A program made the position numbers and the translations under genes. 64,000 nucleotides of DNA, from the NCBI GenBank assembly GCA_006503475.1, contig RSEH01000116.1:80519-144518 (forward strand), written 5' to 3'. This stretch comes from Stentor roeselii (Eukaryota > Ciliophora > Heterotrichea > Heterotrichida > Stentoridae). Positions 1 through 64,000 of the stretch are shown here, in pieces; the first letter of the stretch is position 1; every line of letters begins with the position of its first letter. Below the pieces are notes generated by a model. It made no database searches, was not told the origin of the DNA, and saw only the letters and a list, made by a program, of their open reading frames with translations.

Positions 1-1
1 T

Positions 2-3000
2 CAATTCAGTCAAAAGTTCTATCAAAACGTGTTAAAACGAGTAGAAATAATCAGCGACTCCGAGCTAAAAGACTTAAAACATGACGAGGTCCTTGCAAGT
101 TTTCGAAAAATCTCCAAATACCGAGGACTAGACCTCAACGGTTGTATCGAGTCATCCAAAATGTCCTTTTTCCTAAAAATGCTTAAAAGTGTGTATCTAG
201 AAAAAAGAATAAAAGGCCTGATCGAAATAAACTCAACAGTCGAGTCCGCTGAAAGTCGAGTCTCAATCTACGACCCGAGTTTAAAGCAAGAAGTTGAAGA
301 CCTGAGGACTTGGATCATTCAAGAAAACATTTTAGACCTGCTGGTAAAAGACCGTCCACACATGGAACTCATTAAAAGATCTTCAGTGATTTTTAAATTT
401 CTCGCAAGGTACTTGTTCATCACACAAGAGCAGCTTTCAGACCTTTGGCATTCTCTTGAAAACAAACACGAGTCTTACCGTCGAGCAGCTTATGAGACTA
501 TTGTGGAACTTGTGCCACTTCTTGAAGAGAGTCAAAATGATTTCTTATATGAAGAGTTTTTAAAAGTCGATCGACAACTTTATGATGAGTCGTTTTTGGC
601 TTTAGTGAAAGATTTCACAGTGAAAGCTGTGAATAAGTCAATGAAATTTGGAAATTACTCAAAGACTTATGGACTCAGCATGTTCAAGCCCATGATTCTC
701 GACTCGTCACCTTCAGAGTTTCACGGCCTGGCGATAAAAAATCTTATTTCCATTGAAAAGGAAACCGCGAACCCTGTAATCAAGTCAGAGTTGCTTGAAA
801 CAGTGAAAAGTCTTATTTCAGAAAATGACTCAATTTTACAGGCCTTGTCACTTTTCTTGAAGTTGATTCAAGGACATTTGATTGACGAGCATTATAACCA
901 AATCGAAGAAATCTTCGCTTTGGCAGGACTGATTATTGAAAATCTGAAGAATTATCTGAAAAACAATCAAAAAGGAAATTTTTGTGTGGAAGTAAAAAAA
1001 AATATTAAATGTCGATTGAGTTTTTTAAGTCATATCGCTGAAAGAGTCGATTCAGGTCTCAGTCAAGAAAACTTGAAAGACCTTTGGACGATGTTTCGAG
1101 ATAAGTCCTTACAAGCGAAACTCATGTTTTTCGAATGGTTATGTCGAAGTAAAGGCAAAAGTTTCATTCACAGCAGAAGCCTTTCATTTATTTTCCAGGA
1201 TCTTCTGTTGAATGACTTGATGTTTCCCAGCAAGTGTGAATCAATTTACGAGTTTAAATGTTTCAGCTTTTATTTCATCGAGTTCAACAGAGTCAACAAC
1301 TTGTTAGAAGTCACTGACGACCGAAACATCCGTTACCGGAAGAGTTTCAAGGTAAAAGGACTGAAAAAACTCATTAACATCTACCTGAACACTGACGATT
1401 TTAAAGTCCTCGACAACACTGGAAGACTTTTCTTCAACGTTTTAAACAAATTCGACCCAGAGATCCTCAGCGACGCTGAAGACATAATCCAAGTTCAAGT
1501 CAAGTACCTTCTCGACTTAATCAACAAGAACAAAACTGACCAAAAGTTAATCCTTAAAATTTTAACTTTATTCCAAGTTCTTTTCGATAAAAACGACGAC
1601 GAATCCGAGTTCAACTCTCACATTTACGTAAAAAGACCTGAAAGTCGTGAACATCAACAAGTAAAAATCAACCAATTCAAAACTTTAAGACACATCAGAA
1701 AAGAAGTTGCGAAAAACTTCAACCTTGACCTTGAAAAAGTTGAACTTTGCATCGGCGATAATCGTTTTTCAGCGAAAGACGATGATTATGAAATTATGAA
1801 CTTGAGGCAGCATTGGTTGGACCTGGACTTGCTGAGTGATCATGAAATTTATGAGTTTCAGCCTTTTGCAGCGATTGAGAATAATGAGGAACTTCCGAAG
1901 TTGTTGTTTGAATTGATTTCTGATGCTGAGAAGATTTATACTGACTTGGCTTGGAAGTTGTTGGCTTTTCTGCCGACTTGTAAAAGTTTGAAAGTTTCTA
2001 TCTCGGGGCTGAAGACGAGTTTAGATGAGGTGATTGATAGAAGCTCTACTTATCGACTTATTTATGCTTTGCAGATTGTTTTGAAAAAGTCTAATAATCT
2101 TGTTTGGCTTAATAGTTTCAAACAGATTGATGGAGTCAGGACTGTCATTGAAGTGTTTTTAGACCGTGAAATTAAAAATCATGTTAAACTTGCTGCTTTA
2201 AAAGAAAGTGTCTTGTTGCAGATTCTTGCTAATACACTTCAGAATATTGAGAACCCTTTGCTTCTGGCTTCTGGACTTTTCAGTAGTTTTCAACAGGTGG
2301 CTGAAGCGATTTCTGAAGGTGAAGAACTTGACTCTGATATAAAATGTTTGAAATGTCTGAAAAAACTCTTTAAAAAAGTTAACAAATCCGACCCTCAAGC
2401 GATAAAAAATTATCTTCAACAGAATTCAATACAAAAAATCATAAAATTTTCCCTTATCGACTCGAATAACCAGTCTTTTACTGAGTACTCCTGTGAAATC
2501 ATCATCAAAATCGCATGTTTGGGGAAATCTTTGGAGTACCTGCTTCGAGACTGCAATGATTTGCTGCAAATCGCAATTCAAGAAGCTTCTAAAAGTTCAA
2601 AATTCTGGGAATTGCTTACTTTTGCACTCAGTGAAAGTACTGACTTCCTAGAGTATAAGTCTCTCGCTTTTGGACTTTTAAATCAAGTCGCGCTTAGGCC
2701 TAGTGAACATAATAGTGCACACAAAGATGAAATCTTAAGTGGAATTTTACAGGTCTTGCAAGTTCTCTGGAAAAAGTACCAGATTGATACTGATGAAAGC
2801 ACAGTTAAACTCATTTTAGAAAACTGTCTCTGTGAGATCCCAGAAACTAAGAAAAACTCATTTTTCGATCCTCCAAAATGTAAAAATTTTCATACCAGGA
2901 CAAACGGTTTTAAGTTATTAGAAGAAATTTGTAAAAAAGACTCTTTTGTTTTAAACCAGGTCACTTCAATTCTAGACCAGTTTCACCAAGACCCTTCCTG

Positions 3001-5587
3001 GCGTTCAAGTCGTAAGCCAGACTGGAGCATATCTCCAATAACAAAAGACAAATCTCACACAGGTTACGTAGGACTAAAAAACCTCGGCTGTACCTGCTAC
3101 ATGAACTCGATTTTACAGCAACTTTTCATGATCAGCACTTTTCGCGAGTCAATCCTTCGTCTTCCAACGAGTCCTTCAGAAGAGAGTTTATTATACCAGC
3201 TTCAGTACATTTTTTCAGGTCTCAAGTCAAGCGACAAGCAGTACATAAACCCGAAGAACTTTACAAAATCCTTTAAAGACGCTGAAGGCCGTGAAATTAA
3301 CGTGATTGAGCAAATGGACGTCGATGAGTTCTTCGCTTCTTTCATGGACAAACTGGAAACCTTGCTAAAAGCGACTGAATTTGGAGATCTCGTCAAAATG
3401 CACTTCGGAGGCGTGCAAGTGACGCAGGTCATTGGAAAAGAATGTCCTCATCGCAGTGAAACTTTTGAACCTTTTCTTAGCATCTCTGTTGAAGTCAAAA
3501 ATAAGAGAAGTCTTGTTGAAGGACTTGAAAGTTATGTCGCTGAAGAAGTCTTGCAGGGAGAAGATGCGTATCAGTGTGACTCTTGTGAAGCTAAGGTTAA
3601 AGCAATTAGAAGGGTTTGTGTCAATCATTTACCGAATATTTTAATTGTTGCTTTGAGAAGGTTTGAGTTTGACTTTGATACGATGACGAGAGAAAAATTA
3701 AATGATTATTTTGAGTTTCCTTTTGAACTTGATATGGAACCGTTCACCCAAGAAGGTCTTGAAAAAGAAAAAAAATTTCCAAAAGAATACTACATTTATC
3801 GCCTGCGAGGAATAGTGATTCACTCAGGAAGTGCTGAAAACGGTCATTATTATTCCTACATCCATTCAGAAAACAGGTGGATTGAGTTCAATGACATCTG
3901 GGTATCTCTAGTAAACCCTCACAACATTGCTAAAGACTGCTACGGCGGTGAAGAGAAGATGAACTACCACCCATATTACAAAACCACATTTAGAGAAAAG
4001 ATAGGAAACGCTTATATGTTAATATACGAAAGAAGTTGCACGTTTTTAATAAGACAACCTGGACATGACCTGCTTTCAGTCGACCTCAAAACTCGATACC
4101 CTGGAACCACTGAAGACTTGAAAGAAGTGAAGAGTCAAAACAAAAAATATTGGCGAAGCAAAATCATTTTCGCACCTGAATACATCACTTTCATATCTGA
4201 CTTATCTAGAAATTCTTACACAAGCAAAAAGTTTCTGTCTAAGTTCTTTTTGACTATACTTATTCGAAGCAAAGATAAAAAGGAAGAAATTTTTGAGATT
4301 TACTCGCGGATTGAAAATGATTTGAAAGAAGACTCAGCTTTTGCTAACTGGTTTTTAGATATGATTTCAGTTGAACAAGTAACTCGTGAGCTATTTCTTC
4401 ATAACCCTCTGTACATGATGCGAAAGCTCTTAGTAAGCATCTGCCGAGTAGCTTTAAAGTCATGTACCAACGACTTCCGTATTCTTTTTTTCAAGAATTT
4501 CATTCAAAATTTAAAATACGCTCGTAAGAAATACACTCGTTTCTTCGCACAGTACCTCGAATTACTAAAGTTTTGCATAATCGAGTTACTAATCCAGGGT
4601 GCTAAGTTTGACTACGTCTGTTTAATAATCAGTTACTTGACAGGTAAAAACCTTTGGGTGTTAGAGGCGAATCCACACGCGCACAACGACATCCACCTCG
4701 GGTACGACCAGATCCCTCTGCCTGAGCGTTTGAAAGAAGAAACTTCCAGTTCAGACACAAAAGGTTCTTCAATCGCGCATCTCGTCGACTTGCTTTATCA
4801 ATTAAAAGACCTCATCTCTGAAGAAAGTCTTCATGGATTGTCACAGCCCTGGCTAGTCCAAATGCTCATCCAAGAAGCTGACAATCGCCTTTCAGCGATC
4901 TCAACAGGCCGGGTGTTCACTTTAATCACTAAAGCAAGTCCTTTACTTATTCCAGAAATCATCGCAAAGCTGGTGGATTGCTTGAAAACTGGAGAATCGA
5001 CCTATAAAGTTAAAATTTCAAGAATTTTAACTCATTTTTTGATTTTTCAAGATGAAACTTTCGATCAAAAAATCATTTTTTTCATTGACACATTTTTTGC
5101 TTATGTAAAAAATTGTAAATTATTCTCAGAAATCGAATTTATTATTGTTTTTTTGTATAAACTCTGCTGCAAACATGTGAAAATCTCTGAAATTCTTCTG
5201 CAAAAACCTGAACTTTTAACGCATTTGGAAAAATGGGTCAGGTCAAATTTGCAAGTCTTGCATCCTTCGAAAAGTGAATTTTTTTTTGGTGATGAAGGCT
5301 TCAAAACGAATTCAATGAAAAATTTGCAGAGTAAAATTGAGATGATTAAGAAGAAGTCTTGTCATTTGCCTTGTGATTCTGATGAAGAATTGCCTGAGAA
5401 CTTACTTAAGGTCGGGGTTAAGGTTGACTTTTATTTGGACGGGTCGTGGATGAAAGGGGTTATTAAAGCGAGGGCTGGGGATGTTGCTTTGGTTTCGTAT
5501 AAGAGTCAGGATGAAGAGCATCATGAGTTCAAAGATCTGAAAAGTGAGGAAGTCGCACAATGTTTTACCAAATCGAAAACTAGTTAA
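2..5587 (+). CDS. USP9X/USP24/USP34-type ubiquitin C-terminal hydrolase (5' partial)
   Basis: Large deubiquitinase that removes ubiquitin from proteins. The frame is open to the left edge, so the N terminus is missing; the first possible start (GTG at 29) is not convincing. Counting residues from 29: a helical HEAT/ARM-like N-terminal half, a ubiquitin-like segment at about 535-605, then the USP catalytic domain from about 1012. The Cys box reads GLKNLGCTCYMNS with catalytic C1023, a CPHR...CDSC zinc-finger pair follows, and the His box HSGSAENGHYYSYIH holds catalytic H1273. The last 60 residues (about 1794 on, VGVKVDFYLDGSWMKGVI) look like a Tudor-type barrel. Long helical arms around the catalytic core are typical of the USP9X/24/34 group. 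Which of the three it matches best cannot be told by eye. Ends in TAA seven bp before the next ATG. Confidence 0.85.
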   Translation, partial: QFSQKFYQNVLKRVEIISDSELKDLKHDEVLASFRKISKYRGLDLNGCIESSKMSFFLKMLKSVYLEKRIKGLIEINSTVESAESRVSIYDPSLKQEVEDLRTWIIQENILDLLVKDRPHMELIKRSSVIFKFLARYLFITQEQLSDLWHSLENKHESYRRAAYETIVELVPLLEESQNDFLYEEFLKVDRQLYDESFLALVKDFTVKAVNKSMKFGNYSKTYGLSMFKPMILDSSPSEFHGLAIKNLISIEKETANPVIKSELLETVKSLISENDSILQALSLFLKLIQGHLIDEHYNQIEEIFALAGLIIENLKNYLKNNQKGNFCVEVKKNIKCRLSFLSHIAERVDSGLSQENLKDLWTMFRDKSLQAKLMFFEWLCRSKGKSFIHSRSLSFIFQDLLLNDLMFPSKCESIYEFKCFSFYFIEFNRVNNLLEVTDDRNIRYRKSFKVKGLKKLINIYLNTDDFKVLDNTGRLFFNVLNKFDPEILSDAEDIIQVQVKYLLDLINKNKTDQKLILKILTLFQVLFDKNDDESEFNSHIYVKRPESREHQQVKINQFKTLRHIRKEVAKNFNLDLEKVELCIGDNRFSAKDDDYEIMNLRQHWLDLDLLSDHEIYEFQPFAAIENNEELPKLLFELISDAEKIYTDLAWKLLAFLPTCKSLKVSISGLKTSLDEVIDRSSTYRLIYALQIVLKKSNNLVWLNSFKQIDGVRTVIEVFLDREIKNHVKLAALKESVLLQILANTLQNIENPLLLASGLFSSFQQVAEAISEGEELDSDIKCLKCLKKLFKKVNKSDPQAIKNYLQQNSIQKIIKFSLIDSNNQSFTEYSCEIIIKIACLGKSLEYLLRDCNDLLQIAIQEASKSSKFWELLTFALSESTDFLEYKSLAFGLLNQVALRPSEHNSAHKDEILSGILQVLQVLWKKYQIDTDESTVKLILENCLCEIPETKKNSFFDPPKCKNFHTRTNGFKLLEEICKKDSFVLNQVTSILDQFHQDPSWRSSRKPDWSISPITKDKSHTGYVGLKNLGCTCYMNSILQQLFMISTFRESILRLPTSPSEESLLYQLQYIFSGLKSSDKQYINPKNFTKSFKDAEGREINVIEQMDVDEFFASFMDKLETLLKATEFGDLVKMHFGGVQVTQVIGKECPHRSETFEPFLSISVEVKNKRSLVEGLESYVAEEVLQGEDAYQCDSCEAKVKAIRRVCVNHLPNILIVALRRFEFDFDTMTREKLNDYFEFPFELDMEPFTQEGLEKEKKFPKEYYIYRLRGIVIHSGSAENGHYYSYIHSENRWIEFNDIWVSLVNPHNIAKDCYGGEEKMNYHPYYKTTFREKIGNAYMLIYERSCTFLIRQPGHDLLSVDLKTRYPGTTEDLKEVKSQNKKYWRSKIIFAPEYITFISDLSRNSYTSKKFLSKFFLTILIRSKDKKEEIFEIYSRIENDLKEDSAFANWFLDMISVEQVTRELFLHNPLYMMRKLLVSICRVALKSCTNDFRILFFKNFIQNLKYARKKYTRFFAQYLELLKFCIIELLIQGAKFDYVCLIISYLTGKNLWVLEANPHAHNDIHLGYDQIPLPERLKEETSSSDTKGSSIAHLVDLLYQLKDLISEESLHGLSQPWLVQMLIQEADNRLSAISTGRVFTLITKASPLLIPEIIAKLVDCLKTGESTYKVKISRILTHFLIFQDETFDQKIIFFIDTFFAYVKNCKLFSEIEFIIVFLYKLCCKHVKISEILLQKPELLTHLEKWVRSNLQVLHPSKSEFFFGDEGFKTNSMKNLQSKIEMIKKKSCHLPCDSDEELPENLLKVGVKVDFYLDGSWMKGVIKARAGDVALVSYKSQDEEHHEFKDLKSEEVAQCFTKSKTS

Positions 5588-5594
5588 TAATATT

Positions 5595-5945
5595 ATGAAT
5601 AAAGATAGTCCTTCGAAGATTGATCAGGAAGTTAGATATGCTATTCATGAACCTGATGAATATGAAGAAAGTCTTCAGAAAATGATGATGGGTATTGAAA
5701 AAAAAATCAAGAATATCGAGGACATGACCAGTTCAATAAAAAGACTGAAATTTCAACATTTTTTAAACAAAATCAGTAGAAGAGCCTATTTGAACGATGA
5801 AAAAGTTGAAAAAAATATCAAAAGTCAATCAACACAAGAAACTATCCCTTGTTTGTACCTTGCTTTCCTAGCACTTGGCATAAGTCTCTTCTTTTTCTCG
5901 ATTATCCAGGGAATCTTAAAGGACTCAAAATTCTCACTAGCCTAA
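5595..5945 (+). CDS. Small predicted tail-anchored membrane protein, unknown
   Basis: 116 residues from the ATG at 5595. The frame opens further upstream inside the end of the deubiquitinase gene, but that part is overlap, and 5595 follows a TAATAATATT A/T box like other starts here. Residues 1-80 are charged and helical, probably coiled coil. Residues 84-107 form one hydrophobic segment (PCLYLAFLALGISLFFFSII) followed by a nine-residue tail. That is the layout of a tail-anchored protein with its body in the cytosol, such as SNARE-like or ER/mitochondrial outer-membrane proteins. No SNARE layer pattern was recognised and I assign no function. Converges on the eL30 gene with 18 bp between stops. 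Confidence 0.55.
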   Translation: MNKDSPSKIDQEVRYAIHEPDEYEESLQKMMMGIEKKIKNIEDMTSSIKRLKFQHFLNKISRRAYLNDEKVEKNIKSQSTQETIPCLYLAFLALGISLFFFSIIQGILKDSKFSLA

Positions 5946-5963
5946 TATGTATTAGAATAACTA

Positions 5964-6287
5964 TTAAGCAGTCGCTGCCAAGATGTCTGAGTCTCCCACG
6001 TCAAGAATGGACAAAGTAGACACAGCGTGCATTTTTCCGCAAGCTCTTCCCAGTTCATTGTTATCTCCAGTGTAGTGATGCACTTCGACCTTTCCTAACA
6101 TGCAATAGTACTCGATTTCACTCTTTTTTAGTGGCAAAGTGTTGCTTGCAATGAAAACTAGTTTCGACTTTCCTTGTCTCAAGCTTTTCAGTGTCGACTT
6201 GTAACCCAAAACTGCTTTTCCACTCTTCATGACCAGGGCAAGCTTGGAATTCATCCCTTCTGCGGTCTTCTTTCCCTTCTTCACCAT
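5964..6287 (-). CDS. RPL30: 60S ribosomal protein eL30
   Basis: 107 residues, the normal length for eL30, an rRNA-binding protein of the large subunit. The sequence is eL30-like throughout: a basic start ([20 protein letters not shown]), [56 protein letters not shown], and the acidic end [11 protein letters not shown]. The ATG follows GGTTATAA directly. No intron is needed. It shares an upstream region of about 130 bp with the divergent gene at 6422. Confidence 0.95.
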
Positions 6288-6421
6288 TTATAACCATAAA
6301 ATGTCAGAAGCAGAAAATCTTACGAGGAGTAAGTAGTTTAAGTGCATAGATGTCAATCAGGCATTCAAGTCCTAAGTCCAACAACCAAGTTCAGAATAAA
6401 TAGCTTTAAGGAGGATTATAA

Positions 6422-6955
6422 ATGGGATTGAAACATAAAAGAACTCCTTCAGCAGTTCCGAGTATCAGCAAAATGACGAAAGAAGAAGAAGGACTGCTCT
6501 TCACTTCAAACCTGACATTTGACCCTCCTTCTGAGGAACAAGCTCGGCTTAAATTTAATTTAAACCCAGTCAAAACTGGAAAAATCATCAGAAATTCCAG
6601 TCTTTCCTCACATGTTGAATTCTGCAGCTTTCTTTCCAGTAGTGTTGAAGGGTTCATTGAAGACCTTAATACTATTCAGGATGAAAGGAAAAATGAATAC
6701 CGAAAAGTAGATAAAGATAAACCTCTCACTGGAGACCCTTTGTTCGAACTGAAAATCGTTGTCATGGAGATTCAGGAAAAAAGAGGGAAAATGAGAGGAA
6801 AACAGGAAAAAATTAGGAAAAATTTGAAATTAAGACTATGGCAAATGTTTAAAATGGAAACTGCTTCTGAAACTGATACTGAAAGAAGGGTTGAAAATCT
6901 TAGGTATTCTGGAGATACTGTCATGGGACCTGGCAGTTCTTTTTACTTTGAATAA
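6422..6955 (+). CDS. Hypothetical protein
   Basis: 177 residues, not recognised. The start is supported by GGATTATAA directly before the ATG, the mirror image of the eL30 start. The N-terminal part is low complexity with Ser/Pro and an EEEG stretch. Residues about 60-120 alternate hydrophobic and acidic positions. Residues 115-145 are strongly basic and helical (EKRGKMRGKQEKIRKNLK). The C terminus is polar. No signal peptide or membrane segment is seen, so it is probably cytosolic or cytoskeletal and possibly ciliate-specific. The codon use is like that of its neighbours, which argues that it is real. Confidence 0.6.
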   Translation: MGLKHKRTPSAVPSISKMTKEEEGLLFTSNLTFDPPSEEQARLKFNLNPVKTGKIIRNSSLSSHVEFCSFLSSSVEGFIEDLNTIQDERKNEYRKVDKDKPLTGDPLFELKIVVMEIQEKRGKMRGKQEKIRKNLKLRLWQMFKMETASETDTERRVENLRYSGDTVMGPGSSFYFE

Positions 6956-7135
6956 TTTTTGTAATTGTTTAGACTATTTTGATTTAAATGGTTAATAAAT
7001 GTCTTCTTTTTGATAACCTTTCTTTGATTAACATTTAGTGTTTAAAATTAAGGATTTTAACATAATCATTAGTTTTTAAAGTCTTTTGTTTTTTATTACT
7101 TATATATAACTCTTAAATTCTGGAATAATCGAAAA

Positions 7136-8131
7136 TTATAAACTATCATATTGTTTCTGAACAGGGTTGTAAAAAATGTTTCCCCGGGAGCCTACAAATG
7201 GAGGAGTTTCATGTCTGATTTTTAGCAAACCAGAAGTAAACTGCTGAAAAAAGTTGCAAGGGTCAGCATTTTTTCCTAATAACAAATATGTTGGTGTAGC
7301 TCGATTTTCTCCTTTTTTTGGTAAAATTTCTCCACTAACATTTGCCGATCTTTTTTCATATTGAAACAATTTCCCAGAATCTTCACTTTTTTTAACTTTC
7401 ATAACTTGAGGACTTCGAAACATATCCCTATCAGCTTTCAAGTTATGAATTTCCCCACTTCTCATTTTCTGAAAATAGCTAGGAACCCTTTCAGCCCTCC
7501 TTAAATTCTTTAAAATCTTGGGACTAAAATCATTAAGTTTGACAGGTGAGTTAGAAGTGGCTTTAAGAAAGAAATTTTTAGAAATTTCTTGAGTCTTAAT
7601 AGGAATTCTCGACATTTCCACAGGAGCAAGAGGATTATCAGTCAAGACTGCATCAGAAGCGACGATTTTCCTGATAAACATAGATCCATGAACATGGAGA
7701 GAATCCAAATAGCAAAATTCACTTCCTTCAAACGATAACTGGCAGATAGAAGCAAGATCAATTGACAAACAAAGCCAAGTATCTCTTAAAATATATCGAT
7801 TCGGCAACTTCGAGTAAGAAAACTGGTTTAAAATCGATTTCGAGCAGTCAAAAACGATTCTCTTCCCCGAGTTGCAGCGATCATGAACCTTAAACTCAAA
7901 GCTAAAAGGCTTTCCAGGAAAAATAAAAAGAAGAAAGGTCAGAACCGGTTTCGCTATCTTTAAAGACTCAGAGTCCTTCGGTATCATCAAAGTTCCTGAA
8001 TTTAAACTAACCAAGTAAGACTTAGTCGTATTATCATAAAGCAGCTGATTTTTTCCTATCAACGAGCAGCCCATGACTGAACTTTTCACTTGAGAGTCAA
8101 GGATTTCCAAGTAAAACTCAGAACTTTTCAT
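7136..8131 (-). CDS. CFAP20/DUF667-domain protein (CFAP20DC-like)
   Basis: 331 residues from the ATG at 8131; the in-frame GTG at 8146 overlaps the previous stop and is not a likely start. Residues about 1-170 show the CFAP20 fold: a strand-rich N terminus, a central RYILRDTWLCLSIDLAS, then the family signature of an aromatic/aliphatic strand plus LDSLHVHGSMFIRKI. This resembles the DUF667 pattern in CFAP20 and CFAP20DC (C3orf67). CFAP20 sits at the inner junction of axonemal microtubule doublets; the longer relatives carry a disordered tail, as here (residues 175-331, basic and Ser-rich). The longer tail favours CFAP20DC over CFAP20, which is about 190 residues and nearly invariant. Its ATG lies 11 bp after the stop of the PPP4R4-like gene on the same strand. 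Confidence 0.6.
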   Translation of the reverse strand: MKSSEFYLEILDSQVKSSVMGCSLIGKNQLLYDNTTKSYLVSLNSGTLMIPKDSESLKIAKPVLTFLLFIFPGKPFSFEFKVHDRCNSGKRIVFDCSKSILNQFSYSKLPNRYILRDTWLCLSIDLASICQLSFEGSEFCYLDSLHVHGSMFIRKIVASDAVLTDNPLAPVEMSRIPIKTQEISKNFFLKATSNSPVKLNDFSPKILKNLRRAERVPSYFQKMRSGEIHNLKADRDMFRSPQVMKVKKSEDSGKLFQYEKRSANVSGEILPKKGENRATPTYLLLGKNADPCNFFQQFTSGLLKIRHETPPFVGSRGNIFYNPVQKQYDSL

Positions 8132-8142
8132 ATTTATTAGAT

Positions 8143-10203
8143 TCACTTCTTCTTCCCTCCTTGTGGCTTCAACAAAGCCGTTGAACGGGTGCTTCGGGCT
8201 TTCGGGTCGATGGACTCTGACTGGATTCTTCCTTTAATCAAAGTTTTTTTCCCTCGACTGTTTTTATCTGGAGATGACTTCAACGCCATTTCATCCGCAG
8301 CCCTTTTTTTATTAGTTTCAGTTTCTTTCATCTCCATCGACTCAAGTTGAGTTTCAAAGTTTTCCTTTTGTTTATCTTTCAAAAGGTTTTCATCTATTTT
8401 CAAGTCAGTTTCTGCGAGTTTCAAGAAACCCAGTAAATTTTGCTTCATTTCTTCAGCACTTCCAAAGACTTCAAGCTGCTCAACTACTTCTTGGATGTTG
8501 TACTTGAAGCCGTGAAGACTGACGATGTACCCTGCTTTGAGGAACTTTATCAGAACTGCTGAGGACTTATCAGCTGCGATGTTGAGGAAGTCGTTTAAAA
8601 AGTGCTTGATGAAGAACTTGTTCGAGGTCTTCTCTGCTAAAATTTCGCAAAACTCGATGAAAAGGACCCGGTCGTAAGAAGAAGATGACTTTGCCAGCTT
8701 TTCTTTAACGATGTTGCAAATGTCGAGTTTTCGTGAAATGTAAAAGGTCTGAGTGAGGATAAAACATAAAACTTGACACGCTGCTTGTTTTACAGGCCAA
8801 CAAGCTGTTAACATTTTATGTAAAATCAGAGGCACGAAGTGGTCAAGGACTTCTTTTAAGTTAAAACTTGCAAAAGAACTTAAAAATATCTGAAATAATT
8901 CACTTTGGATTCGCCAGTCTAAAGGAAGTGTGAGAAATTTGATGAATTTTAAAAGAAGGACTGAAGGATCGATTAATTTGCTCCAGTTTTCTAGTTTTTT
9001 GAAGATTGCGATCCGAGCCTCTGCATCTTCTAGAAGTTTATTCGTGATTTTTTTAAGGATTTTGCAGTGCTTGTTAAGAGAGACAACTTCATGGAACCCT
9101 TTCGCTAAGACCTTCATTACCTCCGGTGAGGACTCAGAGAGTGTCAAAGCGATTTCTTTCATTTCATTTGAAAGGCCTAAAAGTTGCACAAGGCCGGGGT
9201 AGTAAAAAGCGATATTTTTTCTATGACAGTCCTTTTTCACTAGTTTCAACAGAAGACTGACATACTCCAACCTGAACTGACCACAGCTGCCACTGATGAG
9301 AACTCCAACATTTTCACAAACAACCTGCTCGATTCTTTCAGGGCAGTTCGAAAAAACCAAACTTTTCACAACTTGACTGGCTTCTTTCAAGAAAAAACCT
9401 TCAGATACAAACCCAAGACAATGAATGAAAAGTTTCACTCCTTCCAGCTTAACCTGCAAGTTTTCATCTTCAACGAGTTTTAAAATATCGAAAAAAATCA
9501 TCTCTTCTAAAAAAGTCTTTCCTAATACACGGATTATACTAAGCCAGGTCTTTGCCATGGCTTCTCGAACTTCACTTGAAGGGTCTTGTGATAAGGCTTT
9601 TGCCCTTTGAAGAAGTGGGCCTTTAAAGTCTTTTGTTATCACTTCGGCGAGGAAGCCGAGAAGGTAAACTGAGACTTCTCGAGTTATTGATTTTTGGGAA
9701 CAGTCTGATAATAGCATCAGCTCTGGAAGCAACTTGGATTTTATTGTTAGATGAGGAATCTCTGGAAGAAGAGCGGAGTAAACTGGAAGCCAACGCTGGT
9801 GAAGGGTTCGGGAGTAGAAACTTAGGAAGGTCAGGGAAAGTTGAATGCATTCTAACTTTAAGCAGTCTTGGAGGAGGTTTCGGGTTATTAGGTATAATAA
9901 ACCGCTTCCACATTCTAGTTGAAGCTCTTCTGGCCAGTTTATGATGTGTTTCTTTTTAGGGGTTACGAAAATGAATTGGAATAGCTTGGTTGAGTGTGGG
10001 TATAAGTGAAAGTGCTGCATCACCCACACCTTTTGTGGAGAAAAACCATTTTCGAGAAGTAATTCAGCTTTACTCTCATCTGATATGTCCTCTGGTGTCG
10101 TCCATTGGCTTATTTCAGCTTCAGACTATCTGTGAAATACTTTGAGATTTGTTGAAATTTGCTCGATTTCGATATTTTTTTGTCTAAGTAAGTCGAAGTC
10201 CAT
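8143..10203 (-). CDS. HEAT-repeat protein, PPP4R4-like phosphatase regulatory subunit
   Basis: 681 residues in two exons (10203-10141 and 10125-8143) joined across a 15-nt intron. The short first exon starts MDFDLLRQKNIEIEQ. Just after the join comes SQWTTPEDISDESKAELLL, which lines up with the N terminus of vertebrate PPP4R4 (TPEEI...DLSD...A.YLL). About 500 residues of HEAT repeats follow, for example DPSSEVREAMAKTWLSII and DENLQVKLEGVKLFI. The tail is basic and disordered, ending GGKKK with a TGA stop. PPP4R4 binds the PP4 catalytic subunit in the cytosol. The HEAT architecture is clear; assignment to PPP4R4 rather than another PP2A/PP4 scaffold rests on the N-terminal match and is moderate. 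Confidence 0.65.
10126..10140 (-). other. 15-nt intron (PPP4R4-like gene)
   Basis: On the coding strand it reads GTATTTCACAGATAG, in phase 0 after codon 21. If retained it adds an in-frame TAG. Removing it joins two frames that together match the PPP4R4 N terminus. Confidence 0.85.
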
Positions 10204-10465
10204 TTATTTATTTTAACAAACAATATTATTTCATCTGCATTGAGTTACTGTATTCGCTGCCTATTTCTTGAATCTTACTGAAAGCCTTAAGCCACCAATC
10301 AATTTCAAAAAAATCAATAACTTAACTTTCACAAATCCAAAAAAATCATTATCTTCGATTCACAAAAGATTCCTTATTTCAAAAGAAATCAAAAAAAAAC
10401 AATAAAAGTCTAAAATCTTCATTTTTTTAAATTCCAGTTTTCCCCTATAATACCGAGCTTATATA

Positions 10466-11536
10466 ATGGACCCAGACCATGACCTAGGGGTGAAAATTCC
10501 CGCTGATCTTATAATAAAAGAATTCGAGTGCCCAGTTTGTTTCAGCACATTATCCGAATCTATGATGACTAAATGCGGACACATCTTCTGCAAGGCTTGC
10601 ATTGAAGAATGTCTGAATCGTCGTCATGAATGCCCGAACTGCAAACAAGAAACTCAGATAAAAGATGTGATTCCTAACTACACCCTCGATAAAATCATCA
10701 GAACTGTACTTGAAGAAAAGGAAAAAGCAGCTAAAGAGTACTATGAGTCAATGTGCATTCTATCTAAAGTTGATTCTTCTTCGTCTAGCCCTATAGAAAT
10801 CATCTTTAAGCAGAATATGCGGCAAAGTTTTCTGGATTTCGAAAAATATTTCGAGGATCTAAGAAACCGAAATAAAATCTTGAAAAATAAACTGAAAAGT
10901 CAAGATTTGTCTAGTCAGGACCTTGCGAAAAGACTTGAAGAGTTAGATGAGACTTACAATATGTCTTGTCAAATGATAGTTGAATCCTTTGACAAACACA
11001 TGAAATCCGTCGCTCCTTCTCCAGACCTACTACCTCTAAGAGTCTTTATAAAAGTCCCTAAAAAAAACGCAGTAATGGACGTATATCTTCCGAGAACCCA
11101 TACAACATACGACATAAAGCAAATAATCCACGATCATTTCATAGCAAAAGGAGAAATCGTTGTCAGCATCTCAGACGGTAGTTTTATTTTGCATAACAAT
11201 TTCAAAGAAGGATGCATTGAAAGTATAGGAGACGGGCCAATCGGTGCATATGACATAGTTTCCGGAAACACGATATTTTTTGATGGTGAAGTTTTACTAA
11301 AGAGTGACGAGCCAAAAGAGTGTTTTACGAAAGGATTTCTGAAAGGAATGGGAATGAAAACCAACTATTTTTCTTGTGCAACTTGCAATACCAACTGGAT
11401 CTGCGAGGCCTGCTCTCAAGGTTGCCATCAAGGTCACAACATCAGTTCAGCAGTTCCAAACCACGAGCCTACCTGGGCCTGTTGTTACTGCGTGAAAAAA
11501 GGACTTTGCCGTATCCCAAACAACAAAAAAAAATAG
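10466..11536 (+). CDS. RING-finger protein with C-terminal UBR-type zinc box (probable E3 ubiquitin ligase)
   Basis: 356 residues. A C3HC4 RING lies at the N terminus: C22, C25, C37, H39, C42, C45, C56 and C59 (ECPVC...CGHIFCKAC...CPNC), typical of ubiquitin ligases. Residues about 95-180 are helical and probably coiled coil. Residues about 195-275 (FIKVPKKNAVMDVYLPRTH...IKQIIHDHF) look like a ubiquitin-like or similar small beta fold. The C-terminal 70 residues carry a Cys/His cluster, CATCNTNWICEACSQGCHQG then ACCYCVKKGLC, with the spacing of a UBR box or similar. UBR boxes read N-terminal degrons, so it may be an N-degron ligase with an unusual domain order. The start follows GAGCTTATATA. 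The stop lies 5 bp from that of the convergent gene. Confidence 0.75.
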   Translation: MDPDHDLGVKIPADLIIKEFECPVCFSTLSESMMTKCGHIFCKACIEECLNRRHECPNCKQETQIKDVIPNYTLDKIIRTVLEEKEKAAKEYYESMCILSKVDSSSSSPIEIIFKQNMRQSFLDFEKYFEDLRNRNKILKNKLKSQDLSSQDLAKRLEELDETYNMSCQMIVESFDKHMKSVAPSPDLLPLRVFIKVPKKNAVMDVYLPRTHTTYDIKQIIHDHFIAKGEIVVSISDGSFILHNNFKEGCIESIGDGPIGAYDIVSGNTIFFDGEVLLKSDEPKECFTKGFLKGMGMKTNYFSCATCNTNWICEACSQGCHQGHNISSAVPNHEPTWACCYCVKKGLCRIPNNKKK

Positions 11537-11541
11537 TCTAA

Positions 11542-12684
11542 TTACAACGAAACTAATATCTTATCAGTGAACTCAGCAAGTACTCTTAAAATCGACTCAG
11601 CTAACCAGTTCTGAGTATTTTCTGACTGAGAGTCCTGGTCGTTTACTTCCACGTATTCAGAGATGACGTTTACCATCTGATCCGAGGCGTTTTTGTATTC
11701 TTTCGCGATTTTTTCCTTGGTTTTTCCCTTGCCTTCATTTTTTTTCAAGGTTTTCATGGATATATGTGACTCTGAAAAATTTGTCCTTGCCATGAACTGT
11801 TGTTTTATTCTTTGAATTCTTTTGTTTTCTCTTTCTTGCCACATCTGGTTTAGTTTATAAAAAATAGAAAGAACTGCATTTGAAGTCACAGCGTCGTTTT
11901 TACTTTTAAAGTCCTCTAAAGCGAAGTAAATCGGTTTAGGAATCCAGTTGCTTGTAAAAGATTGATTCGCTGGGCAGGTTTGTTTTCCACATTTTGTTTT
12001 ATTTTTAAAGAAACTCAGACCATTCGAGTCTTGAACCAGGTTTTTGAACTCTGCAGCTTCAGAAAATTCGATTTTTTCGATTTTCTGGAAAAGTTGTTGA
12101 TTTTCTTCATGAAGTCTGAGGTTTTCCTTACAAATCTTCGGGAATTTCAAGATAAATTCTTTGGTTTTTTGAATTCCTTGGTTTGGGTCAAGGGTTTCTT
12201 TTGTGCATGACCTTGGAAGTTGAATCGATTTGAATAAAATTTTGATTTTTTTTGAAAGTTTCAAAGAATGTCGGCGATGTTCGAGACTTTCTTCGTTAGT
12301 CATTCGAAGGATTTCAAGAAGTCTTTGAATTTCAATTTGTTGAAGTTGTTTGGATTTTTCTTGATTCTGGAAAACTTGAGAAGACTGTTCTTGTTGAGTG
12401 AAAATTTTTAAGTTTAAAGTCGTGATTTCTTGACGAAGTTGAATAATTTCTTGATTTAGAAGTGATTTTGACTTTGACTCTTGTTTCAGTTTTTCTTTTA
12501 AGTCTTCTGTTTGAAATATTGAGTCTTTTAACTGTTGAGTTACTTTATCTCGTTCTTCTGATACTTGAATTAAGTATTTTTCCAGATACGCTACAGTTTT
12601 TTTTAACTCCAGGATTTCTTGTTTGTTCATCGAGGACTTAAAAGACTGTCGTGATCGAGGGTTGCTTGAACTTCGATATTCCAT
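11542..12684 (-). CDS. Coiled-coil protein, unknown
   Basis: 380 residues. After a basic, Ser-rich 20-residue head, residues about 22-140 form a long coiled coil (heptads in LELKKTVAYLEKYLIQV, and so on). A second helical stretch lies at about 185-225, and there is a CGKQTCPANQ segment near 250. The rest is polar. No catalytic motif, signal peptide or membrane segment is present. Proteins of this type in ciliates are often basal-body or cortical components, but nothing here proves that. The start follows TTTAAAT. It is divergent from the secreted-protein gene at 12752, with 67 bp between ATGs. Confidence 0.6.
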   Translation of the reverse strand: MEYRSSSNPRSRQSFKSSMNKQEILELKKTVAYLEKYLIQVSEERDKVTQQLKDSIFQTEDLKEKLKQESKSKSLLNQEIIQLRQEITTLNLKIFTQQEQSSQVFQNQEKSKQLQQIEIQRLLEILRMTNEESLEHRRHSLKLSKKIKILFKSIQLPRSCTKETLDPNQGIQKTKEFILKFPKICKENLRLHEENQQLFQKIEKIEFSEAAEFKNLVQDSNGLSFFKNKTKCGKQTCPANQSFTSNWIPKPIYFALEDFKSKNDAVTSNAVLSIFYKLNQMWQERENKRIQRIKQQFMARTNFSESHISMKTLKKNEGKGKTKEKIAKEYKNASDQMVNVISEYVEVNDQDSQSENTQNWLAESILRVLAEFTDKILVSL

Positions 12685-12751
12685 ATTTAAAACAAGAAGA
12701 AACCTTTCTAAGACTGATTCATTAAAATAATCATAAAAGTCTTGAGTTATA

Positions 12752-13411
12752 ATGAATTATTTTTACCTTTTGCTTTTTATTGTCAAGGCTTCAGTTTGTC
12801 CTTCTTATCAATGTTCTGAACTTCCTGAGACTATCTGCATGTCTTGGTCAGAAGGAGTCATTTTTCTCAACTCAAAAGGATGCCCATCGAAAAACGTTTG
12901 CAGTTTACAGAAAGCGATGATTGACTACGCCTTGAACCCTCAGTCAGGGTCTTATTCTTGTGAGTCAAGCGGGTCTTCAGATGTGGTCACCGGGTATAAT
13001 TATTGCGGAAAAGACTTGAAGTATAAGAAAAAACTGAGAAAAGGAGACTTTCCCAAAGAATGCTCTCAAGAAGGGTTTTCAGATCAAAGCTGCTTGTTGG
13101 AAGATGGAAGTTTTTTGGAGTGTCGATGTGGAATGCAGTCGAAACTTTTTTGTAGTCCCAATCCGGATTCAGAGGTTTTTGAGGATTATTGGAAAGAGTG
13201 TGAAAATGATGATTTTATCGTTGAAGCTCAATTTTTTAACTATTATAAGACCTGGTTCGAGTATTATGTTGAGTACCAGTCAGCTGCTACTTGTGCCAAA
13301 GGACTGTTTAAAGAATTTAGTATCATTAGTTCTAAGGTGCCTTCAAGTGAATCATCTGGTGGGTTTTTGGTCACTCCTGTGATGTTTTTTATTATAAGTT
13401 ATAATTATTAG
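12752..13411 (+). CDS. Secreted Cys-rich surface protein, possibly GPI-anchored
   Basis: 219 residues. The N terminus is a clear signal peptide (MNYFYLLLFIVKASVC). The mature part holds many Cys in short loops (CPSYQCSELPETICMSW, CSLQKAM, CSQEGFSDQSC, CRCGMQSKLFC), as in extracellular disulfide-rich proteins. The C terminus is a Ser/Gly spacer (SSESSGG) followed by a hydrophobic end (FLVTPVMFFIISYNY), the layout of a GPI-attachment signal. Probably displayed on the cell surface; no named family was recognised. The ATG follows GAGTTATA. Confidence 0.65.
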   Translation: MNYFYLLLFIVKASVCPSYQCSELPETICMSWSEGVIFLNSKGCPSKNVCSLQKAMIDYALNPQSGSYSCESSGSSDVVTGYNYCGKDLKYKKKLRKGDFPKECSQEGFSDQSCLLEDGSFLECRCGMQSKLFCSPNPDSEVFEDYWKECENDDFIVEAQFFNYYKTWFEYYVEYQSAATCAKGLFKEFSIISSKVPSSESSGGFLVTPVMFFIISYNY

Positions 13412-13439
13412 GCTTTTTTATGAATTGCAAAGGTGCTTC

Positions 13440-13562
13440 ATGTCTGTAAATGAGAATTTCTGTGAATTAAGGAATCGGGATGAAGAAGGTAACTATTTAA
13501 ATGACCAGCTGAGGTTGTTCAAGTCTACTCCTTCGAAATCGATTCGTATTGTTTCCAGTTGA
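13440..13562 (+). CDS. Possible 40-residue small ORF
   Basis: An ATG 28 bp after the previous stop opens a 40-codon frame with codon use like the neighbours (MSVNENFCELRNRDEEGNYL...). It is polar with one Cys and no known family. It may be a small gene, the remnant of one, or chance. The A/T box usually seen before starts is missing, which lowers confidence. Confidence 0.25.
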   Translation: MSVNENFCELRNRDEEGNYLNDQLRLFKSTPSKSIRIVSS

Positions 13563-13575
13563 TGTTGGGTAAAAT

Positions 13576-14490
13576 CTAGTTAGGCCCTTTAATATGGGAT
13601 ACTTTGTATATACGATGTGAACAGCTACTTCTGCTTGAAATTCTTGTAAACAGGGCAGGCGAAGCAGGTTTTCCATCTATCCACACTGAAAAATTCTTAC
13701 TTTGCACTGAGGGGCAGCCAATGTTGAACTGCTTGTCACACATAAAGGCTACAACTGTACTGAACTTATTTCCTTTCAACTTACATTCGTAACCTCCTGA
13801 GTACTTCAAAGAGAACCCCATCCTCTCATCTCATCAATTTCTTGAATTTCTTCAAGTTTTCATCAAAGATTCACTATTTTTTAATGTATCGGTATTTTTC
13901 TGAATGGATTGTACTGACCAGTTTAGACTGGCCGATTCTAAGTCGATTTTCAGCTCTAATTCTTGGAGACCTTCTGGTGAATCGATTTCAAACTGCTTTC
14001 AAATGGTTTCTCTATTGTTAGGTAGCTAAATATCCTATTTCTGTTTACTTTTAGATGTAGTCCTAGTTTTGTCTGATGGCTCCAGGTCTATCTTTCGGTA
14101 AATCATGGAAATTTTCCCAGTTTTAATAAGATTTAGTTAAAATTTCAGGATACATTTTAGTTCTTTTTTGTTTGAAGGGTTTTCAGTATTAAAAACCAGA
14201 TTCACAGATCAAGAAGATATCTTTAAAGATCACTTCTCCATTTTAAGAGGGTAAAAAGGATTGATTAATAAGTGAGTGCATCACCTTCGACCAAGAAAAG
14301 TCTTCAGTTCTTCATCTTACAAGTTCTACTTAATTTGGAGTACCACTTGGGCATTTCTTGAAATCCGATTGTGAGTCTTGGAGATTTAAATAAGGGTCAG
14401 GGTAACAACAATCATCGTATTTCACATTTTCGTTAACTTTCATATTCTCTTGAGAAAAATTATAATTTTGCGAAACCCGAGATTTTTGAA
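13576..14490 (-). pseudogene. Decayed gene with an MRH (mannose-6-phosphate receptor homology)-like end
   Basis: The last part (13821-13576) encodes YSGGYECKLKGNKFSTVVAF then MCD and later a CPS and a CSH segment, resembling an MRH domain as in lysosomal sorting receptors or glucosidase II beta. Upstream on the same strand are coding-like pieces in shifting frames: FEIDSPEGLQELELKIDLES (about 13965-13905), DENLKKFKKLMR, IYRKIDLEPSDKTRTTSKSK (about 14105-14045) and KVNENVKYDDCCYPDP (about 14440-14390). They are broken by stops that no 15-nt intron removes. Between 13880 and 13821 three TGA codons lie in frame with the MRH part. I read this as one decayed gene, but two relics or a gene with unusual introns remain possible. 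Confidence 0.4.
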
Positions 14491-14556
14491 TTGTGTAAGT
14501 TCAATAACTTTTCACATCAAAATCAAAATGCCAACCCCAAAAAAAAAAAATCATTA

Positions 14557-16614
14557 TCAACTATTTAAAAACTCTTTAAAAACTTTCAGTTCTTTTTCCC
14601 GATGATCCTTGATGCGTTTTTCAAGTTTATTTTTAGTTTCAATCCAATCAGGAGTAGAATCAAAAAAAAACACCAGTTGTTTTGAGTTTCCAATAGAAAT
14701 AACTAAAACATTAGGTTCAGGCCTATCAAAAATGATGATTTTCTGGTACTTAGAGACTTCTTCAACATAGACAACAGTAGCATTATAGTTAGTTGTAGCC
14801 AATATGAACAAATAAGGATCATCAATGATATACTTCAAATTTTTATAATGCCCTTCAAATATTTTAATCATTTTGCGATTCTGCAAAATCCCTTCATTAG
14901 TAGAATAAGCCTCTCCAGGCTTAACATCATAATCGACCTTCTGAACCAAAGGGTAACTTTCAGCGGCGTCATTTCCACTCATCATTCTTCCAAGTTTCCT
15001 AAAAAGCAACAAAAGTCTCAGTTCAGTTCGAATCGAGTCTTCTTCAGTCCTGTTCCTTCGATGTTGAAGAGGAATCATCGAGTTGGCCTCATCAAGAGAA
15101 GGCAAAATATAATTCAAAGGAAGGTCAAGACTTTCATTCCATTTTAAAGACCTGATGAAAGTCCATTCTTGCTCGAATTTACTTAAAATGTCTTCCGATT
15201 GTTTCGCTTGAATCGCTGAGCAAATCGTTTCCACATGAATTGATCTTGCTTTCTCCGCAGTTTCAAGCAACTTCGACTTGTTTATCATTGAAAAGTTTGA
15301 TTTAAACAAGAGCCAAAACAACCTGCAGGTCAAAAAACATGAAAAAAAACGCAGTTCTTCTTCTGCTAGAAGAATAGTTGAGAGGATTTCAGTTAAAATC
15401 ATTGAAAGTCTTTCACCTTCCAGCTCTGGGTGGCTGAAGAAGCCTTCTAGGGAATGGTGGAAGACTGACTGAAGAATGGAAAGACTTAAACCGATTAAAT
15501 TGTCTTCTTTGCATCGAAGAAAGCTAAGAAGAGTCGCTGAGATGTCATTCGGGCTGGTTTCTGAGGACTTGGCCAGAACTGGTCCTGCCCTATTAGGAGG
15601 CTGTCTGAGAACATTCAAAAAGCTACTCGGGATATTGTTTTTAAACAGCAAAAGCAAAAGTTCATTGTAAAAATCTTGATAGTTTATCACACTCAGCATG
15701 TGAGACAAGGCGAATAACGCGATTGACATGGAAATATGATGCGGTTTCGGCTTGGCTTCAATTATACTAGCGGCCAGTACAGGAAGAACTAACAACTTTA
15801 AAAGTAAATCACAAAGTTTCGCATTAAAAGCAGGAACGTTTAGTTCAAAGATATCATTGATATGATACAACAAATCGTCAAATTCCGAAATGACCTGTTC
15901 GAGTTTTCCTAAACTTTCTGCGACTTTTGCTGTTTTTTCAACATTTAGAATACTTTCCTTTAAATTGCTGATGAGGTTTAAAAAAAAGCCTGATTCCCAA
16001 ATGAAATTCTGAATTTCTTCATCATTCGCTGTTTAAGTCTTACCTGTCAGTACTTTTAACACGACGTTCCTTGAACCTGTTCTGATAAGTGGCTCAGAGT
16101 GGTAAAAAAACATCATGGCGCCTGTGAAGAGAGAAAAGTGGTTGTTTTTGATGTAGTTTTCCAGTTGTTTTAAAGAAACGTTGACTGAGAGTCCTTTGAT
16201 GAGAGACATGTAGTTTTCTATGATTTCTTCATCAGTGAAATCGAATGGGTGTGAAAGGATCTGGATGTAAAAAGGTGAATTCAACAGTGAATCGATATTT
16301 GATGGATTTTTTAAGTTGTGGATTAGAAGAGTGCTTGATTGAAGCACTTGGATCACTATTGACTTTTCGAACTCTTGTGATAAGAGACAGGAGTAGGTGT
16401 CTAGGGTTTTAAACGACATGAAAAGACTGAATGGAAAGTACTCAAAAAAATTGATGTTGTTCTGCTCACTCCAGACTAATGCTTCTGTTATTGTTGTTAT
16501 GATACGGATTAGATGGCTCTTGTTTATTAGAGTTGCAGTTTTGTTGGAATTTAAGTACTCGAGAAGTCTCCTTTGTTTTATTTACATGAAATCTTCGTCG
16601 GTGTATTTAGACAT
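14557..16614 (-). CDS. CLEC16A: CLEC16A/GOP-1/TT9-family FPL-domain protein
   Basis: 675 residues in three exons (16614-16586, 16570-16044, 16028-14557). The first exon has only 29 nt (MSKYTDEDF). Residues about 20-170 match the FPL domain: ALVWSEQNNINFFEYF, then SHPFDFTDEEIIENYMSLIK, then LSVNVSLKQLE and FSLFTGAMMFFYHSEPLIR, the family's FDF..EE....Y...LK.LS pattern and its HxE..VR end. CLEC16A and relatives act on endosome-lysosome traffic and mitophagy through membrane-linked HOPS/E3 contexts. The C-terminal half is helical and diverged. It ends TGA TAA. The total coding length of 2028 nt divides by three only with both introns removed in frame. Confidence 0.85.
16029..16043 (-). other. 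15-nt intron 2 of CLEC16A homologue
   Basis: Coding strand GTAAGACTTAAACAG, phase 1, between VLKVLT and NDEEIQ. Retention reads AAG ACT TAA and stops. Confidence 0.88.
16571..16585 (-). other. 15-nt intron 1 of CLEC16A homologue
   Basis: Coding strand GTAAATAAAACAAAG, phase 2, splitting the codon AT|G. Retention would create TAA at once. Confidence 0.85.
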
Positions 16615-17134
16615 TTATGGAAGAAGTTTGGGTTTTGAATGATGAGGGTTAGAGTTTTTTGGTTTTAAAATGATTTTATACCTTCCTCAGAATTTTATAA
16701 TAATGTGAAGATGTCTATTATATATTATTTTAAATTTGATCACAATTGTATGTTTTTTTATTTTTCAGGATTTTTTGTCACTTATCAATATTTTATTAAT
16801 TTAGAATTTTGTCTTTCTGAAAGGTTTCTCAAAGATTCTAATTGTTTTTTTTTTTTGACTGTGAATATTTTGAAATTATTCATTTTGAAGATTTACATTT
16901 TAGCACCATCAATAGTTAGATTAACGTCTATTTTATCAGTTAGGGCTTAGATTTCATGAAAATCTAAAGATAAGCAATGATTTCATCTCTTGTCTCATAT
17001 TATTCAGTAGTAATTACTAAAATAAGTAAACTTTTATTGTGGAAATCAATTCTCCCAGAAATAAACCCAAAAAAATTTCAACATGATTTTTAATCCTAAA
17101 CTAACCCAGCTGATTCAAGCTAATTATCTAGTAA
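16615..17134. other. Intergenic region between divergent genes (520 bp)
   Basis: Very AT-rich. An 81-codon frame (16705-16950, +) lacks a good ATG and is mostly Phe/Ile/Leu/Tyr, as AT-rich non-coding DNA gives by chance. It holds a 10-T run near 16846. It presumably carries the promoters of the CLEC16A homologue and the 5-phosphatase. No conserved site was recognised. Confidence 0.5.
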
Positions 17135-19024
17135 ATGGAAACAATCAAATCCTTGTTAAGAAACACTGAAACAAGTAAAGAAGTAACTTCCACTCAGCAT
17201 TCACGAGGTAAGCTAAAACAAAACTCAAGCTACAAATCAGTTCAATTTTTCATAGTCCAAAACAAAGAAAAGCCATACGAGCAAGCGTAATTCAAACAAA
17301 GTATATACATAATAAAGTCCAAGTCTTTATTCCGAAAGCCAAAAGTGATGTTAATCCTTCCACTGACCTTAGAGCTAAAGATCTATTCTCAAAACTCTCC
17401 ATTCACATTCACCTGGGGCAATTCAAACCATTTCATCTGCGAGGTGCTAATAAATGACTCTTTCATATCCCTTGCACGTGAACACGTCGGAGCTTATTCC
17501 AGGTACCAAGAAGAAGCATTTTACTTAGGCTCCTCTCAGCACAAATGGATCTGGTTTTACGAACAGTTCATTCCAAGCTTCATGCACAAGTCCTCCGGCA
17601 TCGTCGAGAGAAAAAGCAGTCTTTCCTTCGACCATTACGGAAAATCACTGATGGACGCTTTTGTAAACGGCGAGCTTCGACAGAAAGAAGAACAATTCAC
17701 AAGTAAAAAAAGACTCGACTTGGTCATCTTGACTTGGAACGTCGCCGGGTTCTCTCCTCGTGGAAACTTGGAAGAATGGGTTAATTGTGAAGGTTTTTTC
17801 GAAAAGGACTCTGGAGAGTCAAATGAAAGACTGACAGAGCCTGATGTTATTATTTTTGCTTTACAGGAAATGTGTGAACTTACGAAAATCCTTGGAGACC
17901 CTGTAAGAGAAGCTGAATGGGTCAGGTATTTAATGTGCCAGGCTTGTAAGGTGTATGGCGATGGCTACACGATTTTGCATAAGTCTTCATTGGTTGGGCT
18001 GATCAGTCTTGTTCTGATAAAAAATCAACTGGCTTCACTTGTTGAAAACCCTGCAGAACAACAGGTGAAACTAGGTCTAAAAGGCTTTGCAGGAAATAAA
18101 GGAGCTTTAGGTTTTCGTTTTGATTTACTTGGAAGTAGTTTATGTTTCATCAACTCTCACCTGGCATCTCAAAAGCAGAACTTTAAACTTCGTAATGAAA
18201 ACGTGGTGCATATCACGAGAAACATGAAATTTTCTCTCGACAAGTCAACTTTAAGCTTATACGAACATGACTACATCTTCTGGTACGGCGACTTGAACTA
18301 CCGTTTAGACTGTTTATCAACTGAAAAAATCATCAAGTTGATAACAGCGAAGAACTTTGAAGAATGTCTTTCATTTGATCAGCTGAGCAGAGCGAAGCAA
18401 GAAGAAGGGGTCTTAAGACAGTTCAGTGAAGGTAAAATAAATTTTTTACCAACTTTCAAATATCTCGTCGGGTCGAACCAGCATAACGTCCGAAGAGACC
18501 CTGCCTGGTGCGACCGTATCTTGTGGAGTGGCAACGCGACTCAAAAGGCTTATGGCTCAGTTGACAAGATTCGCATCAGTGATCATAAACCAGTCTTCGC
18601 AGTCTTCACTATTTTACTGAAAAAAAAAGACTTTAATAAAATGAGCATGGTTCGAGATGATATTTGTCGTGAAATTGATGAGAAACTTAAACAGGCTGTT
18701 CCAAAGACGGAAATATCGGAATCGGTTCTTTGTTTTGGAATTGCTCGAATGCATGAAAGGAATTTGAATACTATGAGCATTAGAAATACGGGAAAGGCGG
18801 TTGCTGAGTTTGATGTGCATTTTGAGGATTGGGTGGAAGTCACACCTCGACACTACTTGATGAGTCCGGAAGAATGTGTTACTTTGAAAGTTGCTTTAGT
18901 GCTTAATACTAGGTTTTTCAAGGTTTTTAGGGAGAAAGGAGAAGAAATGGACAGGTATATCAAGATCTCGGTGAAAAATGGAATCGAGTATTTTATTGGA
19001 CTACAGTTTGAAGTGATTGAGTAG
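17135..19024 (+). CDS. Inositol polyphosphate 5-phosphatase (INPP5B/OCRL-like)
   Basis: 624 residues in two exons (17135-17286, 17302-19024). The GTG/ATG at 17345/17348 is internal: the frame continues upstream across a 15-nt intron to METIKSLLRNTETSKE. The phosphatase removes the 5-phosphate from phosphoinositides or soluble inositol phosphates. All key motifs are visible in order: TWNVAG, FALQEM, GNKGALGFRF, INSHLAS, WYGDLNYRLD, PTFKY, PAWCDRILW and SDHKPVFA. The C-terminal 120 residues (FGIARMHERNLNTMSIRNTG...) look like the ASH domain that follows the catalytic core in OCRL and INPP5B. No RhoGAP domain follows, so it is shorter than those proteins. The N-terminal 150 residues may be a PH-like domain. 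Likely acts on endosomal or ciliary membranes. Confidence 0.88.
17287..17301 (+). other. 15-nt intron (5-phosphatase)
   Basis: Reads GTAATTCAAACAAAG, phase 2 (GC|T). Retention creates TAA. Its removal joins EKPYEQA to IYIIKSKS in the phosphatase frame. Confidence 0.82.
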
Positions 19025-19060
19025 AGGTTGTGAATTCCTTCAGTTAAACTAAGATTTTAT

Positions 19061-19441
19061 TCAATATGCAAAATACTCTTCTTCTCGACTATTCGGGTCT
19101 TCATAGCACCCTGCTGGTCCTTTTCGCCACCTTTCATCAAGATTTTTGATAGAGCAGGAGAATTGCGGTTTATTCAGCATTTGGTTCACAATATTATGCA
19201 TTTGACAGAGCCAAATTGACAACTCAACTCTAGAATCAACTTTCGCTGGGTGTTCTTTTAAAAGACGCTGAAAGTTCTCAGCACATGGACGACAAGGGTA
19301 CGCGTAAGGAAAGGTCTCGAAGAAGTCTTGAAAGGAACGCTTTTGCTTTTCTGAAGGATGCTCTGGACTATGGGCAGCGATACTGTGCAAGAGACTCCAA
19401 GTATTGTTTCCAATCTCAGGCTTACTGTAGGGACAGTTCAT
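19061..19441 (-). CDS. Erv1/ALR-type FAD-linked sulfhydryl oxidase
   Basis: 126 residues. Erv1/ALR enzymes bind FAD and pass electrons from substrate thiols to oxygen or cytochrome c, forming disulfides; in mitochondria they reoxidise Mia40. Family features visible are NTWSLLHSIAAHSPEHPS at the start of the four-helix bundle, the redox pair C50-x2-C53 (YPCRPCAENF), the helix with WLCQMHNIVNQ, and the structural pair C79-x16-C96. The length fits the bare Erv domain, with only a short CP-containing head (C3) and no obvious presequence. Mitochondrial intermembrane space is the likely site, by family. It ends in TGA, and its ATG follows AAGATAA. Confidence 0.9.
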   Translation of the reverse strand: MNCPYSKPEIGNNTWSLLHSIAAHSPEHPSEKQKRSFQDFFETFPYAYPCRPCAENFQRLLKEHPAKVDSRVELSIWLCQMHNIVNQMLNKPQFSCSIKNLDERWRKGPAGCYEDPNSREEEYFAY

Positions 19442-19472
19442 TTATCTTTTTTTAGGTTAACCATTATGAGGA

Positions 19473-19949
19473 CTACTTATTTACCACTTCGGTCACTGGA
19501 GAATGGGCTTTTTTGAAACTGAAACAAGAAGTCAGCATCAGAATAGTCTCTAATCCGATAAAGAACAGAAGGAAAATGTTGTTAATAAAATCAGCCCAAA
19601 ACCTTCCTAAACCTTACACAAAAGTCTGAAAAGCAAGATAAAAAACAGCAGATATCAAAGACGGAATAACAAGTCCCAAAAACCACAAACTCGCTGAAAA
19701 CGATTCAGTTTTATTAGCCAAGCTTCCTAAATACCTCATACCCATATGAATTCTAATAAACTGAACAATACTCATCAACAAAACTCCTACAACTTCAGGA
19801 GCCAAGGTATTTGGCGGGTAGTAAAAAGTGGCCGATTTATAGATAAAGATCACAAGAGCCAAGCCGACATAAACACTAGTAAAATAATATTCAAAAAACA
19901 GCAAAGCCTGAAGGTTCAAATTAGACAAAGGTCTTGTTTCAGTTATCAT
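19473..19949 (-). CDS. TMEM216: TMEM216-like ciliary transition-zone membrane protein
   Basis: 153 residues in two exons (19949-19618, 19602-19473); human TMEM216 has 145. Four membrane segments are present. The sequence follows TMEM216 closely in pattern: LNLQALLFFEYYFTSVYVGL, then FIYKSATFYYPPNTLAPEVV, a third helix with IRIHMG, and IPSLISAVFYLAFQTFV before the last helix FINNIFLLFFIGLETILML. TMEM216 belongs to the MKS module of the ciliary transition zone with TMEM17, TMEM67 and others. The last exon is seen only after removing a 15-nt intron, and its match to the human C terminus confirms the splice. The start lies 8 bp from the ATG of the divergent gene. Confidence 0.85.
19603..19617 (-). 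other. 15-nt intron (TMEM216)
   Basis: Coding strand GTAAGGTTTAGGAAG, phase 2, inside codon GT|T. Retention creates TAA, losing the fourth membrane helix. Confidence 0.88.
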
Positions 19950-19957
19950 TAATAATA
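19950..19957. promoter_or_regulatory. 8-bp gap between divergent start codons
   Basis: Only taataata separates the ATG of TMEM216 (minus strand) from the ATG of the next gene (plus strand). Both strands therefore show the usual A/T box directly before ATG. Any core promoter must overlap the two coding regions, or one annotated start must be wrong. Confidence 0.4.
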
Positions 19958-20572
19958 ATGACTCTTCTAAAAATCATCTGTTCATATCTAGAAAACCCTC
20001 AAAACAAGCAAGACTTCGAAGCAACATTGATCGACCCTTACTTATGCGACGAGTGCTACAAAGTTCTCTGTTCTTACAGACAAGTCTCTTCCCCAAGCAT
20101 TCCCCGGAGATGCCTTCTGACAGTCCAGGACTACGAAGTTTGCTCAACAAGTCAAGGACTGACAGTGAACATATTAAAAGCTTCAATAAAAAGCATGAAA
20201 GTCCAAGACCACAGCAACTACCTCTGCCTTGCTGATCACAGTTCTCAGGTGGTTCAAGCCTTACAAAAGCAGAAACATTCTCAAATCATGCAAAAATTTT
20301 CTTTAGAAGAAAGCCAGCTCAGTTCTTTCAATGATGTTCATGTCCCTGTCAGCAGCATTGGCTTCGGGATGAACTCTTCTGAAAAAAGTTTGAAATTCGC
20401 GAAGCAGAGATCGAATTACAAGTTTTTACAGTCTCAAGATGATATCTTGTTAGCTTTGCCAACTTTGAAAAATAACGAACCACTTGAAGATGAAAAAAAA
20501 GAAAAAGAACCTGAATTAAGTGATTTTCCTGATTGGGCAGTGGTTTATCTCGTACATAAATATAAAAAGTGA
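19958..20572 (+). CDS. Hypothetical protein
   Basis: 204 residues from MTLLKIICSYLENPQ. An alternative start further upstream would run into the TMEM216 gene and is not used. Near the N terminus is a small Cys group (LCDECYKVLC) and further Cys at RRCLL and VCSTS, possibly a metal site. The middle is Gln/Ser-rich, and the end is acidic, then PDWAVVYLVHKYKK. No family recognised. Its TGA stop is followed with no gap by the stop of the convergent gene. Confidence 0.55.
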   Translation: MTLLKIICSYLENPQNKQDFEATLIDPYLCDECYKVLCSYRQVSSPSIPRRCLLTVQDYEVCSTSQGLTVNILKASIKSMKVQDHSNYLCLADHSSQVVQALQKQKHSQIMQKFSLEESQLSSFNDVHVPVSSIGFGMNSSEKSLKFAKQRSNYKFLQSQDDILLALPTLKNNEPLEDEKKEKEPELSDFPDWAVVYLVHKYKK

Positions 20573-22312
20573 TTAATTTAAAGTTTTTCGCATCAGGTCC
20601 AGCTCGAGTTGCTTGTTTTTCAGCTGGAGTCGCAAGTTGCTGCTTTGACTTAAAAATTTTTCTTCTATTGTTTGTTGTTTTTTCTTTATTTCTTCGCGTT
20701 CGTCTCGGAGGTGAGTGATTTCGTCTTTTAAGTGCTTTATCAGCTGCTCGTTTGAAGACAGGGAACTGGCTGATTGGTTGAGTTTTGATTGAAGAATGTG
20801 GAATTCAATTTGCCTTTCTTGATACTCTTTCTCGTATTTTTGCTTCAGTTGAAAAGAAATTTTTTCTACTTTTTCTTTTGCTTTTTTTTTCCAGTTAATA
20901 GAAGCGGATTTCACTTCTTCTTGAATTTTGTCGAAAGCTTCTGAACTTGAACGAAGTTTTAATCGCAGGTCTTTGTTTTCTAGGATTAAAAAGGAAAGTT
21001 TTGATGAATTTTCTGAGAAAAGTTTGAAAGTCATTGATTGAAAGTTCCGGATTTCTGATTTGAATGAGGAGTTTAAATGGTTTAAGTGCTGTTTTAAGGA
21101 ACTTAGATGAGACTTTAGAAGAAAGTTTTGGTCTTTTAACTTTTTCAGCTTCGGGATTTGAGAGGAATGATTTAAAGGTTTAGGGTGAAGTGCCTTTTCC
21201 AGGGTTTTCATCTGGTTTTCGAGAGTTTTGTTGAGGTTTTCAAGGTGCTTTGATTTTGATTCAAGTTGAAAGATTTTTGAGTGAAGTTGATGGTTTTCTT
21301 CTCTTTCTTTTGAAGATGATTCGAATTTTACATGTTTTTTACTGTTGGGTGAAGGATGGTCAGAAGTTGCTGGGTAAGATCCTGAAAGTTTTCTTTCGAG
21401 TTCTAGTTTTTCTCTGCAAACTTCATAAAACTTCTCCTCAGACACAACCCTTAAATTCGGGTGGATTTCTTCATGAATTTCTTTTAATTTATTTTCCATG
21501 ATTTTTTCATAATGCGCTTGCAAATCACGTATTTTTTCTTCATAGTCTTGTTTAATCTGCTGTTCTTTTTTCAAGTTTCCTTCAAAATGACTGTAAACAT
21601 CGTTACCCTTGTTTCTAATTTGATTGATTTCGACTTGTAGCTGATCAATGACCTGTCTTTGTTCCAAGATCTTTCTTTTATATGCTGAAACCTTTCTTTT
21701 GTACTTCTCTTCAATATTTTCACTTGCCAAGCCCCTATCAGTCCCTCGAGTTTCTTGAAATTCCTGATTTTCCATCTTTTCCCTTAAAAACTCCTTCATT
21801 TCTAAAATTTCATTTTTTTTTTCCTCGATTTCCTTCATCAAGGTCTGACCATTGGTCCTTTCCTTTTCCCACAATTCTTTAAAATTTGTTTGTAAAGAAG
21901 CAGAAGGAAACTTTTTCGAAGAAATTTGACTTTGGCTTGATTTTGACTCAAAAATAATTTGTTCAAGTCGAAAGATTTCGAATTGTTTTTTTGTGAGTTC
22001 AATTTGAAGCATTTCTATTGTTTTTTCTGTTTCATTTTTGAGACATAAGTTGAAGATTTCTTCACTTCTAGCGGATAAGAATTGCTCGGTTATTTGGTTT
22101 TCCTTCATTACTTTAAGCACCGGGTCGCATGATTCCCAGGATTTTAAATTGGAAAAAGTTGACTCGAGACGATAGAGGCGGTCGGTGTAGAGAGTTCGGA
22201 TGTATTGGATCAGGTTTTTGAATGGATGGAAACTTGATGATTTTAAGTCTTTTAGAGTTAGTTCGTTGTCATGGTATTCTGATTTCAAGAATCTATTTGA
22301 ATAAATATCCAT
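20573..22312 (-). CDS. Long coiled-coil protein, possibly centrosome/basal-body
   Basis: 579 residues. After an N-terminal globular-like part (HPFKNLIQYIRTLYTDRLYR and surroundings, to about residue 90), almost everything is coiled coil rich in Lys, Glu, Gln and Leu (about 95-320, 340-400 and 430-579). The N-terminal HP..LI.YIR segment loosely recalls CCDC77-type proteins, but the likeness is weak and I do not name it. No membrane segment is present. Such proteins commonly act in basal bodies or cortical filaments, and ciliates have many. The ATG follows GATATAATA, 16 bp after the stop of the NADAR gene on the same strand. Confidence 0.65.
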   Translation of the reverse strand: MDIYSNRFLKSEYHDNELTLKDLKSSSFHPFKNLIQYIRTLYTDRLYRLESTFSNLKSWESCDPVLKVMKENQITEQFLSARSEEIFNLCLKNETEKTIEMLQIELTKKQFEIFRLEQIIFESKSSQSQISSKKFPSASLQTNFKELWEKERTNGQTLMKEIEEKKNEILEMKEFLREKMENQEFQETRGTDRGLASENIEEKYKRKVSAYKRKILEQRQVIDQLQVEINQIRNKGNDVYSHFEGNLKKEQQIKQDYEEKIRDLQAHYEKIMENKLKEIHEEIHPNLRVVSEEKFYEVCREKLELERKLSGSYPATSDHPSPNSKKHVKFESSSKEREENHQLHSKIFQLESKSKHLENLNKTLENQMKTLEKALHPKPLNHSSQIPKLKKLKDQNFLLKSHLSSLKQHLNHLNSSFKSEIRNFQSMTFKLFSENSSKLSFLILENKDLRLKLRSSSEAFDKIQEEVKSASINWKKKAKEKVEKISFQLKQKYEKEYQERQIEFHILQSKLNQSASSLSSNEQLIKHLKDEITHLRDEREEIKKKQQTIEEKFLSQSSNLRLQLKNKQLELDLMRKTLN

Positions 22313-22328
22313 TATTATATCTAGGGGT

Positions 22329-22781
22329 TTAAGTGTTTCTGTAGTGATCTCGAAGTTCTTCTAGAAGTTGACCTAACCTGTTTGAAGAGCCCTCTAAAAC
22401 TCCTCCCCAGTAAGGATCCCTTAAACTGTCTTCAACGAGCTTACAATTACCAGTATCCAACAGTTTTTTTCTTAGTTCAGGGTTTTGGCCAAACTTAGCT
22501 TGCAGAGCTCTTTTCATGACATCGTCTCTGACACAAGCCCATTCACCCTCTCTCCAGGTGAACTGATGAGCCAACTTTTTCGCCTCATCAGGATTTGCAG
22601 CCAATCTCACAGCTTCAGCCTCAGCCCCCGAAAACTTGCAGGACTGGTAAAAATGCTCGACAGACTTGTACTCTTTTCCGTCAATTTCGAAGGGCGAATC
22701 AAAAAAGTTGTTAAGAAAAATGTTTTCTTCCTTGACACGGTCTGAAGGGCGGTCGTAAAAATAAATTGTTTCCCTGTCCAT
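22329..22781 (-). CDS. NADAR/YbiA-family (DUF1768) N-glycosidase-like protein
   Basis: 150 residues, the usual size of a single NADAR domain. Motifs: IYFYDRPSD...FLNNFFDSPFEIDGKEYKSV, then VEHFYQSCKF with the conserved EH.Y...K, then a helix with GEWACVRDDVMKRALQAKF and the C-terminal DPYWGG, where W and G are family markers. NADAR proteins cleave N-glycosidic bonds in damaged riboflavin precursors (YbiA/RibX), and some remove ADP-ribose from guanine. The exact substrate here cannot be read. Bacterial and eukaryotic NADARs are close, so transfer is possible but not shown. The ATG follows GAATATAA. Confidence 0.88.
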   Translation of the reverse strand: MDRETIYFYDRPSDRVKEENIFLNNFFDSPFEIDGKEYKSVEHFYQSCKFSGAEAEAVRLAANPDEAKKLAHQFTWREGEWACVRDDVMKRALQAKFGQNPELRKKLLDTGNCKLVEDSLRDPYWGGVLEGSSNRLGQLLEELRDHYRNT

Positions 22782-23344
22782 TTATATTCAAATGATTATT
22801 GAATTTTTGGGATCATAGATGAATATTGGGTTGGAAAGAATGGAAGGAAAAGAAAATTTAAATCAAGTTGATGAATTTTAGAAGTTTAAGGATTCATGGA
22901 ATCGGCTTTCATTTTTTAGAGGCTTTTTAAATTTTTATGAATATTTTTAAGGATTTTAGATGATTGGAATTTTTTTGGAAATTTTTAGAGATTAGGGTAA
23001 TATTGTGGGGGGATTAGATTCATTTTAGGATAAATTGGAAAATTTTAGTGGTTTTATGTGGGTATTGGGAAATTAATAAACATATTCTTCTCTCACTCAT
23101 GAAAACAACCTCTTTACGCCTTTCATTAAATTAGAATTAAAAGATGGCTAAGAAGTAACAAAGATTCCTAAACTTTCAATAATATAAAAACCCCTCTATA
23201 ACACCAGCAATTCTCTCACAAAAAAAAAAAAAATTTTCAAAGTCCCTCAAAACCATCTTCACCCCTCTGATCACCCCTTCATCCCTCAAAATCGCTTAAA
23301 CCCCACCCAATCCTTCGCGAAATCCCAAATCTCACCCAAATAAA
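22782..23344. other. Divergent intergenic region with a sharp strand-composition switch (563 bp)
   Basis: The left half (to about 23080) is G/T/A-rich on + (for example gtggggggatt), while the right half (about 23090-23344) is C/A-rich (acccctctataacacc, cacccctctgatcacccc). Seen from each flanking gene the leader is therefore C-rich and G-poor. A 13-A run lies near 23220. Nothing coding is seen. Confidence 0.6.
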
Positions 23345-26077
23345 ATGCAAGAATATACCGAAAAGTTAGAATCACTAATAAAAGACAGCAGTTTGCTAAT
23401 CGAGTCCTTTCTAGAAATCGGCCTGGACACATCAGACCTGAAAGATTTCCAAGACTACGGCGACTTAGAGCTTCGAGTTCTAAGCCAGTACCCTCCAAGT
23501 GGATTAAACAAAACCTCGATACCAGAGAACCTTCCAACAGTACATTTCACATAGTTTTGCTTTCCGAACGGCGTGGAAGTATTGAAAAACGATCGTCCAA
23601 GTCCTCAATACTACAGCAATATCTTGACAAATGAGCATGGAGGACTTTTATACTGCAACATTTTAAAGATTTTTGAAGAGGTTCTGCCGAGTGCGAGGGA
23701 TTCTTATGAACTTGTCATGGAAATTGCAGATAGTCCGTACCTCACACCTGACTTGAATAAGAGCTTTTCGTCTGAAGGACAGAGGACTGTCGATGAAGCC
23801 AGGTCTTATCGGCTTTCTCATGAGTTTAAAGTTGTCAGGAAGGAAGTTTTTATGGTTCCTAAGGCGCTGGTTATTATTTCTACACAGCCTTTGTTTAATA
23901 CTTTTGCGAAACTGCTTCAAGGGCTTTACATGGCTTCGAAAAAAAGACTTGTGTTGCCTTTAGAATGCTTTGTTAGTCATTTGGTCACTCAGATTCCGCA
24001 TCCTCCGAAGGGGAAGACTGTGATTAAGTATCATCTTGATAATACTAGCGTCAAAATATCTCTTCCGCCTTGCAACCGTTTGCCGGTTTTCGATATGGAT
24101 ATTGGGGTTCTATTTAATTGTCTTGACCTTGAAAATGTACTGGCTTTGTTTAGAGATGTGCTTTTGGAGAAGAGTACGGTTTTTATTTCAAGCTCAGAAG
24201 AGAAACTTTCAATTTGCACCAATATTGTGACAGGTCTTTTGTTCCCTTTTCATTGGAATATGGTGTTTGTTCCCATTCTACCTCATACCTTGCTGGATTA
24301 CTTGTACTCCCCAGTCACTTTTATTTTTGGTGTCCACTCAAAACACTTAGAAGAGGTTTATGCAAGGGTTAATGACTCAGTCACAATCGTCGATTTAGAC
24401 AGCAACCGGTTTTTAGTAAGTAATTCACTATCTTATACCAGAAAATCATTCAGAACAGTTGAATTACCCAAATTACCAGACCACTACAGCCGAAAACTGA
24501 GGAAAAGATTGATCAATGTGTTAAATAAATATCCCAGTTCAAAAGGAAGACCAATGAAGCTGACGAATCCTCACATCGACGACACAAACTGTCAACTAAT
24601 CAGGAACCACTTTTTCCAGTTCTTCGTTTCCATCCTGATCGACTACAAAAAGTTCATGAACTTCGAAGCAAGTCAAGGAAATTCCACATTTAACAACACG
24701 CAATTTCTCCAAAACTCTTCAGAAAAAGAGTTTTTCAGTCTATTTCTAGAAACCCAAATGTTCAGCAACTTCTGCCAAAGTCGTATCCAGCCGAAAAACA
24801 TTGAAGAGCACTGCGAGGGTTTATTATTCGATGAAGAAATAATCGCGAAGCAAAATCGTTCAAAGTTCAACACACATAAAGGCCAACTGGTGTTTAAAAC
24901 AGATACATCAGAGGACCACAAGCAAGTCCATGTTGTTCCGTCAATTGAAGAAGTCTTTCAAGTTACTGAAATTTCAAAGTACTCATCTTTTCCTGTACTT
25001 AGGCTGGATGTTCTGACAAGGCTGCCCTTTCCTTCAACCCGTCCTCCACGTCTCGTAGAAAGACTAGAAGCAAGTCCAGCCTCAGCCCCCGACTGGCGAA
25101 CAGAGGACGAGTGTGTCTTAACAGCATGGATGGACCTCTGGGGTTTATTCCTTCACTGTCAGCACCATTCAGAGCTCTCAACTCGAATGTCCGAACTAAC
25201 ATCAGTTGCAGGAAAATTACAAAAAAAGACAAATTTAAACACGATCCCAATTTACAAGCATCTTTTAGAAGTCTGCTTTAACACCCAGCCATCTCTGGCT
25301 TTAGAAATTTACAGTTTTATGAGTTCTGCTCGCATTCCAGCTGACGCTGAGACTTTACAACTATTACAGAAAAATGTCAGCAAGTTATACGCGAAGGACC
25401 AGATGATTTTAATGCAAAATACTGGAACTAACATGGTCATCACCCAAGCTGAGAAGACTGTTAAACTTGAAAAGAAGATGAAAAGAATCTACACGAAACC
25501 TGATGATATGAAAGTCTTCGGAAATGACCAAATCGCTTTTATTATCAAAGAAATTTGTAAAAGTTGCGGGAAGAGGCTTAAGGTCGAAGATATTTCAGCG
25601 AAGTGGGTAAGAGGTCCTTATAAGTATGAAAGTGAATGTGCCTGGTGTGGGGAAGTCTTTATTCCCAAGCTTCAGGTAAAAATAGGACTGGAAGTCGCTT
25701 ATTTCAATATAAAGTCTCATGCCATTCGAGAAGAGTACTTGTTTGTATCGCCTTTTATGCTCAGACAACTCGTTAGTGACCTCATTATTTCTAATAAAGA
25801 ACTGAATTTAGAACAGTTCCGTTGTGGATACCCCATGATTTTTTGGAATTGTGTTTGGTATTTCTACAGAAAAGGACTGCCTTTTGAGTTTGTTTTGATT
25901 TATGATGAGGAGAACTACTCGGAATTGATCGTCACGACTGAAGCACCGAAAAGTTTGAATGCTTTTAACTCGGATAAAAACAGTCAGACTGATGTTGACT
26001 TTATGGGCTTTGAAAGGGAAGAGCTGAAGTGGAAGCGGTTCGTTAATTATATTGAAAAATCAGTTGGGTTTATTTAA
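23345..26077 (+). CDS. DENN-domain Rab exchange factor, DENND4-like
   Basis: 905 residues in two exons (23345-23539, 23555-26077). After the splice comes the uDENN entry FCFPNGVEV, then the central DENN core (PKALVIISTQPLFNTFAKLL, FNCLDLENVLALFRDVLLE, SSSEEKLSICTNIVTGLLFP, VPILPHTLLDYLYSP), then dDENN (IRNHFFQFFVSILIDYKKF). A PPR-like helical region with IPIYKHLLEVCFNTQP follows. Near residues 732-775 is a zinc pair (CKSCGKRL...CAWCGEVFIPKLQV), then FVSPFMLRQLV and PMIFWNCVWYFYRKGLP. That C-terminal layout is characteristic of DENND4/MYCBP-type proteins, which activate Rab10-class GTPases. The N-terminal MABP domain of animal DENND4 is absent or very reduced. Confidence 0.82.
23540..23554 (+). 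other. 15-nt intron (DENND4-like)
   Basis: Reads GTACATTTCACATAG, phase 0. Retention ends the protein with an in-frame TAG after 69 codons. Confidence 0.88.
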
Positions 26078-26099
26078 TAATAAACTGATTCATAATAAA

Positions 26100-27839
26100 A
26101 TGAGTGAAGATATTGTGCTTGTTTATATCATTTTAGCGATTATTTACACATTGTTGATGATTTATACTCTTTTAAGGGTTGCTAATACAGGGAAGTTTGT
26201 GAAGATATGGAGACAGGCGAGGTATCTTTATTACTTTCAGTTTTTAGAGATTCTTGTTAGGGCTTGCTCGTTTTGGATTATTTGTGCTTTGCCGAGTTCA
26301 GGAATTTTCACAACCAAAAATCTTTCTTTTATCCTTCTTTCTCTTCCCCAAGACTTGATATTATGCAGTTTTATAACCTTATTTTGGATAATGTTAACAT
26401 CAAGTCTCGTAACTCGTTTTAATTCCTCAATAGACCACTCCTCCTCATTCAACGTGAATCAGAAAAGTCTAAAAAGATTCCAAAAAGCATCAAAATACTT
26501 TTTAGTATTCTGGGTGTTAATCGACCTAATCCTTTACCTTCTCGTATTCCTCGAGAAGGTGAATCCATTTGACCTAGTGATCCAGCATTCCGCTTTAAAC
26601 TTCTCAGTGAGTCTAATAGTTCTCATCAGTATCGGAGCAGCTCAGATAAAATACTCAGGAATTCCATACATAAGCGAAAAGGCTCAAAAACTGATGAAAA
26701 AAGTCTTGTCTGTCATTCTTGCCTGGTCTTTCGGGATCATTATTCATGGAATTCTTTACCTGATCCGAGAAGAAAACCTTTTAAGCCAAAGTTCAAATTT
26801 AAGTGGAACCGAGTCAGGAAATTCAGTAACTACCGTGATTTTTATCTTTGATTTGTTGGTAACTGAAGTGATTTGTTTTATTTTTGTGAATGAATTTAGC
26901 TTTTTCGAGATTTTTTCATTGGAAATCGATGATTTTCCTAGATTACCTCTTATTGAACCTTTGACTCCTGTTGACTATGCTGCTCCTAAGATGGATTTGA
27001 ATATCAGGGTGGAGGATTTGGTTTTTAAAGAAGAGTTTTCAGGTGATAGGAATAAGATGGGAACGCTTTTTATCGGATTTTTTAAAGACCAGGAGGTTCT
27101 GATACGAAAACTTCACTTGCCTCGCATTAATAATTATGTCACTGAAAAAATTTATGAAGACCTGGCAAGTCTCTCTTCTATTTGCTGCCCTCATTTCAGC
27201 TCACCTTTAGGAGTTTGCATTCACGGTGAATACGTGGAAATAGTTTTGAGTTACTTTAAACAAGGGTCTTTATTCCACAATTTACATAAAAAACGAATTA
27301 ATTACAATGAAAAATTGAAAATTGCAAGAGAAATTGCCTTTTGTGTTAAAATTATCCATAATATGGAACAGGTTCATGGACACCTCACTTCTTTAAACGT
27401 GATGCTTGACGATGCAAATAGAGCTTATGTCACTGATTTAGGACTCGCTCATTTGAAGAAGTTCTGTTCGATTACTTCAGGATATTGCAATAAAAGTGCC
27501 TGGTCTTCTCCTCAAATTCTTAATGAAGCTGGAAATGTTGCGAATAAAGCTAGTTCTTATGATGATGTCTATAGTTTTGGAATCATTTTATGGGAAATCA
27601 TCACTGATGATACTCCTTTTCCTGCAGTTAATATCAAACAACTGCAGAATATGCTGAATCAAGGATTTAGACCTGGAATTCCTGTGAATGTTGATAAGGA
27701 TTTAGCGGAATTGATGAAAAGTTGCTGGAATATTGAACCTAAGAATAGGCCGAGTTTTGACTTGATTCATAATACTTTGTGTTTGGTTTTAGCGAGGGAA
27801 AATGGAACTGAGAGCTTTTTTAGTGCTGAAGGGTTTTAA
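26100..27839 (+). CDS. Seven-helix membrane protein fused to a pseudokinase-like domain
   Basis: 579 residues from the ATG at 26100 (after CATAATAAA, 22 bp beyond the DENND4-like stop). Residues about 5-275 hold seven hydrophobic segments: IVLVYIILAIIYTLLMIYTL, the region of residues 40-62, 75-100, 130-150, 160-180, 195-215 and 235-258. The layout is receptor-like or TOM1/THH1-like. Residues about 300-575 are a protein kinase fold of TKL type: a weak Gly loop, a VAIK-like LIRK (K337), VHGHLTSLNVML where HRDLKxxN is expected (426-433), DLG at 446-448, an APE-like WSSPQIL, and the C-lobe DDVYSFGIILWEI. The catalytic Asp of HRD is replaced by His, so phosphotransfer is doubtful, while the Lys and the metal-binding Asp remain. 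It may act as a scaffold or nucleotide sensor. Confidence 0.8.
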   Translation: MSEDIVLVYIILAIIYTLLMIYTLLRVANTGKFVKIWRQARYLYYFQFLEILVRACSFWIICALPSSGIFTTKNLSFILLSLPQDLILCSFITLFWIMLTSSLVTRFNSSIDHSSSFNVNQKSLKRFQKASKYFLVFWVLIDLILYLLVFLEKVNPFDLVIQHSALNFSVSLIVLISIGAAQIKYSGIPYISEKAQKLMKKVLSVILAWSFGIIIHGILYLIREENLLSQSSNLSGTESGNSVTTVIFIFDLLVTEVICFIFVNEFSFFEIFSLEIDDFPRLPLIEPLTPVDYAAPKMDLNIRVEDLVFKEEFSGDRNKMGTLFIGFFKDQEVLIRKLHLPRINNYVTEKIYEDLASLSSICCPHFSSPLGVCIHGEYVEIVLSYFKQGSLFHNLHKKRINYNEKLKIAREIAFCVKIIHNMEQVHGHLTSLNVMLDDANRAYVTDLGLAHLKKFCSITSGYCNKSAWSSPQILNEAGNVANKASSYDDVYSFGIILWEIITDDTPFPAVNIKQLQNMLNQGFRPGIPVNVDKDLAELMKSCWNIEPKNRPSFDLIHNTLCLVLARENGTESFFSAEGF

Positions 27840-27852
27840 AGTAGATGATTTA

Positions 27853-27970
27853 ATAGAATAGGAGTGTTAATTTATCTATTGATAAAAATCATATTTTAAT
27901 TGGATAAAATGATAGAATAGAAGTGTTTATTAAATTATTCAACAAAAATAATGTTTAAAGCAAGGAAAAA
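27853..27970. repeat. Imperfect tandem pair, about 59-bp period
   Basis: Two diverged copies starting atagaataggagtg (27853) and atagaatagaagtg (27912) fill most of the short gap between two convergent genes. Identity is moderate and falls towards the end of each copy. Confidence 0.4.
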
Positions 27971-28030
27971 CTTTATTCTAAATAATCCTCACTAAAACTC
28001 TATAATTCTTAAATAATCATGAATTAATCT

Positions 28031-31000
28031 TTACTTCTTTCTAATACAACTTGAATGGTATACACTTCCATCCTGGTAAACAATCACAGTTTCCTGGCTA
28101 TTGATCATCATCGTGAGATCCACCTCTTTCCGGCACCTCTTACAGAAAAAGTCGTCACTACAAATACCTTGAGAGTAGTAATCAATGAGTTTCTCAGTAA
28201 TCATCGATCGATCTTTCAGCACAAGTGAGTTAACCCGATCAATGATGCTCTCCGTATAAGCAAGTCTTTGAAGAGCCAAAAAAGTACTATCCTTAAACTG
28301 TTTAAAAGGTAAATCTCCAAATTGCCTCGTGATATTCGTGACCAGAACATCAAAGTCAACCTTACTTATCATATCTTCAAGAGCGTCTTTAATACATTCA
28401 TCAAGTTTTTCAATCAATTTCGGAAATTTATCCTTAAATGCTAAAAGTTCAGTATAAACTTCAAAGACTTTATTGATAAACAAATACCAGATTTCATTAA
28501 ACTCTTCATCATTAAAAACTGGAGAATTCCTTTTACATATATTTTTTCCATTTCTGACACTTTTCGCAAGTTTTTCTATCATCTCATCAGTGACTAAACC
28601 TCCAGATTTAATGACTTTTGTGACTTGGTACTTCAAGTCTTGAGTAAGTTTCGTTTGTTCTAAAATCGCTTCACGCATAAGTCCAAGTTTTTCATACATA
28701 AAAGAAATTCCTTCCGAATGTTTAAACTGCTTCACAATATTCAAACATTCATGAAACGAGTAGTCTTCAACATTCATTAAAAAATCCATCAACTCATCAC
28801 CTCGATACTGGCAGAGTAATTTAACATTCAACAAAATCATTTTTTCATCTAATTTATTTTGACTTTTCACCAAATCCGACAAATACTGCATCTGCAACTT
28901 TGGAGCTGCTGAGAGTTGTTCAATGATAAGATGATGGTCATTACGAAAGCAACTATTCATGAATTTTCCAAGTAAGTCAGTGTCGATACTTGACAAGTCT
29001 TTCAAATTTTTCAAGATCAAGTCTTTGAAATCGTCGATTTCGTCTTCAGGAAGTTCTTGAAAAATGTCTGTGATCAACTTGAAGACTTTTTTTTGCTCGA
29101 CTTTCGACTCGGACTGGACGAGACATGTGATGGCTTCTTGGTAGTCTTTTGAAGCTTTGTAAAGATAGGACATGATGTCTAAATGACGAGTGTTTTCTGC
29201 GAGTTTTAGTAATTCTATCAGGTCTGATGATTCTAAAGGCTCTGAGGATTGGATTAATGATAAGATAAACATGCTGTGCTCTGATGAGTTTCGATGTTTT
29301 ATTAAAAATTTTGAAATGTGGATTTTTTCTCGGCTTGCGAATGTCGCTTTACCGGATTTCATTAGGTTTACTGCGAATAGGAAAAATTTTGGGGTGAAGG
29401 CTTCTTGAGAATTGAGAAGATAGGAGAATTTTTCTAGGATTGACTTGTATAAAATTGAGTTTTTTGAAGAGGTTAATATTGAGAATAGGTCTTTGTCTTG
29501 GAAAAGGATTTCTATTGTTTTTAAACATGCATCTGTGTCGATTTCTAAGATATTCTCTAGATGCTTCCTCTTAAACAACCAATCACAAAGTTTAACAAGA
29601 ATGCCTTCACGATTATCAGTCCTCACAGTTTCCTGAGGAAAACTAGTACCAGTAAACGAAAGATGAAGATACCACAAAAGACTATACGCAAAATACTGCT
29701 TCCTTGGCCCTTCCTGCGCTTTTTTCATCAACTTGAATATTTTTTTCAAGGGGTTAACAAAACTTTGCAAAGAACTTTGAGTGCAGATATAAATATAAGC
29801 ATTAATCAAATTGTATTTATCACAAATAGGTGCAAGTAATTTCGAGTCAAGCCCCTGAGGCTCAATATGCAAAATCAAATTTTCAAGAGAATCCAACAAA
29901 TTCTTCGCAATAAACGGTTCAACAATTTTCCCTAAACAACCCGAAGGAACAGCTCTAACAACTCCATTAACCATATACTGCAAAACTTCAAAAGCAAAAA
30001 TTTCCACATTTTCCTTTCCAAATCCAGCAAAATACTCAAAAATTTCTCCAAAAAGTAAATCATTCATGAAATACTTAACACAAAATTCGATAACAACTGG
30101 AATTTTAATCTTTACCTCAATTTTTTCATCCTTTGCATATTTATTCAAAATTTCTCCGAGTTTCAACTTGACTTCAATCTTTCCAGGGACGACGTCCATA
30201 AACGCAAAGCTATTGTCTTGCAAAAAAATGCATCCAAGAGAAAAGGCTTCTGCCCACTTTTCCCCAGCGACGAGTGCATCGAGACATGAGTTCCAAATAA
30301 AAAGACTTAACATGCAAAGTCTTTCTTTTCCAAGGACTATTGTTTTTCCTTGACCGTTACTTGATATTGAGTTGTGGAAAGTGTAGCAAGGAAGACCTTT
30401 TTTGTCTTTTAGGAAGTTTTGTTCTTTTAATTCCATGTTTACACGGATTTGTTGAACGAGTTGTTTTGTTCTTCCTTCGAATAAATAGATGAAAACGTCG
30501 GAATGTCTTCCCATTGTTGCTAGGATGTTTGTTTTTAACCACTTCATTGCGCAGACGTCTTGAATGGTTTCGAAGCACAGGGAAGCGTTGAAGCCTTCTT
30601 TTAATAGGTTGTAGACTGCTATTGTTGTTGAGTAACTTATGGCTAGGTGGTAACGGTCTGCTGCCTTCACCCAAGCGATGTATGGAGTTGATTCTGGATT
30701 GATAGAAGAAATTTCGAAACTAGCGGATTGGTCGGACATCGAATATATCAAAAGACGTGAATAGCTCAATATAAGTAAAAATTTTTTCCCTAAGTCAGAA
30801 TCATTAAGCAATTCAAAAGTAACAATTGTAGTATCCCCAGTCTCAATAAGTTCAGGTTTAAAAGAATAATTCAATACTTTTTTCTTAAGATTGATCTGGT
30901 AAAGTTTATTCGTCAAACAAATGATTTGATCAGGTGATCCTGAATACCTGAGTCTAAGAACAGGCGAGTTAAAGTTCGAAAAGGTTTTGATATGTTTCGA

Positions 31001-31363
31001 AGACTTCAAGTCAAAAAGCGAGACCTGTCCTGAAGAGTACCCTGCAACAATCTGAGAACTTTCCCAGATATCCATCGAAACAACGGCGGAATTCTGTTTC
31101 TTTGGAGGTTGTAAAGTCATGATTTCACTTTCACGGTAGTTAAATATATGCAAACCACCTTGAGTACTTCCTAAAACCATCGAATCAGGCAGGGCGAAGA
31201 CTGTAGAGATTGTTGAAGAATCGATGTTTAGAAACTTTGACTCGATCACTGGAAGCTCTTTCTTTAACAGCTCTGAAGTCATTGAAAAATTAGACCTGAG
31301 ATCGTCTTTTTTGTGAAATTTTTCAAGTTTGGATTTGTGAAGGACTTCGATAGGATCGCTCAT
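28031..31363 (-). CDS. VPS8: VPS8, CORVET endosomal tethering subunit
   Basis: 1110 residues without introns. VPS8 is a CORVET subunit that binds Rab5 and tethers early endosomes. The N-terminal half is a beta-propeller (STVFALPDSMVLGSTQGGLH, VAGYSSGQVSLFDLKSSKHI, MGRHSDVFIYLFEG). The family core follows: EPQGLDSKLLAPICDKYNLI NAYIYI, then the helix YSLLWYLHLSFTGTSFP, both strong VPS8 signatures. An alpha-solenoid follows. The C terminus is a RING-like zinc site (CSDDFFCKRCRKEVDL...YHSSC). Length fits VPS8 in other protists. The start at 31363 is supported by a decayed second copy of the gene's first 46-50 codons at about 38080-38216. No A/T box directly precedes this ATG, unlike most genes here. 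Confidence 0.85.
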   Translation of the reverse strand: MSDPIEVLHKSKLEKFHKKDDLRSNFSMTSELLKKELPVIESKFLNIDSSTISTVFALPDSMVLGSTQGGLHIFNYRESEIMTLQPPKKQNSAVVSMDIWESSQIVAGYSSGQVSLFDLKSSKHIKTFSNFNSPVLRLRYSGSPDQIICLTNKLYQINLKKKVLNYSFKPELIETGDTTIVTFELLNDSDLGKKFLLILSYSRLLIYSMSDQSASFEISSINPESTPYIAWVKAADRYHLAISYSTTIAVYNLLKEGFNASLCFETIQDVCAMKWLKTNILATMGRHSDVFIYLFEGRTKQLVQQIRVNMELKEQNFLKDKKGLPCYTFHNSISSNGQGKTIVLGKERLCMLSLFIWNSCLDALVAGEKWAEAFSLGCIFLQDNSFAFMDVVPGKIEVKLKLGEILNKYAKDEKIEVKIKIPVVIEFCVKYFMNDLLFGEIFEYFAGFGKENVEIFAFEVLQYMVNGVVRAVPSGCLGKIVEPFIAKNLLDSLENLILHIEPQGLDSKLLAPICDKYNLINAYIYICTQSSLQSFVNPLKKIFKLMKKAQEGPRKQYFAYSLLWYLHLSFTGTSFPQETVRTDNREGILVKLCDWLFKRKHLENILEIDTDACLKTIEILFQDKDLFSILTSSKNSILYKSILEKFSYLLNSQEAFTPKFFLFAVNLMKSGKATFASREKIHISKFLIKHRNSSEHSMFILSLIQSSEPLESSDLIELLKLAENTRHLDIMSYLYKASKDYQEAITCLVQSESKVEQKKVFKLITDIFQELPEDEIDDFKDLILKNLKDLSSIDTDLLGKFMNSCFRNDHHLIIEQLSAAPKLQMQYLSDLVKSQNKLDEKMILLNVKLLCQYRGDELMDFLMNVEDYSFHECLNIVKQFKHSEGISFMYEKLGLMREAILEQTKLTQDLKYQVTKVIKSGGLVTDEMIEKLAKSVRNGKNICKRNSPVFNDEEFNEIWYLFINKVFEVYTELLAFKDKFPKLIEKLDECIKDALEDMISKVDFDVLVTNITRQFGDLPFKQFKDSTFLALQRLAYTESIIDRVNSLVLKDRSMITEKLIDYYSQGICSDDFFCKRCRKEVDLTMMINSQETVIVYQDGSVYHSSCIRKK

Positions 31364-31590
31364 GAAATGGAAGGTTAATAATCTGAACTAATGAAATGAT
31401 TTAGATAAGGATTTTATGTTAATACTTTTTGGAAGGTTTTCAAATTGTGGGATTGAAAGTGAAGACTTTTTATGTCATTTGGATTTTGACTTTTTCAAGA
31501 TGCATTCTTTATGTTTTTATGAAGTGGAAGGGCTTGTCTCTTGGATAACTGGTTGAAGTCTGAGATTCTTTTTCTTTCAGGTAGAAGGTG
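31225..31590. repeat. Left copy of a reciprocal flanking duplication (intact VPS8 start + decayed tail of next gene)
   Basis: Matches 38080-38455 in the same orientation, nearly without gaps for about 150 bp around the VPS8 ATG (offset 6853) and with small indels after that (offset 6861 at ataactggttgaag). Up to 31363 it is the working VPS8 gene. From about 31396 to 31590 it is, on the minus strand, a stop-ridden copy of the last 60 codons of the gene at 38266-39711 (for example RMHLEK for RMDLEK, FNPTI for FKPKI). I estimate about 70-75% identity by eye. Confidence 0.85.
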
Positions 31591-32552
31591 TAATAGCAAA
31601 ACCTAATTTATATATAAAAGGAATTATTTTTAATTAAATAAAAGTGTTATAAGGTTGATTAATTAGAATATTTATAGCTAATTTATTCATTAGTTTATTA
31701 GCCAATTTGACTAATGTTTAATTGAAATTACTCATATTGATATTCACTTTATGATAACTATTTTATGATAACAACTTAATAGTATGTAGATATATAAGAT
31801 ACTTTAAAACAAAGGGTGAAAAATAATTATCAAAACTTAAAAATTTTACTATCATTAATTAGATTTCTAATATTAAGTAAACTTTTATATAAGTTTTTAA
31901 ACCTCTAACGGAAATTATAAAGGGCAAATCGATTTGAAAAGGTTTCTAATTTAATCGGAATTCTATTCCCTTGTTTTAAAATTAGTAATAAGTATTTCAA
32001 CAACATTAGGCGGTTTAAATTTAGGAAAAGCAGAGCGATATATAATATTGTTACGATATCCTCTTCATTCCCGTCAAGACCTCACCTTTTAAGTAAAGAG
32101 TATATAAAGGTTGAAGAATTTTAAACTCTTTCTTATTACTTTAAGCAATCTATAAACCAATAATTTAATTGAGGATATTAGGTTGATTCATATGCAGAGG
32201 CATAAAATATAAGTTTATTAAAATTGCGATATATCTAAAAATATAGAACAATTATATATAAGATCTATGTAGATATTGATTAAAGAAACCAGGCTTATAA
32301 CTAATCTTCATTAAAAATAGATTTTTACTTTATTAATTCAATAAAAATTACCATACAAAAATACAGTTATTCTCTTAATTAAGAAAAGACTTCCTGAATT
32401 GCAAATCAACACAAAAATTCTTCTTTGATATTAGATAGAGTTTAATTTTACTAAAATTTATAAAAAATTATCAGTGATTACCTCATAATTCATTTTGTAT
32501 AATCAATAAATATAGACAGTATAAATTCTATAATTTAATACTTTATAAAAAT
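31591..32552. other. AT-rich non-coding DNA at the island's left side
   Basis: No frame of useful length and no recognised element. From 32463 on it matches the upstream region of the second peptidase gene (aaaaattatcagtgatta...), so the last 90 bp belong to the duplicated unit and probably hold the promoter. Confidence 0.5.
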
Positions 32553-33890
32553 ATGTCTGAATACTTTCATCGTAGTCCCGTTCATTTTTTTGATGTCGCA
32601 TTAAGACAGCCTTTTCTTTCAGATCATTTCGACCCCAACAGCATTTCTAAACTCTTGACTCCTCAGCAGCAACATTTGACAACCTTCATTGGAAAAATAT
32701 ATCCTTCTGGAACATGTTTTGTTTTCTCTAAGCCTAAAGGGAAAATCTTTATTCGAAATCAAAGAGTTCTGGCATTTGCTCTTACAAACTTCCACGTTGT
32801 TTACGATATTATGACTAGAAAAGTAAATGACAGCAAATATGTTTCTTTTGATTTTTCAGACAATCCAAATGTCCAACCTCATTCTGATAACCTAAATTAT
32901 GATTATATATTCAGCCCGATACTCGAATTCCAAACAAAACTTACTGGAAAGCAATTATCAGACAACTCCAATTTTTATTGTTTACCAAATGACATCGCGA
33001 TTTTGGCAATCTATCAGTCTATCCCATTTTCCAGAAGAGTACCAGATCTCGAAAGTTGTCTTGATTTTCATGTGTTGTCATTAGCAGAGTGCCATGAAAT
33101 CTCTGATTATAATGAAGAACAAGTTATTATTTCAGGTTATCCTACAGGAACTAATAGTATAAATTACATGATTCCAGATTCCCATGATATACCAAATGCA
33201 GATGTCAAGGTAAGAAATGGATTCCACAATTTCAAACATCAAGTAATTTCTGAAGGGTTTTTAAAACTATCACACACAGGCATGGCACAACTTCAACTTT
33301 CATCGACGTCTGGAATGTCAGGGTCGCCTATACTGAGTGGAACTGCAAGAGATTCAAAAGTTCTGGGAATATATTGCGGAGGGCCTCCTCTAGAAGGACA
33401 GTTAGAGATAATTGAAGTGGTAAGACATTTAATTGATAAAAAATACGAAAATGCTTATGAGGTCTTTTTAACTTTACCTTTTGAAGATAGTAGTTTATAT
33501 GAAAGCATGAGTAAATACTATTCTTTCAAAACTGATGTGCTAAATTTACTTTATCTTGTTGGTCCTGAAAAGACCAAGGCTTCTATACTTAGTAAAGACC
33601 CAGAAATAGAAAATAGATTATCCAAAATTTGTGATCCAAGAGCTAATTGTGAAACTATTTTAACAAATCTACAGAATATGATTAATCCACTGCTGATATC
33701 TACTGTTGGAAATTACAAGAATAAAGATATTTTTAATTATAACATTGGGATTTCAGCTGAAACAGAAGCTTTTATTTATATAAGGCAGTTTCAAAGGATT
33801 GTAGAACATCTAGATTTTGAATGTGATTCTGAAGAAGCTTTCAACAGTTTTATATTAAGTCGATTAAATCTTAATTAAAATCATGAAGTT
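32463..33890 (+). repeat. Duplicated peptidase unit, copy A
   Basis: Direct repeat of 35738-37163. It spans about 90 bp of upstream sequence plus the whole coding region and ends within about 10 bp of the stop, after which the copies no longer align. Confidence 0.85.
32553..33878 (+). CDS. Trypsin-like serine peptidase, copy A
   Basis: 441 residues. Residues about 48-280 are a chymotrypsin/HtrA-like fold: GTCFVFSK at the entry, ALTNFHVVYD with H81, PNDIAILAI with D147, and the nucleophile motif STSGMSGSPILSG with S256, then GIYCGG. The triad is complete, so an active protease is likely. There is no signal peptide and no membrane helix, so it probably acts inside the cell. The C-terminal 160 residues are helical and of unknown role. 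HtrA-type PDZ domains are not seen. The start follows CTTTATAAAAAT. It sits in the island between the two flanking duplications, and a second copy lies 3274 bp downstream. Family assignment is by motif only; substrate unknown. Confidence 0.75.
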   Translation: MSEYFHRSPVHFFDVALRQPFLSDHFDPNSISKLLTPQQQHLTTFIGKIYPSGTCFVFSKPKGKIFIRNQRVLAFALTNFHVVYDIMTRKVNDSKYVSFDFSDNPNVQPHSDNLNYDYIFSPILEFQTKLTGKQLSDNSNFYCLPNDIAILAIYQSIPFSRRVPDLESCLDFHVLSLAECHEISDYNEEQVIISGYPTGTNSINYMIPDSHDIPNADVKVRNGFHNFKHQVISEGFLKLSHTGMAQLQLSSTSGMSGSPILSGTARDSKVLGIYCGGPPLEGQLEIIEVVRHLIDKKYENAYEVFLTLPFEDSSLYESMSKYYSFKTDVLNLLYLVGPEKTKASILSKDPEIENRLSKICDPRANCETILTNLQNMINPLLISTVGNYKNKDIFNYNIGISAETEAFIYIRQFQRIVEHLDFECDSEEAFNSFILSRLNLN

Positions 33891-34049
33891 ATTTAAACTT
33901 AAATCTAGATTTATTACGGGATCAATTAATTCATTCAATAAATATTTTAGATTTATAATCAGTTTAAACTTTAATCTAAAAAAAAGATTTTCCTAGATTG
34001 AAAGTTAAAGATTCACTAGTTTGACTTCAGCTGCTGGAAATTTTTATTT

Positions 34050-34484
34050 TTAGTGAAATTATCGAATTTCGCCTTCCAGGCCACTGATAATATTTCGAGT
34101 TTTCCAAGCCGATTACTTGTAAAGATTAACCACTTGAATTACTTCTTCTGTGAAATGGAAACTGATAACTGAAAGTTTACTTACTTTGTCAGTTTTTGTG
34201 GAAATTATAATTTTTTTCTACATAATCGCTTGCAACAATCATCATTTTTTCTGATTGAAAAATTTAGGATCTACTCGTCGTTGTTTGTGAATCTCAGACC
34301 TTTTCGTTTAAAAGGAAATCCAACTCTTACTAATAACTAGCTTTAGGAATTTCATTTTCTTTACACTTATTATTGGAAAACCTTGAAGCATTGCCTCGTT
34401 TGCCATCCCTTTTTTCTTGCAGTCTGCAATTTGAAGTTCATTGTAAAACTCTTCCGCTTATAGGTAGCCTTTGATCTTAGACAT
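34050..34484 (-). pseudogene. Decayed gene fragment in the island
   Basis: On the minus strand a TTATAAAG box precedes ATG at 34484, and the frame reads MSKIKGYL, a TAA (34458-34460), then AEEFYNELQIADCKKKGMAN and on to FLKLVISK. A further coding-like piece, FPFKRKGLRFTNNDE, follows after a stop. No 15-nt intron removes the TAA. It looks like a small resident gene that has decayed. Product not recognised. Confidence 0.4.
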
Positions 34485-35737
34485 CTTTATAATTTGATAC
34501 CCATGTAGACTGAGTAGATATATGAGAAGTCAATCTGTTTGACTGTTATTTCAAAAAAGTGGTCATTTTCTTAGCCTATAATAAAAATTTAAACAGCCCT
34601 GTAAGTATTATTTTATTAAATTGTATTTTAAGTATTTTTACCGATTATATTTTGAACTTAGCATCTATTTTAAATCCGTGATTTTCAAGCTGAGAATATT
34701 ACAACTTTACTTGATATCCTGCTTGTTTAACAGTTGGTATATACCATTAGAACTCTTTTGGGAAAATCATAAGTTTTTCATGTTTTTGGACAATCTTGAA
34801 ACCGGTAAAACACTTATTCCGAGTTCATTTTGTTTTGGAATATGATAGAGCCTAATGCAAGTTAATCAACTGGAGAATCTGGCATTATAAGTCAAGGAAA
34901 ATCGCTCTGTACCTTATACATCTTCGATGACCTGATCCCCATAAATGATCATCAAATCAAACTAAATAAATTACAAGCAAACAGCAAGTTAAACTTTAGC
35001 CTCTTAATCAGCTGCGGAGTTTCTATTTCATTATTAAACTAGTTTTGTAAACTCTGTGTCTCTGAACCATCTACATCATCGCACTTAACTTAAATATTAT
35101 CAAGGATGCTTCGCTCTCGGTTTAAAAAATAGTTTCCTCATACTCTAAGATTTTACTTATTAACTGACTCCTAAAATTGTTAAGTAGGTATCCAGGCTGA
35201 TAATATTGGGTTTTCAAGGCAGGCCCTTAGAATAATTCAATTAAACCTAAAAAATCTCACACATATCTGGCTTTTGATTTCCCTGTGAGTGTTTTCGAGG
35301 TTTCCTCTCTAGGGAAAAGCTTAAAAAATTATTCTAACTGTTTCTTTAGTATTTCGCACAACTTCGAGGCAAAGATTTTGAGCAGTTAGCATTTGAAAGC
35401 ACTACACATGTACTTTCAAGTAAGTAATCAAAAAAATTGAAAATTTGACCATTTCTTCAGTTTCAAAAAGATTTGGGAAGGTTTTTTAAAGTTTTTTTCC
35501 TTATTTCTGCGATTTTCAGCTGCGAAGCTTGAAGACATAGTAGACCGTCTCTACATTATAATAGAGATTAGCCGAAGGCAAGTTATCACTGGTTCTTTCA
35601 GATAAATAAAATTTCAGCTTGTTATCAGATTTTCATTAGCGTATAAAATTTCTCGCATTTTAACAATAAATTTGTATCATTATTATTTTTTCGCTAGTTG
35701 AGAAGAAAATTTAGCTTTTTCGAAGTCTTCACATTTT
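34485..35737. other. AT-rich non-coding spacer between the two peptidase copies
   Basis: No supported gene. A 74-codon + frame (34621-34845) starts without a proper context and is Phe/Tyr/Leu-rich, so it is rejected. Segments near 35345-35390 and 35500-35540 loosely resemble 37280-37330 and 37420-37460, which hints at an older duplication of the spacer. Confidence 0.4.
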
Positions 35738-37163
35738 GAAAAATTATCAGTGATTACCATATAATTCATTTGTATAGTCCATAAATATAGACAATATAAT
35801 TTTATTATTTAATACTTTATAAAAATATGTCTGAATACTTTCATCGTAGTCCCGTTCATTGCTTTGATGTCGCATTAAGACAGCCTTTTCTTTCAGATAA
35901 TTTCGACCCCAACAGCATTTCTAAACTCTTGAATCCTCAGCAGCAACATTTGACAAACTTTATTGGAAAAATCTATCCCTCTGGAACATGTTTTGTTTTC
36001 TCTAAGCCTAAAGGAAACATTTCTATTCGAAATCAAAAGGTTCTGGCGTTTGCCCTTACAAACTTCCACGTTGTTTATGATATTATGACTAGAAAAGTAA
36101 ATGACAGAAAATATGTTTCTTTTGATTTTTCAGACAATCCAAATGTCCAACCTCATTCTGATAACCTAAATTATGATTATATATTCAGCCCGATACTCGA
36201 ATTCCAAACAAAACTTACTGGAAAGCAGTTATCAGACAACTCCAATTTTTATTGTTTACCAAACGACATCGCTATTTTGGCAATCTATCAGTCTATCCCA
36301 TTTTCCAGAAGAGTACCAGATTTTGAAAGTTGTCTTGATTTTCATGTGTTGTCATTAGCAGAGTGCCATGAAATCTCTGATTATAATGAAGAACAAGTTA
36401 TTATTTCAGGTTATCCTACAGGAACTAATAGTATAAATTACATGATTCCAGATTCCCATGATATACGAAATGCAGATGTCAAGGTAAGAAATGGATTCCA
36501 CAATTTCAAACATCAAGTAATTTCTGAAGGGTTTTTAAAACTATCACACACAGGCATGGCACAACTTCAACTTTCATCGACGTCTGGAATGTCAGGGTCG
36601 CCTATACTGAGTGGAACTGCAAGAGATTCAAAAGTTCTGGGAATATATTGCGGAGGGCCTCCTCTAGAAGGACAGTTAGAGATAATTGAAGTGGTAAGAC
36701 ATTTAATTGATAAAAAATACGAAAATGCTTATGAAGTCTTTTTAACTTTACCTTTTGAAGATAGTAGTTTATATGAAAGCATGAGTAAATACTATTCTTT
36801 CAAAACTGATGTGCTAAATTTACTTTATCTTGTTGGTCCTGAAAAGACCAAAGCTTCTATACTTAATAATGACCCAGAAATAGAAAATAGATTATCCAAA
36901 ATTTGTCATTCAAGTCTAGATCCTGAAACTATTTTAACAGATTTACAGAATATAATCAATCCCCTGATGATATCTACTGTTGGATACTACAAGAATAAAG
37001 ATATTTTTAATTATAACACTGGGATTTCAGCTGAAACAGAAGCTTTTATTTATATAAGGCAGTTTCAAAGGATTGTAGAACATCTAGATTTTGAATGTGA
37101 TTCTGAAGAAACTTTCAATAGTTTTATATTAAATCAGTTAAATCTTAATTAAAATTATGACTT
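35738..37163 (+). repeat. Duplicated peptidase unit, copy B
   Basis: Direct repeat of 32463-33890; see copy A. The proteins differ at 26 of 441 positions by direct comparison. Confidence 0.85.
35827..37152 (+). CDS. Trypsin-like serine peptidase, copy B
   Basis: 441 residues, same length as copy A and about 94% identical. The triad residues H81, D147 and S256 and their surroundings are unchanged. Differences cluster in the first 95 residues (8) and in the C-terminal 100 (16, including six in a row at about 362-367). From about residue 214 to 345 the proteins are identical. Both copies are free of stops and frameshifts, unlike other sequence in this island, so both are probably expressed and under constraint. 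The upstream 90 bp, with CTTTATAAAAAT before the ATG, are also shared. Confidence 0.75.
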   Translation: MSEYFHRSPVHCFDVALRQPFLSDNFDPNSISKLLNPQQQHLTNFIGKIYPSGTCFVFSKPKGNISIRNQKVLAFALTNFHVVYDIMTRKVNDRKYVSFDFSDNPNVQPHSDNLNYDYIFSPILEFQTKLTGKQLSDNSNFYCLPNDIAILAIYQSIPFSRRVPDFESCLDFHVLSLAECHEISDYNEEQVIISGYPTGTNSINYMIPDSHDIRNADVKVRNGFHNFKHQVISEGFLKLSHTGMAQLQLSSTSGMSGSPILSGTARDSKVLGIYCGGPPLEGQLEIIEVVRHLIDKKYENAYEVFLTLPFEDSSLYESMSKYYSFKTDVLNLLYLVGPEKTKASILNNDPEIENRLSKICHSSLDPETILTDLQNIINPLMISTVGYYKNKDIFNYNTGISAETEAFIYIRQFQRIVEHLDFECDSEETFNSFILNQLNLN

Positions 37164-38079
37164 GATAATAATTTAAATCTAAATATATTATAAAATTCAG
37201 TCTTTTGATCCATCAAAACTTTATTTTTATAATCACAACATAATATCTAAGTAACAACTGAGAATGTTTTACAGTCGTTCCTTCTGTAGTTTGTGGAGCT
37301 TCAAAGCTAATATCTTGGAGCAGTTAAAATTAGAGAGGATTTTTAGTAATGGCTAGTAAAACGTTAGAAAATTCGAATTTTTAACTTTGTTCAATCATAC
37401 AGGAACTGGGATTGTTTGTTATGTCTTTCTTGGTATTTCTGCAATTTTAAATTTGAAACTTGAGAACTCGAAAACTATCCCCGGAATTTTTATATTAATG
37501 AGCGAAAGGGCTCCAATAATTAAGTTTCATCTTTCAGGACCTTCAAATCTAGCTATTCACCGGCATTTCGGAGAAATCAAGTGAGACACATCGACTAAGA
37601 AGGGAATGTCATAAACTTCTGAGAAAGCTAATCGAGTTTTTGCTTGAAATGAAAGTTGGAGTTAAGAGCTTCTTAACCTCGAAACTCCAGTAATTTACAT
37701 TGAATCATTTCCGAAATATCATTCTTTTTAATTGTTTGATATGTTGATTGTTTTCTGCCGTGATTAATTTTGGTGACTAGATTTGATTATTTAATTTTAT
37801 TAGAAAGATTTAACTATATGGAGAATGAGCATGGAATTTTTCTATTATCAGTTCATATTTTTATCAAGGTGTAGAAAATCCTTCAAAAGATATTCAAATT
37901 AATTTTCAAGTAAGCGACTTGCAGTAAAATTAATCAGGCTGAAATAAAAACATTATTCAAAAGTTTAAAACAGAAACCAGCTCAATTCAAATCCAAAATA
38001 AAACTCCTCAAATACCCTAAAAAAAATTAAATCTAAACAGAATTAAAATATCGGCGCCTTGCGAGGTCTGCTCTAAAGT
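37164..38079. other. AT-rich non-coding DNA at the island's right side
   Basis: No gene supported. A 65-codon + frame (37387-37584) has no initiation context. Short stretches resemble the spacer upstream of copy B (see 34485-35737). Confidence 0.4.
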
Positions 38080-38455
38080 CTTCAGGGATTCGATTAAATC
38101 AGCAGGAGTTATTTTTTTAACATCTCTGTATTCATTGAAATATTCAACTTTGGCTTTTCTTTTTTGTGAAACTTTTCCAGTTTTTACTTTTGACGGACCT
38201 ATAAAGGATAGTTCATGGAATGGTAGATTAATGATGTGAACTGATGAAATGATTACAGCTAAGGATTACTTTAAAGACTTTTTAGGAACGTATTTCAAAA
38301 TCTTGGGCTTAAATGTACAGCCTTTTATTTCTTCCATTCGAACTTTGTCCTTTTCAAGATCCATTCTTTGCTGTTGTTTATGGTCTCTAAGAGCTTGTCT
38401 CATGAATAACTGGTTGAAGTCGGAGATGCTCTTGCTTTTCGTGTGAATCACTGGA
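38080..38455. repeat. Right copy of the reciprocal flanking duplication (decayed VPS8 start + intact tail of next gene)
   Basis: On the minus strand, 38216-38080 is a broken copy of VPS8 codons 1 to about 50: it keeps the ATG (38216-38214) and KLEKFHKK, but has two early stops and a one-base insertion in a run of seven A, after which MLKK/IES positions align again in another frame. From 38266 up it is the intact end of the neighbouring gene. It is the mirror case of the left copy. Confidence 0.85.
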
Positions 38456-39711
38456 GGATCAATTTTAGCCTTCGCAAAAATCAAATTTTTTTCATTAGGA
38501 TTCAAAGTTTTCAATAAATTTTCCATGCTTTCACAGAATTCTTTGTAGCTTATAAATGTTTTCGCCTCTTGAATTTCTACCAGCAGAGGATCCAGTACTC
38601 TGACAAGATCTGGTCCCAGTTCTTTGCAAGTAATACTTTTGGAGTGAAGCCTTCCGAAAGAGTCAGGGCGAAGTTTTTTGAAAATTTCTTCGAATTTATC
38701 TTTTTTCTTCTTATCAAGGATTTCTTGAGTCTTTTGACCGGCTTCTAAATCAACTGGTGCATAAGGAAAGTCGATTTCTCCTTCTGAAGCTCTTTTTTTA
38801 TGTTTGTAAAGATCTTCCCAAACATTATCTTCTCTTTGTCGTTCTATTTTTTTACCGATTTGAGGCTGGAAATACTTTTGGCCTGTAACAGGGTCAATAT
38901 CAATTTGAAGTTGCTTCCTAAGTTCATCCAAATTCTTCTCCCTATCCTTCTCACTATTAATAAGCCTATCAACAACAAGAGGAGTTTCAGGAATCTTAGG
39001 AAAATCAAAGCAATACCCAATTTTTTCACAATCCTCTTTCTTCCTTCCCAATCCCTCACCTTTTAAATTACTTTCCCTTTCCGAGTTGCACAAAGAAGCC
39101 TGTCGACTTCTCCTGACCTGAGCATCTTTATAAAGTTCTTCAATCCGATTACTAGAGTTAATCGATTTTCGAGCGATTCTCTGAGTCTTTAAGTTAAGTT
39201 TAGGTGTAAAAGTCAACTCAGACTGAGAATTTGTAGTCGGTGTTTGAAACTTATACAAAGAAGAGGCTTTGCTAGTTAAGTTACTCGCGATTTTTATTGA
39301 ATTTTGATTGATTTCTGGCTTTTCTTTTAAAGTTTCTTTTAAGTTTCTAGCAGTTTGAACTCGAAGCATGTGATGATTTACTAGTTTTAGTTCTTTTGAT
39401 TGCATGGATTCTCGATACATTCGTTCTCCTGGGTTTTTAAAGGATGTTGATGAGCAGTTAGGTAATTTTCCGATGATTTTAGTGATGGCTTGATGCTCTT
39501 CGATTAGGTCTTGCATTATTTGAGATACTTTTCGAAAGAGGACTGGTTCTGGTACATTCGTTATGTCGTTTTGGATCATAAAATTGTGCACTGTTAGAGA
39601 AAGGTCGTCATGTTCGAAGATCCTTAAATTGGCTTCCTGTCCGTAGCCTATATTAACTGAAATGTTCAATAGTTCTGCACCTCTTTTCAAATCTTCTGAG
39701 ATTTCAGTCAT
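38266..39711 (-). CDS. Hypothetical ciliate cytoskeleton-type protein
   Basis: 481 residues, no named family. It is polar and helical, with a repeated short motif of the type F-x-P-x-[IL]: LTFTPKLN near 165, YFQPQIGK near 280 and CTFKPKILK close to the end. This motif is common in ciliate proteins of axonemes and cortex, by my general knowledge, and proves nothing about function. An EF-hand-like or helical segment lies near 395-425 (FISYKEFCESMENLL). No signal peptide or membrane segment. Its last 60 codons exist as a decayed copy at 31396-31590. The ATG follows CTATTAATAA. The frame stays open for about 80 codons after its TAA, but that stretch is the decayed VPS8 copy. Confidence 0.65.
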   Translation of the reverse strand: MTEISEDLKRGAELLNISVNIGYGQEANLRIFEHDDLSLTVHNFMIQNDITNVPEPVLFRKVSQIMQDLIEEHQAITKIIGKLPNCSSTSFKNPGERMYRESMQSKELKLVNHHMLRVQTARNLKETLKEKPEINQNSIKIASNLTSKASSLYKFQTPTTNSQSELTFTPKLNLKTQRIARKSINSSNRIEELYKDAQVRRSRQASLCNSERESNLKGEGLGRKKEDCEKIGYCFDFPKIPETPLVVDRLINSEKDREKNLDELRKQLQIDIDPVTGQKYFQPQIGKKIERQREDNVWEDLYKHKKRASEGEIDFPYAPVDLEAGQKTQEILDKKKKDKFEEIFKKLRPDSFGRLHSKSITCKELGPDLVRVLDPLLVEIQEAKTFISYKEFCESMENLLKTLNPNEKNLIFAKAKIDPPVIHTKSKSISDFNQLFMRQALRDHKQQQRMDLEKDKVRMEEIKGCTFKPKILKYVPKKSLK

Positions 39712-40130
39712 TTATTAATAGGGATTTAAAGGAAATATTAGGGAATAATTTATGAATTGTGGTGTTTGTGATGATGAAGTGACTTAAAATTAATGAACAC
39801 TTTTTATGAGGTTTTTTTGGACTAGATAAGTTTTTGGTTTTTCTGAGATTTTTGTAAAGGATTAGAATTAAATGGCAATTTTTTGTAAATTTGAGTAAAT
39901 TTAATATACTTCAGACTTATGAAAAAATATATCAGGAATTTTCATATTGAATCAAAGAAAATTCACAGGAAAGCTAAAGACTTAAATAACATTTCTTATG
40001 ACTCCAAAAAAAAACTCACAAAAAAACATTCTCGATTTATTAGCATCCATTTTTAATAATCTCTAAAAATTCCCGGGAAAGACCTCTACCAGCAATAACT
40101 CCTTCGAAACCTAATTCAATATCACATAAA
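39712..40130. other. Divergent intergenic region (419 bp)
   Basis: The left part is G/T-rich on + and the right part C/A-rich, with the switch near 39950, the same pattern as at 22782-23344. A 61-codon minus frame (40225-40040) overlaps the start of the retinoblastoma-like gene and is rejected. No other feature. Confidence 0.5.
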
Positions 40131-42248
40131 ATGGACGATACAGTAGTAGAATCATTATTCTCAAGAATTTCCTTAACCAGATCCTTATCCCAACCTGAGA
40201 AGTCTCGAATCTTCTCATTATTCAAAGCAGAGCAAATAAAAGACCCTCTTCAGGACACAAGAAAGTTGCGAAGTCTGATGCAAGCTTGCATTTACCTAGT
40301 CCTTCAAGAATCCCTTTTTCCATTCCACTTCGCCCAGCTCTTCGACGAGGAGTCCGAACTTCACAATTTCATGATTTCCCTTCGATCTCTTCTCAACAGT
40401 CAGTCTTTCGATGCGAGCATCGTGCAAAAAGGTAAAAAACTTATCAAAACTTACGCGATTTCTTTGATGAACTATAAAAAAATCGAGGAAATCCTTGAAA
40501 AATTCAGCTTATCAGGGAATTTTGAACATATCATCAAGTTTAATCAGGCAATTTGGCTTTTTTTTGCAGTGATTCGGAAAAATGACTTTCATTCGACTGA
40601 GGTTTTATCGGACTGTGGATGTTTAATCATTTCAGTCATTCAACTTTTCATATCAAACCTGGCTGAAGGACTGACTCATATGATAAAAATACCTGTTTAC
40701 GACTTTTTATGTGACACTTTCAGAACCGCTGCATCATTTGTTGAAAGTTTCAAACAAAAAACAGAAGAATTTTCAATGAAAATTTTAAAAGAATTTCAGG
40801 AAAATTCTTTAGAAGATTGTTTAAAAGTCTCGAAAATTTCTAAGTTTTTGGAATTTCTTTCTGAAGTTTATGAAAAAAAATCAGGTGAAAGTGATTTGGA
40901 TGAGAGGTTGATTAGAAATGTCGTGTTTAATAATGAACTGCTTTTAACACCTGTCAAGAAAAAAGAGGTGAGGATGGAAATAGGAGAGGTAAGCGCTGTT
41001 AACTTGAATACTCAACTAAGAGATCTTGAATGTCCAAAGCCAGTCAGCATGCTTATTCAAACGCCAATCACTGCTTCCATGGAATGCAACTCCTGGATTC
41101 TTAGAACTTTAGAAGAATTCAACGACAACTCACTCGCCAAGACCTGTTCTGAACATTTCCCTGAGATCAAAATAAGGGCAGAAAACTTCAGAAATCTTTT
41201 AAATTCTCTTCAAAAAAACAACTTTTACTTAAAAAAAACTGAAGAAATTCTGAAACTTTACTATGTTGCTTTAGAAAGTCTTATAAAAATCGAGAAAAGT
41301 AAAGGAAATGAAGTTTCTGGAATTCTTCAAAATGATAAGTTTCATCGAGCTTTATTCGCTTGCAGTGCAGAAACCATTTTTTTTATCGTTTTTTCCAGTT
41401 CAAGTCTTTTCGAAGACCTGCTGAAAATACTAGAAATCAGCGCTTTTGACTTCTGGAAAAACATTAAAAGTTTCACTCAGTTTAACATCAGAATGCCCAG
41501 TCAAGTCAAAAAGCATTTTTCTGAACTAGAAGAAAAAATCCTGATTAAAGACGGTTGGGACGAGTCCAGTCCAGTGTCCCAGGCGATTTTTCGAATGACT
41601 TCAGAGACCTTTGCAAACGAGTTGTCCCACCCATCATTCGGTCAATTCTTTAAAAGTGTTTTATCACATTCAGGGTTTAAAATCGTTCAAATAAGCAACA
41701 TTCTCGAAATCCCTTCACCTGTGCAAGAAAAGATCTGGAGCACTTTTAAGTACTTTTTAAGTGAAAAAACTGAAAATATGATCGGAAGACACCTGGACCA
41801 AATCATTGGCTGCTCGATTTACTCAGTTTGTAAAGTGGAAAAAATCACAGAAATTTCTTTTAAAAAGATTTTTGAAGTTTTTCACTCGATTTTTATGACA
41901 AGTTTTGAAGTCTTTGAAAAAGTTAGAATGCAGGATAATGAGACTGAAAACTTGATAGTTTTTTACAATAAAGTCTTTATTGAGCTTGTTAAGGACTTTT
42001 TGGTGAATAAGGTCAGCCTGGTGAACCCGCGGATTAGTTCTTTGCACCCGATGAGTCCTTTGAAGATGAGTTATAATAGCTTTCAGTCACCGAGACAGGC
42101 TTTTATGACTCCGAGGACTAAGAAGTTGTATGCTTTTGGAGAGCATAGTTCACATGCTGTTGAAAGCATTAACCAGACTTTTCAAATTACAGCTCGCAAG
42201 CTCGACTTTAGTGCACCGGTTAAGAAGCCTAAGTTAGAAAAGGAGTAG
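40131..42248 (+). CDS. Retinoblastoma-family (Rb/p107/MAT3-like) pocket protein
   Basis: 705 residues. Pocket proteins bind E2F/DP and hold back S-phase genes. The N-terminal part has the cyclin-like DUF3452 pattern. The A box starts near residue 310 (TPITASMECNSWILRTLEEF). The B box is the clearest part: IWSTFKYFLSEKTENMIGRH then LDQIIGCSIYSVCKV (about 535-570), then the LIVFYNKVFIELVKDFL strand-helix, which matches the family's IxVFYN.VF...VK.F. The C-terminal tail carries CDK-type sites (HPMSPLK, FQSPRQ, FMTPRTK). The frame is open above the ATG but without another Met. The ATG follows CACATAAA. Converges with the next gene, 19 bp between stops. Confidence 0.85.
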   Translation: MDDTVVESLFSRISLTRSLSQPEKSRIFSLFKAEQIKDPLQDTRKLRSLMQACIYLVLQESLFPFHFAQLFDEESELHNFMISLRSLLNSQSFDASIVQKGKKLIKTYAISLMNYKKIEEILEKFSLSGNFEHIIKFNQAIWLFFAVIRKNDFHSTEVLSDCGCLIISVIQLFISNLAEGLTHMIKIPVYDFLCDTFRTAASFVESFKQKTEEFSMKILKEFQENSLEDCLKVSKISKFLEFLSEVYEKKSGESDLDERLIRNVVFNNELLLTPVKKKEVRMEIGEVSAVNLNTQLRDLECPKPVSMLIQTPITASMECNSWILRTLEEFNDNSLAKTCSEHFPEIKIRAENFRNLLNSLQKNNFYLKKTEEILKLYYVALESLIKIEKSKGNEVSGILQNDKFHRALFACSAETIFFIVFSSSSLFEDLLKILEISAFDFWKNIKSFTQFNIRMPSQVKKHFSELEEKILIKDGWDESSPVSQAIFRMTSETFANELSHPSFGQFFKSVLSHSGFKIVQISNILEIPSPVQEKIWSTFKYFLSEKTENMIGRHLDQIIGCSIYSVCKVEKITEISFKKIFEVFHSIFMTSFEVFEKVRMQDNETENLIVFYNKVFIELVKDFLVNKVSLVNPRISSLHPMSPLKMSYNSFQSPRQAFMTPRTKKLYAFGEHSSHAVESINQTFQITARKLDFSAPVKKPKLEKE

Positions 42249-42267
42249 GTTTAATTTACTATCATAT

Positions 42268-44361
42268 TCACTTCTTTACCTTTCCTCGCTTTAAAGTCTT
42301 TTTTCGCATTAGTAGGGAGTTCCTTGCCTTGATACTGGAAAAATCGTAGTCGAGAACTTTTTCTAAGATTTCCTTCTTGTCCACCCCTAGCAAGGCCTGA
42401 ATAAATGCAAGACGAATCGACTTCAAAGGCAACTCTTTTTTATGAACTTGTACCATATCCGTAAAATTTTCAATATTTTCTTCATTCCAGATATTCCCAT
42501 ATAACTCTTCAACTTTTTGTATTTTCTTCAAAAGTTGTAAACTAAGAGTAAGAAGAAACTCATTTTTTGTGACCTTTAAAGAAAAAACTTTACTAGAAAG
42601 ACTTGAAAACAACGATGACAAGTCAAATTCCGCAGTCAAGTTGACATTATCGAAAAAGTAGTTTAAGTCATTTTTAGACACAATCCAAGAAGTGGTACTT
42701 TTGAGTGTCTGGCGAATATCTTCAAGATTTTTCGTATTTTGAGTATTTTCTAAAGTTCTGCTTCGACTACAAGCAAGATAAAGTCTTCCAACAAGGACAT
42801 TAAGTCTATCTTCAGGGCTGTTGTTAAATGAAAAGGTGAGTCTTTCAAGCACCTTTTCGAAAAGATCAGACCCGTCATCAAGAAAAGAGTAATAAAAATC
42901 CATAAGTTTCGGAAGAGTCAGGGTGTTACCTTCAACTATCTGAAGTAAAAACTGGTTCATCTGAAGTACAAAACTAACTAAAAACTGAGGAAAGTCTTTT
43001 TCAATACCAAGAAGATGCAAAAACAATCGAGAAGAGTGACTTTGGTCATTTTTTAAAGTATTGATCAATTGTTTCACAGCTTTTTCAAGTTTCTTTTTCG
43101 TTTCAAACTCATTGGCGAAGGCAAGAAGGACCTCTTGATTAAAAGAAAAGCTTCCATCTGCCTGGTTTAAACAATTTTCAAGCAATGAAAGTAGTTCTTG
43201 GTTTCTTCCTTCATCTCGAGGAGGATTCAAAAAAAACACCTGAAAAGGATGTTGCGAAATTTTCATTTCACAAGAAGGAAGAGGAGTCTCTATGAACGAG
43301 GTAAAAGTTTGAACTTCAACTGAACTTGAATCAGGTTTTTTATTAATTTCTTCAGCGATTGCGATTACATTTGACAAGGTTTTCAGGGTGTTAGCTTGAA
43401 TGAGTTGCTCGTTTTCAGATTCTTTGATGTAAAGATTAAGTTTTTTTAATGTTGACCTCATGATTTCACAGGACTTGTCTTGACTTTCAGGTTCTAACAA
43501 GTCTGCGATGTAAGCTTCTTTTTGTTTTATTTGGTCGTCAAGGGAGTAGGTCTGTCGTTTTAAGTATTTTATTGTTTTTTTCTGGTCTACTATTTGGGAC
43601 CTGAGAGATTTCGTCACTTCTTCCATACTTATCTTCATGTCAGCGATTTTTTTCGTGCACTTTTCATTCATTTCTTTTAAAGACCTGTCAGTTTTTTGTA
43701 TCATTTCGTTTAAAGTCGTCTCCTGAAGCATCAACGACGAGTCTATCATTTTCAAGACAAGTCTCCAAAGTAGTTCTAAGTTAACAACATCTTCTTCATT
43801 ACCTTTTTCATTCAACATCCTAAGTACATCTCGAAAAATACAGCAAAAATCTTTAATTTCTTTGAAAACTTCATCAAAATTCTTGATTTCAAATGAATTT
43901 CCAGTGATTCTATCAGAAAGTAAAGAAAAAAGCCCCTTTCCCTTTTCAGTCCTAGCAATTTTCCCTTTCGATATCTCAGAATTAAGTTCAATTTCAATTC
44001 TCAATTCTTTGAAATACTTGAAATTTTCTAAAAAATTTTTCAGGTCAAGTCGACTGTTCGACTTTCCATCAAATCTGTACTTTTCCAGTACTTTTGAATG
44101 TTTTAACTTGAGAGCTTCCTGCAAGTTGATCTTAGGAGTCAAGTACTCAGTAGTTGAAGGTCGTAAGTCTTCACTGTTGCAGATTCTCTGTGTCCGACCA
44201 GTGGGACTTTTTAGTTTAATTTGATGGTTTTTCTTGAGTTTCAAGTTTCTGTAGTTCTTCAACTCGACCAGCAGGTCTTCCGAGTTGACTTCGATGAAAG
44301 GTTGATTTGAAATCACTCGGTAATGCTTTGCTTTAGAATTTTTTAACAGCAGTTTTGACAT
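42268..44361 (-). CDS. Hypothetical coiled-coil protein
   Basis: 697 residues, no family recognised. The head is basic with a TP..N-type motif (EYLTPKINLQ). A coiled coil spans about 215-290 (MEEVTKSLRSQIVDQKKTIK...). The C-terminal 300 residues are helical without heptads and contain FYYSFLDDGSDLFEKVLERL and a basic end (RKKTLKRGKVKK). No signal peptide or membrane helix. Probably cytoskeletal. It starts 11 bp after the stop of the gene at 44373 on the same strand. Confidence 0.62.
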   Translation of the reverse strand: MSKLLLKNSKAKHYRVISNQPFIEVNSEDLLVELKNYRNLKLKKNHQIKLKSPTGRTQRICNSEDLRPSTTEYLTPKINLQEALKLKHSKVLEKYRFDGKSNSRLDLKNFLENFKYFKELRIEIELNSEISKGKIARTEKGKGLFSLLSDRITGNSFEIKNFDEVFKEIKDFCCIFRDVLRMLNEKGNEEDVVNLELLWRLVLKMIDSSLMLQETTLNEMIQKTDRSLKEMNEKCTKKIADMKISMEEVTKSLRSQIVDQKKTIKYLKRQTYSLDDQIKQKEAYIADLLEPESQDKSCEIMRSTLKKLNLYIKESENEQLIQANTLKTLSNVIAIAEEINKKPDSSSVEVQTFTSFIETPLPSCEMKISQHPFQVFFLNPPRDEGRNQELLSLLENCLNQADGSFSFNQEVLLAFANEFETKKKLEKAVKQLINTLKNDQSHSSRLFLHLLGIEKDFPQFLVSFVLQMNQFLLQIVEGNTLTLPKLMDFYYSFLDDGSDLFEKVLERLTFSFNNSPEDRLNVLVGRLYLACSRSRTLENTQNTKNLEDIRQTLKSTTSWIVSKNDLNYFFDNVNLTAEFDLSSLFSSLSSKVFSLKVTKNEFLLTLSLQLLKKIQKVEELYGNIWNEENIENFTDMVQVHKKELPLKSIRLAFIQALLGVDKKEILEKVLDYDFSSIKARNSLLMRKKTLKRGKVKK

Positions 44362-44372
44362 TAATTAAAAGA

Positions 44373-45017
44373 TTAGCTATTCCTTAACATGCTTTTCAGC
44401 TTGTTGTTTGAAAAGTCTTTGAAGTTCTGGAAGATTGATAACGGTTTTGATTGGAAGGAAAATGAATTGCTGGGGATTAGGTCTTTTGATGATGCTCCTG
44501 AATATTCAGAATTTTTTGGAGTTTCTTGGATTTTATTTGGAATTTTTAGGTTTCCTCCACTTTTTTGATTCTTGGGCGTCTCTGTGTTGGGGTTTTTTAG
44601 TCTTGATGTTGAGGCTAGGGATGGTCGGTTGGGTTTTTGAGGGTTTTTTAGAAGCTCGATACTTTGTTGGCAGAGAATCGGCTTGAATGTGAGAAGTTTG
44701 CTTTTTTCTTCGTCTATTGAGGTCTTCATTTTTTTTATTTTTTCCTCGAATTTTGCTTTTTGGTTTAGGCCTTTTGAGTAAAGATCTGGAGGTGCTTTCT
44801 TGGGAGACTGAGAAGCCAGCTCTTCATCAATTAAGACATCAAGGTTGTGATCAATCATGAAAGTAATGGCTTTCATAGTCTTTTGAGAGAGTTTGTGCTT
44901 TTTACAAAAACGAGCTGCCAGGAGGTTCGGTTCATCCCTTTCCCTGACACTAATAATATCAGAACTGTTGTTATCCAGTTTAATCTTGATAATTAAGACC
45001 TCTCGGCCTAAACTCAT
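44373..45017 (-). CDS. Hypothetical protein with ubiquitin-like-type N-terminal domain
   Basis: 214 residues from the ATG at 45017, which follows CAATTATAAAT; an in-frame GTG/ATG further up is less likely. Residues about 5-60 (REVLIIKIKLDNNSSDIISV, then LLAARFCKKHKLSQ) form a small beta/alpha module that many protist proteins carry at one end, similar to a PFU/ubiquitin-like fold. Further on is an F-x-P motif (LLTFKPILC), as in other unknowns of this window. The second half is low complexity (Ser, Asn, Pro, Lys). Function unknown. Confidence 0.6.
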   Translation of the reverse strand: MSLGREVLIIKIKLDNNSSDIISVRERDEPNLLAARFCKKHKLSQKTMKAITFMIDHNLDVLIDEELASQSPKKAPPDLYSKGLNQKAKFEEKIKKMKTSIDEEKSKLLTFKPILCQQSIELLKNPQKPNRPSLASTSRLKNPNTETPKNQKSGGNLKIPNKIQETPKNSEYSGASSKDLIPSNSFSFQSKPLSIFQNFKDFSNNKLKSMLRNS

Positions 45018-45282
45018 ATTTATAATTGAATACATCTCATAGATTTAAAAATGAACAACTAAATACAAATAAATGATACATCCTTTTCACTTCCACCCAT
45101 TAAACCCCTTCTCCTACCAAACCAATAAATTAATTCCAAAATAACAAACCAAGATCCTAATTTCTAAAATTCTCAAAACACCCAGCCAAAATTTCATTAA
45201 CCCAAAAAATATCCCCACTAAAAACCCCAATTTCCCAATCAAATCTCTAAAATCTCAACCAAAAAAAAACCTTCAAATAAAA

Positions 45283-46272
45283 ATGCTCTCCACACTGAAA
45301 AATTTCGACTTATATAAAAAGCTAAACAAAGATGTATCAGAGTCAACAGCAGCCGGAGGTCTTCTCTCACTAATATCCTCAACAATAATCCTCCTTCTCT
45401 TCACCTCCGAGGTCTACTCATACCTCTTCATCTCCTCATCTCCTCATTTAACAATCGAGCAATCCTCATCAAACCGTATAAAAGTTGACATAAAAATAAC
45501 ATTTCACTCAATTCCCTGCGCATTGCTTTCAATATCCTACGCAGATGCAAGTTCTGAGTACTTCACAAAAGCGATTCTTCACAAGTACCCGATCGACTCA
45601 GGCCGTGTTCTTTACGAGGTCCACATGCCCCACGAAGAGCCTTTGACAGCGAAAGGCTGCGGCAGTTGTTACGGGGCGGAGCTTTACGAAGGCCAATGTT
45701 GCAACACCTGCGAAGAAGTCCTCGAAGCTTACACAAGCCGGAATTGGAAGGCGCCTGACCCAGAGAGCATTATTCAATGCAGGCACAAGTCGAACGGCCA
45801 TGAAGACGCCTTCATTGGAGAGGGTTGTTTGGTGGAAGGCGAAATTTTAACTAGAAAAATCCCTGCTACTATTAGATTTGAACTTAATCAGCTGGGAAAA
45901 GTGCTTATGGCACAGATGAGGCAGAGATATGGAGGAGATCATATTGTGCATCGATTGGGATTTAGTGACCCTGAAGGAGAACCTGGAAATAGTCCTGTTG
46001 ATGGATTTGAGGTCATGGATAAAAATGTGAATGTTTATTATTTGAAAGTAAATCCGGCTGTTAAAAACGGGTTTCGGTATTATCAGACTAATGATGGACA
46101 TATTGGATTCATGGTTGATGCTTTTCCGTTACTTGCGGTTTCTTATGATATTGAACCGATTACTAGTGTTTATTTACCCCAGAAGACGTTTTTGGAGTTT
46201 GTGGTTTCTATTTGTGCGATTATTGGAGGATGGCATGCCATGACTTTGATTTTATCTAAAGTAATAGTCTAG
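45283..46272 (+). CDS. ERGIC3: ERGIC3/Erv46-like cargo receptor of COPII/COPI vesicles
   Basis: 329 residues; yeast Erv46 has 415 and human ERGIC3 383, so it is somewhat short. Erv46 and Erv41 cycle between ER and Golgi and retrieve cargo. N-terminal DLYKKLNKDVSESTAAGGLL with the first membrane helix (about 25-50) is the ERGIC-N signature. The luminal part has the Cys-rich ERGIC3 insert (CGSCYGAELY, CCNTCEEV). The C terminus has FLVAVSYDIEP-like (LLAVSYDIEPITSVY) followed by the last helix FLEFVVSICAIIGGWHAM. The Cys cluster separates ERGIC3 from ERGIC1/2. The leader upstream (45040-45282) is C/A-rich on the coding strand. The stop lies only 4 bp before the next ATG. Confidence 0.9.
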   Translation: MLSTLKNFDLYKKLNKDVSESTAAGGLLSLISSTIILLLFTSEVYSYLFISSSPHLTIEQSSSNRIKVDIKITFHSIPCALLSISYADASSEYFTKAILHKYPIDSGRVLYEVHMPHEEPLTAKGCGSCYGAELYEGQCCNTCEEVLEAYTSRNWKAPDPESIIQCRHKSNGHEDAFIGEGCLVEGEILTRKIPATIRFELNQLGKVLMAQMRQRYGGDHIVHRLGFSDPEGEPGNSPVDGFEVMDKNVNVYYLKVNPAVKNGFRYYQTNDGHIGFMVDAFPLLAVSYDIEPITSVYLPQKTFLEFVVSICAIIGGWHAMTLILSKVIV

Positions 46273-46276
46273 AGTT

Positions 46277-48640
46277 ATGAAAAAAACGGAAATTGAACAA
46301 GTTGACTTGTCGTATTTTTACCAAGTTTTCAACTCCCGTATCCGAGCATCTCCCAAAAACGCTTCAATTTCATCATTTCTCAAGACCTGCACATCCAGAT
46401 CACAAGACTCTTTAAAAACATTAAAAAGACTATCAATCTCAAAAACTGATGAGTCTAAACTAGATGAAAGCGGTCTCTTCATCTGGTTTCTCGTGAAAAA
46501 GCGCAAAATGCGGGACTTGATCCCTGATATCGAGTTCATAAAATACAGAGAAATTTGTTCTGATATGATTTCAACTCTTGGGTCGTGCAGCGAAGCTCAT
46601 TTTGGACTAGGCAAGCTTTACGCGCATGAAGCAAGCTTTGACACTGCTCTTCAACATGTGAGAATCGCGATGGCTGACAATAAAGCTGACTTGACTTATA
46701 ACAGGTGGCATTCAGTCCTTAATATTTTCAGGGTCAACTCGAAGAAAAGAGCCTTGCAAGCTAAAAAAGTCGCTTATTGTAAGGATTAAGCAGCTTTTGT
46801 TAAACATCCACAACCGGGAATTGAAGTTTTTTGGGCTTTGATGGAACTGGCTGCTGGGGATTATTTGAGGGTTGGAATTGAAATTGAAAGTCCTCAACAT
46901 TACGCAGCAAAAATCTACGAACACGACAAATACTACGGTAGTCTTGCCTGGAGCACAATATTCCTCTCAACAGGAGACCACGAAAAAGGTGAAAAAGTTC
47001 TAAAAGAACTTCTCGATCTCTGTCCAAAAAAGCCTGAAGCCTACCTAAAACTATGGAACTTTTACTACTCAACCCAATCCTTCCAATCTTCTTTAGAAAT
47101 CGCTGAGCGTGCATTTCTAAACATATCACGTAAAGGTGACTACGCCGTAGTGACTTGCCTTAACTACGCCAGAAGTTTATTCAAAGTAGGAAAAGTTAGA
47201 AATTGTTTAGAACTACTTCAAATCGAATACACAAAACATTCTCTATTCACAGTGATTCTCTACCACTACGGACGATTTTGCATCAAATCAAAAGACTTGA
47301 ATTTTTTAGGTTCCGCGATTGGCGCCTTAGAAGAATGTCTTAACACGTCTTCTGAAGCCAGACACGGTCAAATCTTTTACTGGTTGTCTAAAGCTTATTT
47401 ATTAGCAGAAGAAAAAATCGAGGCCTTTGCCTGTGCAAAAAAAGCAATTCCTTTACTTTCAAGTTTTTTAGAAAAACTTGAAACATCAGATAAAAACTAT
47501 GAAAATAACTTAAACCGCAAGTTAAATGAGTTAAAAGATATCATGAAAGAACTTCATATTCACCTTATCAGCATTGATCTGCTTGAAAGACTACTTGAAG
47601 AGCCTCCTTTAAAAATAGAAGAATGTAAAATTTACTGTGATGCTTTGAAAGGCTTTGATATGTTAGAAGGTTCTCTTTACGAGGCGAAAATGTGGTGGAA
47701 AGGTGAAAATATCAGAAAAGCGAAAGAAATTCTTTACTCTCGATTAAATTTTACAAGAGTTAAAATGAAAGGGTACTTCTTGTTGATGGATATTCTTGAA
47801 CATGAAATGAATTATGATGAAATGCTCGGAGTCAGTAAAGAAATGGTCAGAAAATGTCGAAGTCCGATGATCCCTGTTCAGATCTGGATCCAGGCAAACA
47901 TGATCTACGCTGACTGCCTCATCAAGCAAAAACGCTACAATGAATCACTTTTTGTATATAAAACCCTTGCACAAGTCCAGCCCATTCCTTACATCCCCGA
48001 CTTGAGATACACCCGAGAACTTCAAAGAGCTAGTAATAAAGAAGAACTCGATTCAGTAATTACTAAAATCAACAATGGACCTTCTAGAAACTCTTATTTG
48101 ATCAGCTCTCAAAATGACTTCGAAATGCAAAGAGCGAAACTTGTTAGTTCTAAAAATATTTTCGCTACGATTTTCATGAATTTCGATGAAGACTGCGAAT
48201 CTCTTTCAGAATTGACTTTGATTTCAACTGATAAGTCAGAATCTGAAGTCATCGGCAATAGGGCTCCGGAGCCTTTGGCAAAGGTAAGACTTTCTTCTAT
48301 TCCTTGTGGAGACTCTGCGAATATTGGCTTTTCTGTGACGACTTCTTACATATTTTTATATAAAATTGGGAAAACTTGTGCGAAATTTAAGATTTGCACG
48401 GAAGAAGGACTTTTAGCACTTCATGATTTTTTGAATACTCATCATTATTGGACTAGGGAAGGAATTGAGGTGCATGAAGAATTGAAAGTTAAGGCTAAGT
48501 ATTGGCTTGGAATGCTTTATTATCAGAGTGGACAGATTGCACTAGGTGAGGAGGTCTTTCGAGATATTCTTTCGATGTTGTTTCAGCTTGGGAGGAATAA
48601 GATGAGCGATGAGGTGTTGAAGATATTAAATAGCAGGTAA
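46277..48640 (+). CDS. Tetratricopeptide-repeat protein, unknown
   Basis: 782 residues in two exons (46277-46778, 46794-48640); 2349 coding nt divides by three. After a 70-residue head, TPR-like helix pairs run from about 100 on: LGKLYAHEASFDTALQHVRI, AWSTIFLSTGDHEKGEKVLK, KPEAYLKLWNFYYSTQSF, HGQIFYWLSKAYLLAEEK, and near the end YWLGMLYYQSGQIALGEEVF. Such arrays are protein-binding scaffolds (APC/C, IFT/BBS, TTC families). No subfamily is evident. The ATG is only 4 bp after the ERGIC3 stop, so the two share almost no spacer. The stop lies 8 bp from that of the convergent gene. Confidence 0.7.
46779..46793 (+). other. 15-nt intron (TPR gene)
   Basis: Reads GTAAGGATTAAGCAG, phase 1 (T|CT). Retention reads AAG GAT TAA and stops. 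Removal joins KKVAY to SFVKHPQPG. Confidence 0.88.
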
Positions 48641-48648
48641 TTGAATTA

Positions 48649-49488
48649 TTAACTTACAGGATCAAGTAAATCCATAGGAGTCATTTTATCCCACCCTTTA
48701 ACTGACGCATCTTCATCACTAAAGTTTTTATTCTGTTGTTTCGACTCATTAAAATAGCTATTTTTGCGGTACTTAGGAAGAACAACATGCAAAATCTTGC
48801 TATTTTTTTTTAAGCTATCATGAACAAATCCTTTCCTCATCTTTTGTATCACTCCAGGCATGAACCCTTTCATTTTCCTATCAAAAGCCCTGAGTTCCTT
48901 TTGTGCTTGAGACTCTGAATAGTCCTTGAAGTCAAGTTCACTCATTTTAGAAAATTTCGAGTTTCCTTCATTATTCGAGTAAAACCTTCCCATGATGCGA
49001 TGCGAAACAATATTCAAAAACTCATCATTTTTCCCTTGATGAATCTTTTTCAACGAAGGCAGATACTTAATCACTTTTTCCTCTTCTCTTTTCTTACTTT
49101 TTACTTTCAAAACTTTAGAATTTTTATCAGTTGTTGAATTATTTTGAGTTTTCTTGTAGATTAGATCTGGGTTCGCTGCAATCGCTTCTCGTAAAGTCTG
49201 AAAAGTGAAAACTTGCTGTGATGAATGATTGTAAGGAGTTGAATTTTCGTTGTTTTCGAGTTTTTCTTGAGTTATTCGGTTTAGGGACTGCTCTGAGAGA
49301 AGTTTTAATGAACGCATGTTGATTTCTTGATCTTTGATTGAGTCGGACTCGTAGCTGTATACTTTACGGTGACGAGTCATTTTGTTTAAGGACTGCTTTG
49401 CGAGAGAGATTGGAGAAGTGTAGTTTGAAGAAAATTTGCTGATTATTTGGTTGATTCGGGTTCTTTCACGGTCTATAGAAAAACTCAT
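48649..49488 (-). CDS. Hypothetical basic protein
   Basis: 279 residues, no family recognised. It is strongly polar with many Lys, Ser and Asn. Two similar short pieces, SLAKQSLNKMTRH and LLSEQSLNRITQE, stand at residues 28-40 and about 63-75 and may be a degenerate repeat. No membrane helix or signal peptide. The ATG follows CTAATAAACA. Codon use is like the neighbours, so I take it as a real gene, possibly cytoskeletal. Confidence 0.55.
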   Translation of the reverse strand: MSFSIDRERTRINQIISKFSSNYTSPISLAKQSLNKMTRHRKVYSYESDSIKDQEINMRSLKLLSEQSLNRITQEKLENNENSTPYNHSSQQVFTFQTLREAIAANPDLIYKKTQNNSTTDKNSKVLKVKSKKREEEKVIKYLPSLKKIHQGKNDEFLNIVSHRIMGRFYSNNEGNSKFSKMSELDFKDYSESQAQKELRAFDRKMKGFMPGVIQKMRKGFVHDSLKKNSKILHVVLPKYRKNSYFNESKQQNKNFSDEDASVKGWDKMTPMDLLDPVS

Positions 49489-49776
49489 TGTTTATTAGTT
49501 TTGGAAAAGGGATGATTTTGGGATGGAAAGAGATTGTTTGAGTTGAAGGGTTTAGGTGGATTTTAAGTGTATGGGTTAGATTTTTTTATATTAGATGAGT
49601 GGAATTTTTTTTTTGAGGTTTTTTCGGGAATTTTAGGGGATTTAGAGAAGATTTTAAAGTTTAGGCTGGGGTATTTCTATTGATTTATAATGATTAGAAT
49701 ATTACAATGATCTTATGATTCATTTAAGAATTATCATTTCCACTCCTTTCTTCATGAAAACTAATTTTCAATTATT

Positions 49777-50196
49777 TTATCTTAAGTCGAGTCTGCTCTT
49801 AGGTTCAAAGAATCCCTGCTGTCTCATTTTAAGTACTTCACGTTTATGATCAATCATTTTATCTGTTTTCTTAAAGAAACTTCTGTCTTTATTTCCAATC
49901 TCAGGTAGTAAAACTGTTGTTTTCTTAAATATTGGAGTATTATTAGGAAACAGGTATCTAACCGAGTCATGATGAAAATCCTGATCTCTTCCTCTCATCT
50001 TAACTTTTTTTTCTTCAAAAGAGTCAGCATTCCAAAAAACAGGCGATATTTTTCTTATCTTTCTCAGTCTTGCAAAAGATTGAATCCTTTTCTTACTATT
50101 TTCTGAGTCGAAACTAGTATCTCTATACAAGTGAGTCAATCTATCTGCTGATTCCTGTCTAGACCTTGCAAAAAACTCTAAAAACCCAGAACTCAT
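49777..50196 (-). CDS. Hypothetical small basic protein
   Basis: 139 residues, Arg/Lys/Ser-rich, no recognised domain. The start (MSSGFLEFFARSRQESADRL) is preceded by CTATTAATTTTAGGAA, a weaker A/T box than usual. It begins 9 bp after the NOC2 stop on the same strand. Expression evidence would be needed to confirm it. Confidence 0.5.
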   Translation of the reverse strand: MSSGFLEFFARSRQESADRLTHLYRDTSFDSENSKKRIQSFARLRKIRKISPVFWNADSFEEKKVKMRGRDQDFHHDSVRYLFPNNTPIFKKTTVLLPEIGNKDRSFFKKTDKMIDHKREVLKMRQQGFFEPKSRLDLR

Positions 50197-50205
50197 TTCC
50201 TAAAA

Positions 50206-51702
50206 TTAATAGAAATTTAGTTTACTATTAACGATCTCTTGTCTCCTCTTCAGTATTTTTTCACAATACGCCACAAGTGGTGCTCCTAAAAACCTATTTT
50301 CTTGATTCAAGTCCTTCAAATCTTTTCTTTTCTCCAAAATCCACTCAACAGTTTCCTGAACCATTCTCAAAGCATGTAAAATTTTCTGTCGAAAGACGAG
50401 ATTTTTAAGTCCTTTACAATATTTTTTCAAAGTCATTCCAACTGGCAGAAACATTTCAGGAAAAGCTGGAAACTGAGAAACTGCAGAAAAATGTTCAATA
50501 AGACATTCAGTTGCCTCGTCAACGAGTTGTTCTCGATAAAGTTGGGAAAGTTGCTGGTCTTTACTTGTTTTTATTGCGATAATGAAACTGAAGTCTTTTA
50601 GCTTTTTTGTTGAGACTGACTTGGATAGAGAGGAACTGGTTAGAATTTCGCAGATGTTCGGTGATATGGATGGAATGTAAAACTCGCAGTGACTTTCTAT
50701 GTTTATTAAGACTCGTAGAAGATGGAGTTTTAGAGGGTAGTATTTGGAAATGTTGGTTAGGGAGAGGATTCCTGTTGCTATTTGGACTAAGGGATGGACT
50801 AGTGGCCAGAGATCCTTATAAGTCATAATACTTTGTCCAATAATTATAAAAGAATTCAAAAACTGCCAATTATAAATAGTCTTAATTCTGTCACTCGAAG
50901 GATTCTTCACAGTCTGAGACAAAAACATAGACAACTGCCTAAGCGATGCAAAAACAACTTGATAACTTGCACTTAAATCAATCCCAAGCAGGTCAACAAA
51001 GCACTTTCTCATAGTTTCAATACTCAAATAATTCGACCAGTTCATAAATTTCGAGTTCTTCGTAAACTGGACATAAAGCAACTTAAGACTAACAACTTTA
51101 TCAAAAAACCCTTTCATTAAAACCCTTCTAATAAACTGATAAGCGACAAGTTTCCCTATTTTTCCAGATTCAGACCAAACTTTAATAGAATTTTTCATAA
51201 ATCCTCGAATTAATTCAGGAAAAAACTTAAAAAATTTCAACACTTTTGACAAAGATGAAAAAATATCTGCTAAAAGAGTTTCTTGAGCGACTTGTTTAAG
51301 TAAAAATAAAGTGTTTGCCAGGTAACTACGGAAAAGATTCTTGTAAGAAGTTAATGATGACTGCTTTTGGGACTTGTCGTTGAAGACTTTTTTGAAGATT
51401 CTTGGAAGCTTTTTTAGACTTCTGGTTAATGAAAAGGTCAGGGTGGAAGGACTGTCAAAGTTGGACTGGTTGTCTTCTGAGATGTGGCAAGAAGCACGGT
51501 AGAGCTTTAAGAGCTTTCGAAGGTTTCCGATGGAATCTTGAGAGTTTTTTAGAAGATTTTTTACTTTTGACTTGTCGATTGAGGTTTTGTATTCTTTGAT
51601 TTCTTCGGATTCGGATTCGGATTCTTCGATTTGGTTGAATTCTTCGACGACGTCTTCGAAGGTTTCCAGGGATTGTTTGTATTTCTTTCCACCCTTGACC
51701 AT
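50206..51702 (-). CDS. NOC2: NOC2 nucleolar complex protein
   Basis: 498 residues. Noc2 with Noc1 or Noc3 moves pre-60S particles through nucleolus and nucleoplasm. An acidic run lies near the N terminus (EESESESEE). The Noc2 core is plain: KLVAYQFIRRVLMKGFF, IYNWQFLNSFIIIGQ, LWPLVHPLVQIATGILSL with the signature YYPLKLHLLRVL, then FYIPSISPNICEIL and the late FPEMFLPVGMTLKKYCKGLK. Human NOC2L is longer (749) mainly through its tails. The ATG follows CTTATATAAA. A 56-bp minisatellite lies about 100 bp upstream. Confidence 0.92.
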   Translation of the reverse strand: MVKGGKKYKQSLETFEDVVEEFNQIEESESESEEIKEYKTSIDKSKVKNLLKNSQDSIGNLRKLLKLYRASCHISEDNQSNFDSPSTLTFSLTRSLKKLPRIFKKVFNDKSQKQSSLTSYKNLFRSYLANTLFLLKQVAQETLLADIFSSLSKVLKFFKFFPELIRGFMKNSIKVWSESGKIGKLVAYQFIRRVLMKGFFDKVVSLKLLYVQFTKNSKFMNWSNYLSIETMRKCFVDLLGIDLSASYQVVFASLRQLSMFLSQTVKNPSSDRIKTIYNWQFLNSFIIIGQSIMTYKDLWPLVHPLVQIATGILSLTNISKYYPLKLHLLRVLINIESHCEFYIPSISPNICEILTSSSLSKSVSTKKLKDFSFIIAIKTSKDQQLSQLYREQLVDEATECLIEHFSAVSQFPAFPEMFLPVGMTLKKYCKGLKNLVFRQKILHALRMVQETVEWILEKRKDLKDLNQENRFLGAPLVAYCEKILKRRQEIVNSKLNFY

Positions 51703-51799
51703 TTTATATAAGTTGATAGAATAACTTAGTAAAGAGTAAGATGATGGATTTTACCTAATTGAAATTTTAAAATAATGATTATTTTAGTATAAAGGTTTT

Positions 51800-52187
51800 G
51801 ATATGCATGGTTTTTAAGATGCTTGATGAGAGTATTTCTTGGAAATAAGATTTTCGATATGCAAGGTTTTTAAGATGTTTGATGAGAGTATTTCTTGGAA
51901 ATAAGATTTTCGATATGCAAGGTTTTTAAGATGTTTGATGAGAGTATTTCTTGGAAATAAGATTTTCGATATGCAAGGTTTTTAAGATGTTTGATGAGAG
52001 TATTTCTTGGAAATAAGATTTTCGATATGCAAGGTTTTTAAGATGTTTGATGAGAGTATTTCTTGGAAATAAGATTTTGGTATTCAAGGTTTTAAGATGC
52101 TTGATGAGAATATTTCTTGGAAATAAGATTTTCGATATGAAAGGTTTTTAAGTCGCTTGATGAGAGTTCTTCTTGAAAATAAATAGA
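51800..52187. repeat. Minisatellite, seven copies of a 56-bp unit
   Basis: Copies begin at 51800, 51856, 51912, 51968, 52024, 52080 and 52134. The unit starts gatatgcaaggtttttaag and ends ggaaataagattttc. Copies 2 to 5 are identical or nearly so; copies 1, 6 (54 bp) and 7 carry changes, the usual picture of a tandem array growing from the middle. 56 is not a multiple of 3 and no frame runs through it. It lies upstream of NOC2 and downstream of PheRS, both on the minus strand. Confidence 0.95.
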
Positions 52188-52315
52188 AAAAAGTTTATTA
52201 TTAGATAATTTTATCACCTAAAATCATCAAAACTAAGAAAACTTAAATTTCTAAAATCCATCAATTTTCACCACTTTTTCAATCCCCCTTTGAAACCCTG
52301 ACTTAAAACCCAAAC

Positions 52316-53386
52316 TCACCTAAGAACTACTCCTAAACTTAAAACTTTTTCTCTCACCATCCCTTGAATCAAATCAATTTCCTCATTAGTCAAACTTCTA
52401 TCCATACTTCTATACAAAATCCTATAACACAAGCTTTTTTTCTCATTCTTAGAAAACTCATCAACTTTCGTAACCTTTTCAACTAAATCTCCTCCAACAT
52501 CTCTAACAATTTCAAAAAAATCATTTTCACAAAACTTTTCCGTTACCCAAAACGAAACATCCTTATAACAAGCAGGATATTTCGAGAACGGTTCAAATTT
52601 CGTTAATCCTTTTTTCTCTGAAAACTGTTTCAAAAATCTTTCATCTTGAGACCAAAACAATCGAATATCTGGAATATCAAAAACTTTCATCGCCCATCTT
52701 TCAAGTCCAAATCCAAAAGCCCATCCAAAAACATCTTTTGACTTTCCCGCATTTTTCAAGACCTGAGGATGATAAACTCCGCATCCTAAGGCTTCAAGCC
52801 AGTCATCCTGCCATTTGACTTCCAGTTCAAGACTCGGACTAGTGAAAGGAAAATAAGCATCGACCCATCTCATTTCAATAGGACCGAAGATCTCAAATGC
52901 AACATCTTGAATAGTTTTTTTTAGTTCTTCCATTGCGAATTCTTTGCCCTGGTCGTAGTTTTGAAGACCGAGTTCCTGTAAAGTCCAGATTCGCGCGCCT
53001 TCAAGTTGATGAAAAGCTGGATAGTGCTTTGCGTCGATTTCATCTCTTCGATAAACGTCTCCAGCCATTAAAAATGCGGAGTGCTTTGAAAGCATTTCAA
53101 AGTCATGAGCCGTTGTGTGAGTCCTCAGAACATTCGCCTTATCAAAAAAATAAGTATCAGTCGGAAATCGAGTCGGGTGGTCTTTTGGGATTAGAAGTTT
53201 TTCGAAGTTGTCCTCGACAGAAACTTTTGCATTGAAATCGTCTTTAGTCACAAAGGTGTTAGGGTAAGTTTTATGGAAATGAGAATAAATACGATTTTTC
53301 AATATTGATAAAGGATGGTCACGGTTTTGTAAAAGTCTTCGATTGAGAAGGGATAAAATCTTTGGAGAGATGTTGGGAATCGACAT
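52316..53386 (-). CDS. FARS2: Mitochondrial phenylalanyl-tRNA synthetase
   Basis: 356 residues. The monomeric mitochondrial type charges tRNA-Phe. The catalytic core has motif 2-like GDVYRRDEIDAKHYPAFHQL (with FHQLEG), the aromatic-recognition part RWVDAYFPFTSPSLELEV, GCGVYHPQVL and motif 3 GFGLERWAMKVF. The C-terminal 90 residues are the FDX-ACB anticodon-binding domain (FEPFSKYPACYKDVSFW...DRSLTNEEIDLIQ). This fusion of core and FDX-ACB marks the organellar enzyme. The first 22 residues have no acidic residue and several Arg/Lys, compatible with a mitochondrial targeting peptide. Ends in TGA. The ATG is 7 bp from the ATG of the divergent gene. Confidence 0.93.
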   Translation of the reverse strand: MSIPNISPKILSLLNRRLLQNRDHPLSILKNRIYSHFHKTYPNTFVTKDDFNAKVSVEDNFEKLLIPKDHPTRFPTDTYFFDKANVLRTHTTAHDFEMLSKHSAFLMAGDVYRRDEIDAKHYPAFHQLEGARIWTLQELGLQNYDQGKEFAMEELKKTIQDVAFEIFGPIEMRWVDAYFPFTSPSLELEVKWQDDWLEALGCGVYHPQVLKNAGKSKDVFGWAFGFGLERWAMKVFDIPDIRLFWSQDERFLKQFSEKKGLTKFEPFSKYPACYKDVSFWVTEKFCENDFFEIVRDVGGDLVEKVTKVDEFSKNEKKSLCYRILYRSMDRSLTNEEIDLIQGMVREKVLSLGVVLR

Positions 53387-53393
53387 TTATTTA
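53387..53393. promoter_or_regulatory. 7-bp gap between divergent start codons
   Basis: Only ttattta separates the FARS2 ATG (minus) from the ATG of the MUL1-like gene (plus). It is the second such case in the window. On each strand it gives an A/T-rich stretch directly before ATG. Confidence 0.4.
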
Positions 53394-54332
53394 ATGGAAA
53401 GAAAAGATCGACAAGCTGCTGCTCTTCATTTCGCTTCTCTTGCAAGTGGAAGCTTTGGACTTGTATTAGTTGCGCTTGGGCTTAAAAGTATCAGGGATAA
53501 ATGGGAGATATTTGCCAAGGCTGCTTTGATTGAAGAGAGTATTGGAAAATTTGTATGGGTTGAAGGAGAAGTCGTTTCTGATGACGGGTTTAAAGTAAGG
53601 GAAAAGTAGCCGAAGACTATTCAAGACCATTCTTTGGTTGTCAGTTCTAAGTATTTGAAAAGTGTTTCTTTTAATCTTGTTAATACTCGTGTTGATGAGT
53701 TCAGGGAAAAGGTAAGGAAAAGATAGACTAGAAACTTCAAGATTCTTACAGGTGATAAAGAAGTAAAAATCTTTAATAACAATATCAGTCACTCTGAACA
53801 GATCTTTGAAGAAATCCAGCCGATAAAGAAAGGAATCTTCTCCTGGATCAAAACTCTTTTATCAATTTTCTTAATTTTCACGAAGTCTCCTCCAGTCCTA
53901 CAAGACCATCTTGTGAAAATAACAGAATCTGTGATTTCTTTAAACTCAATCTACCAAGTCTTCGGACTTCTCAAGTCAATAAAAGGTGAATATTTCATCG
54001 AGCCTTCAATCATCACCAACAAAAAAGACCAGGTGATAAAAAAAGAACTCACTCAAATTTTTTTTTACTTTTCTTTTTCCCTGATTTTTTTTTGTTTTTC
54101 TTACACTTTTCAAAGAATACGAAAAAGACTTCTAGACAATGAAAAAAAAGTGATCGCTCCAAAAAACATGATATGCATAGTTTGCAAAAAAAGACTTGTC
54201 TCTTGTTTTTACGAGCCTTGCAAACATATGAGCACTTGCAACACTTGTCACAACCGCCGAGCACGTTCAGGGAAATTGAAATGTCCGTTTTGTGACAATC
54301 CTTTTAACAGATGCCAAATAATTAATAAATAA
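53394..54332 (+). CDS. MUL1/GIDE-type membrane RING E3 ligase
   Basis: 302 residues in three exons (53394-53594, 53610-53711, 53727-54332). An N-terminal membrane helix (ASLASGSFGLVLVALGL) is followed by a GIDE/BAM-like middle part (VWVEGEVVSDDGFK...GEYFIEPSIITNKKD), a second helix (FFYFSFSLIFFCFSYTF), and a C-terminal RING (CIVCKKRLVSCFYEPCKHMS, CNTCHNRR, KCPFC). That is the plan of MUL1/MAPL of the mitochondrial outer membrane and plant SP1, whose RING and loop face the cytosol. The order is clear, the middle domain is diverged. The stop is one base from the next ATG. Confidence 0.78.
53595..53609 (+). other. 15-nt intron 1 of MUL1-like gene
   Basis: GTAAGGGAAAAGTAG, phase 0, ends in an in-frame TAG if retained. 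Confidence 0.88.
53712..53726 (+). other. 15-nt intron 2 of MUL1-like gene
   Basis: GTAAGGAAAAGATAG, phase 0, ends in an in-frame TAG if retained. It is very similar to intron 1. Confidence 0.88.
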
Positions 54333-54333
54333 T

Positions 54334-54639
54334 ATGAACTCGGCTCCTGTCCAGTTCTGCACACAATGCAAGTATTTACTTCTTGATCAGGTCTTTTGTG
54401 GACGATGCAACACCCAGAATGAATTGGAAAGCAGAGAAATCACGGTTAATAAAAAATACCCTGGGTGTAAGAACTGGTCTCAGAAAATCATTAAAGTTCA
54501 GAAGGCGATGATGACCATGGACTGCCCTGGCTGTGGAGCGAAGAAGATTTCTTATACTTCGAGACAACTTAGAAGTGCTGATGAAGGAGAAACTGTTTTT
54601 CTTGATTGTGAAGCTTGTGGATATAAAGGAGTTATTTAG
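54334..54639 (+). CDS. POLR1H: RNA polymerase I subunit RPA12 (A12.2)
   Basis: 101 residues; yeast Rpa12 has 125. Two zinc ribbons: the N-terminal C9-x2-C12...C22-x2-C25 and the TFIIS-like C-terminal C64-x2-C67...C92-x2-C95. The hairpin QLRSADEGETVFLDC carries the acidic DE pair that enters the polymerase active site for RNA cleavage. The spacing and the RSADEGxTVF form fit RPA12 rather than RPB9 or TFIIS. It acts in the nucleolus in rRNA synthesis. The ATG follows the upstream stop after a single T, the tightest same-strand pair in the window. Confidence 0.87.
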   Translation: MNSAPVQFCTQCKYLLLDQVFCGRCNTQNELESREITVNKKYPGCKNWSQKIIKVQKAMMTMDCPGCGAKKISYTSRQLRSADEGETVFLDCEACGYKGVI

Positions 54640-55021
54640 AGGTTAGAGTTAGTGGAATGGGGTTTTACAAGAGGTTGAGAGGTTTTATAGGGTTTAAGGG
54701 AGTTTTGAAGGGTTTTTAGGGTTGATTTGAGATAATCTTGGATTTTTTTGTATTAGGATATTATTTGTAGTTATTATATGAATTTAGTGATTATTACGTT
54801 TATTCTAAAAGAATTATCCAAGAAAATTTCTTGTTTATAATTGAATCATAATTTTAAAGGATTTTTCGAAAAGTAAAACTTTTTACTAAAACCAATTCTT
54901 GTTACTATTAAATGAACTATGAAAAATTTCATATTTATAACGATAACTTAGCCCAAAAGTTCCTAATTTATTTTCAATCAATATTAAAAATCCTAATTCT
55001 AAAATAAAACTACTAAAATAC
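54640..55021. other. Intergenic region (382 bp)
   Basis: The first 100 bp after RPA12 are G/T-rich (gaggttttatagggtttaag), a trailer pattern seen after other genes. The rest is AT-rich. No gene or structured RNA recognised. Confidence 0.5.
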
Positions 55022-58000
55022 CTAAATCCTATCAAAATATTTCCTTTTCTTCTTAATCTTCCTCAAATCATTTCTAAGAGCTCCACGAAAAGCTTCATCC
55101 ATATTAAAAAACCTCAGAGTTTTCCTCATTTCAAAATTTTCAAGTTCCATAAAAGTATAAGCTTTTTTCCCTTCAATACGATTTCTATAAACTCCATTCT
55201 GAACCACTTTCTCTTGATTGAAATCTTGTTCAAAGCCATCTCCTCCCCTAAGCTTTTTTCTATACCTTGGAAAGTGTCTGATGATATAATCAATAAGTGC
55301 TTGAATCATATAATAAAACCAATGAACTAAAAAATAAGAATTTCCAAAAAGAATGACTAAAAACAAAAAGATTTTAAACCCTTCGCTGATACTTCCTGAG
55401 ATAAAATAAAGTCCGCTATAAATAGTAACAGTTGCAGTAAACAAAGCTTCAGTTTCCATGTTATTCAATCTTTTTGAGTTAAAGGCTTACTTAAATATTG
55501 CACAAATAATGAAAAAATCATTACAAATAATACAATTAAAGCTTGAACCATCACATCTTGAGATGAAAAAAAGATTGAAACAAGAATAAGAAGAACTTTC
55601 CTGAAAATTATCACAAATTCCCAGAAAAAGTATTTTAATCTGTACCCGTTGAATAAGTACCCGAAGATTACTCGATAATGGTCGTGATGTAACTTATTCC
55701 GGTATTTAGTCATGAGTATCACTAATGCAAATGGAAAGCCGAAGACCCACAATACAATACCAGGGACAGCAATAAATAAAGAATAATCCCGATGTTAAGT
55801 ACTCCAACATTTAACTCTAGTATTCACCCTTAAATAACTTTTCATTTTATCAATATCCAGGCAGTCGAAGTTTGAAAGTAAAGCTTTGGTAATACTTGGA
55901 TAATTCAGGAAAAAAACAACGATGATAGTCAAAAAGACTTCTCTCTTTAAATAATTATAACTTTTGATTTCATAGCTGTACATCACCCAGTATAATACAG
56001 AAGCCAGAAAAATTAAGAAGGGCAACCCAGCCATACAATAAGTTTAATATAATAACCTTGGGTCTTATCTTGTTTACTGTTGTCGTCCAAGAAACAGTCC
56101 AATGAAAACATCTGGTCAGTCAAAGTCGCAGTACCTTGCTGCAGTTTAAAAAATTGCAAGACATAAGTAGGCCACTCTAAGTTAAACTGAGTCGTTATCA
56201 GGAGGAGTTGTAAGTAATTTGTGAAGATTTTTATGTAAATTGAATGCATTGATGTTGATTTGAAAGCAGATTTTAAAGTTTCATTGATTAAAATAATGGT
56301 AAGGATAATGATACCGAGTAGTAAAGCTAATAGAATTGCAACATTTCCTGCTTTGTTAGGACATTTAAGACATTTGTAGTAAGAGTTCATTGTATACCCT
56401 AACTCACAGGACTGACATAAAACTCCTTCATACCCAACGGCGCAGTTTCCACTTGGATGTTCTTCATCCCCTTCATTGCAAGCTTGAGAGTATTGACAAG
56501 GATAAACTATTTCCGAATCCAGTTTTGACCTCCAGTATCCTTTTTTTACTCTAATCGAAGAACCCCCAGGGCAAGTGGCTCCTGCAGGACAAGACTTGCA
56601 AGAGTCTTCAGGCTTAATAAGATATTTACCTGAAGGGCATTTCAAACAAGTAGTTTCACTTTTTTTCTCACCTTCTTTGCAGGGTCTTAAAGAAGCGGAG
56701 TAAGTTTCGCTAGTGACTTGAAATGAAGATTTCAAAATGATGTTGAATGATGACCCTGGAGGACCTGACACGATAAATTTCTTTATTGTTATTATTCCTG
56801 CAACTGATACAAAATTGGTTTCTCCTGAAACTGAATAATTAGCTTCTGAAACTGAGAGCTGGATAGTTGATGAATAATCTGTTAGAATTGTTTGGTTGTA
56901 GATATCTTTGATACTTATTAAAATTTCACCATTGTACTCTTGACCTGGGGAAAGGTCTTGAAAAATTCCTACTTCAGAGAGATATCTATTGTGGGTTATT
57001 TCGAAATTATTTGGAAAAGATGCAAAATTATTTCCATAGACTGCTTTATTGTTTTTAATATCAACTTCAGTAGTAACTTCAGGCATTTTATCAGTCCATT
57101 TGATTCCTCCTCCATCTTCACCGCATTCATTATTTGTTATTAAAGTACGACCAGATAAGAAAATTCCACAATTTTTACAATTTTTTGATTGATAGAAAAT
57201 TCCTCCTCCTGAGTTATGAGCAGAGTTGTTTTTTATTTTGGTGCTGGTTAATGTCAAGTTATAATTATCAATATTAAGTGCTCCTCCGTTGTTAGGTGAC
57301 TCATTGTTTTCAAATAGTGAATCAGTTATCTCTAATGAATCATCTTGATTACCTGATATCGCTGTCAATGCGGAATAATTTTGAGGACTGAAATATTGAA
57401 AAGATGAATTTCTAATGACAATGAATGAAGTATCTTGAATGAATAATCCTTTTAATGAATTTTGAAATCCATTGAAAAAACTATCTTCAAGATAAAAAAG
57501 GTGCAAGATTTCAGGTGAATCATTGAATACATTGAATTTTGACTGGGGTTTAAAAATGAGCAGTTTTTTATTTTAATGTTTTTGTTTTCATTGAAATAGA
57601 GGAGGTTCCAGCCGTTATTTTTAACAACTAAAGAACTATTAACGATTGAATTAATCATGTTGATCTCTGAGGTTTCGATATTCAGGTCACCTCCTTGATT
57701 TTCTTGAAATACGCAATTGATGATATCGATTTTTGAATCTTTTACATAAATGTTCCCTTCTTTGCTCGTACCTGTTTGAAATATCGAGTTTTTTAGAGTT
57801 AGGGTTGATGAGCCTGCTGCGTAGATGAATGAACCTTTTTGTTTAGTGGTCATATTGTTAAAGTTGCAATTGTTGATCATCAGTGATGCTTTATAAGAGT
57901 AGATCCCGGAATAATCTAGGAATTTTATTATGTTGGATGAAATAGTTAAATTATTAAGTTCAAGTTGTGCCTGAGAAAGGAATATCAAACTATCATCTTG

Positions 58001-61000
58001 CATTTTGTTATTTTTTATTTCTGAGTTTGAAATTAAACTAAGGGAATTTTCAGAAGCAGTAAACCAAAAAAGAGTATCAAATCTTACATTGTTTTCTTCA
58101 AATACTGAATTACTTACTTTTATTGAAGACTTTTCATCGATATATAAAACTGTGTAGGTGTTTTCTTGAAATATGCAGTCCTCACAAATAAAAGTTGAAG
58201 AATAACTTAGATAAACACCGATTGATGTGCTTTTTTTTAGTAAAAAGTTTTTTATTGTCATGTTGGTTCCTGATGTTATTTCAATTCCTGCAGGAATATT
58301 ATCAATTATTAATAATTCAGCTAGTAATTCTATTTTTGATGCGAATATTGCACTGACATCATTTATTGAGTTTGAAATATTTATGTTTTTTAAGGAGACT
58401 TGGGTTGAATTTAAAAGAGATTTAAAGCTTAAGATTTTGTCACTTGAATTACTATTGAAAAAAATTGCATTTTCTATTTTAAGACTGGCATATTTGTAGA
58501 ATAATAAGCTAAATACCCAGCATTATTTCCTGTATTGCTAATTAGATCCAGTCTATTAAAGTGCAGCAAGCCCTTAAAATGATAATCTGTTATAATCCCT
58601 CCCATACCGCTGAAACATTCCTTTATAAGTAAATCCTCAGCCTCACCATAAATAATTGAAGTAGTGCTTGATATATAAATGGCAGCCCCTTCATTTGCAT
58701 GGCAGCTTTCGAATGTTAAATTATAAAGATTCAAATTAACCCTAGACTCAGTTGACAAAGCATTTAAAAATATTCCACTTCCATCACCATTTTTCGAAAA
58801 ACAATCAGAAAATAAAACACTATTCATAGTAATTGAAGACATAATTGGTGAAGTGAAAAAATTAAGACAACCACCATTTCCGTAATAATTTTTTAATGAT
58901 TCCAGAGAAATATTAAAAATCTTAAAAGAATTTACATCTGATATGGCAAGAGGACTTGAATAATAAGATTCTAGGTTTTGTGCGATGAAATTATTAAATG
59001 TGACATTAACACATGATTCTATAGATATTATTGAATATTCATAACTAGTACATGAATCCACAACTGCATCATTTATATAAATCTCGTTTAAGTTTTTTAT
59101 TTCCAGGGCTGATGCACTTATGTTAGACATAGTAATTTTTTCAAGATATAATTCATGACATGAAGAAGTAAGTATCCCTGAACAATTTAAGTTTTGGACT
59201 GTTACCTCATAAATATTGATATTATGAACTTTAATAAAACTCAAAATATTAATGCAACTAAATTGAACGAACTCTTTTTCTATATCTATAAAGTTTAGGT
59301 GCTCCTGCTCATTTTCGAAGTTATTGATAATTTCTTTTATATCATCGGGATTTTCAAAAATAATATTTGAAAATATTGAATATTTTATTTCAACAAATGG
59401 ATATGTATTTAAGTAGATAGCATACCCACCAGTACTACTATCCAAAATTTGTATTTGATAAAATATGAGACTATTATATTCCAAAGAAATAGTAACTTTA
59501 ACTCTGTTTACTATTGTATTCAACTCACCCCCATATATATTAATATCTCCCAATAACCCTAAATTGTTAATATAAAAGAAGCCATACTTTCCTACTACCG
59601 AATCTGAAATTTCTATATTATTTATTAACATATTTTGGATTACCATTTGCATTGAATAGAAAAATAACCCACTTGAACAATAAATATATTTCATTTGAAT
59701 ATCAGACAATGTTAATAATTGGCTATTTAGTAAATTTTCTAGATCATGAGCATTATTTATTTCAGAATAATCTATAGATGTGATATCAATATAGATCAGA
59801 TAATTCACATATATATTATAGAAATTGCAGGAAAGTATATTCACACTTCCTATATGGTTCAAACTGTATATCAAGTAACTAGGACTCGGCGATCGCAAAT
59901 TATTCATTAAAAAATTGAAAGTAAAATGAACAGAATTTATTGTAATATTGTTTATTTTTATAGCTTTAAAAAAACTTCCAGTTGCTACACCTTCATTATC
60001 TTGATATCCAGAGCCTAATTTTGAGACAGATCCATTATAATATATAAAATTAGCATCAATACAATCAGTAATGCATGTCATTAATATTATACTTCCTGTT
60101 GCCTTGGCCTGCATCCTTATAAAGTTAACATTAGATAAATTGAGAGTTTTCGAAGATCTAATAAAACTGTTATATTGTGATCTGAAATTATAAAAATCAG
60201 CATTAGAAATCTCAACATATGTACTAAAATTAAAATAGTTTACATTAGAATAAGAGGTGCAATTAATTGAGTAGTTTCCGAAGGTATCTATACTTATAAC
60301 TTCGTTTTTATCATCTTTTTTTTGGTTTTTTTCTATTAAATAGTAAGGACAATATGCGCAAATTTCTTGATTACATTCAACCTTGATTGATTTGGTTCAA
60401 TCAAAAAATATGTTTTGAATATAAACTTTTTTTGCTAAAGGTGATAAGATTATTAAAGACTTATAAGTAACAGTAACTTTATTTTTATCTGCTGAATTTC
60501 CAATTATCCAAAGTTCGTTAAATATTAGATTAACTTTTGTATTCAAAGGGTCAAATTTATTGGGAATCAAGATTGATTCAGTTGAATCTACGACTAAATC
60601 ATTTTCATTGCTTATTATATATATTTTTGTATAGCTTGCATAGACATTAACTAGAGCACTATATAATGAATTAAAAATTATATTATCATTTTCAGTATTG
60701 ATGGAATCAAGTGATGAATCAACAGTAAAGATTTTGTATCTATTAATTGAATAAGTAATTGGCTCTGGTAAACACCATTTGTTAGTCATTTCGAAATAAA
60801 TAGCCAGGAAATCAGCATTAATATAACCTATAGGACAATTTTTAAGTGCTCTCTCACAACTATCTAGAATCATTGAAGAATCACAAATAAGACATTCATC
60901 AAAAGACGCTCTTAAGCATCCTGGCTCCATGTCCGTAATCGATCCCATACAATAAGAGCATTTCTCATTCGAGCAATCAAATTCTTTATCATATTTTTCA

Positions 61001-61935
61001 CAGCTTAATGCTTTATAAATATAATCTTTTTTTTCCTCGCATGAGCAAAGTGTTGAATCAAAAGAATTTGACTTAGTAATCAAATAATTTAAAACCGCCT
61101 CGATTACAAGATAATCTTCATCAAAGTAAAAAGAAGATGCAAAGTGACATGATAAGACAAGACAATCATCTGAAAAACTTCCTTCACCAGTCTGAATAAA
61201 TAATTCTAAACTCTCATCATATGTATAAGGACATCCTGGTGCACAACCACAATCCCCATAATCGTATTTACATTGATAATTATTACATTTCTCATGACAT
61301 ATTCCATCACCAAGATTTTCATTATAGCATCCTTCCGCACAAATACAGTAAAAGTTATCATAATTGCAATCTTTAACATTGCATTCTTCGTCACAATAAC
61401 TATTTGCCAACATATAAGAAAAGCAATTTTTATTGCAAGTATATTCATTGCAATTACTACTAAAATAAGAGCACTTATATGAAATACATTCTAAACCGCA
61501 ACTTCCTGATGTTAGATTTTCCACAAAACATCCCTCATTACACCAACCGCATTGATTATCGTCATACATGCAAAGTATATTAGAGCATTCGGCGTCGCAT
61601 TTTGAATTTTTAAGCAGTTCTTCAGTACATCCAGATGAACAATACCCGCAATCACCTAAATCCCAGCCACATGCATAATTATTACAGGAATAATCACAGT
61701 ACCCATCGCCAAGCCAAGAAAGGTCGCAGTCACAATAATAAAAACAATCTGATGATTGAAAGATTTCGATTTTTGATTTATTAGTTATTGGGGAATCATA
61801 GTTGCAGGCAGGATTCATGCAGGCCATATCACAATAATTGTCACCTATCCATCCATCTAAGCATGAAGTATTCGTACAATTGAACAGGCTATAGCTATTT
61901 GCTACAAACAGCATAGCTAAAAGTCCAATTATCAT
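55022..61935 (-). pseudogene. Very long LNR / beta-helix (PMP) / multi-pass receptor-like gene with six lesions
   Basis: One ~6.9-kb coding region of about 2300 codons. Start at 61935, after TTTTAATAAA, with signal peptide MIIGLLAMLFVANSYS. Next come about six Notch/LNR-type Cys repeats (CYNENLGDGICHEKC and similar), then a long beta-helix-like stretch with Ile/Asn/Ser turns and PMP-type motifs (NNGGALNI, NSGGGIFY, GEDGGGIKW), a TNFR/EGF-like Cys stalk (CPSGKYLIKPEDSCKSCPAG), and about nine membrane helices to the end. Lesions: TGA at 60397-60399, TAA at 55795-55797, and frame changes in about 58474-58526, 57452-57575, near 56020 and near 55470. No 15-nt intron repairs them. Ciliates have families of such surface proteins. 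I infer a young pseudogene; assembly errors remain possible. Confidence 0.75.
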
Positions 61936-64000
61936 TTTATTAAAATCTTTACATCTAAAGTTAGCACGCCTATAAAGCAAAAAATGGTAAAATAAGTATA
62001 TTTATTAAGATTGTAGACACATAATGTCTACAATGCAAATAATAAATATGGAAGAAGAAATGTATTTTTGGTTTAAAGATATATAGAATTTGAAATAAGT
62101 ATTCTTAAATCTTACAGTTTATTATTCAATATTCAATTAAGTATCATTTGGTTATGAAAAAATTTATTAGTTTATCAGTTTTTTGTTTATATAGAGCACT
62201 ACTTTTTTCATAATATTGTTTATATATATAAATAATTAAACCTGGCTTCAGGATGATAATTTTCTTCAATTATCTTTTAAAAAACATACAAAAATACTTC
62301 AATATTTGTTTTATATAGTTTAATCTTTAGATTATAAAAGCTTTTGCTACTTTTTAGTTTTAGATTTTCTTAGAGGTAATGATTATTAATAATTCATATA
62401 CTTCCAGTAATCTCAAGAAATAGTCTTTCCTGGAAATATGATAATTCATTTAATTGTATAACTTTACTAATTTTCTTGTTTTTAAGCGAAATTTAACTTG
62501 GGAAAGTTAAAAGTGTTCATTTAGGGTTAGGAGCATTTGAATTACAAGTAGATGCCTATTGAGAGCAATGAACCATTGTAAAATAACAAGTCTTAGAAAT
62601 TTAATCACGGAAATAATATAACCAGGTTCAAGAATAATCATTAACAGTTGGGCAAGCTATCCAAAAGTTCAAATTTATTTGAAGAATATAAACACATAAA
62701 ATTAAATAATAAATAGAGTTTGTTGTTAAGGATGATCAAAAATTAACACACATCTATTAATATACTAATTTTAAGTAATTTGAAACTAATAAAGAGCTTT
62801 TGGAAAAGATTTACATGATTTTGTGTATATTATCATTTACAAAATGAGCTTAATAAGTAATTATTATTAAATCTCTAATTTGTAGTGTTTTAGTTTTATG
62901 AACCAGAGTTAACATATTTTATTTGGATATAGGGTTTATAAGTAGAATGATAAACCAGAGTTAACATATTTTATTTGGATATAGGGTTTATAAGTAGAAT
63001 GATAATAGTAAAAGCACTTGATGTGAAGAGGTATTGTACATATTGAGCTTCATTACAACCATCGGCCTAAAGTCAAGCTAACTGAAGCTCCTCTAAAAAA
63101 TCCAAATAAAATAATGTAAATTCTCTAAAGCCTTTAAGTGCTTAGGCTCTCCTTAGATGCCAGACCTTTATTAGATTAACTCATCGAAAGCTCATCAGTG
63201 TGATTTAAAAAAAATGAAGATTTTTTGAATTTATCATTTGGACTAAAATAGAATAATCATTTTTAATTACCAAGCTATTAATTACCGAATCATTTCCAAA
63301 TTAGTTATCATACACCAGTGGTTACTAATAATGAAAAAAAAATTGTAATTATACATATTATACAGAAATTAATAGTAGAAATTTAATCTTAGAAATCTAT
63401 GAAAGCTAAGACTTTAATGAACATAAATGTTTTTCTATAGATTTTCTTGGTAAATTTTTTTTTTCAATAATAAGAATCCATATAAGGCGAAATATCCTTC
63501 GTTTATTCCTTGTTCTGATTTATTCCTTAAATCCAATTCTTTCAATTGTATAAAAATTTACTTTTTATAGTAATATTTGAAGTGAATATTATAAATTACT
63601 ATACCTTAAATACTGAAGAACCTAGAACAATTATTATTTTATAGAAATAATGGTATTTTTCTTCGGATAATATACTTTGCTCATCAATCAATTTCAAAAA
63701 TAATCATTAGGTAAAAAAAACATAGAATATCGGATATTACTTGAGCATTTTTGATGTCTCAATATTGCCTTATCAATCAAATATGATAGATATTTATCTT
63801 CAGAAAAAATTCACATCTTAAGACGTTTAATGGATCAATAGATGATTCTTAATCATTTAACTTGGGAAAAATTATCAGGATTCATATAATATTCAGTCTG
63901 ATGAAATAAATTTTTTTCTTATTGAACGGTAAAATATAATCAACTAGTTTTCAAAACATTAAGAAAATTAAACCTAGAATTACTTGACATCATATATATA
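61936..64000. other. Gene-free AT-rich end of the window
   Basis: No frame above about 60 codons and no family match on either strand. It may be upstream DNA of the receptor-like gene, or the start of a gene-poor or chromosome-end region. No run of telomere repeats is seen. Contains a 52-bp tandem pair (see next entry). Confidence 0.5.
62901..63004. repeat. Exact tandem duplication of 52 bp
   Basis: The unit aaccagagttaacatatttt...gaatgata occurs twice in a row (62901-62952 and 62953-63004) without a mismatch. No coding frame runs through it. Confidence 0.95.

Follow-up and report, generated by a model that had tools for sequence, protein, structure and literature searches.

The VPS8-B locus and its resident genes

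The locus lies in a 64,000-nt stretch of Stentor roeselii DNA, referred to here as the window, and all positions without a contig label follow the numbering of this window. It contains two resident genes, VPS8 and a gene named here B, which are separated by a mosaic of about 6 kb holding two peptidase cassettes (P1 and P2) and a decayed relic block in two parts, with a copy of the VPS8-B junction on either side. Table 1 lists the features with their coordinates.

Table 1. Features of the VPS8-B locus (window coordinates)
Feature	Position	Strand	Basis or remark
VPS8 gene, intact, 1110 aa	28031..31363	-	Pfam TPR_Vps8 1.1e-21, Beta-prop_VPS8 2.6e-12
Left host tandem-duplication copy (VPS8 start, intergenic DNA, decayed gene B)	31236..32092		Alignments, shuffles
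Decayed left copy of B, to B codon ~216	31410..32092	-	Stops, frame shifts
365 bp separating decayed B from the P1 cassette	32093..32457		Genome search with 31560-32552: no other match here
P1 cassette: trypsin-like peptidase ORF 32553-33878 (441 aa), 95 bp before, 83 bp after	32458..33961	+	
Relic left part: copy of gene E and PI3-kinase (C298 segment, L041 ~2387-3337 and 5100-6139)	33963..35733	-	
Left copy of the ~0.49 kb kinase segment (L041 ~5650-6139)	35308..35733		Duplicated around P2
P2 cassette: peptidase ORF 35827-37152 (441 aa)	35734..37235	+	Adjoins relic kinase on the left; gap of ~10 bp on the right
Relic right part: kinase N-terminal part (L041 ~5650-6511), upstream flank, zinc-finger-like start (to 6725)	37246..38084	-	
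Right host tandem-duplication copy (decayed VPS8 start, intergenic DNA, intact part of B)	38089..39066		Alignments, shuffles
Decayed VPS8 start, ended at codon ~43 by the relic-block junction	38089..38216	-	Stops; alignment ends 38084|38089
Gene B, intact, 481 aa	38266..39711	-	One of a family; 30 matches in the genome

Duplication of the VPS8-B junction

In a pairwise alignment, 31236-31577 and 38089-38438 form direct repeats on the same strand with 261 of 351 positions identical (74%, E 2e-62), and chance similarity between the flanks was rejected, the score being 370.7, whereas the best of 300 dinucleotide shuffles reached 151.1. A sequence-only reading of this DNA had described a repeat of about 360 bp in the same orientation at both ends (31225-31590 and 38080-38455), with copies 70-75% identical by eye. 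The alignment bears out the repeat and its identity, but the duplication is longer than described, as a second collinear block (31922-32092 against 38892-39066; 69%, E 9e-20, 0/300 shuffles) brings the host duplication to at least 0.98 kb and extends the left copy of B at least to the codon given in Table 1. The stretch separating the two blocks shows no significant similarity on its own (85/300 shuffles), and the decayed left B has a net loss of about 110 bp between them. A genome search with 31200-31650 returned two matches, both of them the sites in the window, and no further copy of the flank was found elsewhere in the genome at the sensitivity of this search.

The duplication breaks off within VPS8 at codon ~43 and, at its other end, inside B or upstream of it. 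Similarity was not significant between 32093-32460 and the rest of B (218/300 shuffles), was borderline between 32093-32460 and the DNA upstream of B (14/300), and was not found between 33962-34060 and B (174/300); given the borderline result, the left host copy may continue past B, towards ~32457. Further VPS8 sequence was not found left of 38089 (38/300 and 23/300 shuffles), nor were traces of the peptidase or the kinase relic found right of B (114/300 and 170/300), where they would be expected had these segments once followed B.

The left duplication copy takes in the first ~42 codons of VPS8, and in the right copy these 42 codons contain four in-frame stops. As had been read from the sequence, VPS8 is open on the left beside a broken neighbour, and on the right B is open (38266-39711) beside a broken VPS8 start. 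The view that the inner halves had decayed is correct as far as their stops and frame shifts are concerned, but they were truncated from the start by the breakpoints and not merely by later loss, because the tandem duplication broke inside VPS8 and in or beyond gene B. Half-pseudogenes that are reciprocal at the borders are expected from tandem-duplication breakpoints in two genes, so that reciprocal loss is unneeded and the reciprocal decay requires no special history. In a protein-level search of the window and nine other loci for other duplicated ORFs, only the pairs VPS8/relic and P1/P2 were found. The duplicated junction also suggests an empty site in which VPS8 stood directly beside B, in agreement with the earlier proposal that the two were once direct neighbours and that a foreign block now lies between two copies of their junction.

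Origin of the sequence between the host copies

Most of what lies between the host copies duplicates DNA that is present elsewhere in the genome. The spacer largely matches a segment that is kept intact on contig C298 and contains gene E (227 aa, in which a Pfam search found no domain), a PI3-kinase and the first ~20 codons of a zinc-finger-like gene. The relic is this segment in decayed form, collinear with it in five blocks. Its left part aligns at 61% (E 4e-48) and 58% (E 4e-33) with ~1.76 kb absent inside, and of its ends 33963-34046 is supported at 9/1000 shuffles and 35580-35733 at 0/1000. Its right part aligns at 66% (E 3e-30), 78% (E 2e-14) and 60% (E 2e-17), and the zinc-finger-like start, which is supported by the reading frame, continues to the right junction. 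Counterparts that survive elsewhere in the genome were thus found for the C298-type segment and for the peptidase family, with the exception of the 365 bp at the left. The cargo had been described as two peptidase genes and a relic; the peptidases P1 and P2 stand, and the relic can now be assigned to the C298 gene E/PI3-kinase/zinc-finger-like segment. A third peptidase was considered for the relic and rejected, both because of these matches and because a tblastn search of the window with P1 and P2 yielded no further copy with a meaningful E. The term “accessory island” appears overstated, as the cargo is mostly the genome's own DNA, namely the peptidase family and the three-gene segment, without recognisable mobile-element ends.

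The two cassettes are 94% identical over 1505 bp. P1 and P2 match Pfam Trypsin_2 with 22.1 and 22.2 bits (E 2.9e-4 for P1), below the curated cut-off of 27.6. The His, Asp and Ser motifs of a trypsin-like peptidase were picked out by eye. None of the Pfam matches to P1 or P2 is a mobility domain, which is in line with the earlier remark that no transposase was seen, and no terminal repeats or poly(A) were seen by eye at the cassette ends. The differences between P1 and P2 are unevenly distributed, with 1 of 381 bases differing in codons 215-341, 24 of 642 and 22 of 302 on the adjacent sides and 28 of 83 in the 3' flank, a pattern that points to later gene conversion. Among the upstream regions of six paralogues compared with 32093-32457, that of C2 scored 0/100 mononucleotide shuffles but barely over the null maximum (191.7 against 190.6), so that no relationship is claimed, and the other five gave 9-83/100.

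Kinase duplication around P2 and the junctions

P2 is flanked on either side by a ~0.49 kb stretch of the relic kinase, a duplication of its own that adds to the earlier description of the locus. The alignment joins 35308-35578 with 37246-37509 (62% identical, E 4e-14), with the left copy extended to 35733; on the right, extending the kinase homology from 37246-37258 to where P2 ends gave no significant similarity (969/1000 shuffles). By the alignment ends, the relic kinase runs to 35733 and P2 starts at 35734, P2 runs to 37235 and the relic kinase resumes at 37246, and the relic block runs to 38084 and VPS8 starts at 38089. The junction of P1 (to 33961) with gene E (from 33963) is weaker, at 9/1000 shuffles. 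These junctions are placed to about 0-10 bp in surrounding sequence that is 25-35% diverged. The duplications at this locus measure ~0.49 kb and at least 0.98 kb, as opposed to the constant, short target-site duplication expected at most copies of a transposable element.

P2 could also have arisen by tandem duplication of a P1-E-PI3K unit followed by deletion of the part downstream of P2, without any copying of a cassette. This explanation manages with two common events and fits the equal orientation of P1 and P2, and it is compatible with other readings of the outer event, the explanations weighed here not being mutually exclusive. However, the end of the deletion would have to coincide with the boundary between peptidase and gene E, given that the P1/P2 homology ends at 33961 and 37235 while gene E begins at 33963 (the weakest of these limits) and the kinase at 37246, and we consider it unlikely.

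The peptidase family elsewhere in the genome

The peptidase family is dispersed, with 33 matches in the genome, which are matches and not genes, as C8 and C105 each contribute several rows. On C99, C64, C165 and C2, peptidases with open frames lie beside stop-ridden matches to a gene that is intact next to the peptidase at C22:20955. C22:20955, C99, C64 and C165 moved as larger segments, because they have much longer upstream DNA in common. The match of the decayed C105 copy has the same 5' start as P1 and P2.

Direct repeats of host DNA span the peptidases P2, C22:20955 and C8, which corresponds to 3 of 9 peptidase rows as opposed to 0 of 28 other window genes at E<=1e-6, and at E<=1e-3 to 3 of 9 as opposed to 3 of 28. 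The nine rows come from eight loci selected among the 33 matches, which makes the contrast post hoc, and flanks of about 2-5 kb were compared. The control comprises 28 of the 29 non-peptidase window ORFs of at least 150 aa (31 ORFs minus P1 and P2), the ORF at 6422-6955 being omitted. The six rows without a spanning repeat in the stretches compared are P1, C99, C64, C2, C165 and C105, P1 being counted here since its flank copy is farther away than 4 kb. The repeats at C22:20955 and C8 stop short of the peptidase, and genome searches for the source of these flanking repeats returned only the queries themselves.

These observations bear on the idea that long host duplications are created when the peptidase inserts, either as a ~1.5 kb mobile cassette whose ends are fixed or as a captured cDNA. 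Both ends are common to P1 and P2, the C105 match shares the 5' end, and the spanning repeats at three of the nine rows would fit such an element. Its ends, however, have neither visible terminal repeats nor poly(A), and P1 and P2 carry no mobility domain among their Pfam matches; moreover, the larger segments described above, the six rows without a spanning repeat, the three control genes with one at E<=1e-3 and the position of the repeats at C22:20955 and C8 all argue against it, and we regard it as very improbable. Similarly doubtful is a related proposal in which break repair would time and again recruit the peptidase gene as a self-contained piece of 1.5 kb, whose ends are fixed and which may be a captured copy of a transcript. 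If this were true, a cellular gene family would spread as a favoured template at replicative-repair sites and leave behind host duplications of half a kilobase to a kilobase.

Ages and proposed origin

Ages were estimated as substitutions per site on a neutral branch with bootstrap 95% intervals. The host VPS8/B duplication has an estimate of 0.258 (0.196-0.330), the kinase duplication around P2 of 0.238 (0.187-0.301) and the P1/P2 3' flank of 0.224 (0.145-0.338), while comparison with C298 gave 0.300 (0.242-0.371) for the right part of the relic and 0.347 (0.308-0.385) for the whole relic. The event is old, as previously suggested. The first three ages overlap, and those of the relic against C298 (about 0.30-0.35) are somewhat higher. 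Since the estimate for the whole relic exceeds the upper limit of the P2-flanking kinase duplication (0.301), the relic block may have come first.

The order at the locus is host copy 1, the 365 bp, P1, the C298-type segment with gene E and PI3-kinase (to L041 ~6139) and P2, after which the C298-type segment is re-entered ~0.49 kb back (L041 ~5650) and continues to ~6725, followed by host copy 2. The host segment thus flanks the insert on either side as a direct repeat, as in a cycle of templated insertions, and an old germline rearrangement of this type, which re-replicated the host segment, is in our view somewhat more likely than not to be the origin of the locus; it may have taken place in a single episode or in two or three that followed closely on one another. 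Repair or replication at a break at VPS8-B would have left the host template, copied first a peptidase and the kinase locus and then both a second time in the same order, and returned to the host upstream of the departure point, by which the VPS8-B junction would have been duplicated. Such a rearrangement would be tolerated because VPS8 and B each kept one whole copy. Afterwards, the kinase copy would have decayed along with the truncated inner halves, with both peptidase frames staying open, and later gene conversion would have made P1 and P2 alike.

In a stepwise history, the tandem duplication of VPS8-B would have been followed later by an ectopic segmental insertion of P1 together with the E-PI3K-zinc finger segment, and then by a local duplication giving rise to P2. 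The spread of the peptidase family as segments (C99, C64, C165 and C2 compared with C22:20955) and the larger distance of the whole relic to C298 are consistent with it. However, the right end of the insert falls on the duplication junction (38084|38089), an unexpected position for an insertion that came later and at random, and the ages of the host and the P2-flanking duplications overlap, so that we consider a stepwise history possible but not probable. The earlier suggestion that the junction was duplicated and then filled is disfavoured, and a single event for duplication and insertion is favoured because the insertion point coincides with the right duplication junction.

Comparison with known rearrangements

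Cycles of templated insertions are strings of copied segments that return to re-replicate a host segment (PMC7025897). The VPS8-B locus resembles them in that segments copied from different loci are joined at one host site and the host is re-replicated on both sides. In contrast to the cycles treated there, which are somatic, were found in human tumours and had their copy number measured, it is fixed in a eukaryotic genome and decayed, and the mechanism proposed for it, in the germline, is an analogy drawn from its anatomy. Complex chromosomal insertions by replicative repair have been attributed to iterative template switches (PMC5120786); inserted segments and small copy-number changes at the inserted sites are the likeness, whereas those cases come from patients and their junction microhomology was read, for which the VPS8-B junctions are too diverged. 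The locus would represent an evolutionary scar with an anatomy that is otherwise known from rearrangements in cancer and disease, and it suggests that new members of a gene family can arise where genes are densely packed, with no transposon in evidence and with the neighbours preserved, because the duplication leaves one whole copy of each resident gene.

Tandem duplications reportedly also arise from nearby nicks in opposing strands by “patch-mediated” repair, a model ascribed to Vaughn and Bennetzen in 2014 (as cited in PMC8355091). The likeness consists of an insertion together with a direct target duplication. The duplications treated in PMC8355091 are small, its introduction giving less than 100 bp, as opposed to lengths of ~0.5 and ~1 kb, and filler of several kilobases, at the VPS8-B locus.

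The peptidase family has both open and decayed copies and carries pieces of a neighbour gene. In this it is similar to birth-and-death gene families, which spread by segmental duplication. Unlike in such families, the copies P1 and P2 are located at duplication junctions, twice nested.

The duplicated VPS8-B junction

A direct repeat of about 360 bp, holding the start of VPS8 and the tail of the neighbouring gene B, had been claimed by the sequence-only reading at both ends of a block of about 6.5 kb, and the repeat was confirmed by alignment (74%, E 2e-62), with a score of 370.7 as opposed to a maximum of 151.1 among 300 dinucleotide shuffles. Queried with 31200-31650, the 44.4 Mb genome gave the two flanks as the sole matches, in a search limited to scoring the best candidates. 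VPS8 contains Vps8 Pfam domains, and a Pfam search of gene B (481 aa) gave no match. With 30 genome matches, the family of gene B is sizeable; it lacks a Pfam match, and its nearest near-full-length members are 32-35% identical. The decay of opposite halves was found as described: the 42 codons of the right-hand VPS8 copy are interrupted by 4 in-frame stops, and stops and frame shifts disrupt the left-hand B copy. The repeat is, however, longer than that reading had stated, as a genome search with 31560-32552 matched within gene B and a second block (69%, E 9e-20; 0/300 shuffles) is collinear with the first, the left copy being about 110 bp shorter between them. The host duplication therefore covers at least 978 bp (38089-39066). 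From 32093 onward, the remainder of gene B gave no detectable match (218/300 shuffles), and the DNA upstream of gene B a borderline one (14/300 shuffles).

A tandem duplication that starts at about VPS8 codon 43 and ends within B or past it must give the reciprocal decay pattern, as the expected order from left to right would be a whole VPS8, a cut or functionless B copy, a cut-off VPS8 start and a whole B. With the second breakpoint inside B, both inner pieces would be truncated at birth, making reciprocal loss after a full duplication unnecessary; with the breakpoint upstream of B, the VPS8 piece alone would have been truncated from the start. Counted by codon position (1, 2 and 3), the differences amount to 23, 19 and 43% for the VPS8 pair, and to 17/21/27% and 23/27/30% for the B blocks; in these small samples, the figures are consistent with one branch being neutral and the other constrained.

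Coordinates of the features in the window and in retrieved stretches of the same genome
Feature	Position	Counterpart
VPS8	28031-31363 (-)	
Gene B	38266-39711 (-)	
Host repeat, first block	31236-31577	38089-38438
Host repeat, second block	31922-32092	38892-39066
P1	32553-33878 (+)	
P2	35827-37152 (+)	
Near-identical middle (P1; P2)	33195-33575	36469-36849
Relic block 1	34047-34829	L041 2491-3337
Relic block 2	34798-35570	L041 5100-5918
Relic block 3	37259-37581	L041 5664-6002
Relic block 4	37580-37665	L041 6175-6262
Relic block 5	37660-38084	L041 6310-6725
56-bp tandem repeats	51792-52182	
52-bp tandem copies	62901-63005	
535-aa gene piece, C22:20955 region	L040 4942-5062	L040 7847-7970
Direct repeat, C8	L047 4394-4580	L047 6418-6621
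Common contig start, C209; C421	L022 1-868	L024 1-868

The relic block and the duplication around P2

In a genome search the spacer matched contig C298, and its comparison with C298:23001-30000 (L041) yielded five collinear blocks. L041 contains gene E (227 aa, without match in a Pfam search) and a PI3-kinase of 1145 aa (PI3_PI4_kinase, E 2.6e-62). At its right end the relic enters an open frame whose sequence resembles that of a C2H2 zinc-finger protein, and covers ~20 codons from the start of this frame. From the blocks and this right end, the copied segment begins near the 3' end of gene E and finishes within another gene; it lacks about 1.76 kb of kinase interior. Relic homology ends five bases before that of VPS8 starts.

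The peptidase genes P1 and P2 are 94% identical over 1505 bp, including about 95 bp 5' and 83 bp 3' of the frame, and show a weak Trypsin_2 match under the Pfam cut-off. Left of P2, the relic kinase extends to L041 ~6139 at 35733 (0/1000 shuffles), and homology to P1 begins directly at 35734. On the right this homology ends at 37235, and the relic resumes at 37246, corresponding to L041 ~5650 and repeating 35308-35578 (62%, E 4e-14), so that about 0.49 kb of kinase sequence flanks P2 on both sides. On the P1 side, P1/P2 homology ends at 33961 and gene E homology starts at 33963 (9/1000 shuffles). P2 could also have arisen from a tandem duplication of the P1-E-PI3K unit plus a deletion; the end of the latter would then have to coincide by chance with the boundary between P1/P2 homology and gene E, and we therefore prefer P1 and P2 as two uses of one template of about 1.5 kb. 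A decayed peptidase copy on contig C105 starts matching at about the same 5' point.

Ages and gene conversion

The age estimates assume a single neutral branch where a decayed copy is compared with an intact one (at codon positions 1 + 2), and two neutral branches where both copies are relics. The host duplication (0.258; 0.196-0.330), the kinase duplication flanking P2 (0.238; 0.187-0.301) and the P1/P2 3' flank (0.224; 0.145-0.338) agree in age. Values against C298 were 0.300 (0.242-0.371) for the right part of the relic and 0.347 (0.308-0.385) for the whole; the latter is higher than the three other ages, perhaps in part owing to changes of the C298 gene at codon positions 1 + 2, but the relic block may have arrived earlier than the duplications. 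The P1/P2 5' flank diverges by 0.052, far less than the 3' flank, and this likeness, together with that of the coding parts, points to later gene conversion. The coding differences number 1/381 in the middle, as opposed to 24/642 and 22/302 on either side, which indicates a recent conversion between both genes.

Proposed mechanism

The locus is a host-flanked string of copied segments. We infer a replicative origin in a single episode, in which copying would have passed from the host to a peptidase, the kinase locus, a peptidase again and the re-entered kinase locus, before returning to the host upstream of the departure point. This anatomy is that of the 'cycle' of templated insertions outlined in PMC7025897, where a chain of inserted pieces comes back to the host and copies one of its segments a second time. 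Human complex insertions whose inserted sites show slight changes of copy number have been ascribed to iterative template switching (PMC5120786). The feature is real and instructive, though not categorically new: a gene junction duplicated in tandem, with copied genomic segments lying at the duplication junction.

The peptidase family and other repeats

The peptidase family comprises 33 genome matches, 24 without internal stops and 9 with stops. On contigs C99, C64, C165 and C2, open copies adjoin stop-ridden matches to a 535-aa gene, which is intact next to the peptidase at C22:20955; at least part of the family thus spreads as DNA segments carrying pieces of a neighbour. Host direct repeats spanning the gene were found at E<=1e-6 in 3/9 peptidase rows (P2, C22:20955, C8) versus 0/28 other window genes, and at E<=1e-3 in 3/9 versus 3/28, a suggestive, post hoc association. 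The C22:20955 and C8 repeats do not adjoin the peptidase, and no further matches emerged when the genome was searched with the stretches that bear these repeats. At C22:20955 the 535-aa gene piece recurs across the peptidase (69%), as if a remnant of a decayed earlier tandem unit. The C8 repeat (62%) surrounds a decayed peptidase of the P1/P2 family, next to which lie a patatin-like gene and another trypsin-like gene that is divergent.

Contigs C209 and C421 both open within a peptidase paralogue, at an identical base, and are 91% identical over 868 bp, while nothing else in the 2126 bp compared matches; a shared contig break, a chromosome end or an assembly effect are alternatives. Elsewhere in the window, 7 tandem repeats of 56 bp (93% matching) lie between the ORFs 50206-51702 and 52316-53386, and 2 identical 52-bp tandem copies lie about 1 kb from the end of contig C22, which is the window's last base.
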